DNA of 64,000 nucleotides. Source: Nereocystis luetkeana. Its lineage: Eukaryota; Sar; Phaeophyceae; Laminariales; Laminariaceae. The translations under genes and the position numbers were made by a program. Positions within the stretch are counted from its first letter, which is position 1, and every line of letters starts with the position of its first letter. Location: positions 8,710,698-8,774,697 of the forward strand of contig JARUPZ010000019.1 in the NCBI GenBank assembly GCA_031213475.1, read 5' to 3'. Of this stretch, positions 1 to 64,000 are shown piece after piece. The notes below the pieces were generated by a model. It was given only the letters and a program-made list of their open reading frames with translations. It did no database searches and was not told where the DNA came from.

Positions 1-812
1 CGTAGCGTGGAGTAGCAGGATGATCAGGCTTACGTACACCCTCCGGTGAGCACGCATTGCCCACTAGACATAGCAGGGTATGACATAAACCAACTCACCA
101 TTTTTGCCGCGCTGTGCGATTTAGAGGCGTCACGAGGACGACGACTGACACTGTAGTTGCAGCGAGTGTGGGCGAAGACAATTCTTGGCTTGGACTTGTA
201 TCGCACCGCACGACGACGTGGGCACACGTGGCATGTGCGGAGGAGCGCCTGCCCTATTATCAACCCTTTAGGGACCCAGGTCATAGTGCGATACTGTAGT
301 GTTATAGTGACTCCATCAACGGCGACGTCGGTCTTATCTTCAATCAGTCTGTAGTGTCAGCCCGCAGCAGTACGAGTATTGCGATGTCGCTGCATACTTG
401 TCGTACAAGTCCTTGGTGTTTCGCTCCGACACATTCGACGCTAGTCGACGAGAGAAGAAAGGGCTGAAGTCTCCTCTCGATGAAAAAAAACAAGGCAGGT
501 ACCGTACGTAGTAGGGGGGGAATAGACGAGCCCGGCTATGTGACCTCGAACCTGAATCACGACCATTAGGAGAGAGAGAGAAAAGCAGGGCAAAGATAAT
601 TATCGATGGGATGGGAAAAAACAAACAAGCAAACAAACCTGACGGAATCCAGGACCACCGGGCTACTTCGGTCGGCCGCTGCTATGCGTACTTCGTCGCT
701 TGTGTTTGTCGTGTCTCCCTTGTGAAGGCCCGAGACCGTTTGTACGTCCAGCACCCGCCTGACCCCTCACAACCTGAGGCCTCCGTGCGCTTGTCGTTCT
801 CCCTCTCGAAAG
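1..812. other. stretch with no recognised gene (left edge)
   Basis: I see no open frame with protein-like composition here. The short frames on both strands look random. As the exon starting near 813 opens in mid-codon, this stretch is probably the 3' part of an intron of gene A. A pyrimidine-rich tract at about 790-809 sits just before the acceptor. Confidence 0.4.
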
Positions 813-1029
813 GATAAAGCAAGGTGACTTGACCGACCCGGACTACTTTGACTTCATCAGCTTCGCGCAGTACGCCAGCGTGGCCATGGCCATCCGAAAC
901 GGTCGAGACATTTTCGAGGAGAAGGTGGGAGCGGAAGGGGAGACGAGGACGGTGCAGCGAGACCCGGACTTCAAGGACAACGGTTTACTGCCGGACGAGC
1001 ACGCGAGGAGGGTGGGGGATAGAATTTTG
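813..1029 (+). CDS. gene A, penultimate coding exon (unrecognised protein)
   Basis: This frame has clear protein-like composition, running from IKQGDLTDPDYFDF through FISFAQYASVAMAIRNG and FEEKVGAEGETR to HARRVGDRIL. I chose the acceptor after the CTCTCGAAAG tract because it keeps the charged segment before DPDYFDF; a second AG ten bases downstream is possible. The exon ends in phase 0 at a GTGAGA donor, a donor type reused in the channel gene. I do not recognise the family. The peptide is soluble-looking, mixed helical and rich in acidic and basic residues, with no membrane segment. Its 5' exons lie left of the window. Coding status is likely and function unknown. Confidence 0.6.
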
Positions 1030-1490
1030 GTGAGAGTTTCGTCTTCTTTTCATAGCGTTGGTTCAGGATGCGCGTGACGAGAGCTTCCATGGAGTAGAGA
1101 AGGAGGCGCGATGGTCCTCGGGGATAAGACGATCGACTGAGCTCTCGAGTGTTCGCTGGCTGCTCGCGCCTCTGCTGCGGGATGTTAATCCCCTTGCGCA
1201 TTGCACAGGGAGCGCTCAGCCGACGCCGTCCTAATCGGTGAGGGACGACCACTATTTCGGTGACCACGATCCCTCCCTATCCCTCCCTGTCTCCCTATCC
1301 TAGATCTCGATGTACATAAGGGCGCTGCTTCGTTTTGTTGTTCGGAGGAAGTTCGCGGAAGTCGTGAAAAGGCTTGCGTATTGCGGCACAGGTTGACAAG
1401 CTCATGCCCAATACTCGTTGAGCCGCCGGCGCCATGCCCTCTTCCGCTGCACCGCTTTCGCGTGCAACCCACCCCTTTGGCGTGCACCAG

Positions 1491-1676
1491 GCATACTGTA
1501 CCGAGACGTTCGGGGCAACAAAGTTAGCGCCGGTGGTCAGCCAGGGACTTGCGGTGCCTGAGCTACAGGAGGGGTGCGAACGGATCATGAATCTGCTACG
1601 CCTCAATTTTTACTTGTTAGACTACACTGTGGAGTCTGACCTGAGTCGCGGCCTGATCACGGCAAGTGGTGACTGA
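1491..1676 (+). CDS. gene A, terminal coding exon with stop
   Basis: After the acceptor GCACCAG the phase-0 frame reads AYCTETFGATKLAPVVS, then LAVPELQEGCERIMNLLRLN and FYLLDYTVESDLSRG, and ends at TGA (1674-1676). The phase matches the upstream exon exactly (intron 1030-1490, GTGAGA...CCAG), so the two join into 129 contiguous C-terminal residues. The segment around RIMNLLRLNFYLLDY looks like an amphipathic helix followed by a strand. No family is recognised. An alternative is that the frame is part of a decayed gene, but its composition and the phase match argue for a live one. Confidence 0.6.
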   Translation, partial: AYCTETFGATKLAPVVSQGLAVPELQEGCERIMNLLRLNFYLLDYTVESDLSRGLITASGD

Positions 1677-2394
1677 CGGGGGTTTCGTAGAGAGTAATGT
1701 TTCCTTGGGTTTGCTGTTGGAGGTTTTACGGCGCTTGGTGTCTGTCCACCAGCGGTACACACGTCTTGCGAAGTTATCGGCTATCGGACGCTCAGTGTGG
1801 TATGTAGAAAACGCGACACGAAAAAGGATATCCTACATAAGGCATGTTTGCGTGACTGCTTGAGCAGCTCTGCCCATACAGCCATTCTTTGAACTATGTA
1901 CCAGGTATCGCACTCATATTCTTGTTTCTGCACATGTTCTGAACCGAAGCATGCCTGTGGCTTTTGTTGAGTACATATTTGAAAGTATGACATTGCATCA
2001 CATTTCTGTCTGGACTCGAAGACTATTGGGTTTTTTTTAAAGCAAGCACAAGTATTTGTCTGGTACAAGGTTCCCAAGGGTTAATTTGGTGTTTGCCGTC
2101 GGCGTCCTATGCTGACCAGCGACTAATATCAAATGGCATCATCAAAGCTGAGGAAGCGATGAATTCATGCCTTGCAACCCACTCCCTCGAACGCCGTTTC
2201 GATGCTCGTGTTGCTGGTTTGTTCGTTGCAACCTTCCATCATCGATAGCGCTGCGCGTTCGCGAGGAAACAAGGTACCAGATAGCTGTGTAGGCATTGGA
2301 GATTATACGCCTACTCGTAGCTGTGTCGAAAACTGCCTTCTTTGCATGCATCGACAGCAGCTTTAAAGAAATCGCTGCTGCTACGGCATCGATG

Positions 2395-2530
2395 TACTTG
2401 TGTCCACCTCTCGGCTTTGCGTGCTTGCTTACATGCCTGCTTGTTTGCATGCCTGCTTGCCTTCTTGCGCGTCTGCGTATCTGCTTGCTTACGTGCTTGC
2501 CTGCTTCCCGCTCCTTGTTTGCCTGATTGC
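2395..2530. repeat. TGCTTGC/TGCCTGC tetranucleotide-like tandem tract
   Basis: Degenerate repeats of TGCTTGC, TGCCTGC and TGCATGCC run for about 130 bases. They produce open frames on both strands (Ala/Cys/Leu on plus, Lys/Gln/Ala on minus) that are artefacts of the repeat. Confidence 0.75.
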
Positions 2531-3948
2531 GTGCTATGGGATGCTAACTTGGATGGCGGTCGCGGAAAACGTCCTTCCAGGTTAAGGCAACAGCCCCGGC
2601 GACAATCTGGGGACAGCAGGTGCTGGTGCGGAGAAGAGACAGGCCTATCAACGATTTCGAGGCGAAAGCTGTTCTCGCCTACCTTAGAGCTTGCGGAATT
2701 GGTCGCGCAACATACTCCACTGCGTTCAACGGCCTGGATGCTGTCCACACCTTCCGGTTGTGATACCGTCCATACCTAAAAAGGCGTACATTGGACCCAA
2801 CGACAGCCTTTGGTTCAATAGCAGTGGGGGGGGGGGGGGGTCGTGCTCGCACACGTTTTTTGTTTTTGGTGGATGCTTTCATTATTTTTTTAAACGCTTG
2901 ATGGTCGTTGCCTCGACAAGCTGCTGTGTTTAATTACACGACCAATACCTCTTCCAAACATCGTTTTAGAGGGAAAGGCAAGAAAAAAATGTTGTTCAAG
3001 TAATTGTGACGATCCTTTCGCAACGCCTGACGTGAACGGCAAGGTCAATGAGGCAGCAGTTCCCTGCCGCACGGGGCTTGAAGTTGGGCACTACCACCGG
3101 GGTTTCACACTTGCGCTGAGGATTTCGACCATTTTCCGATCATACGCACCTGGTATACGTGCTACCAGGTATGCTTCTATGTTTTTCCGGCCACGGAAAT
3201 ACATGCTCTACGCTTTTCTCTATGTGTTATCTCTTCAGCGTTACAATGATAGACTGCAGACTAAAGACGTTTCGAGCCCGCAGTTTTCTGGTTCGTAATT
3301 TTTGAGGTTGGAATTATTATATTGCTGCGCTCTGCTAATATCTTACGCGCGTATGGAATGGTCTACCGTCGCTGACATGCATCGCCGGATCAATCGGTAT
3401 ATTTGTTTCGCTCTCGCGTGCAACTTGCCGCACGCGTCGCTCGTGCTTGCTGTTGCTGAAATTTGGTGACCTTCTCCCGTACACGGCCGTCCAACCTGGC
3501 TAGTGAAACAGTACACTGGGGACAAGTACGCCGATGCATAAAATTGTCGCTGCGTAACATGATGTGTTCCTGCACTCTACAAACAAATGAGCGAAATCTG
3601 GACGCCTTACTTCCCCACGTGGGTCGACACAATATTGCTGTATATACGAAGCGCGTTATTGTTCGATGGCAACCATCACTTGAGGGTAAATGCATCGGTA
3701 CATAAGTTATACCAGATAATAATTATTGGCCGACCCCGATCCAGCATTATTTTTTTGAAAGTTTGAGCTCTATATTTGTCCGGGGGGAGGTGTCACGACC
3801 ATAGGCGTTAATATTCCTGAGTGCGCCATTTTTTTCCATAGGAGTCGCACAGCATCGTCGATGATTTCGAAATTCAGCAATGAAAGCGATCAGGTCTTCC
3901 TGTACAGTATTGGCAAAATGGTGCTCAAATGTCTCGATTTAGGTTTTT

Positions 3949-4066
3949 GATCCTGGTGATTATATAGCACTACTAGTACCTGCTAGACCACTAAGTCAGC
4001 TACTCAGATTGCGTAGCTGACTAAGTTGTCTAGCAGGTTGTGCTATATACCGGTAATCAACAGATC
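3949..4066. repeat. 118-bp near-perfect hairpin with small insertions in each arm
   Basis: The left arm (GATCCTGGTGATTATATAGC, then CCTGCTAGACCACTAAGTCA) pairs with the right arm (GTAGCTGACTAAGTTGTCTA, then GCAGGTTGTGCTATATA) around a loop of about nine bases near 4004-4012. The arms match apart from a few mismatches and two length differences: the left arm carries TACTAGTA (3971-3978) where the right has AA, and the right arm carries an extra CCGGTA (TACCGGTA, 4048-4055). It could be a foldback transposon or a small-RNA precursor. Confidence 0.75.
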
Positions 4067-4237
4067 CCTTTGGGGACTTGGGATAGAAAAAGTCACGAAT
4101 TACAATCACTCCACACTGCGGGTAGATCAGACCGATCAGACAGATCAGATGGATCATTCCCACTGCATGGTCTAGATTGTTCAGTGCAGCTAGATCTCTT
4201 GTATGTATGATCTGTATGATCTAGCCCATGTTGCCGC

Positions 4238-4314
4238 GTAGGAGCCGTACAGCCTGCATAATATACTGTCGCGCATGTTTTCTGGATCGGATCTGTACTG
4301 TGCAGCTCCTACAC
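4238..4314. repeat. imperfect hairpin
   Basis: GTAGGAGCCGTACAG near 4238 pairs with CTGTGCAGCTCCTAC near 4300-4314, with a few mismatches. Around it (about 4120-4220) are several copies of GATCAGA and GATCTG. The significance is unclear. Confidence 0.4.
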
Positions 4315-6784
4315 AGTAAACTCATACGGCAAGTGAGGGATTGCAGCATATGATCTCGATCTTAGATCGTCATCTATCCGGCGTGTAGAATGTTCTACAG
4401 CTGCTGAATACTGAGCATGCACGATACATCGTCGGAGGGCGAACTAGATGGCAGTAATACGGACAACACAACTTTTTACCAGCATCCACCACACGTGTTC
4501 ATAGCAGACCGGCGCTTGTGGGTTGGGATGTGATACGTGTTTGTACTTGCCCTAGTGCCCGGAACAGCAATGCGAGGAGTTAGGTGCACGACACTCTCGC
4601 AGCATCTTTCTGCACAATGTACTCTGTAGGCGGATTGCTCGCCGTAGATGGATGTCTAGACTGCCCTCTCAGGGATGCACAAAAAAAAATGAAAACCAAC
4701 AACACCATCTGCCTCGAAAGGTCATCATGATCATAGCAGTGAAAACAAACCAGTTGCGTGGGAGTCCCGGACGAATTACCGGGAAAAAACTTCTTTTTTT
4801 CTTGTTTTTTCTACTCGGTTTAGCAATACCCCCCTCCCCCCCCCCAGCCTGGGTCTCGAAAACCGGTAGTGAGGTGTCGGTTTCGTTTTGTTTTTCGTTC
4901 TCGTATTTTTAGATCAGGGTAGTTTCAACTGGGGGTCCGGTAAGGGTTAAGGCACACCTGGTACCAATCTGGGCGTTATTGTAAGGACCGTTTGAGTCTC
5001 CGTATGAATATAAAAGTGATCCTCATACGAATATCCGTCCAGAGTTGGTACGTGTTTATTAACGTCCGTCATCGATCGCGGTGTTGGCTTGTACAATTTC
5101 ATTCTGGGTGTTCTGTATTCGCATGGATCTGAAACTACATGTTTTGCTCTACATATGGTAGCGGCAAGGTGTGTTCCAGAGGGCGTTGGTTATTAGCAGT
5201 CGCGCTGTTGCGCGTACGTAGCTTCGGGTCGGAAACCTCGAAACTACGGCCTGCTCGGCGCAGCTTCCGTCTGAGGGCATCGTAGAACAAACAGTTGACT
5301 TACCGCAATTTCGGTTTCGTATTCGCCGCAGGAAAATAAAACGTCTGCGGGTGATTATTGGCGGAAGGCGATAAACCGTTTTTTGGCACATTTTTTTTAC
5401 GCTCTTCTCGAGACACTTTCTTCAACCTTTGAACACACATTTGTTCCTGCTACGCGAGTAGTCCTTTGTGCGTACTTTGTACGTGCTTGGCAACACCTTT
5501 CGTCGCCAGCAGCCTTTACCGCGATGTTGACCCACAATATTCACCAGATAAAGTGCCAAACATACCCTGGTATTAATTACCATTTTTGTGGTTGTCCGTC
5601 CGCACGAGCCTTATCCTAGACCAGGGTTGGGTAGGGTCGGCGCCTTCTCGAAATTTGTAAAAACAAAGATAGGCATCCAACAGCACGTAAAAAATCAGGC
5701 AAAAATCCTATAATGTGTTTGGTGGTATTATCTGGTGTGAATTGTGTGCTCAAGACCGGCTAAGGCTCCCTCTTCGCCGCAGACGAAAAAAAATGCTGAA
5801 GGTGATGGTTGGCCGAAGTAAGATGCTGGCACCGTTCTTCGCTCTTGTTGAGACATCTGCTTTTTTTACCTTTCAGAGAGACGTTTATTTATGGTGTACT
5901 GCAGCTGCTGCTGCTGTATTCCTTTCTTTTGTAGAATTCGTTGTGATTTTCGACGAAGGTTCCGGTCTCAGAGCTAAGGTGTGTGCGCGTGTGTGTGGTT
6001 TCCAAGTTTTATAGAAACGGGTTGAAGTTTTACCTGGGGAGAGCGAAAGTTGCCTTTATTTGTTGTTTTCTCTGTGGTGAGAGAGTAACTACCCCGTGTG
6101 AAGACTTTGCTAGAAAGGACTGGTCGAACACCGACCAAATTAACCCCGACATCAACGGATTCCCGACATCAACGGATTTCAACCAATCGAAACAGAGGTT
6201 TAGCTGTTGAGCTGCGCTTCATATTAATATTGTTGTAGCATCGGACAAATTGTTATAGCACCATCTTATATTGATCTTGATATCGTCACCATCTATATAT
6301 AGCCTTGAATAGTCATGCTTGTGACTATGGTTGTGCACGAGATTCCAAATGCAAAGGCGTTCTGAAATTCCGACCCCTTTTCGAGATTCGGGATTCCCAA
6401 CAGCAGTACTGCAGAGCAGTAGACGTGTTTTTTTGGTTGGCTCAGCTTCGACTACATGGTTGAAAGTCCTCCACTACCTTCTTCGTTGGATTTTCATTCC
6501 CAGATTTTTTCCAGGCGAAAGCGATTATGGGTTATCACGTAGGGTCAAGCTATGTATGGGCTATGGCCCTCCGAGAAAAGGGTCGTAGTCCGTGAGGGGT
6601 CGAGTCGGGTCAAGTATGTTTCAATCATTTGGTGTCAATCGGGACAAGTTCTTACCCCCCCTCGTTCGGAGAGAGGTTAAACGCGCATTTTTGTTTGAAA
6701 GCTCATTCAGGCCTATACGGACGGTAGGACTGCACTTCGTTTCAGGGATTAAACGCTTGGAGTTTTCTGTCACATTTTTTAGGT

Positions 6785-7010
6785 GTATGTACAGTCAAGT
6801 GTGTGTTTGTCTTGACAGTATTTTCTACCCAACTACATCAGTACGCCTCGTGTCTGTCCCGACTATTTATCCTATTAATAGAGAGATACCCGGCACACAT
6901 TACGTGGTCACAGACTGCGAGACACAGAGAAAAAAAACGCTAATGAATCAAGGCGGACAAGTGAAATGCCGACGTGCCGGGTACAAAAACACAAGCACTG
7001 CAGTAAGTAC
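6785..7010 (-). repeat. SINE/LINE-like family copy (family S)
   Basis: Read on the minus strand this matches the copy at 43180-43460. It shares the block around CTGTGACCAC, the downstream GGACAGACAC/GGACGGACAC block, and TACTGATGTAGTTGGGTAGA. It also retains the CCCGGCACG/CCCGGTACG block. A 222-residue open frame on the plus strand (6592-7260) covers it but is not conserved among the copies, so I do not call a gene. Confidence 0.6.
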
Positions 7011-8027
7011 TACCGGAGTATTGTGCGCTTGGATGGAAGCATATCGCAGATTTTACCCTCCGGCGGCCCCTTCGCGAGGTGCGGCCCTTAGAGGGCAACG
7101 GCGTCCGCTGCGCGCAGCAGGCATCGGGTCCCTAAATAACCATTACCGCCTCCTTGGTGTGTACTCCCCCCCCCTTCCCCCCTACCCCTATACTGTACCC
7201 TCGTTTGTGGGGAGCATGGATCGCTGTGATACTTTCTTTGGTAAGATGTACGCTACGTAGCCCGCTTTAGGCAAAAGGTGTGGGTTATCGCAGGAGCGGT
7301 GGTGGGGGGGTACGAGTATACATACGGTACGTCTATTATTCGTGTCAGAACGTTTTTCGGTAGTTGCGGTTGTTTGTTCGTCTGGTGTAGTTCCTGCTTA
7401 CTCTCGTGGTTTCTCCGAAGTTACAATAGGCGAAGCCACACAACTGTGACTATTTTGATATTTGATACTACTAGTACCATTCTTCTTAGGACTTTACAGA
7501 GGGGAAAAAAATACGATATATCTCGATGACTAGAGCGACGGTCACTGCGTCATACAAGTGGGATGATACAAACTTACTTGCTGTCGGAGTTACAATGCGA
7601 GAAGGCGTGCGTACGTCACGTTCGCGTCGTGATCCCACCCCTACATTCTGGTGCGGGACATTCACGCTGCTGGTAGACCGTTGAAATATGCACCGAAATC
7701 ATCATTGACTGTGTCATGTGGTCACTATCTTGAACAACCGAAGGGGCTAAGAATACTCCTGTACGTATATTTTTGGTCTGGCTCGCATTGTTCTGCGGCG
7801 AGGCAGAGGGTTTAGTCCTGCGCTGATCCCAGCATAAAATAGGGTTTTCTTTTTTATCTCTCTCGAGAAAAAAATCGAGCCACGCATTGTTCACCCTCGA
7901 TGTCTGAAAAATGCTGTCGTTTACTGTGTGGAACGCTTCAAAAAAATCGCTTCTGCGTGGAAAGTTGCGTTAACTTTCTTCAAAGTCTTAAACGGCCTCC
8001 CCTTGTTATCCCCTTTACAGTAGTAGT

Positions 8028-8104
8028 ACCGCAGTCCCGTTTTGGGGACGCACCTGTCAAATTCTAAGTAGTTTGTCCCCGAAACGGGACTGCGGTCCTT
8101 AGAG
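8028..8104 (-). repeat. foldback element, family H
   Basis: ACCGCAGTCCCGTTTTGGGG pairs with CCCCGAAACGGGACTGCGGT around a short centre containing AAGTAGTTTG. The asymmetric centre (AAGTAGTTTG on the right rather than CAAACTACTT on the left) fixes its orientation as reverse relative to the copy at 24130. Confidence 0.8.
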
Positions 8105-8974
8105 GCTCTGTGGTTATTCATCCGGCGATGCAGACTTGTGAAGCGTCGAGCTTGACCGGTAAGTTGATACCGTTTGGTGTTGTACTGCTGTCTTACGACA
8201 TTATTTCCTGTGTCGGGAGTTTAGCTACTGGTCTATTTTTCAGGCCCTGACTTGAGTTACCTATGCTACATCCAGCAACGGTACATCTCTTACTGTAAGG
8301 CACCTCTGTGGTATTTGACAGGAGCAAAGCGCAGTTTCTTTAGCGCAACGGTGCCGGCAAGCTAGCTGTATCCGTCTGTTATGCTCGTACGCACGCACGG
8401 AATATGAAGTATGAAATATTATACCAGTACTGGTATTTTATTAAGCACCGGTGTGATAAAAGTAAGGCTTTCCTTCACTGGCTGGTGAGGGCCATTGTGT
8501 TCCGTACCTTGTACCCCTGGTATGTTGTAACGTTATACTCGCATCGTAAGAGTAGCACACCAGAACCCCCTTTCTTTCGTTCGTTGTGGCTTCGAATCGT
8601 TCTACCATTTCATAGGACAACTGCGACTGCGGCCACCAAAGAAATGTCTCCCTGCTTCGTACGTGATCAATGTAAAAACTCGATTCGAGAGCGATTAAAA
8701 CGAGGGAGAACAAAACGGGCGGGTGCTTTTGTTTCGACATAATATAATCAAGTTTACTATCCAGCTCACCTCGTACACGTAGCGCAACGTTTTCACCCAC
8801 AGCGACCTTCAGGATTGGCCGTGGTAACAATGGTCACAGGTTTCGTCTATTCTCCTTTCCTTCCCCCCGACACTGAAACCTACTGTAATGTTGGTTGGTG
8901 GTCATAGGCTAAGCCGACTGATTACGGCTGTATTTTTTCGACTCTTTTGTTGACGCAGATATATGTTTTTTTTT

Positions 8975-9530
8975 CTGGGTAGGCGGTTGGTTCGCCTTTT
9001 TACCAGTAGCCCAACATAGTAGTAACGTACATCATAATACCTTAACAATGGCGTCGTCGGCAGGACATGGTTTTTGGGTCGCGAACTCGAATCTCTCCAC
9101 CCTCGATATTCTGCCTTTTTTTTCTAATAGCTGAACTTTCCCATGTCGAACCTGAAAAATACCCCCCCTTAGTCCCCAGAAATTTGGACCGCGTTTCGGT
9201 GACACGCCGACTCGGACATTCGGCCTGCACCTGGAAATATCGCAATCCCAAGGGGGGGAAAGTGTTGAAGGGTTAGTCTGGGTAGGCGATTGGATAAGCT
9301 TTTACCAGTAGCCCAAGATACTGATAAAACCGGAACAACTCTCTTTGATCAGCGCTTTTATCTCCCAGCTCACCTCGCATGAGGTTTCACGCTCGTGCCA
9401 GAAGGCTTACCCAGGGTGGGGCATTGGTTACCCTTTAACCAGTAGCTCAGGGGTGTAGTGTAATACCTTAGCACATGGCGTCGACGGCAGGACGTGGGTT
9501 TTTGGAAATGTGAGACCGTGAGGTCGCTGG
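8975..9530. repeat. direct repeat pair with a partial middle copy
   Basis: The segment at about 8975-9090 (GGGTAGGCGGTTGG, ACCAGTAGCCCA, AATACCTTAACAATGGCGTC, GGCAGGAC) recurs at about 9400-9515 (ACCAGTAGCTCA, AATACCTTAGCACATGGCGT, GGCAGGAC). A short middle copy lies at 9270-9325 and a fragment at about 13300-13350. I find no frame conserved between the copies. Confidence 0.6.
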
Positions 9531-10007
9531 TTTTTATCTTCAGCGTCCGCAGTAGTACAGTGTTCACATTGCTACCCGCGTTCGTTTCCATCACCCCGGG
9601 GGTGCTTCAGTGTTCCCACTGGATGTCGGTGTAAGCACAGCAACAGCAACTACTAACGCCCATTCATGGGTGACCATCAAACTTTGCCGATTCTCTCTCC
9701 CTCTCTTTTTCTCTCGAGCGAACCGAACAAAGAAGAGAGTCGTTTCACCGGGGTTTGAATTCCCGAAAAAAGAAAAGCACGTTCCACGACAGGAGTAGGT
9801 ATCACTTGGCCGACAGTGAGGAACTGACCTACCAGGTATAAGGCGGGGGCCATATAGGGCATGCCTTGTCGTTGGAAGCCCACATATGTGTCGCACTATC
9901 TGTTCGTTTACACGCCTGGGCCATGGAATTCCGTACATTTTTTTTTCTCGGGTGTACATAGAACTCGTCAAGCGAGGACCCTCATGACAATTACGAGGTA
10001 GATCCTA

Positions 10008-10035
10008 TGATACTGTACTGTACTGTACTGTACAC
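10008..10035. repeat. TACTG microsatellite
   Basis: Five near-perfect TACTG units in a row (GATACTGTACTGTACTGTAC and onward). Confidence 0.85.
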
Positions 10036-10091
10036 TGTACCACCCCTGGTTACAGCGTGCCAAGCTTTTTCAGCCGGCAGCCAGTGGAGAA

Positions 10092-10160
10092 GAGGTGATG
10101 ATCCAGTAGCCTATCGGTTAGAGTGTACCCAATCGCGTACAGACAACGGGAAACACACCC
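10092..10160 (+). other. tRNA-like D-arm segment (possible SINE head)
   Basis: GTAGCCTATCGGTTAGAGTG resembles a tRNA D-arm and A box. No matching T-arm (GGTTCRANNC) follows at the right distance, so it is not a functional tRNA gene. A tRNA-derived SINE head or chance are both possible. Confidence 0.25.
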
Positions 10161-10316
10161 CTTGTATACCAGGTATGTACGAGCACACGAGCACAACTAA
10201 TAGCGCATCATGTAATTTGTGTGACACTACTGTAGGCACGAGTACTGACTAGGATACCGTCCGTCCGGTATAATCTAGATATAGTCGTAGTGTCCGAGAG
10301 TGAACTCTATAATTTC

Positions 10317-11090
10317 CAGGGCTGTTCGCAGGTGGGATCAGGAAGTGTTCAAAACCTCACGGGTCGGGTCGGGTCGGGTCGGGTCGGGTCAAGAGGTGAT
10401 CAAATATCGCGGGTCGGGTCAGGTTAAGTCGGGTCAATAATTTTTCAAATATCACGGGTCGGGTCGGGTCAAGAGTTTTAAAAACCTCACGGGTTGCGTA
10501 GGGTCGGGTCGGGTCGGGTCAGGAGACGATGAAAGTTCACGGGTCGGGTCAGGCCATGACCCGCGAGACTCGGGTCACTCGCGGGACGGGCCAACATGAC
10601 ACGCGAGTTGTTTTATGCTGACCCGCGGGTGGGACCCGCGCATCCGACCCGCGGATCCGACACTTCAAAAACGTCCTGTTTTTCGCCCAAAGTCTTCTCT
10701 CGTATCAACACTGAATATTACGTCTTTGGTATCATAATAAAAATAATAAAACACCGTCAAAAATGTATATGCGCATCCCCGCAACACTGCCGCCAGACCG
10801 CATATCATCATGGGGTACTATAATGAAGATACACTTGTTTTGAGGTAACCCGACCCGCGGCAGACCCTTATGTCACGGGTCAACCGGAATCTGGTTCGGG
10901 TTGAGTCAGGAGGGGTGTTCAAAATCTCACGGGTCAGGTCGGGTCGGGTCAAGAGGAATCTCGCGGGTCGGTTCGCGTTGGGTCAGGAGATTTTTTAATC
11001 TCACAAGTCGGGTCGGGTCGGGTCCGACCGGCTGACCCTACCCGACCTGACCTGACCCGTGGCGTTTGATCCAACCCGCGAACAGCCCTG
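10317..11090. mobile_element. hAT-like non-autonomous element (774 bp) with GGGTC subterminal repeats
   Basis: The left end CAGGGCTGTTCGC and the right end (reverse complement, the same 13 bases) extend into inverted repeats matching at 22 of 24 bases. The flanking 8-mers ATAATTTC and ATAACTTT match at 6 of 8, consistent with a diverged 8-bp target duplication. CAGGG...CCCTG ends and 8-bp duplications are typical of hAT transposons. Inside, both ends hold many GGGTC/GACCC pentamers. No transposase frame is present, so it would have moved with enzyme supplied elsewhere. Confidence 0.75.
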
Positions 11091-11653
11091 ATAACTTTAA
11101 CGATGTAGCTTTCTGCGTAATTCGTATGATATGTCAGGCTTTTTGTTTGCTTATATTCGTACGGCTTACTTCCCTGGTGAAAAATAGTTCCGAGTGCTTT
11201 GTTCATATGCACCTCGTTTCGTTTGCGATGCGATGATTTTTGCTTCCCCTGTCTCGTACTGTCGGTGGCATGTCACATATCGTACCTGGTACATCATATA
11301 CCTCGGACACAGGATGCTGGATGTGTCATTCGATTTTTTATTATTATTATGCTTGCCATCCGACAATGAGCAGCATGAGCTTCAACGTTGATCACTCAAA
11401 ACATTCCTGAAGGAGGAAAATCACGTAAACAGAGGAAACCTATGCACAAAGTCTAGCTACCCGCTATGTTTTTTTCATTTACGATACTCCATTTGTTGGC
11501 CCTGCTCCCTCCTCCGTCTCACTATGTGCTCTTTACGTCTAAATAACGATTTAAAGTGCAGACTACTATGAGTAGCTGTTTGACGGATGATATGCGGGGG
11601 CGGTTCGGCTTAGGAAGCTCGTTGTGAGTCAAATCGGTTTGATATTTTGTTTT

Positions 11654-11677
11654 TTTACGTACGTACGTACGTACGCG
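11654..11677. repeat. TACG microsatellite
   Basis: About five to six TACG units in a row (TTACGTACGTACGTACGTAC). Similar short runs occur at many sites in the window, for example near 54176. Confidence 0.8.
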
Positions 11678-12060
11678 TCTTTATTTTCTGTTTGTTCGTC
11701 TTCATTATCTGTTTGGCGATTGAGGCACACATTGTCGGATGGAAAACAAAAATAATACTGCACTACTGCCATCACAAGAACTGGCTTACTTAGACCCCTA
11801 CCAAGTAGTTTGGTGCCCTCCCGGCGTCATTATGCTTCTACTTTTTACTTCAAAAAAATACCGCGATGTACCACAACTGCCTGTAACACCTGGTATATAA
11901 GTGTGCAAGATGGGCCGTTAACACGAGGACCAAACGGTCCTCATGCATTTCCGCCCAGCGTGATCTGTATAGGGCTAAGTGTTGGAAAAGTGGAACACCG
12001 TTACTATTAATACAGCAAGTAGCGACTGCACAAAGTACACAAGTTTTGCCTTCGGATAAT

Positions 12061-12169
12061 TATTACGGGGGACCATAGTAAATAGGACCAATTATTGTTA
12101 GCAAAAATAGGTAAATGTATAGGTTTTTATGTGTACGATAGATCCTATTTACTATGGTCCCCCGTGATA
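12061..12169. mobile_element. MITE-like element, family M, intact and without micro-insertions
   Basis: The ends TATTACGGGGGACCATAGTA and (reversed) CTATCACGGGGGACCATAGT form inverted repeats that extend through ATAGGACC/ATAGGATC. The total is about 109 bp, with an AT-rich centre. This copy lacks the CCAGGTA insertions found in the copies at 40267 and 46049, so it serves as the empty-site reference. Confidence 0.8.
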
Positions 12170-12719
12170 GTAATTAATAGGACTCGCCGCAATAACGGTT
12201 GCACTTTTTGGCCTAAAAATCACCTGACCGACGGGGCTTCTCGACAGAGGAATCGTTGGAATATCATCTTCTTTTTTTTGTTTTTTTCAATATTTGGTCG
12301 ATGCACGTTGGCTCCCGCTCCAGTTTTTGGAGCCTGTACGGACTCAATACTGTGGACGTGGTGGCTGAATGTGAGAGCAACAACATCAAAAGCATGCACA
12401 ATCCCGCTATATATCATGCCTTCTATATGAATATTAGGCCATGGGGAGGTTTTTTCGTCGGTTTTTGCACTTTCTTTAGCTCCTGCAGTGAGGAGTCTTT
12501 TGAAGAAAGAAATAGATTCGTTCGGCCCTACCGTATATGGCATGCACGCGTCCTCCTTTCATTGTATATCCCGACCTTCGGCCTGACTCTACAGTACAGT
12601 AGGATCTTTCACCGAGGCCACCGTCGGGAATGTGACGGCCGTGTGTCCAAACGTCACCACCAGAGAAAAAACGATTTGAAAAAAAGCACAAAATTACGAA
12701 CAAACACCCCGTGTGTCTA

Positions 12720-13080
12720 GTTTTCACATCGAACCGTTCTTTCTACCGAACCACATCAGTACACCCACTGTCCGTCCTGATACGTTATCCTGGAGAGATG
12801 CTATCACGGGGGACCCTAGTTAACAGGACCTATGGTGTACAAAAAAACTATATATTGAGCATTTTTACTAACAATATTTGGTCCTGTTAACTATGGCCCC
12901 CCGTAATAATTAATCCTGTTGTCACAGACCTTGAGACAAAGAAGAAGAGCAAAAGATGAAAAAAAACTGATCGCAAACGAATGGGTTATGCAGCAAGTGA
13001 GATGCCAACGTACCGGGTACGGTGACAACACAACAACACAGGCCAGACCAGAAAACAAAAACAAAAAGACACGAAGAAAT
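12720..13080 (-). repeat. SINE/LINE-like family S copy interrupted by a MITE
   Basis: Read on the minus strand it matches 43180-43460: TGTTGTTGTGTTGTC, GTACCCGGTACG, CAAGGTCTGTGACAACAG, then (after the MITE) CAGGACGGACAGTGGGTGTA and CGGTAGAAAGAACGG. The family M copy at 12801-12909 splits it. Confidence 0.7.
12801..12909. mobile_element. MITE-like element, family M, nested in a family S repeat
   Basis: CTATCACGGGGGACCCTAGT at the left and ACTATGGCCCCCCGTAATA at the right form the inverted ends, with the same TAACAGGACC subterminal block as the copy at 15593. The surrounding repeat is uninterrupted at 6785-7010 and 43180-43460, which shows that this ~109-bp block is an insertion. Confidence 0.85.
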
Positions 13081-13294
13081 GTTTCCGAAACTATATACGT
13101 ACACGTGACGCAGAGAGATCAGAAAGGCTGCTATTTATAGCAGTAAACCACACACATGTGTTCAAGAGGAACAGGAAACTGCCGGCACGGACGAAGCAAC
13201 ACGAAGGAGAGGGAGATACCGGCATATAATGTTATGGTACTGCTTTGAATGAGGCCGAGCCCTATCCCGCCGTGCAGAGGGGGGGGAGAGTGTT

Positions 13295-13350
13295 ACAAGG
13301 ATTACCCTGGGCTGGGTAATCGATCGATATTTTACCCTATAGCCCCGTAG
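13295..13350. repeat. fragment of the 8975-9530 repeat
   Basis: ACCCTGGGCTGGGTAATCG followed by TTTTACC and a TAGCCC block resembles the start of the units at 8975 and 9400. It is too short to classify. Confidence 0.35.
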
Positions 13351-14449
13351 GTGACACCATCACCAGAAAAACGGCGGGATCGGTCAACAAAGCAACGAGA
13401 GAAGCAGGGCAGAAAGCAAAATAAAAAAGAGAGTTCAAGAGTACCTGGTATGTACCTGGTACCGGTATATTATATGGAGATTGTATCTCCCATATTACTT
13501 TGGTGATAAGCACAGTAAATACTAAAACAGCCATCTTGTCGGATGTGCCTGCTCTCAGCGTATATACGAAGTATATGCCTATGAATAATTTGAAATATGA
13601 CGCGGTGGCAGTACAGTAGTACCGTATGATACACGAGATAGCACACCCCCCAGACTGATTTTCGGGGGCGATTATCTCTACGTACGTAAAACAAGAGGGG
13701 CACCCACTCACGCACACACGGACACACGGACACTGACAACTGGTGGATCTCGTCGAGACCTTTCCACGGACGCATCATCGCTCGGCGTTTGCACTCTCTT
13801 TTGGTTGTCGAGAAAGTCAGCCTGGAAAATCGACCGAAGGGGTGTGCTATCTATCTCATCACACGTGTTACACGGGGGTGGTGGTGGTGGCGGTCGAAGT
13901 GTATATATAGTCCCACCCCTTTAGAACTACGCCATACGCTCACCTTTGGGAGTCAAACCACTGCTACTGCTGTAGTAGAGGAAAATGACCGTTGTCTATG
14001 CATACACGCAGCTGTGGATCCGTTATTATGTGGCACTAACAGCAGTATCAAAGGCCCCCGGATCCGTGCGTGCGCATTTTTTCTCAAGTACCTGTTATAT
14101 ATCAGGTATATATGCGAAGGACACGAGCAGTAGTCGTGGTTGGAGGGCGCCACTTTAAGAAGAGAAATTAGCACTTACTATATGCTTGCACTTGGAACAA
14201 TTAGTTTTGATTGAGGTGTAATGCCGGGACTGCTGTGTGCAGCAGTTGCACGGTTCGTCTGATAAGTCAAGAAAAAAAACGAGCATTTGAAACATGCATT
14301 TTCAGCACTTTGCTGGCACTTAAACTTGGAACTCTTAATGTCAGTTTTCCAGCGTAACGCCGATACTGGACGGCTGTACTTATAGTAGTTGAACGGTTCG
14401 GTTAAGCCCATAAGAAACACCGAGCATGAAAGGCTTAATAGAACAAGCA

Positions 14450-14940
14450 GTGGGGTTTGGGGGGAGGGGGGCGTTATCGGGCAGAGCCACTAAGAGAGCG
14501 AGACGGCGGCGACTCTTTCCTTGACACGACCGACAGCAGTTTCGGACAATAATACCGCAGTCTACTGCGCGTTGAAATATGCGCGCCGCAGTTATAATAA
14601 ACCAGTAATTTATATGAACAGCAGGTTGTCGCTTGATGCTTCTTCAGCAGTGTTTGCGCGGGGGGGGGCGGAGCGCATTCGCTATTCTTATCCCCTTCCT
14701 GAATCGCCGCTTGTGGCCACCATCTATCTCCTAGGATAGCTAGGGGGGATTTGGTCCTTGCGGTTGGAGGTTTCAAGGTTAAGATTGGGAGCAACAGAGT
14801 TTGGGGGTGTATCGAGCTGAGCCACAGAGAGAGCGAGACGGCGGGGACTATTTCCATGACACGATCGATGGCAGCATCAGACAGCAATACCGCATAGCCT
14901 TCTGCGCGTTGAAATATACGCGCAGCAGTTACAACCCTCG
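14450..14940. repeat. direct duplication of ~150 bp
   Basis: The block at about 14450-14600 (GAGCGAGACGGCGG, TTGACACGACCGACAGCAG, TGCGCGTTGAAATAT) recurs at about 14790-14935 (GAGCGAGACGGCGG, ATGACACGATCGATGGCAG, TGCGCGTTGAAATAT), about 335 bases apart. The open frames here run through the repeat on both strands and look spurious. Confidence 0.75.
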
Positions 14941-15592
14941 CCTTTTTTTTGTAGTTTTTGGTTGTCTGGCAACATCGCGTCACGCTTTTGCTTTGGGTGG
15001 TCTGGGTTTTTCGTAATTTTATCATGTTTTTGGTTATGGACACTCACGGTACGTACAGTGTCAGCAGATGGTAAACGAAATAATAATGAGTTTATTCGTG
15101 AGGTTATCTTCGATGCTTATGGCAGGAACAGTTGAAACTTCGAGCCCATGAGAAAGTTTCGGCGCAGGGCACGGCACCGCGAAATCGAGCGTGCGTGCAT
15201 CGTCGACAGGACAGGACGAGCAGAGGGCACATATCGACACGAATTATAATCACGATCATACGAGAAGAAACGGCCGAAGGCTTCCAAGGAGTGCCGCATA
15301 GCTCCCCCAAACTACTGTAGATAGCACAGGAGTCGAAAACTGACAATGGTGCAGAAGTATTATTTCAAGAATCTGCGAGAGATTCATGAAAGCTGTCGAT
15401 ATAAAAAAGCAATGTCAGTTTATTCAAGGTATCGTATCTCATACCTGGAGGTACGGTGAGGTCAAGACAAAAAATATCTGCCTATAGCTCATGCGTATCT
15501 AGGTGTGGCCAAACACATGAGAGCACGGACTAAAATATTGCACACGCCAAAGTTGTAGATAGCTGCGGCCGACGCACAATTTGGCTAAACGC

Positions 15593-15703
15593 CTATTACG
15601 GGGAACCATAATTAACAGGACCTATTGTATACATAAAAACCTATATATTTAAGAATTTTTACTAACAATATTTGGTCCTATTAACTATGATCCCCCGTAA
15701 TAG
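15593..15703. mobile_element. MITE-like element, family M, intact
   Basis: CTATTACGGGGAACCATAAT at the left and, reversed, CTATTACGGGGGATCATAGT at the right form the best-preserved termini of the family. They define an element of about 111 bp. There are no CCAGGTA insertions in this copy. Confidence 0.85.
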
Positions 15704-15766
15704 TTGGCATGAAGACAAACATGACGGACACAAGGATGAACAAGAAAAAAAAGTTAATTCCTCCTG

Positions 15767-15832
15767 CGTGACACGACGCCTCAAGCTTGATCCTCGTTGC
15801 GTTACACGACACCTCAAGCTTGATCCTCGTGG
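15767..15832. repeat. 33-bp tandem duplication
   Basis: ACACGACGCCTCAAGCTTGA and TCCTCGTTGCG are followed directly by ACACGACACCTCAAGCTTGA and TCCTCGTGG. This gives two units with very few differences. Confidence 0.8.
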
Positions 15833-16372
15833 AGCTTTCTCGCCATGGGACCAGAAACACCAACAGCCAAGAGACCAAGCGGCAGAAAAATCGACGATCC
15901 ATCACTCCGTGCTGAGTGTACCAGGTATTAGTTATAAAGGGAAGCCTGCCACTCTATTCAACCAGCGCTGGGCCTACTCAGCCAACGCTAGGCTGGCCTC
16001 AGCATTGATATCCGGGGACGAACCCCTCGTCACGCGCTACTGGTAACCAGGAGCACACTGCTGTCATATGCAACCATACATAACGTCTCCAGCGAGCACG
16101 CTCACAAAAGAACAAATGTGAAGTCGGCGAAAATAGAACTCACGACCCAACCTTGGGGGTTGCATATATAGCAATACCCACTGGCAGAGCAAAAGTCATC
16201 TCCGGCCCTTCCCATTTACTCTGGTTGAACTCGCGCGCCCTGACGTAGTTCTCGTATGTATCATACGTACCAGGTACGCGATTAAACAAAAAAAAAACTA
16301 TGGTTAATGAAAACAAAACCAAGGTCCGAAGAGTGAAAAATCATCTCGAGGGGTTGGCGTGTCGCCGCATGA

Positions 16373-16453
16373 GCGCAGTCCCGTTATGGGGGCAAACCAC
16401 TCAATTTCCAAGTAGTTTGTCCCTAAAACGATACAGCAGCTCTGAAAGGGTTG
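16373..16453 (-). repeat. foldback element, family H (one arm degraded)
   Basis: GCGCAGTCCCGTTATGGGGG, then AAACCACTC and AAGTAGTTTGTCCC, then a degraded arm (AAAACGATACAGCAGCTCTG) ending AAAGGGTTGA. The centre has the reverse orientation. Confidence 0.7.
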
Positions 16454-17101
16454 ACCTCAAATCTCGCACGGCCAAGGGCACGGCAGCCCGGGACGATAGG
16501 GGGGTCGTTGGGCGCCCCGCTTTTAGCCGCTTACGCCCTTATTCCCTCCAGAAGAGCCCTCACCACGCAATATTTCGAAGATGCCCTCTGTTCCCTTCCT
16601 TCCCCCAACCGCGACGAGATAGTCGGACAAGGAAGGAACCGCGTACATGCTGCAAAAATTAAAGTATGTACCGCCGCTGTTTGTCGCGAAAGCTCGTCTA
16701 TTGCCACAAGCCGAAGATGCTCGATTTTAAACGCTGAGGAGATATTAGAGTCCTCAACGGGCGGACCGGTCGAGAATTTTGCCCGTCTCAGTGTTGAGCA
16801 GGCCTTGACCCAAGTGCCATGTACCCCCCCTATGTATGCCGAAGCACCTTTGTATGGGGATAGCTGGTCGAATGGAGATCGACAGACACCCATGAAGCGC
16901 GCGCATGAAATGCGAATGACGAAAGCCATTCGTGACTTCGTTAGAAGTGTGGGGACCGAGACCTGCCTCCGTTTTTCGCCCGGGCAAGGAAAGGAGAGCT
17001 CTTCCCCCGGCGCCGAGCAGGCCAAAACCTTTCGAACTTTGCTAAGGACCACTATTGTGCTGTGCGCACGCGTTGACCAGAGAACTCCGGAACCCTACTA
17101 A
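16451..17101. other. 650-bp segment open on both strands, unrecognised
   Basis: A 216-residue frame is open on plus (16451-17101) and a 173-residue frame on minus (16531-17052). Composition is moderate in both, with no motif I recognise and no convincing splice context. It may be a remnant of a transposable-element gene or an exon of an unknown gene. I cannot choose a strand, so I do not call a CDS. Confidence 0.2.
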
Positions 17102-18300
17102 TAGAAGGCTCGTACGGCTCGTACGAGGTGCTCGTGAACGCGGAGCCCCGCGTAACGAAGCAGCACCACTGCATGATAAAGTACGAATATCTCGTACTGA
17201 AAAGGGCCGATATCTGGCGAAAATAGCCGATACCTACTGTACGTAGCGAAACGTCTGATGTACCTACATATGCTACACGACTCCGGGGAGCCGAAGATAC
17301 CTACAACCTATAGCGAAATGTCTGATATACCTAAGGAACTCGGCTTTCGGGGGCCCAACCTACCCGTACCCAACTATCAATGTAACTCTATATACGCTGT
17401 GCATGCTTGTGAATAAATACTGGACCGGTCTGGAAAGGTCGGGAAATGTGAGCAAGTGGAAAGGGCAGTCACAACGGAATATCATCACAGCAAAAGTCCA
17501 GCCTTCTCTTTGCTCCTGGCCAGCGAGCCTTCAAAAATATTGCGCCGCCCTCACCACATTTACACAACGTATAAGCTCCCCCCCACACAATAAAACGACA
17601 GTGCTATGCCCTGTACACCCCCTACCCCCCCCCCCCCGTCGCCGCCTTCCCTCCACCATGTAAAACATGAACAAGCCCTGGCTAATAACATTGGACGCTA
17701 GATTAGAGTAGATGGCGGGCTCAGGCCGTTGCCACCTCGTCTTTCCGGGGGAAATACAACAAAAAACGCAGCAGAAAAGGGTCGAAATAGCGCGTAAAAT
17801 TCGCATCTTTACGAAGAGCGAAAACAACGACACAGCAGAAGCAGCAGTAGCGACGAGCAAAAGCTGCATGTAGAGCATGTGGTGGCACCCACTCACTCGT
17901 TGCGGCAAACATGCCCGATAACTGCACAAAAAAAAAAGGCTTCCTCACCAACAGGGTAACACTCCCAACAGAGAGTAATGCAAGAGACACGCAACGACGA
18001 ACGACTTTCTCCGTACACCTCGAGGCTTCGGTGAGAGGGAAGCACGTCGCACCGACACCACCGCGCACCGCATCGCAGATCGCATCCCGCCCGATGCGGC
18101 CACTTGAAAAAAAAAACAAAGCACCCCGAAGCCCAAAAACCCAGCGCGCCTTTTGAGGGGAAATCGCACAAAGCACCCCTCACTGCAAACGCCGCAACAC
18201 GCTCAACTATACCTACACTAAATAGAGCTTAACCGCGACCGCGATCAAAACCCACCGCCATAGCGTTCTCCTTCGAGCTCCACCCTCCTCCTGCAAAAGG

Positions 18301-18603
18301 CTACCCACCCACCCCGTGCCCCCTCCGCACCCTGCATAGACCAGTTCTCCTGCGTACCGCGTCACGAAGCCCCGCGATGCCCGCCAGGGGGATGCGAGCG
18401 CCGGCCGACAGCCCTCTCAGGGTGCGGGTCAGGGCTTCCTGGCGGGAAGCATCGAGCTTGGAGAAGCGACCGCGCCCCCTGCCGGCCCCGGCGGGGGCAC
18501 CGCCCGAGCCAGCGGACACCACGCGGCAGTTGACGCGGGGGACCCATATAGTGCGGGGGGATGAAGCCAACACGTTCTTGAGGCTCACTTGGTCATGCTT
18601 AAT
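18301..18603 (-). CDS. gene B exon 5: end of second Tudor-like module and Gly/Arg-rich tail
   Basis: The acceptor TGGCAG is followed in phase 0 by IKHDQVSLKNVLASSPRT, then IWVPRVNCRVVS. That is the closing strand of a Tudor-like module, in which WVPR is the recurrent end motif. A Gly/Ala/Arg tract (GGAPAGAGRGRGR) and a basic helix-like stretch follow, to a TAG at 18303-18301. A GTGCGG donor at 18330 could instead end the exon at 18331, so the C-terminus is uncertain. Confidence 0.6.
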   Translation of the reverse strand: MKHDQVSLKNVLASSPRTIWVPRVNCRVVSAGSGGAPAGAGRGRGRFSKLDASRQEALTRTLRGLSAGARIPLAGIAGLRDAVRRRTGLCRVRRGHGVGG

Positions 18604-21600
18604 CTGCCAGGAGGGGGGTGGGGGGGGGGAGGGGAAGGGTGAGGGGAGTTTTGGATTGTTTTAGTGACAATGGGTAAGGTTTCAGGGGAAAAGAGCTGGC
18701 GGAAATAAAGTAGGGCATCGCCATCATCATCATCGTCGTCACGTCGTTGTTGTCGTCGGCGTCGTGATTATTGCCCATGTTTTCCATCCCACAACGTGCA
18801 TTCCGAATCGATAGCTCGCGGGGAACAGGAGAGGGCGCAGAGAGTGTTAACCTACAGCAGAAGTAGCGACATGTGGCTAGGTAGGTGAGGTCCGTCGCCG
18901 GCAATGGGAATAATAAGCCACTGGGGGCCGGAGCGCAGCGGTTGAGGGCGGGGGGGGGGGGGGGCGCATTTTTCTGACAGGTCTGACAGACGCCGCCAGG
19001 AAGAAGCTGCGCGATACAAATGCCGCCCCTGAGTGGCAACGTCAGGCATTCGCATCTGCCACGACTGAAAATCGACCCGCAGAAGCCCTGCTTGTCGTCC
19101 CACTTTCCCGGTATGTATCGCGTTTTCCGGCGATCCGGTAACGGCGGCGGAGCAAGCGCCCTTCATAACCGTCAGAGCCAAACAAATAAACGGCGGAGGG
19201 TACTAACCGTCAGAGCCAAACAAATAAACGGCGGAGGGTACGGGGCCGAAACTCACGCGGCGCCTTGTACAGTCCCGGCGCAGCCCCCCCCCCCCCCCCC
19301 CAATAGCACCCCCCCCCCCCCCCCCCAATAGCACCCCCCCCCCCCCCCCCAATAGCACCATTTTACCTCCTCGACTCCGCTCCACGCCGCCGTACATACT
19401 ACCAGGTACACAAAGAGCGGAACTCCGAGATCATCACGGCAATACCGGGGGGGGGGGGGGGGGGGGAACTAGAAAAAAAAAAAAAAAAAAAAGAAGTGAT
19501 GCGCCTCCAGCTGCCCCTCTCCCTCTTGCCTCCCTCTTTTGTCTTCAGCTCCGCCTATTTCGTGTGACATCGCTCGCTCACCTGCTTAACCCTTGCCTGC
19601 AGCCACGCGCCTTTCACGTGTGTGCCCGTGCACCACACCTCGACGACGTCTCGGACCTTGAAGACTGTCGAAAGGTAGGACGGATCCACCGGCCACCTCA
19701 GACGATCACGGACCACCCACTCGTCCCAATTGCTGTCCCACCCAGGGTAATGGATTCGGTACCTTCTCCGGATCACAGGGGGGGGTGGGGGGGGGGGGGG
19801 GCAACCAACAGAAGGATGCAGCGATTCGGAAGGGAATTAATGCAATCGTAAATCGACACAACGCATACACGTTGTGTATACGCATACTCGTACACGTTGT
19901 GTATAGAATGTGTGTTCCTGTTGACATGAAACCGTTGTTTCAATATCTACCCGTCGACGTTCAGCACGCCCAGTGTCCGTGGCGATTGTTCGCCCTGCAG
20001 ACCTTACAAGCTCTGTGCTCACGAAACAACGAGGCCACAACAGACATGCTCCGGTGCCCTGCATGAGCGTTCAAGCTTGGGACCGTTCTACGATGCAAAA
20101 TATACCGCACAAGTGTATGCCCGCCGGCGTGCGGCTGACGCCAAACCCGAACAAAATCTGGGCACTTCCGGAGAGAGCTCGGATGTTCTTCCTGCTGCGC
20201 ACGACACCCGCAACAGATAAGAGAAGGCGAAATTCGCCTCCCCCCCTCCCCTATATTGTATACCTCCCCTATATTATATACCTATATATAGGTTGGGTTG
20301 GCGTCGGTTGGCGACGACGCAGAAAAACACGCCCCTCACTACGTGAGCTAGACAACCAGGGTACCGTTTTTTTTGCTTTTTTTTTTTGGCGGTCACCACG
20401 GCTGGCGGTCGAAATACAGATCATTTTTGTGCGGGGAGAACCTTCACTCCGCACAAGGGGGATGATCGTATCACGTAGTGCATATATGGGAAGACGCCCA
20501 CGAGGCAGTTACATAGCAAAGCCATTGCTGTCTCTGGAGTGGCCACACCAGAAATTAGACCAATGCATTGACGCTGTCATCCATATGCAAGAAAGTCTGC
20601 CTCAAAAGCGGTTCTTAGTAGGATGCAGCTCATGCGACTCGCCCAACACCTCACGGCGCTCTGCGCTTGTGTCATACGACTACGGCCATGCATGATGATA
20701 AGTACTCCCCCCACCCTCCCCTCCTTCGGTCTCCCTCCATGCAACTCGCCGAACGCCTCACGGCGCTTCGCGCTTGGTACAAGCGATGTCTGGCTGGTCG
20801 TGATAGCCCGATGTGCTCCGTCCGGGCATTGTAGGGATGCGAGGGTCTATGGTCATACGATTGCGGCCATCACGACAATGAGTACACCCCTCCCACAGCG
20901 GGAACGCCTGCAGGGCGTTCCCCTTGGTGTCAACGGGATTCCAACTGGGGGTTTTATCTAAAATAAAATATAATACAACAAAACAAAAAAATGACCTTTT
21001 TGTTTGATCACCGACTCGCTCTTTTTCGTCGTGCGTATACTACTGCAGCAAAAAAGGGCATGCTGCTCACATGTACCCGTCGACCTTCTGCACCACAGTC
21101 GCCTCCCACCACGACCGGCCCACGAACACGTCGAGCGACTCCAGGCGGAAACGGCCCTCCCATGACACCTCTACCTTATCGCCCACAAGGGGGTCGTTGA
21201 AGCGGTAGCTGCACACGTGGGACAAGGGCCGGCCGGCCAGGAGCGGGGCGGGGTCAGAGAGCGCGATGTGGGCTTCTGGCGAGAGGCAAGCGGTCTATCC
21301 GAAACACTTCCAAGTCTATCGAAATAAACAATACCAGCACTCTGGTAGTTACAGACAGCAGTGTTATCCAAAGCACGAACAGCATCGGAAAAAACAAAGG
21401 CGAGTATTCTCGTCGTATATTCTCGTCACAGCGCAAACAATCAGTGCAACTGGTTTCACCGCTGGAAATCTCCTTTTCCAAACACGCCGCTCATCTCCCC
21501 GAACCAAACACGCCGCTTAAGGAACTGCAGCATACCCATCAGCCGGCTCCACGTCAGGACACCGAACTATTTGTAGACTCAACACACTAGACGTAGACAT

Positions 21601-24600
21601 AACCAGAGTCAAAATACGAACAGCCCGGATACGCGGGAAAAATACTTTGCACGTCCCCGCTTTGTGTCGTTCTACATTTAAACGAGCCCCCGACCACCCT
21701 GCTCTTGCTTTGCACCCCCTGATCCCACCCTGACTCTAAGCAAGCCCTCCACGGTCCCCACTACGAGGCATTCGTGAAAAGTTCTTGGACTGCGGAATTT
21801 ATTGTTGGGGTCATCTCGCGCGTCTGGGGGGCATAGATCTTTGAGCGCAACGTCTGTTTCTGTCATTTCCACCGTTTGTCTCCAGATCTCGGGTATGATG
21901 CAGAGATAGCTGCAGGGTAGGGGTGTGGGAGAGCGAAGCAACTGGTCCGCCACAGCCACAAAAAAAAACGAGGATTGGCCACATCGCCACGAAAGCGCGG
22001 AGACCATGCCAAGGCACATCTCGTATATAACACATGCAAGATACCACACAACCCCCCTCTGCACAAACAAAACACATCCAAGCTGTGGATTTTGATCTCG
22101 ACGATGGAAACTGTGCGAAAAAAAAAAAAACACCGAGCGATGCGCCTGTGGAGGTGCAGTCTCGGCCAAGACATTTTCCAAACCACAACGTTTGTTGCAT
22201 GTGTCTTTTCTCTGCCGGCGTGCAGAAAATGGGCTCGGAGACCATCACGTTGTGTGCCGTCTTGACTTGTCCCAGAAACGAGGGCGTGAAAGAACATACT
22301 GTAAAACAAAAAACAAAAAACACGCAAAAGATGCCACATCCTCTCGGCACACAAATTTCCAAAACGAGGAGGGCGCAAACAAACGACGAGCGATGGCATC
22401 TGTGGAGATATCTCGACCAAGTTGCTTCTCAAGCCACCAAATTTGGTTGTGCGTGTGTGTCCCTCTTGGTGTGAAGAAAAATTGAGCTCGGAAAAAACAC
22501 ACATATATATATATATGTGCGGGTGGGTGTTATCTTGCCACAAAATTGGGGACGTGAAAGGCATTTATATGTATAGTATATGCACACACCGTGAAACACG
22601 CAAAATATACCAGAACCGCTCGAATAAACTTTTGAACTTTTGTTTTTCTTGCATCTAAAAAAAACGCGAAAGAGCGCAAACGCAAAGCGATTGCGTCCGA
22701 AGAAATATCTCGACCGAGATAGTTCCTATCTAGAGGCCCACAATTTTCGTCGTGCCCGCCCGCCCGCCCGCCCGCCCTACGTGTGTGTCGACAAAAATGG
22801 GCTCGGAAAACCATCACAAGGGATGCGTTATTTCGTGTAGACGGTATTTACCGGTGCGGAATTGCCACAGTTATAACCTCCCCTCCCACTGGTCGGTGAA
22901 AACCCCCCACGCTCCGTCCCGGCATTCTAGGGATGCGAGGGTCTATATGGTCAGACGACTACGGCCACGCATGAGATCGAGTACATCTCTCTTATCGAGT
23001 ACCCCCCCCCCCCTCCCCTGGTCGGTGAAAACCCGACATGCTCCGTCCCGGCATTGTAAAAATGCGAGGGTCTATGGTCATACGATTACGGCCATGCATG
23101 GGATCGAGTACATATCTCCTATCGAGTACACCCCCCCCCCCCCGGAGAAGAATAGCATACCCACCAAATGGGGACATGTGTAAGGCGCACTGCCCGATTT
23201 CGGGGCTGTGCGTGCTATTATCATATACGAATGGTAGGGTTGTAGTATTACTATTAAATATGAAATATTGAAAGGGGGGAAATTGACGGTGAAGGAGTAG
23301 AGCAGCGGCAAAAAGTGCGGGGACGTAGGGGACACGGGGGGTGGATGATTTACTCGTACTGCTAGAACTATGAGTTTCAGTGCGAGACGTCGCCCGGCAC
23401 GGGCTTGACACCATCCTGCTCGTACTGCTGTACTACTGTCTGTATGCAGTGTGTAGTTGTGCTGTTTTATTTAGCTCGTTCTTTTTCAAGTGTCTGCCAA
23501 CATCTCCTGAGGGGAGGCACGACAGTTTTTAGCTTTTCATTTTCCTCTTTTGGTTCGTTTCTTTGCTTTTGCTTTTCTTTTTTTTTTGTTGTTCTTGTTT
23601 TGTTTGTTTGTTTGCTTGTTTGTTTCCTTTTGCCATCTCCCTTTAGTAGAACGTGTATGTCGTGTCTGTCGCATCCAGTATGATGAACATGGCGTTGCGT
23701 TGTCTACTCTGCTTACTGCACAACACTGCCGTAGTATCTCTGTCGCGTAGTGTTGAGACCACACAACTCGCAACTCTCTAGGATTGGAGAATCGGCACGG
23801 ACACTGGATGTGCTGGATGTCGACGGCTAGAAAGAACGGTTTAATGTGGAGAACACACACACTGCTGGGCGCCCCCACGCTGCTCTTAGACGGCTGAAAA
23901 CATCAACGTTACCATTGGTTTCGTCGCTATCTCTGGGTCCCACAGGGATTGATTTTGGTCTCCCACAATCTTAGGGCCAAAAAGTAGTTGCGTCACCACG
24001 TCAGCAGCGAAACGACACGATCCGTTTAGAGTTTTGAGTGCACCGTGTTCGTTTTATGGGGAAAGTAGCCGTACGTATCGTATTCATATCAAGTGTTGAG
24101 GACTTTTTTTTTTCTTGAAATGTCCCGTATTAACCCTTTTAGGACCGCAGTCCCGTTTTGGGGACAAACTACTTAGAATTTGAGTGCTTTGTCCTTAAAA
24201 CGGGACTGCGGTCCTAGAAGGGTTAAGGATCAGATCGGGCGAAACATATGCATGCATGCATGCATGGTATCATATACCAAGGTATGTTGATTGGCAGCAA
24301 GATGGCACGCGAAGCTGTCGGGCGTGTCTCGCATGTTCGCATTTTCTGCGTCAACGTCCAAAAAAAAAAAAAAAAACTCGCCTCGGATCGCCACCAGTTC
24401 TGCCAACTTTCTGTTTGGTCGATCCGAGGCAAACGTAAACGGAACATTGAGGTGCATTTCTTGACGAGCCCCGCACTAGTCTCGCGAACCACATGCGCGC
24501 GGCATGCAGAAGGACGACGCCATGCCATACGAAGCCGGTGCGCATGTCTCGCACCTTGTGCTGCGTCAGCGTCTGAAAACTTTCGCTCCCGATCGCCAAC

Positions 24601-27600
24601 AGCAGTGCCGCCAACGGTCAGATGCTGCAACGTATAAATGTCGCGGGAAATTCGTCGCGTAAACATCTTCATACGCAAGCCCATGTGTACACAGGCATCA
24701 TCGTCGGCAAGCTTTATCGAAACTAATCGCGCAAGCTTATTGCCACCACGAGCAAATCCGCTACAAGGCCACCCAAGGCGCATGTAAACCCTTTAGGACT
24801 GCACCCGCGTTTTTTGGGGATAAATTACTTGGAATTAGGACCCCCAGGCGTGTAACGAAAAAAGACAAAATGTGAGAAAAAAAAACTGTACGCACGTAAC
24901 CCACGACAAACGTTGCGGCGCGCCATACAGTGGTGAACAAAAAAAAAGGCCCGTGCATTCGGCGCATGTTCTTGGCATTTACGAAACCTCAACGCTCCGA
25001 ACACGATCACGGCAGTTGGGCCGCTTATACAACGTATCGTACCTCAAATAATTTGTCACACAAATTAAGCGTTTTTTTTACTGGAGTTGCGCGCTCCGCG
25101 TGAGGCATCAAGATAAGAACTTCACCTCTTCAGAAGTACACCCCTTTATCGGAGACAAATTACTTGGAATCAGAGTTGGGACCACTTTTGCAAATGGTCA
25201 AAAGAGTAACACAAGTGTCATGTTGTCGTGGGTGGTGGCCACGACGTTGCAAAAGGAGCAATCGGCGAAGCCCACGAGGTCGCAACAGGTGCAATCGGCA
25301 AAGATACGTAACACATGATACGAACTATATACACACCGGGTACCTGGCGTCATTGATGACGTGGTTCGACTTCCACCGCGGTGCTCCCAGCGCACAGCCT
25401 AATACCAGGAAAACACCACTGCCACAGGATATGAAAGCTTGGCGATACGAAGCCGCGATCTCAGCCGGACTGACTAACAACAACGAAAAAACAAACCCGC
25501 ACATTCTTCATTCTCATTTTTCCGGGCGCAAGCCGCACCGTCCACGGCGAGCGTAACATCGAGTTAATTATCGTGTGTCCGGCATCGAAAACACCCTCCC
25601 AAAAATACGAGATACCAACGACATACAATGCCAGGTGGTGGCTTAACTTCCTCAGTACATACTGGGAGACGGAAAAAAAAAGTCCGGACAGTGGTCGCCT
25701 TTGGCCAAGGACACCTTCTGACTTCTGACTGCAGAATGTTGGTGACACCAACTGCAGTGCAGCCAAGTCGTGGCTTTGACGACCAGCATCGATCGAATTC
25801 TAAAATTACATGCTTGCGCCGGGGTACATACACACGGAATCACTCCGGCCCAACGAAGTCTCGACCCTCCCCCTCCCCCCCCCCCCCCCCATCCCTCCAT
25901 GCGCGCAGCGCGGCAGCAAATATACAAATCGATACACATATTCGGCATCTCGCTCCCGCGCAACAAAGTATCGCCCCCCACCCTGTTGGAATACGCTTTA
26001 CGACTGGATAAACTAGACGAAAAATCGCGGAGGCCGACACGACTACGTAGCGAACGGCGGCGAAACTTCCGACTTCCATCTTTGTTTTTTAGTATTTTCA
26101 AGTGTTTAGTGCTTTCTCCGCACACGGATGCTGTAGGCGTCGATCCTACTATACGTATTATGCGTTAAGGTGGTTTTGCAAGGCACTAAAATATCGGGGA
26201 TGCTTTCCTAGGGGAGAGTTTGTTTTTAGAGTTCGTTCTCGAGCTTTTTTCCACATGGGACACGCCACGAAGTCCGGAAAATAGTGGTACTGTTTGTTGT
26301 CTGCTGTGTACTGCTGGTGTGCGAACTTTGAAGGAACACGTCCCGCCCACAGCAAGGGTAGGGTTTGCACGCTGCCGCAGGTAGGCGCCAGGACACGTGA
26401 CCACCGACACGCTGCTGCTGCTGCTGCTGCTGCTGCTGTGATTTGGGCACACGCACGCACACAAAACCTGTGCCTTTGGCGTTTGGGTAAGAGGGTATGC
26501 CGTAGAGGTAGGTGTACAGCAGGCTGCACCCGCCCCGAATTTCTTTCCTCGCACAACGACAGAACGCATACCTCCGAGAAACACACCTAGTCACATACTA
26601 CGTACGCACAAGCGGGGATTCATCGCTACAGCAGCATGTTGGGCCGCGCTCTGAGGCGTCGATTGTCTGAGCGTCCGAGCTCCAAAAGCGCTATCTCTCT
26701 GTCTCGCGCGCGCCACTCCTAGGGCACGTCTCGGCAAGCGGCGCAATCATAGCGGCCGCCGCCGCGCCGACGTTTGCGCCTCCCAAATCCCGACAAAACT
26801 CGTGTTTCATCGGGGCTACTTGGTCGAATTTTCCTGCCTGTACGTACGTGTTCCTATTAATAGAGCATCTTATTGGTTGAAGTCAATTCGGTCGGAAAAA
26901 AAAAAGTTGCGAACAAATATTTCCTCCGGTGTACGTACAGTAGGAGGCGTACCGTGCTGCGGAGGTTATTGGTTATCGACAACGTAGCTAGGTCTTGGCT
27001 CTCGCTCGATCATGACGCGCTGACATGCATTGTCGGTAACGTCGCTGCCGCCGCGCGACATGGACAAAACAATGGTACGTATATATAATATACCTGGTTT
27101 GCGTTTTTTACGTTGTGATGCTTCCGCCGCCGCCGCCGCCAAAAAAAAAAAACTTCCGACGGGCAGTCGGTGTTACGCTACGAACAATATACAACAATAC
27201 TACACCAGTAGTATCATACTTCGAAGTATATACACACTATTCGGTATATACAGATTATTTGCAACACTTATCGTATCCCTCGCCACGGGGTAACAAATAG
27301 CAAAATATGTACGTGTACATAGCTGCAAACCGCGAATGATTCCCGGAATTGGCAAAAATAAAACAAAATTTGCAAAGAAACTTATATAGGTCAGGTCTCC
27401 GGCCTGCGACAACAATAGAGCGTGTCGTCATTCGGGCACTACCAGTGCATACAGCTGACACCTACAATCAACAGTGATACATGTACGTACGTCTAGACCA
27501 CTCTTGGTAAACATAGTTACCAGGTACACAAAACATAATACTGGTACCAAGTACCACGACCCATGCGTAGATCAGGTAGCGACCCCTTCATGTCGGATGC

Positions 27601-30600
27601 TTTCCTCAGCGCTAGGCGGGATTGGGATACGATACATATAGATAGACACGGGGTAAGGGCACGACAAACGCCCCTCTGCGTGAAACAAAGGTGCATGGCC
27701 GCATCGACAAAAAAAAAAAAAACTCTAGACCGTCCACATTCGAGACTATCTTCACAGCAGAAGACACCGCCGCCGCACCGTGCCGCCGTTCGGCAAGCGT
27801 GACACTGCTGTAGGCACGAACAAGCGAACAGGTGAACAAGCGAACAAGTGCAGCCCACAGCAGGCAAACGCCCAAGACGCGCCCCCGGGCGTGCTGACTC
27901 GCCAGTTCTGGCGACGTTCACGGTCGGCAGGCCAATAGAGCCAGCGACACCGTGCCTGCGGCCCGCCGCCGCCCGGTTTGTCACCGCCCTTGTAACCGCC
28001 GACGTCACACGCCAGCCCCGACTTTCAACCGACACCGACCAAGGCCGGCGGGATGGATGCGCGAACGTTGTCGCGGTTGCCTCTTAAGTTGGGAATCGCG
28101 CCAGGAGCCAGGAGAGCTTTGCATACGTTTTTTTTTTTTTTGTCATCACGACGTGGAATATGTATATAAACAAAATACGATGTTAAACCCTGTACATATG
28201 ATACTAGTACTAACGCAAAATCGTAGTGCCAGCAGTCAGGCAGCGTAAAAGTTATCGACGGCGACAGATTTCTGCACATAATATTTATGAAATATGATAC
28301 ACCGCCCGAATATTTGAACACAAGAAGGAATACCATGCTGGTGCAGTGAGTCCCCGGGTCACGCCGGGTATGACATGGGGCAAGCCGAGACGGGCCACCA
28401 CAGAGCCCGTTCCGCCTGTCATGAAGATAAGTAGACCTTCCGGAGGAAAACGCCATACGCGACCACACGACCACAGGTACGTAACAGTGAAGAGGAGGAT
28501 TGCTGTTGCTGTTTGCCGCATGCTAGAATGCATCAGAGCTGTAGATTAACGTTCGTAGAACGCGGGTTGTGGCATTGTGGCGCCACACAGACCCCGCCGC
28601 CGATGACAATGGCGTGGGGATGCGTATTAAACTTTATACCTTGACATTATGACATAAGTCACATGCACACATGCGCCCTGCTGCTGAGCTGCACGTCTGT
28701 GTGTACATTCAAGATTCGAGACTCTTGAAAAATATACCATACGCGTACACAGACTCGACCTATGTGCAGGAGCGACCTGCACAAAAATGCGGGTCTTTCG
28801 GCCACCCGGCAGAAAACGCCACTAAAACACTGCGGCGGAGCCGCGTGACTGCTCCTGCCGACCTCGAGTCCCCCAAAGGATTCGGGTTCGGGTTAGGCCT
28901 GGGGTCGGGTTGGTCTGGGCCGACGTGCAAGGTTGAAATTGACGACATATCTCCTGCACAAAGCTTTGTGCAGGCCGCTCCCGCACAGAGCGGGAGCCGC
29001 GAACATAACGCTGTCTACAAGAACATGCAGTAAAATAGACCTCATGTAGGATACCCAGATGTTTGCGGTGGCCGGACTGGAATTCCGAGTGCTCTTCGCG
29101 ATTCTAGGCCTTTTCTTCGACGTGAGGTGGGACCTTTTCGTTTTTTGCTTCTTGCGCCGGTGAGCCCGCCTTCCTCGACGGCACCCGGGGAGGGCCTGCC
29201 CGGCGGCCTGCTTGAGGGCTCGTGTGGCCGGTTCGGCGCAGCAAGTATGCCAAATCGCCAGAACGTCGACATGTATGCCCGCTTAGACCTATGACAATGG
29301 GTACGCGAAGTTTGAAAGTTTTCTTTCAAAAATACTACGCCCAACGAACAGCCGAAGATATTCTCGTGCCGCCGCTGTGGGGAAAAAGGGAAAAAATGTC
29401 TGTTTGTTCTTACATTTTTCAAACGGCTGCAGGCGGCGGAATTTGTTTCTTCTCGTTGCAAATTGTCAACACGCTGACAAAAATCAGCTCGTGCGACGAT
29501 AGACCTTCGATCTCGACATAGACTCATCTCACGGCCAACCCGCTTCGTGTCGGGCAAGGCCAACGAGTGTAGATGACGGCTTTGAAGATACCAAGTGGAT
29601 CCATGGCCTAGGGGGCGAGAGCTTGCCGGCGGCGTCCTACGCTCTTCTCCCAAACCTAAAGAAAAGCCCACTTTTTTTGGCCATTCGACACGGATCGAGA
29701 ATTTCTGTCATCTGTTTTGTGTACACCAGGGGCTAATTGTGTTTTCATCATACGCCTGGCCAGCGCCCGCCACATGTCACCGGCCATTGTGTGAACACGG
29801 TGACCCTAGTGTGGGTAGATGTTCCAATCGGGCGCACTCCGTTCAGAGTCCAGGACGCAGTCGTTGGTTTTGTCCATCGATGTCTGTCGAGGACTCGGAA
29901 TCTCGCCGCTTCGGACTAAACATCCGCCTGAACGTTTCCGAAGCCTATCTTGGCCCAACATCGGCCCCAGAATTGTTTTTTTCGGGGTTTTCCAAAAGTT
30001 TGGAACTTTAGGTTTCAAGGATCGTGCTCGCAGCAAGCTGTAGCTGAAAAAATTATGGAAACTTTGCGTTTCCATTGGCCTGTCTCATTACTGCCGTTTC
30101 AAAGTTTTTTTTTCTTATCTGTTGTCCAGAGCGGCGAAACGGGCGCCGGCGTGCTCGCCTTTTGACACGCGCGCAACGCGAAGGGCTTCCGGGGGCCAGA
30201 GAGGAAGGGGTGTTTCACCCCGGTCGAAATCACGAGTCTCGGAGAATTGCAAGCATTTGATGCGAGTATGAGGGAATAAACGAGAGAGAAGTCGTTTTTT
30301 TTTCCCTTGAGAGGCCAAGGAGCACCGCAAGAAGGAGTTCATTTGTTTCATGAAGGCTTGCATGTAACGGTTTTTGTATTTTTCCGTTTTTTCGCACGCA
30401 ACAGCAGTACGTGCGACCAACCACCAACTACTGCTGTGCTGCCGTGGCGTATAGGCAGCCTGCCCAGCATAAGTACAGCAGTAGTACGACGAGTACGTGG
30501 CAGTATTAATAGTATAGCAGTAGTAGTCGATTTAGTGCAATAATCGCCTCGCCCTGGAGTCTAAACATGTTCAGTTTACGAGCGAGCACATTCATTATAC

Positions 30601-33600
30601 AAGGTTACCCTTCGGGATTGTGCTTGGCTTGACATCCCGAAGGTGCCGCAAGCTGAAAAGGGAGAGAAAACACATCAGCAGGCGTTCGTTCCTCGTACCC
30701 AGCTACGTACAGTACTCGTACGTATAATAGCAGCCACCAGGCAAGAACGAAGAACTTGAAAAAAAAACTGCTGTAAAAAGCTAGACAAAAAATGAGTACG
30801 TATGAACAGCAGTAGTCACCGGGCAAGTATTCGGGCAAGTAACACCGAACAGCCCAAACAAGTTTACAGTCACTTGCAGTTCTATTATTAATGGCAGCTA
30901 CCTTTGTTTCCGTACGAGTACGTGCAACAAAAAACAAAGTGGACAGCAATACGCATTTAGTATATCGCACGTGTTTTAGTAGTATTATTAATATTAATAT
31001 TAATAGTATCAATACCTTCATTTAGTGAATCCTACACACACTGCCGTTTTTTCTCTTTTATAGAGTGTGTATGTCGTGCTACCCATTACGACGATATGTT
31101 CATTGCATTGTTGTCTAATCTGCTTACTGTATAACCAAGTAGTATCTCTGTAGCGTAGTTTTGTGACCACATAGCTTCTTATCTCTGCAAGATTGAAGAA
31201 TCGACACGGACACTGGTTGTGCTGGATTTCGACGGGAAAAAATAACGGTTTAATGTGAAGAGTACACACACCAGTCACAACAGACATCGCCGCCGCCACA
31301 TTGAAATACCAAAAGAAACGTCACACTAAAAATGTGCTTTTCGTAGTGAAGTTCTTGTAGATTTTGGTTGAAAAATACAAAAATACGTCGTGAGCTGGGA
31401 GTTCGACATAACTATATCGTCTATTAATAGTAACCTATCAATAGCATCCTGTCGTACAAGCAGAGCAGCTCTATTTCAGCAGTCGCCACTTCTTCTTACG
31501 TGCTCACCCAATGGCAGCACTGCCGTCGCTTTTACATGTTGCTATTTGACATATACTACGGATGAATCTTAGGACCAGTTCTTGTCATATGGTGTTGGGG
31601 AAATATGGTGGAAGCATCTCCGGCAGGATATTATCAAAACTTGGTGGGCATACGTACCAGGTATCTATTGATAGAGCAGCGGCGATAATCAGCCCGCCGC
31701 GACGAAGTCCCGCTTGTAGGATGTACGTACGAAAAAAAAAGCACAGCATACGCATACGTACCTCTTGGATGAGCCTATTAATCAATTAATACCGGTACTT
31801 ATGGTAACCCTCTAAGGGCAAACTGCAGTCCCGTTTTGGGACAAACCACTCAATATATAAGTAGTTCGTACCCAAAATGGGACTGCAGTGTCGCCCTTAA
31901 GGGTTAACTCGGTACAATCCCGAACTCTACGACATACACTACGAAGCACATAAGATGCATTCTGTTCATGCGATCTGTGTATACCCCTCAATTTCGCGAC
32001 AACGGTTACCGGCAACACAAAAAAGTCGCACTTTTACTTTTTCTGTATCGCTGCTACGATATACTGCGAGAAATAAGCGCCGATCCGAAGTGTTTTTTCA
32101 CCACTCCCCACAGGCATGTGGCATGCGCGATTTGAGGGGTTTGCAATATGTATGTGAAGGCGTTTCCGTACAGGGAACGCTACGCCACCTTTTGATGAAT
32201 ACCGCAAGAAATGGTGCTACTCAACACCAGTTGCCAATAGTGTTGCCGTTACTTGTAACGTATTGCATTATACATCCCTGGGAAACAGGAAATAGTGCTG
32301 CACTGGTGACGTACCAGGTATAAACGTACCGTATACTGATGTATATTGTACCTGATACGAGAGCCCACGAAAAGTCTAGCTCCTGAGTCTTGGGCCGCCT
32401 TAGGCGTGCGTGTTTCAAAAGCCTCGGTGCCAGATTTTTGCGAAAGCGGGGTCCACTACATCAGAGTGCACGGCATGATCCGGCTGTTATTTTGTTACGG
32501 TGATAAGCACAAGCTAAGATACCTGGAGGTGAGACCTATGCCAATGGAAACGCGAAGTTCAAAAGTTTTTTTCAAATATATTGCTTTCAAAGAACAGTCA
32601 AAAATTTCCTCGTACCGCCGCTCTGGGGAAAAATAGACGAAATGCTTGATTTTTATTTTTATTTTTCCCAACTGCTGCTGCAGGCGGCGCAATTTCTTTT
32701 TTCTCGTTGCAAAATGTCAACACGCCGATAGAAATCAGCTCGTGCAACGATCGATGCTCGATCTCAACATACACTCAGCCCGTGGCCAACCCGCTCGGTG
32801 TCCGGCAAGGCCAACGAATCTAGATGACACCCTCGAATATATCAGGTGGATCCATGGTCTAGGGGGCGAGAGCTTGCCGGCGGCGTCATACGGGATCCTC
32901 CAAAACCTGAAAAAAAAAGTACTTTTAGCCATTCGAGACGGATGGAGAAATTTTGTCTTCTGTTTTGCGCACACCAGCGGCCCATTGTTTATTTATCATA
33001 CGCCTAATCAGCTCCCGCCATATGACACCGGCCATGGTGTGAAGACGGTGACTGTAGGGTGGGTCGGAGCCCCTAACGAGCGCACTTCGTTTAAAATTCA
33101 TGACGCAGTCGTTGGTATTGTCGATCGATGTCTGTCAGGCAATCGGAATCTCGCCGCTTCGAACCAAACACCCGCCTTAGTTTTTCTCAAGACGATCTTG
33201 GCCCAACATCGGCCCCACATTTGCTTTATTCGTGCTTTTGCAAAAGTTTGATTCTTGTCTTTTCTAAACGTGCCCATAGGAAGCGTGTACTACTACTGTA
33301 GAAGTTTTGGGCGGGTATCTTTGAAATTCAAACTTATAATCCAAACTTCGCTTTCCCATAGGCATAGGAGTGACAACGGGAACGCAAATTTTGAAAAATT
33401 CTTAAAAAAATATTGCGGTCAAGAAACAGCCGAAGATATTCTCGTCCCGCCCCTGTGGCAAAAATGGAAAACATGCTTAATTTTTTTCTTCTTCACACGG
33501 CTGCAGGCGGCGAACTTTGTTTTTTCTCGTTGTAAAATCTCAACACGCTGATAAAACCACTCGAGCGACGATAGACCTTCCATCTCGAAATAGATTCAGC

Positions 33601-36062
33601 CCACGGCCAACCCGCTTGGTTTTGAGCAAGGCCGACTATTGTAGATGGCGGCCTTGAAGATATCAGATTGATCCATGATCTAGGGGGCGCGAGCTTGCCG
33701 GCGGCGTCCTGCGCTCTTCTCCCAAATTTTGTGCACACCAGAGGGCAATTGTGTTTTTATCATACGCCTGGCCAGCGCCGCCACATATCACCGACCGTCG
33801 TGTGAACACGCACGCGCTTCGAACTCAACATCCGTCTGAGTTTTTCTCAGGCCGATCTTGGCCCAACATCTGCCCCAGAATTGTTTTCTTCGGGCTTTTC
33901 CAAAATTTTGGAAGTTTTCGTTTGAAGAATCGTGATCATAGCAAAGCTGTACAGAAAAATGCTGGCGATTATTTTGAAATTCAACTTTTTAACGAAATTT
34001 TTGCGTCCCCATTCTGTAGGTCGTGTAGGCCTAAGCCAGGCATAAGGGGTGTACATCACACACGTGATGAGTGACACCTACAGGTAGCACGAGGCTTTTT
34101 CATACGACATCGAGAGTATATTAAGTTCGACTCGAATCGTACATGCCAAGACCCAAGTCGGTAGGTTAGGGTTGGCGCTAGGGTACGTACAGGAATAAAT
34201 ATCGGCTCGAGAAAAAGTGAATGAAGCATCCGAATCCCGGGCCGTGGGGGCAATCAGCAACCGCTCTGACGCTATACTATCAATATGAATATTTATATAT
34301 CAGGTATTAATAGTACGCAGTACGATTAGGCCGAGCCTCACTTTAAAAAAAACGCTCCCAAAAAAACAACGCGCAGCTCGCAAAGTTGAGGTTCGACCAT
34401 TCAATCGGTCGTTCTTACAGCTGAGGTATTTGTGCAATTTTATAAAAACCTGGCAATTTCCGCCAAAGTTTCGAAATTCTTGTTGGCGGCTCAGTCGGTT
34501 AAAAAACAAAGGCCCCGAAAAAACCCTGTCCAACTCTGGTTCACTCCAAAAAAACTTGTTTCGGCTACATCGGCCAGGCGGTCGGATTGCTTCCACCAAA
34601 GCGGGCAAACGTGAACTGCCCTGTTGTTGTCACACAAGCTAAATCTGGTAATAATATATGGGTTGGTGCTCTTGCAATCTGACAAACAGCAGTACCATCA
34701 GGTGCTTAGATACCTGGTGCGTTATTATTAATAATATTATTACGAGTATTACCATCTACAAGTCGTATTGATTCGTCTGCCCGAATTCGGATAAAATTAC
34801 CTTTATTTTCAACACATTTATATTTTCTACTCGTACTCCTGTATCGGGTCATCTAAATTTCGATGTGCACTCGTATGAAGCTACTTTTAAATTACCTGTA
34901 AAAGACTACTAATATTAATACCAGGTACCAGGTATAATACTAATATTGACAATGGTATATATGTACCATCAATAGCCCAATCTGTACACGTACTCGTACT
35001 CGTACTGGACGAAAAATAGATCCCACACCTGGAGTAGTACGTGAATAACTGCTGTTGTTGGTGGGGTAGTAGGACTGTGCAGCCCCGTTTTGAGCGCAAA
35101 CTACTTGGACTTTGAGTGCTTTGTCCCCAAAACGGGACTGCAGTCTTAAAAGGGTTAAGAGATCGTACAAAAGGCTGTCGTAATACATCATTGCTGCTGC
35201 TGTAGGGTCGCACCGGTGTAATCGCTTCAAGTGTCCACCGCACGCCCTCCCCCTGTTAGGCGGAGGGTCCTCCACGAATCGGCGACTCCACCAAAATCTC
35301 CAAATGCCATCCTCTTCGGCAGCCGATCGCCAGCTGCGACAGACCAAGCACACCTGCTTTCCAATTTTACCATGTACGTACGAATGATACGTAAAAGACT
35401 ATTGTTTGTTGTTTGTCGTTTGCATAGGAGACGAAAAGGGGAGTTATTTTCTACCTGGTACCATTTTTTTTTTTTGTACGTTGATGTACAAGCACTGCTG
35501 CTCCTCTAATTGTCGAAAGTGAAGCGGCAGGATTGTTCCCGAATATGCACAGCAGAAGCAGTACCCGCAACAGCCGCAGCAGCAACAGTGTCGATTGGAA
35601 AGGGAGCCGAGGAACGGGGAGGAAGGAGCAGGAAGCGGTATATAGCCGTGACCTCATTTTTTGGTTTTCGAGCTACCGAAGTATACGAAATGCTGGAGTT
35701 GAGTGCGGCCAAACGTCGATAGTCACTTCATGCCACGAACTACGCTCGTCCGGGACAACAAACATATCTGTTGCGTGACAAATGTGCCAACGATCGTCGC
35801 AACAAAGGGGACGACGGGCGATTAACAGGTCATATCGCGTAACTGAGACAGGCGGGGGACTCTATCTCTTGCAGCTCCAAGTGCACCCACGAATACCCTT
35901 GCCCCCTACCTGACGTGTAGACAAAACACGCAATATTCAAGCCTCGCGATTGTGTGCTACGATACGCACCTCGCCGAGGTCGACCATATTCAGCCACCCC
36001 ATGCTCCTTGCCAGAAGGTCATGATTGACATCGGCCGCCTGGTCTGTGCTTCCCCTCTTCAT
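18301..36062 (-). CDS. gene B: F-box protein with Tudor/chromo-barrel modules (five exons)
   Basis: The proposed join on the minus strand is 36062-35970, 35353-35239, 21275-21077, 19765-19582 and 18603-18301. All junctions are GT-AG with matching phases (0, 1, 2, 0), giving about 297 residues. Residues 1-60 carry an F-box split across exons 1-2 (DLLARSMGWLNMVDLGE joined to VCLVCRSWRSAAEEDGIW). F-boxes bind Skp1 in SCF ubiquitin ligases. Then come two Tudor-like strands-and-barrel modules: VGDKVEVSWEGRF...WWEATVVQKVDG running into YRIHYPGWDSNWDEWVVRDR (the chromo-barrel/Tudor-knot signature, as in MRG15/MSL proteins), and VRDVVEVWC...GAWLQARVKQ...WVPR. The C-tail is Gly/Arg-rich. I infer a substrate adaptor that reads methylated or modified protein. 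The weakest link is the 14-kb intron between exons 2 and 3; without it these would be two genes, an F-box gene and a Tudor gene. The start ATG is tentative, since the frame stays open for some distance upstream. Confidence 0.6.
18595..18660. repeat. G-rich tract at the intron-exon border of gene B
   Basis: GGAGGGGGGTGGGGGGGGGA and following G-rich sequence lie directly upstream (in gene direction) of exon 5. On the transcript this is the C-rich pyrimidine tract of the 3' splice site. Confidence 0.6.
19168..19241. repeat. 37-bp perfect tandem duplication
   Basis: CCGTCAGAGCCAAACAAATA, then AACGGCGGAGGGTAC, occurs twice in direct succession with no visible difference. This points to a recent slippage event. 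Confidence 0.85.
19284..19359. repeat. three C-tract units separated by AATAGCA
   Basis: Three units of 14-17 cytosines followed by AATAGCA. It lies inside the last intron of gene B. The homopolymer lengths should be treated as approximate in any assembly. Confidence 0.85.
19447..19492. repeat. adjacent G and A homopolymers
   Basis: About 20 G, then AACTAG, then about 20 A. It is a simple-sequence tract with no gene content. Confidence 0.85.
19582..19765 (-). CDS. gene B exon 4: chromo-barrel/Tudor-knot core and start of the next module
   Basis: With a 1-nt carry from exon 3 the frame reads RYRIHYPGWDSNWDEWVVRD and then RLRWP, the aromatic-rich barrel (Y, Y, W, W) of MRG15/MSL3-type domains. 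It continues as VFKVRDVVEVWC...GAWLQARVKQ, a second Tudor-like opening. It ends in phase 0 at a GTGAGC donor. The joined codon GGA gives VDG-RYRIHYPGWD, as expected for this domain order. Confidence 0.75.
19905..20060 (-). repeat. SINE/LINE-like family S fragment
   Basis: On the minus strand: CGGACACTGGGCGTGCTGAA, CGTCGACGGGTAG, AACGGTTTCATGTCAACAGG. This corresponds to GACACTGGTTGTGCTGGATG ... CGGTTTAATGTGAAGAACA in the copy at 44470. Confidence 0.6.
20675..20895. repeat. two copies of the C-tract-bordered element (family P)
   Basis: TCATACGACTACGGCCATGC followed by AGTACTCCCCCC at about 20680, and GGGATGCGAGGGTCTATGGT plus CATACGATTGCGGCCATC near 20835-20870. The same blocks recur at 22895-23145, 54640-54735 (reverse) and 61965-62005. 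Confidence 0.7.
21077..21275 (-). CDS. gene B exon 3: first Tudor-like module
   Basis: After the acceptor CTCGCCAG two carry bases complete a codon and the frame reads AHIALSDPAPLLAGRPLSHV, then YRFNDPLVGDKVEVSWEGRF and SWWEATVVQKVDG. GDKVEV...WWEATV is the usual opening of Agenet/Tudor-type barrels (a small beta-sheet that binds methylated residues in known families). The donor GG|GTACAT in phase 2 joins exon 4 correctly. The 5' partner must end in phase 1, which the F-box exon at 35353-35239 does. Confidence 0.75.
22130..22760. repeat. diverged tandem array (three units of ~250-300 bp)
   Basis: Unit starts are recognisable as GCGATGCGCCTGTGGAGGTG (22138), GCGATGGCATCTGTGGAGAT (about 22391) and GCGATTGCGTCCGAAGAAAT (about 22689). 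Each is followed by TCTCGGCCAAG/TCTCGACCAAG/TCTCGACCGAG and further on by GGGGACGTGAAAG/GAGGGCGTGAAAG-type blocks. The long overlapping minus-strand frames (up to 233 residues) are not conserved between units. Confidence 0.65.
22757..22778. repeat. CCCG microsatellite
   Basis: GCCCGCCCGCCCGCCCGCCC: five or more CCCG units in a row, next to the third unit of the tandem array. Confidence 0.8.
22895..23145. repeat. two copies of C-tract-bordered element, family P
   Basis: CTCCGTCCCGGCATTCTAGG then GATGCGAGGGTCTATATGGT at about 22912-22955, and CTCCGTCCCGGCATTGTAAA then ATGCGAGGGTCTATGGTCAT at about 23041-23085. Both end in GATCGAGTACAT...ATCGAGTAC followed by a long C tract. Confidence 0.75.
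23455..23870 (+). repeat. SINE/LINE-like family S, long copy
   Basis: It starts with TGCCAACATCTCCTGAGGGG, has a T-rich body, then GTCGTGTCTGTCGCATCCAG, GGCACGGACACTGGATGTGC, TGGATGTCGACGG and GAACGGTTTAATGTGGAGAA. The copies at 44470-44825 and 31050-31280 share the same order of blocks. No frame is conserved among them. Confidence 0.7.
24130..24226 (+). repeat. foldback element, family H (best copy)
   Basis: TTAACCCTTTTAGGACCGCA, GTCCCGTTTTGGGGACAAAC, then the centre TACTTAGAATTTGAGTG, then the complementary arm GTCCTTAAAACGGGACTGCG and GTCCTAGAAGGGTTAA. It is about 97 bp with almost perfect arms. The ends TTAACCC/GGGTTAA appear to be the boundaries of the unit. Confidence 0.9.
24300..24640. 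repeat. diverged tandem duplication of ~230 bp
   Basis: GCGAAGCTGTCGGGCGTGTC ... TCGGATCGCCACCAGTTCTG recurs as ACGAAGCCGGTGCGCATGTC ... CCCGATCGCCAACAGCAGTG. A (A)17 tract occurs in the first unit only. Confidence 0.5.
24786..24843 (+). repeat. half copy of foldback family H
   Basis: AAACCCTTTAGGACTGCACC, then GTTTTTTGGGGATAAATTAC and TTGGAATTAGGACC, match the left arm and centre of family H. The right arm is missing. A similar fragment lies at 25142-25187 (CCCCTTTATCGGAGACAAAT, TACTTGGAATCAGAG). Confidence 0.55.
26411..26438. repeat. GCT trinucleotide run
   Basis: Nine GCT units. No surrounding frame looks coding, although three minus-strand frames pass through as poly-Ala/Ser/Gln. Shorter runs lie at 46953-46980 and 54300-54340. 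Confidence 0.85.
29286..30084. mobile_element. ~0.8-kb inverted-repeat element, family T, copy 1
   Basis: The start GACCTATGACAATGGGTACG followed by CGAAGTTTGAAAG and the end GGAAACTTTGCGTTTCCATT followed by GGCCTGTC are inverted repeats of about 26 bp. The body shares AACAGCCGAAGATATTCTCG, CTGCAGGCGGCG, AACACGCTGA, GGGGGCGAGAGCTTGCCGGC and CTTGGCCCAACATCGGCCCC with the two copies to the right. Frames are not conserved between copies, so it looks non-autonomous. Confidence 0.7.
31050..31280 (+). repeat. SINE/LINE-like family S copy
   Basis: GAGTGTGTATGTCGTGCTAC, TCTGTAGCGTAGTTTTGTGA, TCGACACGGACACTGGTTGT, GCTGGATTTCGACGG and ACGGTTTAATGTGAAGAGTA occur in the family order. Confidence 0.7.
31804..31908 (-). 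repeat. foldback element, family H
   Basis: GTAACCCTCTAAGGGC, ACTGCAGTCCCGTTTTGGGA, CAAACCACTCAATATATAAG, TAGTTCGTACCCAAAATGGG, ACTGCAGT and GGGTTAA. The centre is in the reverse orientation relative to the copy at 24130. Confidence 0.8.
32533..33364. mobile_element. inverted-repeat element, family T, copy 2
   Basis: The start GACCTATGCCAATGGAAACG followed by CGAAGTT, and the end CCAAACTTCGCTTTCCCATA followed by GGCATAGG, are inverted repeats. The body carries GGGGGCGAGAGCTTGCCGGC and CTTGGCCCAACATCGGCCCC as in copy 1. Copy 3 starts immediately at its right end. Confidence 0.7.
33360..34023. mobile_element. inverted-repeat element, family T, copy 3 (internally deleted)
   Basis: It starts within CATAGGCATAGGAGTGACAA and GGGAACGCAAATTTTG, and carries AACAGCCGAAGATATTCTCG, GGGGGCGCGAGCTTGCCGGC and CTTGGCCCAACATCTGCCCC. 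It ends near TTTTTGCGTCCCCATTCTGT. It is about 140 bp shorter than its neighbours. It lies head-to-tail with copy 2. Confidence 0.65.
35071..35158 (+). repeat. foldback element, family H, close to gene B exon 2
   Basis: AGGACTGTGCAGCCCCGTTT, GCGCAAACTACTTGGACTTT, GAGTGCTTTGTCCCCAAAAC, GGGACTGCAGTCTTAAAAGG, GTTAA. It sits about 80 bases past the exon 2 donor, inside the proposed intron of gene B. Confidence 0.8.
35239..35353 (-). CDS. gene B exon 2: second half of the F-box
   Basis: After the acceptor GGAAAGCAG the phase-0 frame reads VCLVCRSWRSAAEEDGIWRF followed by WWSRRFVEDPPPNRGRAC. The VCRSWR...A..D..W block is the C-terminal half of an F-box. The donor chosen (GCGTGCG|GTGGAC, phase 1) is the one that fits the phase of exon 3; other GT sites in this frame are possible. 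This exon must be preceded by the N-terminal half of an F-box, and one is found at 36062-35970. Confidence 0.7.
35970..36062 (-). CDS. gene B exon 1: first half of the F-box
   Basis: From ATG at 36062 the frame reads MKRGSTDQAADVN then HDLLARSMGWLNMVDLGE. It ends in phase 0 at a GTGCGT donor (GGCGAG|GTGCGT). L-L-x-x-x-x-x-x-L-x-x-x-D-L is the N-terminal F-box half, and it joins directly to the VCRSWR half across a 616-bp intron. The frame remains open upstream of the ATG, so the true start may be further right. Confidence 0.65.
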
Positions 36063-36988
36063 TCTTCGGGTGCACAAATGTTTTGCAAGGTCAGCGGGGT
36101 TGAGAGACGGAGCAAGACCTCACCGCTTCGGAACGTCCTCATACGATATGTTTTCTCCCTCTGGATTTGAAGGTTTCCCACGTAGAAATTAAAAATTATC
36201 ACGGCATCCCCCGTCCCCGGCCCCCGGCCCCATGGGCGTGATGGAGAGTTTAAATATGAAAAAGACGAAAAGACGGTTCTGTTTTTTTATTGCTGATATC
36301 AGTATAGGGGCCCAGATGCAACATACCAGGTACATATCATAAGTTATGTAACGACAACAAGCAACGACAACGACAAACACGGGAGGGTCGGCATGCGGGC
36401 TCATTTGTTCCTGAATTTGTGAACCTTGCACTTCGCACCTCGCAACTCCTATCACACCGTTGCTTTCACTTGACAGTGGGCGGGGACGGGTGCATTGCAG
36501 TGCACAGAGATTCTGGCGGGGAGGTACGGCGGTGGTGCGGTTTCCGTGGTGAGCCGGGTAAAAAAAGGCTGAGCCTCCCCGGGGCTCGGGGCTGGCCCGT
36601 ATGCCTATTTTGCTCCAATTTTGAGAATCTGCCCAGGGTACGTCAATGAATGACAGAATAGGACACGACGACGTCTATCTGAAGAATATGACCGTCGCAT
36701 TGACCCTCCGTATGACAGCAACGGACGCTCAATGAATGATTTGAAAGTTCTCGAGAGTTGCATCGATATTTGAAGTCCAAACAGGTCAATGCAAAGGTCT
36801 CCTGCCCGAGGATGCCACCTAGAGTTACCGGAGTGTGCTGCTTTAGTGTTCGACCGCATCGGATACATCGACGAGCTCCGAAAGGAATAATTGGCGGCGA
36901 GCCAGAGAGAAAGAGTGATTGTCATGACCTCGAGGAAGTCGTGAGCTTGAATTGCCCTCGCCTGTTGTCTTGTCGCGCTCTCCACAAA
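36063..36988. promoter_or_regulatory. divergent intergenic region, probable shared promoter
   Basis: The F-box gene starts leftwards at 36062 and the channel gene rightwards near 36989. No clear TATA box or other motif stands out. A TACCAGGTA (36324-36332) lies inside. If the channel has an upstream 5' exon, the layout would change. Confidence 0.4.
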
Positions 36989-37747
36989 ATGGTGGGGACG
37001 AGAGCTGCGTATCGGATGTCCCGGGGGGGCGTGGGACGAGGAGCCAAGGACACCGCTGACGCCGTCGACGCCTGTGAGCATAGGGGAGCCATCTTCGAGG
37101 CGCACGGGAAGCGTCTAGAGTACGCTAAGAACTCCCTGTACGTCTTCGACGAGCACAACGCGTTCCGGGTGGGTTGTGCAAAGATAATATCGCACCCCTA
37201 CTTTGACCGTGTGATCCTTCTGTTTATCCTTCTGAACTCGGTGGTGTTGGCGCTGACCGATTGGTCGGTCATAGACGAAGACCCCAACTCCGATGATGTC
37301 GGCGAGCCTATCGAGGAGGGCTCCTGGCGCAATACCCTCCTGTACGAGTCAGAGGTAGTTTTCACGGTGTGCTTCACTACGGAGTTCGTGCTGAAGGTGA
37401 TTGCACAGGGTTTCTTCCTTGGGCAGGGGTCGTACCTCCGAGACCCTTGGAACGACCTCGATTTTGTGGTGGTGGTGACGGCCCTCTTGACCAGCATACC
37501 AAATATGCCCAAGATGACGGCAATACGAGTTTTCCGAGTGTTGCGCCCATTGCGGAGCGTGTCCGCTCTTCCTGGACTGCAGAAGCTAGTGGTCAGCATG
37601 CTGAGGTCTGTGCCGCAGCTCGTCAGTGTCGTCGTTCTCCTGCAGTTCATCTTCACGGTGTTCGGCATCTTCGGCATTCAGATCTTCGCCGGAAAGCAGC
37701 ACTCCCGCTGCCGCCTGACGCCGCACCCCGTGACTACTGACTTTGAG
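36989..37747 (+). CDS. gene C exon 1: N-terminus and domain I S1-S5
   Basis: The ATG at 36989 is one of several in frame, and the frame is open further upstream. Conserved sequence begins near SLYVFDEHNAFRVGCAKI, which matches the pre-S1 segment of Cav channels. Next are S1 (DRVILLFILLNSVVLALTD), S2-S3 (YESEVVFTVCFTTEFVLKVI; LRDPWNDLDFVVVVTALLTS), S4 (AIRVFRVLRPLRSVSALPG) and S5 (LVSVVVLLQFIFTVFGIFGI). The exon ends TTDFE in phase 0 at GTGAGA. S1-S5 in one uninterrupted 759-bp exon contrasts with the fragmented domains II and IV. Confidence 0.85.
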
Positions 37748-40700
37748 GTGAGACCTGCAACATGAGATTACTACTCGTAATAGTAAGCACAAGTGAAGGC
37801 TTGACCTGAGTCGAGAGAGAGAAAGCGAGACCCACATGTAGACCCTTTACTATATACCTGGTATATTAATAATAGCCACCCCAGAGCAACCATAGTATAT
37901 TCAAGCAAGGTGTCTGTTTTAAGTCAACCATCAGTGTCACAATTTCGTTCGGGCGCGTAGGGGTGCCTATCAGTAGTGAGATCATGAATGGAGCGAGTGG
38001 GCGAAAAGAATCTCTGGTCGATGGGGGGGGGGGGGGTGGGTTCCGATTCTCGAACGTAACACGTCGCTTGGAATGACTCGTGACTCGCGGCTCGCCAGCC
38101 TCCGGTTGCCTTGATGTTTCTGGATGGGCGGGCTATCCTGGGCTGGTCTGTCCATGGTGCCCGCCTCACAAGCAGTTGGTGCCGATCTGTTCTCCCATAC
38201 GTTAACGTTGAGGACGAGAGCGATTTGTTCGTGCGGTTATCGGGTGGTGCGCTGCTCTCGGGATGTGTCTTGTCTCGCGCGCAGAACGAGAAGGAAGAGC
38301 ATGACAGGTCAACATACTCGTACAGTACTCGTAGCGGACATGATGATGCTGGTGCATACTGATGCCCAGGCACTTCTGCTTGTAGTTTACATGTTTGTAC
38401 GTGAAGCAGTAGTACTCGTAGTGCAAGTTCTGCTGGAGGGAAACGACAGACTACAGCAGTTCTTTCTCGTGGAAGATATCTGGTACCTGGTATACATACT
38501 CTCGTAGTGTGCTCTGTAGGCACGCACCTAGAACAGAAGTTCGGACTGCTATTAATACGAGTACTTCTGCTGCGGCACTATGATATTATTTATTTACGTA
38601 TACCTATGTTGATACGTAACCTGCTGCCGCTGCGTCAATCGGTTGAAGCGTACTGGCCCTCTCTTCATACATAGATAACCGAGATACTGGCCCAGATATT
38701 AGAGAAAATATGTGTTCCACACGAAGTTACCGTCGTATTATCTTTACGTACCAGGTACTGGTATGGTATACTAGGAACTTGTAGCACGCACCTGGTATAT
38801 GAAAAAAAAAACAAAAAAAAAATTGTTAGTCAAAATAGGCAAATATGTACCAGTAGGTTTTTGTTTGTACCATACCTGGTAGGTCCTATTTACTATGGTC
38901 CCCTGTACATATTAGTAAGGGAACAATCCGTGGGCGGTAGTAAGCCTTGCTGTAAGGCCATTATGTATACCTGGTACCTGGTAGTTTTTATAAGCCGCCC
39001 ACGAATCTCTTATTTCCCGGAAATCTCAGGCCGAGTTTCTTGTGGCACTCTTTCTTTCCCTGTTTTTTCGATCGTGGAAAGGGCAACACCCTTCGTAGGG
39101 GTAAGTTAAGACAGTCGTATTTTTATATTTTTGTATTTTTGAATACAGCAGTACTGTCTGCTAAGTACATATGGTACCTGTTCAGCTCGACCTGGTATAT
39201 ACGTATTATAACAAATAATTATTCCTATCACAAGTCAATAGTATAGCTCAGAGTGTAGTGGAGTGGTGAACCCTGTCGTTCGGGGCATTGCTACGCGTAC
39301 CAGGTCCTGGTGTATACTATTAATAGTACGGTATTTATATTGATACTGCTGTACGTATATTACGTAGACGCCTCGGGCACACCAATACTCAATGCCAGTA
39401 TGCAGGTTGACATGTTGAAATCTGCATCCTTTACTATACCTTCATCGTTCCACGTGCGGCCCCCGCCAGGCAGATTCAAAGAACCTGCTTTTTCAATATT
39501 ATTCCTGCACTTCTGTGTACCAGCTGCCAGAGATTAATACAGCAGTATAATAAATTAATAGTAGCGCAACAAATCTGACATTTAACTTCGTTGTAACATT
39601 TGAACACGAAAGCACAAAAAATACCATCAATACCTGGTGTTTATACGTAGCCAACACACGCATTTACATTTATACTTTTTTAAACTACTACCAGGTACTA
39701 ATATTGTATAAATATATATATATATATATATCCTGTGACCACGGACGGACTCATTTTTTTTTTTCTTCAAAGAGTTAATGTGAGAACAACGACAACAAAA
39801 TCGTACTGCTGAACTGGTACACCGGACCTGTTATACCAGGTATCATCCGCCGGAACTTTTGCGTTCCCTGTACGACAGCCACAACAACAGCGGGTCGATA
39901 GACCACCAGGCGAAAAAAAACTAGCGACTTCGTATTCGACGGGGGCACCCCAACTCTCATCGCTGCGGCAGAAGAACTGCATCGTTCTATTATTAATAAT
40001 AGTATGTGAGGTGTGAGGGTATTTCACCTTGCGTTTGAAAGGACACGCAGAGTTCGCCTGCTACATAAGTACGAACAGCAGTAGTAGTACTGATACTCTT
40101 TTGGATACGTACGTGTTGGTGTCATACCTGTTGAATCAGAAGGCCGCAGATGATCCCAGTGTGCTTCATACTCCTACTGTAGTACATACTCCGAGTATAC
40201 TCGGGAGTATCGAGTATATTTTGTACTCCCAGCACTGAGAGTACTGCATTACTGGCGGCCTAAATACTATTACGGGGGACCATAGTGAATAGGACCAATA
40301 TTGTTATCAATAGTAAAAATAGGGCAATATATAGGTTGTTTTATGTACCGTAGGTCCTACCAGGTATTTAATATGGTCCCCCGCAATACGAGTACTGGGA
40401 GTATGATCAGTACTGAAGACCCAAATACTGCGAGTGGGGCCATGAAGCAGTACAGGACCCCGAGTCCAAGCAGTACCTGCTGCACTCCGAAATACTTGGA
40501 AAACTCAGAGGACCAAGAGTATTGAACCCGTACATACTGCGAGTACTTGCAGTATATACTCCCGAAATACTGTCAGTACTCCAAGTGCTCCGGTTGCCCC
40601 CCTCCATAAGTGGTTTGTTCCAATTCCCACTAGTGCGACTATCAGTGAAGCTGTTTGCTATATTATGGGGATGCAATCATCAAGCACACAGATGGTCGCA

Positions 40701-43700
40701 GTATACTTTATACTCCGAGTATACTGCGCAAACTGGTACTCCGAGCACTCGAAGTACCTACGGGCGAAATATTGCCCGTACTTGGCAGTACGACCTCCTG
40801 AATACTTGGAAGTACAGCAGTAGTCCACAGTATTCAACCACGGAATACTGCGAGGTAGTATCCGCAGTACAGGATATCGAATACTGCGAGTCCCCGCAGT
40901 ATTCCGCAGTACATGAAGCCCGAATACTCCGAGTACCTGAAGCAGTTCTTTCGGAAATTCTTTACTCATGCGTCTCTTAGGTACTGGGAGCATTTTGTGG
41001 AGAGATCATACTGGCTACGAGTACTCGTATCGTATACCTGGTGCGTACCTGCTACATGATACATTTCTGAGGTGATACCGGTATCATGTTATAGCGAGGC
41101 ACCACAAGTACCAGGGTATTGCGCAGCAGCTACTGAAATACTGGCTGTACATATTTCGAAAAGGCTTTTTGCCTTCGAAAACCAAGCAAAGAAGGCTCGC
41201 GCGCCCCATCACAGTATTTTTTTCTGTTTTGCTTGAAGTGAAGTTTTTTCTCTCTCTTCCCTTTTTGATATCTGATGTGTTCGGCTTCGATTTCGATTTT
41301 CGACGTCGAGTTGTTTTTTTCATCCAGTCTAATTCTTCTGGGTAGTATACGGTCTTCTCGGTTTCTGTGGCAACTTGTACAAAAGTGTAGATGTGCTTCA
41401 GTTATCATGTGTATTATTCTTTGCTTGTGGTATATTTTTTCCCGAGGAATTCTTCCACTCCAGAATTATTGGGGCCTGTCCTGCGACCACGGACTGCATC
41501 ATATTGTGGCGATGAGTTAATGTGAGACCAACAACATGTATTCGAACGATATCCTCACAATCGCGCAATTCGTCGCTCATCAAGAGATGCGTCGTTTATG
41601 CTGTCGATCCCCTATATAAAGTTGAGATAACACGATGAACACAAAATATGGGATTAACACGCCGTTTCATCGAATTTTGGCCGAAATTTTGACACGTCCT
41701 TCCTTTGAAGTTTTCCTAATAAAGGCTTTCATTGCAGCTCCTTGTTGTTTTGTATTTTTTTCCGTCTGTTGTGGCCATGAACAATAGTCGTGTTTTTCTG
41801 AAAATTGGCCTAGTTCACGAAAGTAAAACTGAACATGAAAAGGAGCTGCAATTACGTAGTTCCTTTGAAATCATGTACGTACTGCAAGGAATCATGTGTG
41901 TTTCCAATTTTCAGGTCGAAATTCGAAACAACGGGGTGAGAAAGTGGGTGGTCAACTAACAACGTCTCCGTGTTTCAATGCAGGTTGGTATGTAGAAGTC
42001 CGCATCCTTTCTTGTTCTCATCGTTCCACGTTCCAGCTGCTGCGACCCCCGCCGAGCAGATTCGAAGAACGTACTATTTTACATAGAAGCGCAACAAACC
42101 TGAAATTTAACTCCGTCTTATCAATAGATAATGAGTTATCAATGTTGAAGATCATGCTGCACATTGTCGGATGGCAAGGGAAATAATCATAATATTAATA
42201 GTACAAGAACAAAAAAAGTACCTGGTGCATCAATACCTGGTATCCTGGGTATGAATATTGGTAGCAATAATACCAGCACACCCACACATATACATAGTTC
42301 AGTTTGCACATTGGTTTTATCTTGTGTGCGCTTTGTTCGTCTCGTGTGTATTTTTAGGCAGCCGAATTTCGATTTTTTGTGGTTTTTCGGATCTTCCTAT
42401 AATAGGGCTCCAGCACGTTTGTGTGACCACGGACTCCTTCGTCAGAGAGTTAATGTGAGGACAACAAACAACAACAATATCATATTTTTAGGTTTTTGTC
42501 TGCTATTAATAGTCTCCTTTTTGCTTCCCTGGTGTCCGCAGTGGTGGAGTGCGTATGCCTGTTTTTTGTTTTTTTTTGCCTCTGTTTTTACTTGAGGTAT
42601 TTCTTCCACTCCAGAGTTATTGGAGCCTGTCCTGCGACCACGGACTGCATTGAATTGTGAGTTAATGTGAGAACAACAACAACAACAAACCTGGTACGCG
42701 GGAACTTGTTTTTTTCGTGTACGTACAACAGCCAGAACAGCAGCGGGTCGATAGACCACCAGGCGAAAAACTACCGAAATACCTAGTTATCGACGGGAGC
42801 ACCCCAACTCTCATCTCTGCGGCAGAAAAACTACTTCGTGCTTGATCGTTTTGAGGGCATTTCAAGACTTTGTCGGATGCACATGTTCATATTATTTCAT
42901 ACCACAGATTCTCGTAGGACAAGGAATCAGGACGGATATGAGGAGGGTAAAAAAGACGATTTATGGATGTGAAGACAACACACACGGATAGATGTCTGTA
43001 TCATACTGATTGAGGCTAAGGTCATACTGAATTCGTACCTGACAAGTACATCATATTTTTTTTGCGTTCATATTTTACCGAGGCATCCCTTCCTGAGCAC
43101 GTATGCTGTCCGTCTATTAATAGCAGCCTTTCTGAAGTCCTGACGTCGTTTGCATTCTGTTTTTTCTTTTTTTCTTTTTTTCATTTCAGATTTTTGTTTT
43201 TTTGGTTGTATTGTACTTTGCTCTTATTTCTCCGGTCTTGCTTGTGTTGTTGTGTCCTCGTACCCGGTACGCTGACACTTCTCTTGCTTGACACTTGAAT
43301 TTGCGATTTAGTTTTTATATTGGGTCTTCCTCTGTCTCACAGTCTGTGACCACATAATCAGTACCTCTCTAGGATAGGGGATCAGGACGGACACTGGGTG
43401 TACTGATGAAGCTGGGTAGAAAGGACGATTTAATGTGAAGACAACAACAACAACAACCACAAGTATTGCGCAACAGCATGAAATATTAAATACTCGAGGT
43501 GTATTCGAAGTCTGTACACAATACGTACGTACGGTATTTACGATATACGAGTATTCATCTGCTGTTCTTGTGGAATATCCGTAAATATACCATGAGCACG
43601 GTAGCGTTTGGTCTGCACCTCACCCCGACACGGCGCCGATGCGATCTTCTATGTTCGTCTCCAAAGGTCAATCAAACCACTGAGCTACTCAGTTTAACCC

Positions 43701-46700
43701 ACTGCCTAAACATTTCGAAGAGGAACTTGAAAAATATCGTGCTTCTCCTGGTCTGCAAGTCGCCAATATGATAATGCTGTGAAGAGTTTAAGTGGTAATT
43801 TGTAGATAGTGGTCCACATTTTTTCTGTTTCAGTATTAATATCAATGGTGGTCTGTGACGACGGAATCACCATCTCTTTAGAGTAAGGAATAAATACGAC
43901 GGGCACTGCCTGGGTCTACTGGTTGCGTTGGGTAGAAAGAACGGTTTAATATTACTGTTGTAGGACAGCAACACACACAGCGTAGCAGTTCGAACGTGAC
44001 GAGTTGGTATTGATTGTTGATGTTCGTTTTTACGGTAAGTAAGATGGGCATGCTGGCCCCCTTCCACCTCGAGAGTTCTATCAGTAGCTTCTGGCATGGT
44101 TTTGCTTTGCTATTCATCCTTTAGATTTCCTATCTACGACAGAGCGTACGTGCAATCATAGTATACGTACCAGTATTCGTACCTGTTGCTTGTTTTTCAG
44201 ATTGTTGTGTTGCACAACTGCTGCGATTCAGACCGACCAAGCCGCCTGCAGTTGCCTGCACCATGAACCGTATGATATGAGTATGAATATTGTTGAAAAC
44301 ATGGAAATAGTAAACAACCTAATCTGCACCGGCCTTTTTGGACATGTGGATAAGTGGATCATCGAGTACCGCAAACTGCTGCGGCTGCCTGCAGTGTGTT
44401 TTTTTGTTGTACTTCAGTTCGACTGCTGGTATCACCCTCGGTTCTTATTATTAATAGTCTTATTACTCTATTTTTATGTTACGGTGTTGTTTTTTCAGCT
44501 GGTTGTGAAGTTTTGCCACATCTCCTACTCGTCCATGCGTACCGGGGGGGGACGACACTTTTTTCTTTTCTTCGATTTTTTTTGTTTTTTTCGTTTTCTC
44601 CCTCTTGCAAGGCGTATGTCGTGCCTGTCGTATCCAGCACGATGGCATGGCATGCATTGTGTGGTCCACTCTGCTCACTTCACGCACAGCGGTTGTGTAT
44701 CTCTGTTGCTTAGTTTTGTGACCACAAACAGAGCTTGTACGAGCATCGGATCGGCACGGACACTGGTTGTGCTGGATGTCGACGGGTGGGGAATACGGTT
44801 TAATATGAAGAACAACACACAGCAGTACAGATGGTTAGTCCACCTCGCCCAAGATTCGCGGGAAATTCTTCCTGGGATACCAGAGGCCAGCGGGTATATG
44901 ATTGATGTATCTCTTGTATTAATAGGATGCATACAAAAAGAGTCTGTACCAGGAGTAAGACGAAAACCCAGCAACAGCAGAATACATGCCTCACGTACCG
45001 AGCACGAGACCCTAAAAACTTGACTGCAGGACAGGAGACTGCAGCAAGCAGCACATTTTTAGTTTTTCTGTTTATTTTTCCTTCCCATTTAAGTATTTTC
45101 GCTCTGTCTGTCGTCGTTAACTCAGATCCGGAGTCACATACTCGTAGCAGGCGTTTTGTCCCCCCTCCCCTATGCCGATCGTGCCTTCCATTTTGTCGCG
45201 AAAATGCTTCATCCATATTCTTCCCTGGTCGACTCGCGTCGAAATTCACATACCTTCAGTTGATACAATACACCATATAATAGGTATCTATTGCTGTATA
45301 CTACGTGTCATAACTACCGAAGGTACTGCTGACCGGTAATAGAATACGCCCAGACGAGAAAAATCGCGCAAATTCAGCACCAGTGCCTAGTGCGAAAAAT
45401 TCGAGTGCGTCACATATTTTCATCGGCCTGCCTGTCCAAATATCCCACTTACCACGTATTCCAGCCACCACGCTACTGCTGTTGTTGTTGGTTATACCAG
45501 TAGTTATGCATATGATGATATACCAGGTATGTATATGTATATATACCAGGTATATATTTATATGTCCCGGTACCTTGACATCAGTAATCTTTTACGATTG
45601 GCAGTTCCCATTTGTTTTACATGTGCTTGTCACGAAACAGCAGTGCCACCTCATGTACCAGGTATATGTGTATAAAACTCGTAGTATGCGCGATCGAAGT
45701 ATCATCACATCACACACAGCTTGAAAGCATGGGTTTGGACCATTTCGACCAAACCCTAGATCTCACAGCTAGCTGTTTTTTTTTAATTTTAGAAATGTTT
45801 GTGTGTATATAAAGCTTCATGTACCTTGTCCAACAAAATAGTAGACAGATTTTAAGCTGGGGTAGAGGGTAGGTGTAACACATGCATACGTAGCTAAGCT
45901 TCCTTGTTCGATTTCCCATTGCATTTTGGGTGTTCTTGTTCACACCGGCTTCGTATATCATATACATGCATATCAGGTACATACGAAGTAAATACATAGA
46001 CTAGTACGTTGGTAAAAACGGATCCAGGCGTTCTTCTTTACCATACTGCTACGGGGGACCATAGTACCAGGTACCAGGTAGGACCTACGGTACAGACAAA
46101 AACCTACCAGGTATATATTTCCCTATTTCTACTATTAAGAACAGTATTTGGGTATTTTTACTATGGTCCCCCGTAACATTAACACGTACCTGGTATCGTA
46201 CACTCGTGTTAATAGTATGCGATACTTGAAAAGATGAAAATGTGATACTGGTAAGGTATGCCGCTCGCGCGCCACCGACCATCGCAGGCCAGAGCCGTAA
46301 GCCCGGCCGGCTGTCCAGAAGGACGGCCATGGCAACTGCTGTTGGGGCGTTTGAAGAGGAGACATTTGCCACGGGCCTATCAACCCTGTTGTCGGCAAGC
46401 ATACGCGCCGGACACGTACACATGGAACAGACGGGCACACATATTATATATAACATGCGAACGCTCAAATGGATCAGACGGAAATATTCGATACCCTGTT
46501 GGATCCCTAATAGCTGAAAGTTGAGCGTAACAAGAAGAGTGTGTTCAAGTGTTCAAATGGCGATCAGTCAGTGGTATTATGTATCTTTTTCAGGGCTTCA
46601 GTTTCGTTTTGGGGACAAGCTACTTGAAACTTCAGTGGTTTTGTCCCCCAAACGGGAGTGCAGTCTCAAATGGTCTATCAGGGGTAAGCAGATCGCGTTT

Positions 46701-49700
46701 GCACGCACGAACGAACGAACTCGAACGCACTCCGTGCCGTTGGAAAATAGTAAAAGTGCGAAGATGAAGCACAAAAGGCGAGCGGAAAGGACCTCAACGT
46801 CGGAGCTGCCGGCAGAGGCTTCGCAGCTCTTGCACGCAGCGCCTCTCACGTTCCGCCATGGTTTGACGAACCATACGGCACTCGCTTGGCCTCTTCCGCC
46901 ACCCACCCACCTAGCGAACCACTCCTCCGTGGCCGCCATCTGCCCGCTTGCCACTGCTGCTGCTGCTGCTGCTGCTGCTCCTATCAATATTGTTTCTGTT
47001 GAAATTTCCGGTCGTCCCCTCGGTATTATGTGCACAGGTGCGTAGAAAATGGTTGGACACAAAAATATACCAGGTATACGTACACAAGTGCCCTGCCGAG
47101 TGTTTTGTTTGAAGGGTCGGTTTCCTCTCGCCGGGCCCGATGGGAAATTGTTGACAAGGCTGGTTACCACTTTAGTTGTGCGTGACTCGTATCACATACT
47201 GCTGTAGCAGGTAGTGTGTACGCGAGACGTGCAAGTAAATCAGCTTCTGCGCCGCAGCGTCGCATGGGCTTTATTAGCCCCTTCAGAATCGCAGTCCCGT
47301 TTTGGGGACACCCCACTCAAAATCTAAGTAATCTGTCGCCAAAGCGGGACTGCGGTTCTAAAAGGGTGAATTTAACTATTAATATATATTTCACGGCACT
47401 ACTGCTGTTAAAAAATAAACGATGCGTTGTGGCACTGCTGTGCCGACTTGGGCACGTGCGTCTTCGTCTCCCGTCCCCCCCTGACGGGATGGGGCGCGTC
47501 GGGGCTCGACGTGACACGACACGCCGCGGCAGCCGCCTTGATCCCACGGCCAACTCGCGTCTCCGTTTCGCTTGCCATTGCCGCTGCCTCTGTCATTGGC
47601 CAGATCGGGATGAACCACACCGAATATCGTTGCATCGATGCCATAAACTTCGACCTGTTGGATGATGAACCTTCGTGGTCAAAGAGGGACAGCCCCTGGG
47701 CCACCTCGCGCGAGTGCTGGTGGCCGCTGGACCTAGAGGATGACCGATTGTGCGCGTTTGATACCTCTTCCGGTAATCACAAGTGCGACCACGACGTGAT
47801 GTTCATGGAGGAGAGCGACTTCAGGTGGTGTGGTAGCAACTACGATGCCCGGGGCAACCGGCGGTTCTCGGGCGGGGTGATCGAAGGGGTGCACTGGGGG
47901 GCAAAGGAGCTGACGGAGAACGCTACCTTCATCGAGAGCCTGAACTGGGGCTACACTACGTTCGACAATATCTTCGTTGCCTTTTTATCGATTTTTCAAA
48001 GCATCACTCTGGAGGGGTGGTCGGAAATATTGTACCAGGTACGATATGGTGATACGTATGTGCGAGCGTGGAGGGGTGGCGGGAAATAGGAAATCTCGTA
48101 CTATAAATAGGGTATATGTACACCAGCTGTGATACGGGCGGCGTCATCTATACCTGGTACCTGGTAGGTTTTATCGGGGATGGAATTGAGAGAGCGAGGC
48201 GAAAAAGGAAGGGGGGGGGGAATGAGGGGGCGAGTGGGTGGGGGGGGGGAGCGATTGTATACAGGATCGATCATACGTGGCGCAAACGACCCTGCGCGCC
48301 GCTGCAAGCAGGGGCTGATATATTCTGCACCGAAAGTATCACTGCAAGGAGTTGTACGGCTCGCTTGACCCTGCGTGCCGCTGGAAGAAGGGGCTGATAT
48401 ATTCTGCGCCGGAAGTATCACTGCAAGAAGTTGTACGGCTCGTTTTTTTTAATCATGTCGTAAATACTATGTGATCGATCATCCTACTGCCGTGTGTATC
48501 ATACGTACGTGCGATCGACGGTTGGTGGGGCTATGAGACCACGCTCTTCTCTCCTCGCTCCTCTGTCTGTGGCGTTGGTCGTTGCACATGTCTCTGCACC
48601 CGAGAATGGATACGTCAGAGTATGACAGCACTGGGACAGATCTGCAGTGAGAAAGTTTTAGATCCACGACGGAGGAACTCCTTCCTTTTGCCTACTGTAC
48701 GTGCTGATACATGTTGCGAGGTGCATGCTTTTGCTATGCTGCGGGTAATTTTCGTTTCAAATATACCACATCGTTCGTGTCTCCTATCAACATCAATACA
48801 GGCAGTACGCATTTCCCCCCCCTATTTATGGTCTACTTAATCCTACCGGTTTACGTCTCTCAGGCATTTTCTTTCAAACTAATACCTGGTATATACAATC
48901 CTGTCTTTGTTCCGCTGTCTCGAGTTCTACACAGCAGCAGTAGTCTCTTCAGTAGTATTTTCTGGTGGTGTTGAGGTGTTGACATGAGCCGGCGAAGGTT
49001 ACTATTTATAACTGTCGTTCCTATACATCGTGTACGTACTGCGAGCACCATGGGAGTGATGGATGAAGCCTCCGAGCGCCCGTACCCCCGTTGGCAAGCG
49101 TCCTCCTCGAACCGCGTTTACCTTCCTTCCATTGCACCGTAGCAGTATATATATTTATTTAGTTTTAATCATCACTTTTACTTCCCAGCCTAACTCGTAG
49201 GAGGTTTTACCCTCGGCGATCTTCTGGACAAGCCGTGGTCACAGGTGTCGTCCCTTCTCCCCCCCCGGTACGTGCCTTTATTTTTTGTCGCGCATAGGGC
49301 TCAGCATTCCCACTGCTCGTCGATTTTCATCTAATGTAGCTAACTCACGCTTTCGCGCTTTCCGCTAATAAATTTTCTATGCAAGAAAAAGCCCCTGCGA
49401 GCATGCACTCGGTGAGACTTGAACCCACGAAATTGATCTTGATAGGCACGCGGACCACCTACCAAGCCACCGGGGACACCGGCTATATACCCTACCAGGT
49501 ATCTGGTAGCAATTGCGCTAACTGGAGCCGCGCTTGCAAATCTGGAGCGTGTAGCCGGAAAGTCGGATGGATCACTCGGCCGACGTCGCAGTTCTTACTC
49601 CGCCGAGTTGTGGGTTGTTCTCATCTTTGGTTTTTGCGTTCTCAATTTTTTTCGACGGTGACGCCCTCGTGACGAGTAACAATGACGCGATGACTGACTG

Positions 49701-52700
49701 CATGTAATGTTGCTGTAGGTGAAGGATTGCAGCCTACCCATCCTCGGAGACCTGTTTTTCATCATCCTCGTGCTGTGGGGATCGTTCTTCACGCTCAACC
49801 TACTCCTCGCCGTGCTTGAGGTCAACTTCAGCCAGGGTAAAGAGGACGACAAGGTGAGACCGATGCAGCAATAGCTTTAGTCGTTGTAGTGCTGTTGTTG
49901 TTCTCCCAAGTAACCTTCCACTACTGCTGAAGTGATCCCACACTATTTCCAGGTGATTCGTGCCCCAAAAAAAACGTGGGGGCAGTTCTAGAGGGGTTGG
50001 TCCAACCCCATGCGAAGTGCTTGGGACTTCCGTGTGGGGTCCCTTTATGTCAGTAGGGTAAGGGTTGAGCTCGTCGCCAAAATCGAGTTCGTAGGCACAG
50101 GACAGGTCCCGATAACTCTGGAGTGGAAGAAGACCTCGGGAATGATTACCTGCAAGCGGTTAATCATAGCCGGGTGGGTGTCGGTGCGAGTGGATGGCTG
50201 GCCTGCAGCGCTTGGGTTATAGCTGCCGAGGTGCGTGTGCATGTATCAGCGGAGCCCAGGCTCGCTTGTATCCCTGGTGACACGAGGAAGCGACAGCAAT
50301 TGTTTTACGATACCTGCTAAACGAATACTGGTGCCTGGTGGGAGCCCCCCGCCGTATTTCTCATGCAGGGTAGGTACTGTATACGGCTGGCAAAAAAAGT
50401 GTTGGTACACCCATCGCACCGCCTTGCGCACGAGCGAAAGGTGCGGTACGATAGGCGACATCTCAGGATGCCGCTAGGAGCTTGAAACCATGTTAGGGAG
50501 GCCTTACTATTGTCTTGCTGCACAGCAATGGTTGTCGTGGCCTTCTTGGGCAGTTCAGCCAGTCGGTGCGAGTTTTTTGGGGAAGATCGAGGACGATCGA
50601 GGCGGACAACTCCCGCGATCGCTTGGCCTCGCCCGAGCTCGGCATGAATTGCTTCGGGCTCGGGCAGGTTCGGAGCAACAAGCCCCCGACAATATAACTT
50701 GCCGAAAGTAGCTGTGTTCGTTATGACCTGTGATTAGGACAAAGTGTGCTCCCTATTGTAGTTCGTGCCCGCTCGGCGGGCTCAAACCGTTTTTTGTACA
50801 GAGAAAAGAAGGAAAAACCCAAGAGACTGAAAACTAAAAAACGAAACCCAAACGAAAGCACTCGAAATTTGGAATGTACATGTTTTCGACCTGTCACTAT
50901 TAAATAATAGTACTGAAATAATGAAACCAAGTGTAAATACTGGTCTATATCCCAGGTATTCACCAGGCACTGGTTGAAATGTATCTGGTATCCAGCAGTA
51001 TAATCTTCGTTCAAGACTCAGAGATAACGTATGTAATGCATGACTGCTGTCCCCGGGAGGTGGTTGCGCTGTGCCCGGCGCCGACTTCGGCCGTGTTACG
51101 ATGGTTAGAGCGCTTGAGCATACTAGAGCCAGGGCAGATGGACTTGCGTTCTCGCTCCAATAATTGTGTATGTGATACGTACTTGCACGCCTAGGGCTAC
51201 TTCAACAGGCACCGGCTGGCCTTCCGCTACTCTGCCGCCCTCCTCTAACCGTTAGCTGAGATAACGAGATCGTCAGCGTTTCTCTTTAGCTCTTACCAAG
51301 AGTGCGCGCCCCCCGCCGATTATTTTTCCGGTATCCGTGCCCGGAGCAGGAGGCTGGTGAGGAGCGAAAAAGGCTGGCGTCGGTAGCGGAGGAGGAGGCG
51401 ATAGCGAACGGGGGGGAGCCCTTGGTCGACGACAACGATGCCGCTGTCGAGGAGAAGGCCGAAGAGGACGAGGAAGCGGGGAATAAGGCCTTGGAAAATA
51501 GCGAGACGGCGGGCTACCCCGCCTGGCGCTTGGCGTTATACTGGCTGGTCTCGAACCATACGTTCCAGGTGATGGTGCCTTCACAAGACAGGGTGGAGGC
51601 GGAATCGGGCAGGGGGGGGGGGGGGGGGAGGGGGTTGGCCCCCAGCGGATTGTTGTGTCCGGCCGGCCGCCCGTTTTGGTTTCGCATGTTTTTTTTTTCA
51701 AAGTTCGCGTTTTACGTCGAACAAGTGGGATTCGTTACGTGACGAGCACGTTTTTGTTTTGGCCGGGCGGTACGGCAGATGCCTCGCAGACTTTCAATAG
51801 GTCGGCGACGCTCTCCAGTTTTGAACGTGGATCAGCAGGACCTGGCAGACGAAGGCGTGGCGTTTCATTTTTACTAGTGAAACAGAGGTTGCCCACTACT
51901 TCCGCGTGTATTGGCCCTGCGTCAAGCGTCGGTGCAGTTGTAACTTGGAAAGGGGGTTAAGGATAGCTTGCCGGAGGAGGGTAGTGGCTTTTTCATATTT
52001 GTGGCGGCGTCGTCGTGGTCGACGGCCAGCCGGGGCCGTGGGGGATGTTGGTAGTTGCCGATTGATGAGCGCGAGAAGGGATTGTTCTTTCGGGAAAGCT
52101 GTGCGGGGCGGGGACACTTGACAAAGCACTTTAAGTGCCTTGATTTGTCCTGCTTTGCTTTGCTCTGCAATGAACGCCGTGTGGGAAATGTCAACTATGC
52201 GGGGGGGGGAGGGGAGGGGGCTGATACGTTTCACGTCTCAGTTGTCTCCTGAAAGCTTCGTTTGGGTTGCTTTTGCAGGCTTCATGCCAACTCCTGCACG
52301 TCCGCGACACGACAACAAGAAGGCGGCGGGGGGGAGGGGAGAAGGGTCTTGTGTAGATTGTCTAGATGCGCGACAAGCAACAGTGTATCAGGTGCCTGGC
52401 ATCGATCAATATTTCTCTCGGTCATGCATTCTTCGCCAGCTGAGGCTATGTCGACCGGAGTGCGAGGTGCCTTTTCGAATCCTCCCCCCGCCTCCCCCCC
52501 CCCCCCCCCCTGCTCTCCCCCGAGTTTAGCACTCGATAACAGCCCTGATCGTGGCGAACACGGTGGTTCTATCTCTGGACCACCACCCCATGGACGAGGA
52601 GTTCTCCACAATTTTGGAGGCGTTGAACTTTTCGTTCACTTTATCGTTCGTGCTGGAGATGGCTCTTAAGGTGGGTCCTCGCTCGTCCTCCGTACTATAT

Positions 52701-55700
52701 CGCCGGTTCCATGAAGTGTGTCCTTTCTTTTTCGGGCTGGGGGGGTTAACAAACGGAGGGAGAGAGAGAGGGAGGGGGCTCACAGGCCGCGGTGCTCTTC
52801 TCCGAAAAAAAAGGATGCGCGGGCGGGGGGTAGCTCTTGGAGCTTTTGCTTCAGCGCGTGCCGCGATCGGGCGCTCTTCCGGGAGTGACACTGGAGTTAT
52901 CGGGTAGATGTCTCGGGCAGCGCGCGGCCGTTTAGCAAGTGGATAATGTGTAGCCAATATCCAGCGAGATCACGCGCCCCATGTAGCCTGTTTGCTGTAC
53001 GCATACAGCAAAAGCGACCCCGATAAACGAGGATACGGAGAAGGGGATCCAAGGCAGCATGAATAATGGGAGAGGTCGGCGGTTTTATGAACGCTTTGTG
53101 ATTGTTCTCGGACCGCATCGTTTGTGCCGTTAACCAACCCACCCATCCACCGACGCACCCATCCACAGACCCATCCACTCCGAAAGCCCCCTCTTGACTG
53201 ACACCATCCTATTTACGCCCGTGCTTGTCAGCTGCTTGCCCTCGGTCCGAAGGGGTACGCGAAGGATAGGTTCAACCTCTTCGACGGTTTCATTGTGCTT
53301 AGCAGCATTGTCGAGCTCATCGTGTCGCCGCCTGACATCTTGACGGGGGAATCGGGAGGGAGCTCGGGCGGGGGACTCTCGGCGCTGAGATCGTTCCGCG
53401 TGTTCCGCATCTTCAAGCTCGCCAGGTGATTTGGGATGTATAACCGTATAATGACGGCTGTAAACGTTATGTATATAGAGCGAAATCCTCAAGGCTAACG
53501 AGACCAAGCAGAGGCAAGAGGCGAAGAGCAGGAAGGCTGGTCGGCGGTGCTTCGTCGAATGCGAGCTTCGCCATCGTCTCAGACGAGGGGAAAGTGCCGA
53601 GATCGGACGGACCAGTTGGAGGGACACGGTGTTTGCTTTTTTTTCGGTAGTGGGAGCGAGTGGGCGACGGCGAGGGAGGCTAGCGCACTGCCCTTTTTTT
53701 CCTTCGTTGGGGGGGGCGGTTACTTTTCGAGTCGTGCAGTCTCTGTGGCGACCTCCTAGAGGGGCTTTGCGGGAGGGTAGGGGTGCTGCGTTCTGCCGGC
53801 CGAGTGGTGGCTTAAAAATTTCCGCGGAAACCACCGCTACATACTCGTATGATAACCCTAAACGGCGCTTTTTGGACCCAGACTGGTACCAAACAGTCCA
53901 AATGGGCCCAAACGGATACCACTATTGTCCCAAAATGGCCTATATGGAACCAGCACTAAACAGTAATAAATGCCGTATATTTGGACCGAGACTGTACCAT
54001 ATTGTCCCTATATGGCTTTGATGTTTGGACCCAGACTGGTACCAGATAACCCAAAAATTTGTTCCTGTTTGGACAACAGACTTTTCACCATTGGACCCTG
54101 GCTGGTTGCCGTTTTCGCGGCGCAAGTGTCTTGCTCACTCGGCGAGTTGCGACAGGCCCGCCGCTACCGCCGCGTACGTACGTACGTACGAGAACAAAAA
54201 CGTGACGCACTTTTTTTTTCGGTGTGACAGCCTACGCGCGTAGAGAAGAAAACGTGCTCTCACTATGTTTTCGGTGTGACAAGCCAGCCTTCGATTTATC
54301 CTGCTGCTGCTGCTGCCGCCGCCGCCGACGACGACGACAAATCGTAGGGATTGGCACTCGATGCGCGAGCTGCTCGAAACGCTCCACAAGACGCTCCTAG
54401 ACATCGGCAATTTCGGGCTGCTGCTGCTGCTCTTCATGTATATCTACGTCCTCATCGGCCTCCAGTTTTTCGCGAACCGCTTCCACTTCGACGACGACGG
54501 GCACGTCATTGGGATCGGGGAGGAAGGATACAACACCGCCGAGGTGCCCAGGTCCAACTTCGACACGCTGTTGAACGCCTTTGTCACCATTTTCGAGGTG
54601 AGGGGCGTTCTTGGGGGAGCGGGGGGGGAAGGGGCGGTACTAATTGTCATGCATGGTCGTAGTCGTATGACCATAGGCCCTCGCATCCCTACAATGCCGG
54701 GTCGGAGCACCTTAGGGAGGGGGGGGGGGGGGGGGGCGACGACGGGCCTTGACCCCTGCTTTTACGCGTCATTTATTGGTATTTCAGTGGAAATATAAGT
54801 GCAACAACCCCCTTTAATAGTTGTTTCCACTGGTGGAGCATAAGGCGTCGGCTCGTAGATCCGCGCCGCAAGTACTGGTGGTATGATTTAGTCGCGTGGA
54901 ATGTTTCTGTGTGAAGTTTTTTTTTTTGCTCTAACCGCCCCCCCTGACTTTGGTGTGCGCGTGTTTTTTGCCGCCGCCACCGTTTTTTTTTTTTGTTTTT
55001 GTTTTGCGTTTTTCCTTGTAGATTCTCTCAGGCGAAAACTGGAACGCCGTTATGTACAACGCGAGGCGCGCGACGAGCTGGCTGAGCGTGTTCTACTTCA
55101 TCTCCCTGATCGTCATGGGCATGATGATCGTGATGAGCCTCTTCCTCGCGATCCTACTGTCGAACTTCAACACTGAAGAGGATGCCGCCGACGCCCTGTT
55201 GTTGGACGACGAGGATGACGACCGCCCCCTCGACCTCGACGACACCGCAGACGAAAAGGGTGATGGTGTCACTCGCCTGCAGGAGGCAGAGGGCGGCCAC
55301 GCCGATGAGGAAGAGCACGTTGGCGACGCCAAGATGGACGACGCCGATGAAGACGTCGGGGCCGCGGGGGGCAAGGGGGCGGAGGACAATGGGACTTCCC
55401 TCTCGGCGATGCCGGGGCCCCAGAGAGCGCCGTCGCACAGAGGACCGGGAAAAAACGAAACGAGCTGTCAGACCATAAAGACCAGCTACGATAGCGAGAG
55501 CGGCGGGAGCGGGAGGGGGAGAGGGGTCGGGCGTGGGAACGGCGTCGAGAAGACCGCCCCTGCGGGAACCCCGACCTCCGAGTCGGATGGCAAGGACATC
55601 ATCATCGGCAAGGTTAGCAACGGCGTCGCCGCGCGCGTGGGGAGGAAGCTGGAGGAGATGGGCGCCAATGTGGCCGACTACTGCGTGGCGTCCATGAGAA

Positions 55701-58700
55701 GCGTTCGGGTCCCCGACAACATCGACCCCGGCAGAGCTTTGTTCCTCCTGGGGCCTAAGAACCCGGTGAGGAGGAAGTGCTCGGCCGTAGTGACCAACCC
55801 GGGGTTCGATCGATTTACCCTCGTCCTGATCGGGATCAGCTCGGTTGCGCTGGCGGTGGATAACCCCCTCCGCGACCCCGACTCGGGGGTGTCGGCGGTT
55901 CTAGACTACGCGGAAGTGGCGCTCACGGTGCTCTTCAGCTTGGAGATGGTGTTGAAGGTCCTCGCGAAAGGTTTCATTTGCATGCCCGGAGCGTACCTGA
56001 GGTCTTCGTGGAACATCCTGGACTTCTTGGTGGTCGTGGTGTCTGTGGTCCAGCTGACCGCTGACGGCGCCGGAGGCCTGAGCGGTCTGCGATCGCTTCG
56101 TGCGCTGAGGGCTCTTCGGCCACTGAGGTAGTGCCGCTTATCCGTTGTCGCGGTATACGCTGCCTTGGGCTGTAGAGTGGCGCGCTCGCCGTCACTGCGA
56201 TAATATTTGGAGCATTCTAACGCTACTAGTCGTATTGCCTTGAACTAGGCTTGCCCCTGTCGAGGTCACTACGAATGTATGTAGAACTTCAATCGATACT
56301 AGCAGCCTTGCCTTGGACTAGGGTACCGCGCTCGAGGTTCACTGCAAGTGCTGTAGAGCGCCAAAAGCTAGGAAAGAAAGCACGCGTTTTTTTTCAGTTC
56401 TCTTTATGTGTTTTTGGTTTCGATCGTGGCTCGTGCGCTTTCCCAATATAGCTGATCCTGTCCCTGTGTACTCTCGTGTCAGAGCCCCTGTCGCTGCGTG
56501 CGTTCCTGTGAAGGACGAAAGGGACCCCGGCGGATAAGCATGAATTGTGGTGACGGGATGTTGCTGTGTTCTGTTCGGCGAAGGTGGTACAAGGATGTAG
56601 TGACCTGCCTGTTGTCGACAAGTCCTCGCCGTGGGTGGTTTTTCTTCTCCGTTGTCTTATATTCTTGCCTTTTCTCTGCCTCTTCTTTCTCCCTGTTTTA
56701 TCTCTTCTCTCTTCTCCTCTTTTTCTCTCTCTCTCGCTCGTTCTCGTTTGCTCTCTCTTTCTCTCTCTATCTCTCTACTCATGTACCTCTATTTATCTCC
56801 CCCTTTCTCTTTTCCCTCACCCTTCCCTCCCTTCTCTCGCGGAAAAACTGCGTAGGCTGATTAACCGGATGCCGGGGCTAAAGCTGGTGCTGGAAGCCCT
56901 GATCGCGTCCATCCCGGGCGTGCTCAACGTCGCCGCCGTCTGTCTTATGTTCTTCGTTATCTTCGCGATCCTCGGCGTCAACTACTTCAAGGGCATCCTC
57001 ATGTCTTGCCAGGGGGAAGGCTACGACGCACTCTCGCTGAATGTCACGTCTTTTGTCGAGCAGCCTCTCCCATGGTCGACCATGTCGGCCGAGCAGCAGG
57101 CCTGGTTCGGACCTTTAAGTAACGTGACGGGCGCTTTTTCGGTGGACAGCAGCGGGGATTTCATCTCCGCCGAGGAGTGCACGGTGATCAACGGCGGCTG
57201 GCCGGACTCATCGGCTTGCTGCTCGGCCTGGCCGGTTTCCGCGACGGAAGCCCCCACTAGCTTTCAGGTTGGTCCACCATGTAAACGGAAGGCGTTCCAC
57301 TAAAAAAGTGTTTTTTTTTTTCGGCCGCTCCGGAAAGTCTTATCACCACCACCACCGCCGCTGTTTATAGCGGTTTTAATAGAGTGGGCGCAACGTGGAC
57401 GCATGGCAGAACGCTCGCGCGGGTCTGTCGGATCCCACCCACCCACTCATCCCGGCCGGCTGATTTTCGCACCCCAAAATCGAGAAGCTCAAGGAGCAGG
57501 CGGCACTGCGTGGAAGCCCCGCTGGCCCCTCCCCCTCCCTCGGTGCCCTCGCCGTGAACGACGTCGGTTACGTTGTCCTCTTGTTTCTGGCCGCTCCCGC
57601 CCCCCTTCGGCTTCGTCCTCGCGAAAGCCAACGTCGTTGGCGGCAAGGACCGCGATGGAGGGGGAGGGGCCGGCGAAGCGCCTCACTAGAAATCGGAACA
57701 CGGTGGAAGGGAACTTTTGGCGTAAAATTCCGGGAAAGTTCACTATACACCGCTGTTGGTACCCACCCCCTCACTGAAAACGCGCCTGTTACGAATATAC
57801 CTAAAACCTCACACCGTTAAATCTGGCTGATCGAGTAGAGGGGCGCGCGGGAGTTTGTTGGGCTTGCGATAGTCACAAGGAAAAGTTCTTCGCATTTTTG
57901 TTTTTTTCGTGGGTCGGGTTCTTGGGCTTTTCATTCGCCGTTTGCAGGTTTGCGAGTGCCTCGGCCTGGATTGGGACCAGACCATTCCCCAGCAGTTCGA
58001 CAACGTCGCGTTGGCTCTCCTGACGTTCTTCGAGATTTCCACGACGGAGGCCTGGACGGCGGTAACGTACGCCGCCATCGATGCGACGGCGGAGGACATG
58101 CAGCCGATCAGGGACAAGAACCTGATTCGGGTTTGGTTCTTCATCCTGTTCATGCTCTTCGGGGCGTACCTCGTGATGAATCTCTTTGTTGGCGTTGTGG
58201 TGGACAACTTCAAAAAGGTGGCGTTTTTTTTGCTCGGCGGTGGTATGGCGACACACCACACGAGTCTGTTTGAATCGAAATGTGCAACATGATTGATTGA
58301 GTGATTGATTAATTGATTGATTGATTGAAACGTATCCTGCGCAACGTGAATGGAAGTACCGAATAGGCTACTGCAGGAGACCGCGGCTTGACCCCTTGGC
58401 TGGCAACCCCTACACTGAAACTAGCATATCAATGCCATAAGAGGCCTTGGCGAACCCACCACGACCGGTCTCCCGGCATACTTTCCCGGTACAGCATCGC
58501 CTGCCAGGTACAGCAGAAGTCCGCTTCATCGGCGCCGTGCGCTCCGATCGACTGGGAGTATCGCATCGCGCACCTCTTGTTCGGACGGCCGGCGAGAGAG
58601 TAGCGAAAACCGCAAACACCGCTCCTATTGCCCCCGTATGAGAGACGCCTACATACTGCGATGGAATACCAAGACGCGGAGGTTTTGCCAATGCCAAGGT

Positions 58701-61700
58701 CTGAAACGTACCCAACGATGACGCAACCTGAACCCCCTATCTCTCCCGCTCCAGTGACAAACGAGCATGCCTCGAACTCATTCAAGGTTGATTCGATGTG
58801 TGCCGTGTAGTAAAATTTTGTAGAAGGGTGTCGGCGCGGTAAGTTACAGCCACCAAAAAAACACTCAGGACTTGCCTTCTCCGATGTTATGCTGCTAAAC
58901 TGATGCCCACTATGATTCCGAGGGCGTGGTGCTCAGGGGTAGCTACTGATTTTCCGAAGCTCCTGATTCGGTTATAGTATAGAGGCTCTCTACTGCGCCA
59001 CCACACAGGTTGAAAACATATTGATGCGCTCTATGATATAGCGGTAGCATTTTTTTGCTAAATTTCTTTCTGGCTGACGGGGCCCCTTAACCCTTTTAGG
59101 ACTGCAGTCCCGTTTTTGGGACAAACTACTTGGAGTTTGAGTGGATTGTCCCCAAAACGGGACTGCAGCTCTAAAAGGGTTGACTGGGAACTACAGACAG
59201 TGCTGTACCAGGTACCCAACATCGTGAAACTCGTTTTTGTTTACAATATGTTTCGAACAATACCTATGCGATATATATGCCGAGGTTCAGGGGGCCGTTT
59301 TTTTCTTGTCTCGGGGTCGTTTTTTGCGGAAAAGGTCCAGAGTTCCTCAAGTTAGGAGCCTCAGGAAAGAAAATAGGTGTTATTTTTCTACCGTAGCACA
59401 CGTCTAGGGGATGGCGTTTGTCGGCCAAATACGTTTGGGGCTTCCTCAGCTGAGGGACTAATGGCCGATATCGTTGGAACACCATCACAGTAGTGCGTTC
59501 GACAGGTCGTTCGTTGTTGTATACCTATATACCTATGACATGTAGGCAGCCACCGGGTTGGTTGAACTTTCATTATTCCTCAAATAGTTGGTCTCGGGTG
59601 TGAAGTTAAGAGGTTTCCTGTCAAGCAAGGGGCCCTTGAAGGCAAAAGTAGGTGCACCCCCGAGGGTACACGGAAAAAAAGACAACCTACACCCCAATTT
59701 ATTTATTTTTCGAGTCCCAGGCAGGCGGGGCGGGGAGGGTATCTACACCCCAATTTATTTATTTTTCGAGTCCCAGGCAGGCGGGGCGGGGAGGGTATAT
59801 ACTAAAATAAAACTGTAGAAACAACAAAAACATGTTTTGACGTAATTTCTGACAAAAATCGCCGAACCCGATACTCGGGATCGGTTCCAACATCGTGGCG
59901 AGTGTGGCTCCGTTTTTTTTTGTCTTTTCGTGTGCCCCTGGCATATCCCATCGTAGCACGTGTCATGGATCAAGATAGATAATCCCAGGGTCTACAGGCG
60001 TACAAATCATACTGTTAGAAAACGCTAACAGCCTTGCAACAATGTTTGGTACCTGGTAGTTTCGGAGCCCCCCCCTTTTCCCCCCCGTCAAGCAGAAATG
60101 GTTTATGGCCGAAAAGTGCTGCAGGAGCCCGCCCCGTCAGGCAAGAATGGTTTTGCCGAAAAGTGCCACGTACGTATACGTACGCGTACCATACCTCTAT
60201 CGTGGCACCTGTCCGAGTAGTTTTTGTGCCTCTACTACACGGGTGCAGGTTGTTACATGGGTCTTACCAGTTTTTTTTTTTAGTCCTGCCAAAAGGGCCA
60301 AACACTTCTCTAAGGTAGTTTTTTTTCCCCGAAAGCGGTGTTGCGGCTCCTCTCAAGACCCGCTCTGCGGCAGAGTTTCCACGTTTGACGGGCGCAGACA
60401 CTTTCACTGACGCAGCTCCTCAAATCATTGCAAACTCTCAATCTACCCCAATATCGTTGTACCAGGTATGTATATCCGATGTTTCTCGAAAAGTCGGTTG
60501 TTGGCGCTCCTACTGTATCCCCTTCGGAACCCCCCTCGATCGCGACCAAAACCACGATAACTTTTGGTGTCGTCAACCTTCTACGAGCACAGCGTGGGCA
60601 CCCAATTTTAACGGCGTAGGATCATGTTGCGCCCCGCCTGTGCCCGTTCGACTCCTTGCGTTGTATCCACAGGACACCCTTTTTTTTCTTTCCCCAATCA
60701 CACAGAGGAGGTTGCTGTAATCGTCATTTTTTTGTCTCGTTAATTTTCACTCTGAAGCCTCAGGAGGGTTTTTAGCGAGGACCTTGTACCACTATCGTAT
60801 CATAGCACACGGGTTTTTGTGAAGGTCTTGGAATGCGTTGATCCTCTCCTCGCGTGACCTCTTTACCGCGGCGGCAGATGAAGACGAAGGTGGAGGGTTC
60901 AGGTGTGCTCGTGACAGAAGCGCAGCAGTCCTGGATCAAGACGCAGCTCATCATGCGCCGCCTCAGGCCGCTGAAGCTCGACAAGCCGCCTGGGAATCCC
61001 ATCGGGGACTGGTGCTTCTGCCTGGCGCAACGCGGCTGGTTCGACGTGGTGATTATGGCTTGCATCATCCTCAACACCATCATCATGGCGATGGAGTACT
61101 TCGGGCAGAGCGACGTTTACACCATGTATGATATGCTGCTTCTGTGTCGCTTCTGATTGCCGTATGCTGTATCGTATGTATAGCTTCCATGACGCTTCTC
61201 ATTGCCGTATGCAGTATCATATGTATAGTATGATATTTTTTTTTGCGATGAAGCGAAGCACCAGGAGTTGTGCTACTCGCGCTACTGTTGGGCTCTCGTG
61301 ATTTCTTTAGTGAGGGCGAGCCTTGAGGGCGCGCGCTCCGCGGGCCGCTCGCTGATTTTTTCGACAGGGACGCTGCCCACCCCTCCCTGGAAAACCGCAC
61401 GGATGTGGGTGTTGCTTGCTGTCGGCATACTTCGCGAGAAGAAAACTCTAGAGCGAGTGTCGCGGTATATACTCAAAGCCCTGGCGAAAAACGCTATCGC
61501 AGCAAATCGAGCGATTTTCTCCTGGCGTCCCACCAACAAAGTTGCCTCCTTGTACAACACCGCTTTCGCGTTTCGAGATTTGGAGACTATTTTCGGATTA
61601 TTTCCGACTCCCCTGTTTCGAATCTCCCCGAGGACGAGAGGGCTCTCGCCTCCCGCCGTTTGCTGCGGTCCTTGAGACCCTCCTTAAGTGAGCTCGTAAG

Positions 61701-63131
61701 CAGCCCCACCCCCCTCCTCACCCCTACTCCCACCTGCACCACCCCCACCCCCGCCAGCGAACCCCCACCCCCACCCCTCGTCATCGTCAGTATCTCACCT
61801 GGTGGCAACTCTTCCTGTTGCCCGTTCCTCCCCCCCCTCCGCCCGTTTCCCCCACGTTTGGTTTTGGGGGCAGCATTCTTGCCTCAGCCAACAACGCCTT
61901 TTTTGGGATCTTCACGCTCGAAGCGGTGATCAAGGTGCGGGAGCTGTTTTTGGGGAGAGGGGGTGGGGCGCATGTCATGCATGGCCGTAGTCGACATGGG
62001 GGATAGGGTTTGGGAGGTTTGAGCACTCAGCGAACCTTTTGCATGAGCGTGCGCTGGACAGGCTGGCTAAAAGCGCTCTATTCGCGGGAAATGAGGGATG
62101 GGCCGGACTCGCTACCTCTTACCCCTGCCACGGCTTTGCCACCACTGGTAGTAGATGCTACCGCGTGCGAAACCCCCCCCACTCTTCTGATATCATGCCG
62201 CCGAATGAGCATCTCTAGACCACGCCATGCCACAGCACAGAGCAACGCGGAGTCGTCAAACGAGTGTTGCGAGGCTCCCGTAGCTCCTGCGTGCGCGGCG
62301 CGAGGGGCCTCCGTGAGGAGGAGAGATGGGCAATCGAGGGACGACCGGCTCGTCTATGCGGCTATTAACTGAAGCGCTTGCAGTTGTTCTAGTGAAGACG
62401 TTAGTCTTGAACGGCGTTCAGCAACGGTCCCAATAGTTTTCGTACCGTAGGATTCTAACGGTATACTCCCAAGTACATTTTTTGCCTTCATTGCCAAGAC
62501 TCTAATTTACAGTAGCTCAGGTGGTCGTACTTCATGTATATGGACGATTGAACTTCCCTGCTTTGGGCGGTTCCATAGTATCTGTACTCATACCCCTCTC
62601 GTCTCACGTACCACGCACCTTTCATCTTCAGTGCTGACTCTTCTCGCTTGTCGATACTTGACAGCAGGGGTTAAAAGACAGTCCTCTCAGTGTCTTGCTG
62701 GGGCCTCTAAATATCGCGGCATTTCGACTGCTTTACCTTGTCTCGTGCGCTGCTGCTGTTCAAGGTTGTTCGTATATGTGCCGCCCTGCCCCCCCCCCCC
62801 CCCCGTGTCTCGACCCCTACTCTTGTAGATCCTCGCGTTCAAAAAAGCCTACTTCGCAGACCCTTGGAATCGGTTCGATTTCTTGATCGTGATCGGCAGC
62901 TTTCTGGGACTGCTGATGCTCTGGACCGTGGGGTCAAGCTACGGGTCGATCGCGACGGTGATTAGGATTTTCCGGATAGGCCGCGTGCTGAGGCTCGTCC
63001 GAGGGCTGGAGTCGATGGCCCAGCTGTTCAACACACTACTGCTGACGCTGCCGAGCCTCGGCAACGTTGGAGCCCTCCTGTGTCTTCTTTTTTTCATCTA
63101 CGCCGCCATGGGGGTGCAGCTGTTTGCCAAG
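36989..63131 (+). CDS. gene C: four-domain voltage-gated Ca2+ channel alpha1-like subunit (3'-truncated)
   Basis: Thirteen exons join in frame with GT-AG introns: 36989-37747, 47604-48038, 49719-49853, 51350-51568, 52530-52670, 53232-53425, 54348-54597, 55022-56127, 56856-57267, 57948-58217, 60878-61125, 61874-61934 and 62829-63131. They encode about 1511 residues: domain I S1-S6, a short acidic linker, domain II S1-S6, an acidic II-III linker of about 200 residues, domain III S1-S6, a III-IV linker of about 45 residues and domain IV S1-S5. Each S4 has four or five arginine/lysine residues at every third position. The pore loops read TLEGW (I), SGENW (II) and TTEAW (III), placing glutamate at the selectivity positions as in Cav channels rather than the DEKA of Nav or the lysine of NALCN domain III. 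The protein would be a plasma- or flagellar-membrane Ca2+ channel. The domain IV pore, its S6 and the C-terminal tail lie right of the window. The start codon is tentative. Confidence 0.9.
38822..38910. mobile_element. right half of MITE family M with two micro-insertions
   Basis: ATTGTTAGTCAAAATAGG through TCCTATTTACTATGGTCCCC matches the right part of the copy at 12061-12169. Relative to that copy it has CCTGGTA inserted after TA (38873-38881 reads TACCTGGTA) and CCAG inserted between two TA dinucleotides (TACCAGTA near 38849). The left arm is missing. Confidence 0.7.
39400..40030. repeat. first member of a collinear duplicated segment
   Basis: Blocks in order: GCATCCTTTACTATACCTTC, TCATCGTTCCACGTGCGGCC, GTAGCGCAACAAATCTGACA, CTGTGACCACGGACGGACTC, GTTAATGTGAGAACAACGAC, CAGCGGGTCGATAGACCACC, CACCCCAACTCTCATCGCTG. 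The same order occurs at 41985-42865 with different spacing. Confidence 0.7.
40140..40990. repeat. dense array of GAGTACT/AGTATTC dyads
   Basis: Motifs such as ATACTGCGAGTAC, ATACTCCGAGTATAC, CCGAGTACCTG, GGGAGTAT and GCAGTATTCCGCAGTAC recur every 10-25 bases for about 850 bases. The MITE at 40267-40388 is inserted in it. A 152-residue plus frame (40522-40980) is a by-product of the repeats (YSEY, EYCE). Confidence 0.7.
40267..40388. mobile_element. MITE family M copy with one clean micro-insertion
   Basis: CTATTACGGGGGACCATAGT at the left; at the right GGTCCTACCAGGTATTTAAT then ATGGTCCCCCGCAATA. Where the 12061 copy has TCCTATTTACTATGG, this copy has TCCTACCAGGTATTTAATAT, that is, seven extra bases (CCAGGTA) after TA. 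Confidence 0.85.
41440..41545 (+). repeat. short family S-related copy
   Basis: TTCTTCCACTCCAGAATTAT, TGGGGCCTGTCCTGCGACCA, CGGACTGCATCATATTGTGG, GAGTTAATGTGAGACCAACA. The same blocks recur at 42595-42690, partly at 42415-42480 and 39730-39800, and in reverse near 50100-50145. Confidence 0.65.
41985..42865. repeat. second member of the collinear duplicated segment
   Basis: GCATCCTTTCTTGTTCTCAT, CGTTCCACGTTCCAGCTGCT, AAGCGCAACAAACCTGAAAT, CTGCGACCACGGACTGCATT, GTTAATGTGAGAACAACAAC, CAGCGGGTCGATAGACCACC, CACCCCAACTCTCATCTCTG. It contains extra sequence relative to 39400-40030, including a second GACCACGG...GTTAATGTGAG block at 42420-42475. Confidence 0.7.
43180..43470 (+). repeat. SINE/LINE-like family S copy with AAC tail
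   Basis: TGTGTTGTTGTGTCCTCGTA, CCCGGTACGCTGACACTTCT, CTCACAGTCTGTGACCACAT, GGACGGACACTGGGTGTACT, GATTTAATGTGAAGACAACA and then ACAACAACAACC. This is the clearest example of the AAC-rich 3' tail. Confidence 0.75.
43850..43990 (+). repeat. SINE/LINE-like family S, short diverged copy
   Basis: GGTCTGTGACGACGGAATCA, GACGGGCACTGCCTGGGTCT, GGGTAGAAAGAACGGTTTAA. It is more diverged than its neighbours and lacks a clear tail. Confidence 0.5.
44470..44830 (+). repeat. SINE/LINE-like family S, long copy
   Basis: TGCCACATCTCCTACTCGTC, a T-rich body, then GTCGTGCCTGTCGTATCCAG, TTAGTTTTGTGACCACAAAC, CGGCACGGACACTGGTTGTG, CTGGATGTCGACGG, ACGGTTTAATATGAAGAACA, ACAC. It is block-for-block collinear with 23455-23870. 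Confidence 0.75.
46049..46178. mobile_element. MITE family M copy with several micro-insertions
   Basis: CTACGGGGGACCATAGTACC at the left and ACTATGGTCCCCCGTAACA at the right. Inside are a tandem TACCAGGTACCAGGTA (46065-46080) replacing the short AA/TAATA segment of other copies, and a clean CCAGGTA insertion in AACCTACCAGGTATATATTT (46105-46113). The reverse of the 40267 copy has AACCTATATATT at the same place. Confidence 0.8.
46592..46671 (+). repeat. foldback element, family H
   Basis: AGGGCTTCAGTTTCGTTTTG, GGGACAAGCTACTTGAAACT, TCAGTGGTTTTGTCCCCCAA, ACGGGAGTGCAGTCTC. The outer TTAACCC/GGGTTAA ends are not preserved. Confidence 0.7.
47275..47370 (-). repeat. foldback element, family H, 233 bases before gene C exon 2
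   Basis: AGCCCCTTCAGAATCGCAGT, CCCGTTTTGGGGACACCCCA, CTCAAAATCTAAGTAATCTG, TCGCCAAAGCGGGACTGCGG, TTCTAAAAGGGTGAA. It would be part of the channel pre-mRNA. Confidence 0.8.
47604..48038 (+). CDS. gene C exon 2: domain I extracellular loop and pore
   Basis: After GGCCAG the phase-0 frame reads IGMNHTEYRCIDAINFD, followed by an acidic, cysteine-bearing turret of about 100 residues (five or more Cys: C-I-D, ECWWP, RLCAF, KCDHD, RWCG). The pore helix and filter follow (IFVAFLSIFQSITLEGWSEI). TLEGW gives the domain I selectivity glutamate. The last codons TAC CAG run into the donor GTACGA, so the splice site lies inside a TACCAGGTA 9-mer (48033-48041). Confidence 0.9.
48166..48260. repeat. purine/G-rich tract in intron 2
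   Basis: GAGGCGAAAAAGGAAGGGGG and following G runs (AATGAGGGGGCGAGTGGGTG GGGGGG). It directly follows a tandem TACCTGGTACCTGGTA (48151-48166). No coding content is seen. Confidence 0.6.
48288..48442. repeat. 78-bp tandem duplication in intron 2
   Basis: GACCCTGCGCGCCGCTGCAA, GGGGCTGATATATTCTGCAC, GTATCACTGCAAGGAGTTGT, ACGGCTCG is followed by the same order with few changes (GACCCTGCGTGCCGCTGGAA ... ACGGCTCG). Confidence 0.8.
49403..49475 (-). other. tRNA-like relic (possible tRNA-derived SINE)
   Basis: On the minus strand TGGCTTGGTAGGTGG resembles an A box. GTGGGTTCAAGTCTCAC makes a good T-arm, with five pairs (one G-T) and a TTCAAGT loop. The acceptor arms do not pair and no clear anticodon stem forms, so I regard it as a relic or SINE head and not a functional tRNA gene. 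Confidence 0.3.
49719..49853 (+). CDS. gene C exon 3: domain I S6
   Basis: After TGCTGTAG the frame reads VKDCSLPILG, then DLFFIILVLWGSFFTLNLLL, then AVLEVNFSQGKEDDK. The FFTLNLLLAVLEVNF segment is the pore-lining S6, with the conserved asparagine of Cav channels. The exon is 135 bp, phase 0 at both ends, with donor AAG|GTGAGA. Confidence 0.9.
49953..49997 (-). repeat. probable fragment of foldback family H
   Basis: Reversed, CCCCTCTAGAACTGCCCCCA, CGTTTTTTTTGGGGCACGAA resembles the half copy at 24786. It is short and degraded. Confidence 0.35.
51350..51568 (+). CDS. gene C exon 4: acidic I-II linker and start of domain II S1
   Basis: After CCGGAGCAG the phase-0 frame reads EAGEERKRLASVAEEEAIA, then a Glu/Asp-rich stretch (AAVEEKAEEDEEAGN). 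It ends AWRLALYWLVSNHTFQ, the pre-S1 segment of domain II. The donor is CCAG|GTGATG. The I-II linker is only about 100 residues. I saw no clear beta-subunit-binding (AID) motif, which fits an organism without a Cav beta subunit, though this is inference. Confidence 0.85.
51605..51640. repeat. G-rich tract in intron 4
   Basis: GGGCAGGGGGGGGGGGGGGG followed by AGGGGG. Similar G or C tracts occur in introns 5, 7 and 12 of this gene. Confidence 0.7.
52530..52670 (+). CDS. gene C exon 5: domain II S1-S2
   Basis: After CGAGTTTAG the frame reads HSITALIVANTVVLSLDHHP (S1), then FSTILEALNFSFTLSFVLEM (S2), then ALK. The LEM...K end with a glutamate facing the voltage sensor is typical of S2. Length is 141 bp, phase 0 at both ends, donor AAG|GTGGGT. 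It directly follows a C-rich tract. Confidence 0.9.
53232..53425 (+). CDS. gene C exon 6: domain II S3-S4
   Basis: After TTGTCAG the frame reads LLALGPKGYAKDRFNLFDGF (S3 start, with the usual N and D), IVLSSIVELIVSPPDIL, a Gly/Ser loop (TGESGGSSGGG) and S4 (LSALRSFRVFRIFKLAR, five basic residues). It ends in phase 2 (CCAG|GTGATT). Confidence 0.9.
54348..54597 (+). CDS. gene C exon 7: domain II S4-S5 linker, S5 and pore helix start
   Basis: One base completes the arginine from exon 6, then DWHSMRELLETLHKTLLDIG and FGLLLLLFMYIYVLIGLQFF (S5), a short acidic turret (HFDDDGHVIGIGEEGYN) and NFDTLLNAFVTIFE (pore helix). The donor is GAG|GTGAGG, phase 0. The acceptor region carries CTG/CCG/ACG runs in place of a plain pyrimidine tract. 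Confidence 0.9.
54640..54735 (-). repeat. G-tract-bordered element, family P, in intron 7
   Basis: GTCATGCATGGTCGTAGTCG, TATGACCATAGGCCCTCGCA and TCCCTACAATGCCGGGTCGG are the reverse of the copies at 20811 and 23041. They are followed by a G tract that corresponds to their C tract. Confidence 0.75.
55022..56127 (+). CDS. gene C exon 8: domain II pore and S6, II-III linker, domain III S1-S4
   Basis: After TCCTTGTAG the frame reads ILSGENWNAVMYNARRATSW, in which GENW gives the domain II selectivity glutamate. S6 follows (MIVMSLFLAILLSNF). The II-III linker of about 200 residues begins very acidic (LLLDDEDDDRPLDLDD) and has Gly/Arg and Ser-rich parts. Domain III starts at ALFLLGPKNPVRRKCSAVV, with S1 (FTLVLIGISSVALAVD), S2, S3 (SSWNILDFLVVVVSVVQL) and S4 (GLRSLRALRALRPLR). 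It ends in phase 2. At 1106 bp it is the largest exon seen. Confidence 0.9.
56856..57267 (+). CDS. gene C exon 9: domain III S4-S5 linker, S5 and turret
   Basis: One base completes the last S4 arginine, then LINRMPGLKLVLEALIASIP and S5 (LNVAAVCLMFFVIFAILGV). A long extracellular turret follows with two NXT/S sites (NVTSF, NVTGAF) and several cysteines (SCQG, EECTV, ACCSAW). Donor CAG|GTTGGT, phase 0. A long CT-rich tract at 56690-56850 forms the upstream pyrimidine tract. Confidence 0.9.
57948..58217 (+). CDS. gene C exon 10: domain III pore and S6
   Basis: After GTTTGCAG the frame reads VCECLGLDWDQTIPQQFDNV, then ALALLTFFEISTTEAWTAVT. TTEAW carries the domain III selectivity glutamate, with alanine where Cav channels usually have glycine. 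S6 is WFFILFMLFGAYLVMNLFVG then VVVDNFKK, with the S6 asparagine. 270 bp, phase 0, donor AAG|GTGGCG. Confidence 0.9.
59087..59183 (+). repeat. foldback element, family H, inside gene C
   Basis: TTAACCCTTTTAGGACTGCA, GTCCCGTTTTTGGGACAAAC, TACTTGGAGTTTGAGTGGAT, TGTCCCCAAAACGGGACTGC, AGCTCTAAAAGGGTTGA. Nearly identical in layout and orientation to 24130-24226. Confidence 0.9.
59687..59798. repeat. 56-bp perfect tandem duplication
   Basis: CTACACCCCAATTTATTTAT, TTTTCGAGTCCCAGGCAGGC, GGGGCGGGGAGGGTAT occurs twice in succession without a difference. Confidence 0.9.
60878..61125 (+). CDS. gene C exon 11: III-IV linker and domain IV S1
   Basis: After GCGGCAG the frame reads MKTKVEGSGVLVTEAQQSWI, then KTQLIMRRLRPLKLDKPPGN and S1 (WFDVVIMACIILNTIIMAM) followed by EYFGQSDVYT. 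The linker is about 45 residues, similar to Cav. No IFM-like inactivation motif of Nav is present. The donor CCAT|GTATGA in phase 2 is chosen because it is the one that fits exon 12. Confidence 0.85.
61874..61934 (+). CDS. gene C exon 12: domain IV S2 (61-bp micro-exon)
   Basis: After TTGGGGGCAG one base completes an isoleucine codon, then ILASANNAFFGIFTLEAVIK. FTLEAV.K is the standard S2 end with a conserved glutamate. Donor AAG|GTGCGG, phase 0. The exon is unusually short, but both junction phases fit and the residues match Cav S2 (YANIFF...FTLEAVLK pattern). Confidence 0.85.
61965..62005 (-). repeat. fragment of family P element in intron 12
   Basis: CATGTCATGCATGGCCGTAG then TCGACATGGGGGATAG matches the start of the copy at 54640. 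Confidence 0.5.
62829..63131 (+). CDS. gene C exon 13: domain IV S3-S5
   Basis: After CTCTTGTAG the frame reads ILAFKKAYFADPWNRFDFLI (S3 with the usual PWN.FDF), then S4 (ATVIRIFRIGRVLRLVRG, five arginines) and, after the S4-S5 linker (LESMAQLFNTLLLTLPSLGN), S5 (ALLCLLFFIYAAMGVQLFA). 303 bp, phase 0, donor AAG|GTGACG. The pore loop, S6 and C-terminus of domain IV are not in the window. Confidence 0.9.
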
Positions 63132-64000
63132 GTGACGAGGTGCCAGAAGCTTAGCCGCAAGGCGGCGAGGGCCGGGTTGCTTTGGGCGAAAACCTGGCTT
63201 GGCTTTTGTGCATTGCCTTTATCCCAATGGCCGAGCCATTACGGGGACTCGAGTGGCAATCGTCGGCTGAACAACTATGTAATGGTCAACCACCGCCCAC
63301 TTGTGCCACTGCCGCCGCCCCTCTCGAGTAGTGCCATTGTTGATCGTGGGTACCCTCGCCCCAGACCCTGTACTGTGAGCGAAAGTTCGACAGCCTCAGC
63401 GAATGTGAAGCGTGGCATGCACAGACCCCCGCCCCATCCTGCCCACCCCCCCCACCCCCTCAACAAAACTAATGTGCACCGGGCGATCGGCGACCTGTGC
63501 TCGAAACAAATCTCTCGATGCTCCCGCCCTCGCGCTGCTTGGTGCGGTGCGGCCTGGGACCCTCCCGACGCTGCTCCGCAAATCAAAGCAACCAACACAC
63601 CCAAGAGACTTCCTACTGTGATGCGTTTTTTGTTGTTGTGGTATGTCGATTGCATCTGAGCGCGTGTGCGTCCCGTAAGGTGTACGACAGCATATGGAGC
63701 GCCAGTTTCGAAACTGACCGCGGGAAAACAGAAACGTGTTCCGTCGCGAAAGGTGTTTTTGGCGTCACGCCGAAGCGAGAGAGCCTTGCTGTAGCGCAAG
63801 CGACGAGAGTAACCTCGGAAGAAGAAATTAATTTCCCCGCTTGGTGCCAGCCGTACAGTTCTTGGAATCTTGCTGAAATGCAGACCTCTGCTTGAAATTG
63901 TGAAAGAGCCGGGACCGGCCGGTGTGTAGCGCGAAAAATCCGAAGGTATTCGAAAGGTCCCGAAATAACTCCCTGCGGAGTCGCGAAACGCTCGGATCTC
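63132..64000 (+). other. gene C intron 13 (continues past the right edge)
   Basis: I looked for a domain IV pore exon (a glutamate or aspartate filter followed by W, then S6) and found none. The 132-residue frame at 63497-63895 and the 258-residue extension of exon 13 past the donor lack channel features. Confidence 0.6.

Follow-up and report, generated by a model that had tools for sequence, protein, structure and literature searches.

The motif TACCWGGTA behaves as an insertion of the unit CCWGGTA at TA dinucleotides. On balance, we lean slightly towards reading these sites as scars left by excision of a cut-and-paste transposon that targets TA and has CC(A/T)GG ends and 5-nt CCWGG overhangs. 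For brevity, the sites are called scars throughout.

Abundance of the motif

We counted 43 exact copies of TACCWGGTA in the window, the whole 64-kb stretch of DNA analysed. Shuffles gave an expectation of 0.40, and the highest shuffle reached 3. A preliminary description had put about 42 copies in the window and about 27 between 34.9 and 49.5 kb; the latter number was exact, with 27 copies starting in 34919–49501. The over-representation extends to the genome (465 Mb), where 182,395 copies compare with 1,744 of the reversed control. Within the window, the richest 10-kb stretch (from 38484) holds 20 copies. Twenty sampled 10-kb genome stretches held 0 to 10 each (74 in 200 kb in total), and 18 of the 20 had at least one. 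The cluster at 34919–49501 is a true local excess, yet the motif is far from confined to it. Coordinates are listed in Table 1.

Most arrays are single units (111 of 125 in 309 kb). Tandem doubles number 15,917 genome-wide against 2 in the control, and triples also exist. This agrees with the earlier proposal of repeated insertion at newly made TAs, and the tandem pairs described at 34919, 38968, 46065 and 48151 are all real by exact match. Forms centred on CCSGG were counted 10,882 times, so that W is roughly 17 times commoner than S. A and T centres were mixed in 5 of 16 neighbouring pairs in 309 kb.

Table 1. Motif copies and MITE M copies in the window
Feature	Position	Strand	Remarks
scar TACCAGGTA	1899..1907	.	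exact match
scar TACCAGGTA	3163..3171	.	exact match
scar TACCAGGTA	9830..9838	.	exact match
scar TACCAGGTA	10167..10175	.	exact match
scar TACCTGGTA	11283..11291	.	exact match
MITE M copy, empty	12057..12170	+	
MITE M copy, empty	12801..12912	-	
scar TACCTGGTA	13442..13450	.	exact match
scar TACCTGGTA	13453..13461	.	exact match
MITE M copy, empty	15593..15705	-	
scar TACCAGGTA	15919..15927	.	exact match
scar TACCAGGTA	16268..16276	.	exact match
scar TACCAGGTA	19400..19408	.	exact match
scar TACCAGGTA	27518..27526	.	exact match
scar TACCAGGTA	31655..31663	.	exact match
scar TACCAGGTA	32312..32320	.	exact match
double scar TACCAGGTACCAGGTA	34919..34934	.	exact match
scar TACCTGGTA	35452..35460	.	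exact match
scar TACCAGGTA	36324..36332	.	exact match
scar TACCTGGTA	37855..37863	.	exact match
scar TACCTGGTA	38484..38492	.	exact match
scar TACCAGGTA	38749..38757	.	exact match
MITE M copy, 1 full and 1 short scar	38822..38907	+	
short scar TACCAGTA, M copy 38822-38907	38848..38855	.	one base shorter than full motif
scar in M copy 38822-38907	38873..38881	.	bare TA in 12094-12165, 15597-15673, 12806-12879, 40311-40381
double scar TACCTGGTACCTGGTA	38968..38983	.	exact match
scar TACCAGGTA	39689..39697	.	exact match
scar TACCAGGTA	39834..39842	.	exact match
MITE M copy, 1 scar	40266..40388	+	
scar in M copy 40266-40388	40358..40366	.	bare TA in 12061-12164
scar TACCTGGTA	42234..42242	.	exact match
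scar TACCAGGTA	45521..45529	.	exact match
scar TACCAGGTA	45544..45552	.	exact match
scar TACCAGGTA	45656..45664	.	exact match
MITE M copy, 1 double and 1 single scar	46047..46179	-	
double scar in M copy	46065..46080	.	missing from empty M copies
scar in M copy 46047-46179	46105..46113	.	bare TA in 40270-40383, 12063-12165
scar TACCTGGTA, directly outside M copy	46187..46195	.	exact match
scar TACCAGGTA	47068..47076	.	exact match
motif copy, channel exon edge	48033..48041	.	reads Y-Q-V or CAG/GTA splice donor
double scar TACCTGGTACCTGGTA	48151..48166	.	exact match
scar TACCTGGTA	48883..48891	.	exact match
scar TACCAGGTA	49493..49501	.	exact match
scar TACCAGGTA	59206..59214	.	exact match
scar TACCTGGTA	60050..60058	.	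exact match
scar TACCAGGTA	60460..60468	.	exact match

Filled and empty sites

In the MITE family M, 6 of 35 aligned copies are filled, at three TA positions, and the consensus is empty. The filled and empty comparisons previously claimed at 38873, 40358 and 46105 are real. At each, alignment with M paralogues improved once 7 bases were removed; identity between the 38873 copy and 12094–12165 rose from 75% to 82%. The TA of the short scar (38848–38855) carries a full TACCWGGTA in other M copies, and most M copies have no insert there. The double at 46065–46080 occupies either the TA that is filled at 40358 or a position next to it; its exact placement is uncertain because the adjacent TT is missing.

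In a second repeat family, two of 11 copies (one T-centred, one A-centred) are filled at the same TA, and a third copy at a different TA; the remaining copies have bare TA. Among seven-base TA-bounded insertions picked up by a gap scan of paralogues, 11 of 11 were the CCWGGTA unit; in this tally, 2 of the 6 sites listed are bait positions, at loci fetched for carrying the motif, and so is the one double. M copies, the second family and the gap scan all agree that 7 bp are inserted at TA and that the scar has a TA on either side. A and T centres are both found at one and the same TA in two repeat families, as mismatch resolution predicts. This and the excess of W over S support the suggestion that an A:A or T:T mismatch would be repaired either way. 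Other short palindromes were seen inserted at TA in paralogues: CTCCGGAG once and CGCG once.

Target signature in the flanks

Scar flanks share a symmetric target signature, which is a new finding here. Of 250 flanks, 56 have another TA at a distance of exactly 7 bp, where AT-matched sequence predicts 18.3. TA at 7 bp on both sides was found in 9 of 125, against 1.2 expected. By set, the signal was present in 16/78 flanks from the window, 30/128 from a random 200 kb and 10/44 from the C1 loci, over a background of 7–8%. The flank test gave no such signal for M ends or for four other motifs bounded by TA. Seen in three sets and without counterpart in controls, the signal is indicative of an enzyme that works at TA.

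The signature had a cross-validated AUC of 0.815–0.860, and no two scars share both flanks. Close to the TA, there is a symmetric AT-type preference: A or G at -1, T or C at -2 and A or T at -3. T is also avoided at -1 beside TACGAGTA and TACAGCAGTA. Hence, this avoidance is not specific to scars.

A model for scar formation

We propose that a longer resident element would enter a preferred TA and duplicate it. At excision, the non-transferred strand would be cut five bases inside each end. Both broken chromosome ends would be left with a 3' overhang, CCWGG. CC/GG pairing of the two overhangs would then create a central A:A or T:T mismatch. Repair in either direction would convert TA to TACCAGGTA or TACCTGGTA, and the new TAs, being good targets, would allow tandem stacking of scars.

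A wider claim is possible but tentative. A TA-specific system, with a five-base cut beyond the published Tc1/mariner range, may have marked one eukaryotic genome with over 180,000 near-identical scars and yet left almost no resident copies. This would be a hit-and-run transposon stamping each stop, or an enzyme inserting a 7-bp unit directly at TAs and preferring a TA 7 bases off.

Search for a parent element

The preliminary description suggested that the motif fits the footprint of a Tc1/mariner-like element with ends starting CCA or CCAGG. TA insertion, stacking, the W centre and the symmetric target signature support this suggestion. The search for its source did not: 309 kb of sequence yielded no element family whose ends are CCA or CCWGG. 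Profile searches of the genome gave 0 matches for DDE_3 and 0 for Transposase_1, for which controls were silent as well, and 28 for DDE_1. Sequences following 116 orphan half-sites do not recur in 309 kb, in a test that would miss ends starting CCWGGTA. Comparison of flanks, together with 330 inverted pairs of the motif in 309 kb, yielded one weak candidate, at 59206–60058 of the window, where 9 of 11 inner bases match with divergence beyond. A second copy was absent from the 309 kb, and no paired second copy was present among the 100 genome places listed out of 273. A further weak lead, L048:5653-5961, is a single case with CCTGG ends and 15 of 20 inner bases matching.

A young pogo-like family at L092, the only such family with readable ends, does not fit as the source. 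Its ends, TA-CAGTACCGGCCCGC, start CAGTACC and are not CCWGG. The target signature was also lacking. TA occurred at 7 bp in 6 of the 57 exact termini used (the other 72 being left out), where background predicts 4.2 and the scar rate 12.8. Clear adjacency of this family to scars was not seen. TACAGTA, the scar expected from a CAG-ended pogo-like family, is about 2-fold enriched, without the flank signature.

Alternative explanations

A TA-specific enzyme, for example an abortive, end-only or domesticated transposase, could instead insert the 7-bp unit directly, with no long resident element. The single uniform product, the fact that none of the 125 scar arrays in 309 kb was found next to a resident element family, and a signature TA at a distance equal to the length of the unit all favour this. 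However, we know of no enzyme that acts in this way, and self-pairing overhangs are a simpler account of both uniformity and the W centre. We consider direct insertion unlikely. Collapse of CCWGG-ended elements by end-to-end recombination or slippage, rather than by transposase excision, would leave the same end product. This is quite improbable; 182,395 copies need very many near-identical collapses with few intermediates, and partial elements would be expected, but orphan halves show no clustering. Repair in general produces short templated insertions. Templated or polymerase-mediated insertion at breaks in TA-N5-TA sites, through alternative end joining, could be imagined, with the flank signature marking the breakage site. 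Such inserts copy nearby DNA and vary, whereas one sequence recurs here in unrelated repeat families, and we give this explanation very little weight.

A protein-binding or regulatory motif, formed by point mutation and kept by selection, might well be a short near-palindrome with genome-wide spread. The filled and empty sites largely refute this highly improbable reading since they differ by a 7-bp insertion. Moreover, one-mismatch copies (141, against 43 for the control) occur in every position class, the outer TA included. Growth of a heptamer microsatellite, (TACCWGG)n, by slippage is barely credible. Though it would yield the doubles and triples, arrays are mostly single, new units appear in M and the second repeat family where none stood before, and neighbouring units mix A and T centres. 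Separately, (TACCWGG)n heptamer arrays are found in bacteria.

Comparison with known systems

Read as excision products, the scars resemble footprints of Sleeping Beauty, ZB and Mos1. On that reading, all involve TA insertion with TA duplication, a short end-derived scar between TAs, overhangs pairing around a central mismatch to give an A/T choice, and a palindromic AT-rich target. The Sleeping Beauty scar is TACWGTA. The preference close to the TA resembles the palindromic AT repeat reported as the target of ZB, SB and Bari in PMC7913693; the extra TA at 7 bp lies outside the pattern given there. The same paper puts Tc1/mariner superfamily footprints at 2–4 bp, and 3-nt overhangs are given for excision of this type (PMC7827188). 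Conversely, our scars have 5 bp between TAs, the added TA-at-7-bp preference and ~182,000 copies. Hence, a uniform 5-bp scar at such a scale would be new.

Pogo-like elements share TA duplication, and DDE_1 transposase is present in this genome. However, footprints of the pogo-like Passer are 0–4 bp (PMC9976928), and the L092 family differs in its ends and target sites. Putative Stowaway MITE footprints in Triticeae, as described in PMC1925063, are also TA-flanked end fragments (such as TACTCC..AGTA) at an intronic site, with site reuse and insertion beside an old footprint. There, five varied footprints occupy one locus, whereas one uniform sequence occurs genome-wide here.

If the wider claim of a TA-specific system with a five-base cut holds, the scars would be a natural record of earlier transposition events in the lineage. 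Excision footprints are usually studied singly; here, one scar sequence could be counted, dated and mapped genome-wide. This would give a direct estimate of how often transposons enter and exit, even without any remaining copy. Thousands of natural target sites would make target choice and repair outcome readable, and a 5-nt stagger would widen the known range for TA-specific transposases. The data suggest that a noticeable share of short intron insertions can come from one mobile system.

HIP1, the highly iterated prokaryotic palindrome, is likewise a single short near-palindrome far above expectation throughout a genome. Unlike HIP1, copies in repeat families here are demonstrable insertions. 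Within the window, the copy at 48033–48041 is the only one in a Pfam-matched coding stretch, possibly by coincidence.

Abundance of the motif in the window and genome

The motif TACCWGGTA can be read as seven bases, CCWGGTA, added at a TA. We call each copy a scar, and two units sharing one TA a double. The preliminary description put about 42 copies in the window, some 27 of them between 34.9 and 49.5 kb. We counted 43 exact copies, against a mean of 0.40 and a maximum of 3 in dinucleotide shuffles, and 27 between positions 34919 and 49501. TACCWGGTA is the commonest non-homopolymer 9-mer of the window. Counts across the genome (465,085,209 bases in 1,987 contigs) were also far above expectation, with 182,395 copies compared with 1,744 of the pattern written backwards. 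The tandem copies sharing one TA, noticed in the same description, are equally real; the double TACCWGGTACCWGGTA occurs 15,917 times and its control twice. For the S-centred form TACCSGGTA, the totals are 10,882 and 1,899.

Local density was assessed using 20 stretches of 10 kb at set positions on 20 contigs. This 200-kb sample holds 74 copies, with at least one in 18 of the 20 stretches. The richest stretch has 10 copies, whereas the window reaches 20 in its densest 10 kb. The cluster in the window is a genuine local excess over the genome-wide background. We then assembled a 309-kb set from the window, the 20 sampled stretches and 15 of 30 motif-bearing genome loci, kept so as to avoid overlap. 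It contains 141 exact and 141 one-mismatch motif words (reversed control, 1 and 43). We estimate from the excess of one-mismatch words that the mean change is about 7% per base. Hence, the scar-making process was spread over a long time.

The motif is gained at TA within unrelated repeats

Insertion was assessed using MITE M, an inverted-repeat element of about 115 bp. It has TTACGGGGGACCATAGT ends and a TA on either side, with TAC favoured ahead of the TA. Among the six copies in the window, positions 46105, 38873 and 40358 are filled where other copies have TA alone, as the preliminary description had proposed. A double in another copy (46065-46080) lies at or beside the TA filled at 40358. 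We found 36 copies in the 309-kb set, dropped one weak copy and aligned 35. The full motif is present in 6 of the 35 and the consensus is a bare TA at every such position, so that an ancestral motif, lost from the empty copies, was not borne out. At the site ATATA-TA-GGTT, four of the 35 copies carry the motif, one of them as a double then a short form. One further copy has the short form TACCAGTA and one another palindrome, TACTCCGGAGTA. The remaining 29 have no insert, and in a few of them substitution has removed that TA. The centre at this site can be A or T within a single orientation. MITE M is itself highly abundant; the 200-kb sample contains its 14-mer TACGGGGGACCATA 21 times.

Clear copies of a second repeat family, bearing GATCGTATCACGTA-GTGTTCAAGGTAAGGCACCC and GATCGTATCACGTAGTGTTCAAGGTAAGGCACCCAAGAGG, number 11 in the 309 kb, with locus L003 contributing four; a twelfth match, in the window, was too weak to count. 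At a TA in mid-element, TACCTGGTA is present at L003:1500, a locus fetched for its motif, and TACCAGGTA at L036:9293. The other 9 of the 11 copies have no insert. At a TA further downstream, only L036:9837 has TACCTGGTA. Because of the filled and empty patterns in both families, the alignments indicate that the motif is derived and that unrelated repeats have acquired it repeatedly, at different TAs. They likewise indicate that its central letter is independent of orientation.

Coordinates of repeat copies
Feature	Sequence	Position
MITE M	window	12057-12170
MITE M	window	12801-12912
MITE M	window	15593-15705
MITE M	window	38822-38907
MITE M	window	40266-40388
MITE M	window	46047-46179
Second repeat family (GATCGTATCACGTAGTGTTCAAGGTAAGGCACCCAAGAGG)	L002, L003, L036, L042, L046, L050	
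Second short inverted-repeat family (AAAACGGGACTGC arms)	window	8028-8105
Second short inverted-repeat family	window	16374-16452
Second short inverted-repeat family	window	24130-24228
Second short inverted-repeat family	window	31805-31889
Second short inverted-repeat family	window	35078-35158
Second short inverted-repeat family	window	46588-46665
Second short inverted-repeat family	window	47273-47371
Second short inverted-repeat family	window	59087-59181

Gaps between paralogues were collected by all-versus-all comparison of the 309 kb. Thirty-nine insertions of 3-24 bp could be placed between TAs. They include 11 of TACCWGGTA and one double, and the 7-base class consists entirely of this sequence. 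A bias applies among the six of the 11 sites listed: two (in L003 and L016) are positions for which the locus was fetched, as is the double in L014, whereas the three in the window and the one in L031 are not. For a further 550 gaps no placement between TAs was possible; alignment noise is among them, as may be scars that were misplaced. Other short palindromes at TA, each in a single paralogue, are CTCCGGAG, a Stowaway-like end, and CGCG (L041:1711-1722 and L043:6354).

Scars mark a preferred target

Outer flanks were taken together from 125 scar arrays, of which 111 are single, 12 double and 2 triple, each flank being oriented towards the scar. Relative to TAs in general, A or G is favoured and T avoided at -1, with T or C at -2 and A or T at -3. 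Further out, A or T at -7 and A at -6 are prominent. This outer preference is largely due to a second TA at a distance of exactly 7 bp, found in 56 of 250 flanks where 18.3 are expected; matching for AT content leaves the expectation at 18.3. Nine of the 125 arrays have such a TA on both sides (1.2 expected). The five bases between scar and second TA differ from CCWGG by at least three changes in 41 of the 56 cases, and by one in 6. Hence, decayed stacked units account for few of these TAs. The excess recurs in the window (16/78, or 11/68 with MITE M masked), the random 200 kb (30/128) and the C1 loci (10/44), over a background of 7-8%. With eight positions on each side, a weight matrix separated scars from other TAs with a cross-validated AUC of 0.815 to 0.860. 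No scar shares both its flanks with another.

The TA at 7 bp was not shown by TACGAGTA, TACAGCAGTA, TATTAATA, TACAGTA or the ends of MITE M. It is weak for the short form TACCAGTA (9/60, 4.4 expected), which the scar-making process may yield as a shorter product. T avoidance at -1 is common to TACGAGTA and TACAGCAGTA, and that part of the signature is less specific. This entry-point signature, independent of the insert, is the mark expected of a TA-specific integration enzyme. Scars stack partly because every new scar makes a TA with another TA 7 bp away.

A footprint model for the scar

The likeliest origin of the scar is as follows. A transposon with inverted CCWGG... ends would enter a TA, duplicate it and later leave. 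A cut in the non-transferred strand, five bases in from each element end, would leave both chromosome ends with a 3' overhang CCWGG. The overhangs would pair at four of five bases, and the central A:A or T:T would be repaired either way. Given the 5-base cut, the scar sequence, its W centre and the TA frame would all follow. Of these steps, the residence of an element, the 5-nt cutting and the subsequent repair are inferred.

Sleeping Beauty (SB) is reported to make 3-nt overhangs by such a staggered cut (PMC7827188). Published footprints measure 2-4 bp in Tc1/mariner elements, 0-3 bp in ZB and 0-4 bp in Passer, a pogo-like element (PMC7913693, PMC9976928). ZB, SB and Bari are reported to favour TAs surrounded by a palindromic AT repeat (PMC7913693); the inner part of the scar signature is similar. 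Putative Stowaway footprints in wheat relatives are reported to include reuse of one site and insertion beside an old footprint (PMC1925063). No genome-wide scar word like TACCWGGTA, nor its letters, matched among the published reports listed. The preliminary description read the scar as a Tc1/mariner-type footprint. Insertion at TA, the W centre and the target signature favour that reading; footprint length, parent family and the DDE_3 search do not. By analogy, the scar would work like a Tc1/mariner footprint. Membership in that class is not established because the length, 5 bp between the TAs, lies outside 2-4 bp, and the parent element and its transposase are putative.

Candidate sources of the scar

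The parent had been expected to have CCA...TGG ends. No family with CCWGG ends emerged in the 309 kb from orphan half-sites, from half-sites in pairs or from a scan for any TA-bounded inverted repeats, these three approaches being blind to ends beginning CCWGGTA, which resemble scars. Among the flanks of all motif copies (n=282), 88 pairs were similar; random TA sides gave 3-17. The 30 listed of these 88 derive from stacked scars, MITE M, AT-rich runs or the second repeat family. Two single leads emerged. The best of 330 inverted motif pairs, window 59206-60058, matches at 9 of 11 inner bases and 11 of 20 overall. Its 20-base end pattern, with up to 2 mismatches, occurs at 273 places in the genome (control, 7), four of them exact, including its own two ends; by our estimate scar abundance alone would account for about half. 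The 309 kb contain no further copy of it, and among the 100 places listed of the 273, no other inverted pair lies close enough together. This pair probably reflects chance. The other lead, L048:5653-5961, is a lone candidate of about 305 bp with TA-CCTGGGTTC ends and 15 of 20 inner bases complementary. MITE M was rejected as the source, since its flank preference differs (TAC before TA) and a TA at 7 bp occurs in 2 of 52 flanks (3.8 expected).

Transposase domains were sought in the genome. DDE_3 gave no match, with 30 candidates scored, nor did Transposase_1, for which controls were likewise silent. DDE_1 gave 28 matches, of which two loci were examined. In 4.8 kb, the match in L051 is not flanked by any exact inverted repeat of 11 bases. 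L092:709-2686 is a pogo-like element, about 2 kb long, whose ends are TA-CAGTACCGGCCCGCTAGTAAGAAAC and whose 542-aa open frame contains the DDE_1 domain. Its family has 129 termini with up to 3 mismatches, 57 of them identical over 27 bases. Many of 100 termini listed form +/- pairs about 2 kb apart. The family looks young on account of these exact, often paired termini, and may still be active. The L092 copy sits in TACCAGG-TA-TATGGTA, adjoining a scar. An exact scar lies outside an exact pogo-like end at two genome places, where TA density predicts about 0.4 (57 exact termini) or 1.0 (129); adjacency is not clearly above chance. A TA at -7 accompanies 6 of the 57 exact termini, where background predicts 4.2 and targeting by the scar-maker 12.8. 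With ends that are not CCWGG, this target test and adjacency not clearly above chance, the pogo-like family is probably not the source. Separately, 22 unpaired places have exactly two mismatches to a scar plus pogo-like end (G000:C1:1084352, spanning 1084352-1084374, C1:3571495, C2:1765095 and 19 others). None is near any of 100 listed pogo-like termini. They might belong to a coding repeat or mark the ends of a related family.

Other repeats and a channel gene

The triple motif also occurs in bacterial MAG contigs. There, 40 stretches (L052-L091) from several phyla contain (TACCWGG)3-5 heptamer arrays, some with mixed A/T centres and often beside variant heptamers. We judged these tandem arrays unrelated to the scar. 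Other heptamer repeats have been published (PMC4679880, PMC4692102). Scans of IMG/VR for MITE M and for the triple motif gave no match. TATTAATA, CTATTAATAG and TACAGCAGTA are strongly over-represented at window 28-48 kb and in the genome sample. Their TAs are 3 bp apart, and they look like degenerate trinucleotide repeats. TACGAGTA occurs 80 times in the 309 kb (20 expected). TACCWGGTG was considered as an element end. By eye, its 31 places have no common downstream sequence and look like decayed scars.

The window looks eukaryotic and has no tRNA or Rfam matches. Four of its open stretches match the Ion_trans domain and identify a voltage-gated-type channel gene, split by long introns. The motif copy at 48033-48041 sits at a channel exon end and includes CAG/GTA (exon/intron), a good splice donor. 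This scar could have turned into, or shifted, a splice site.
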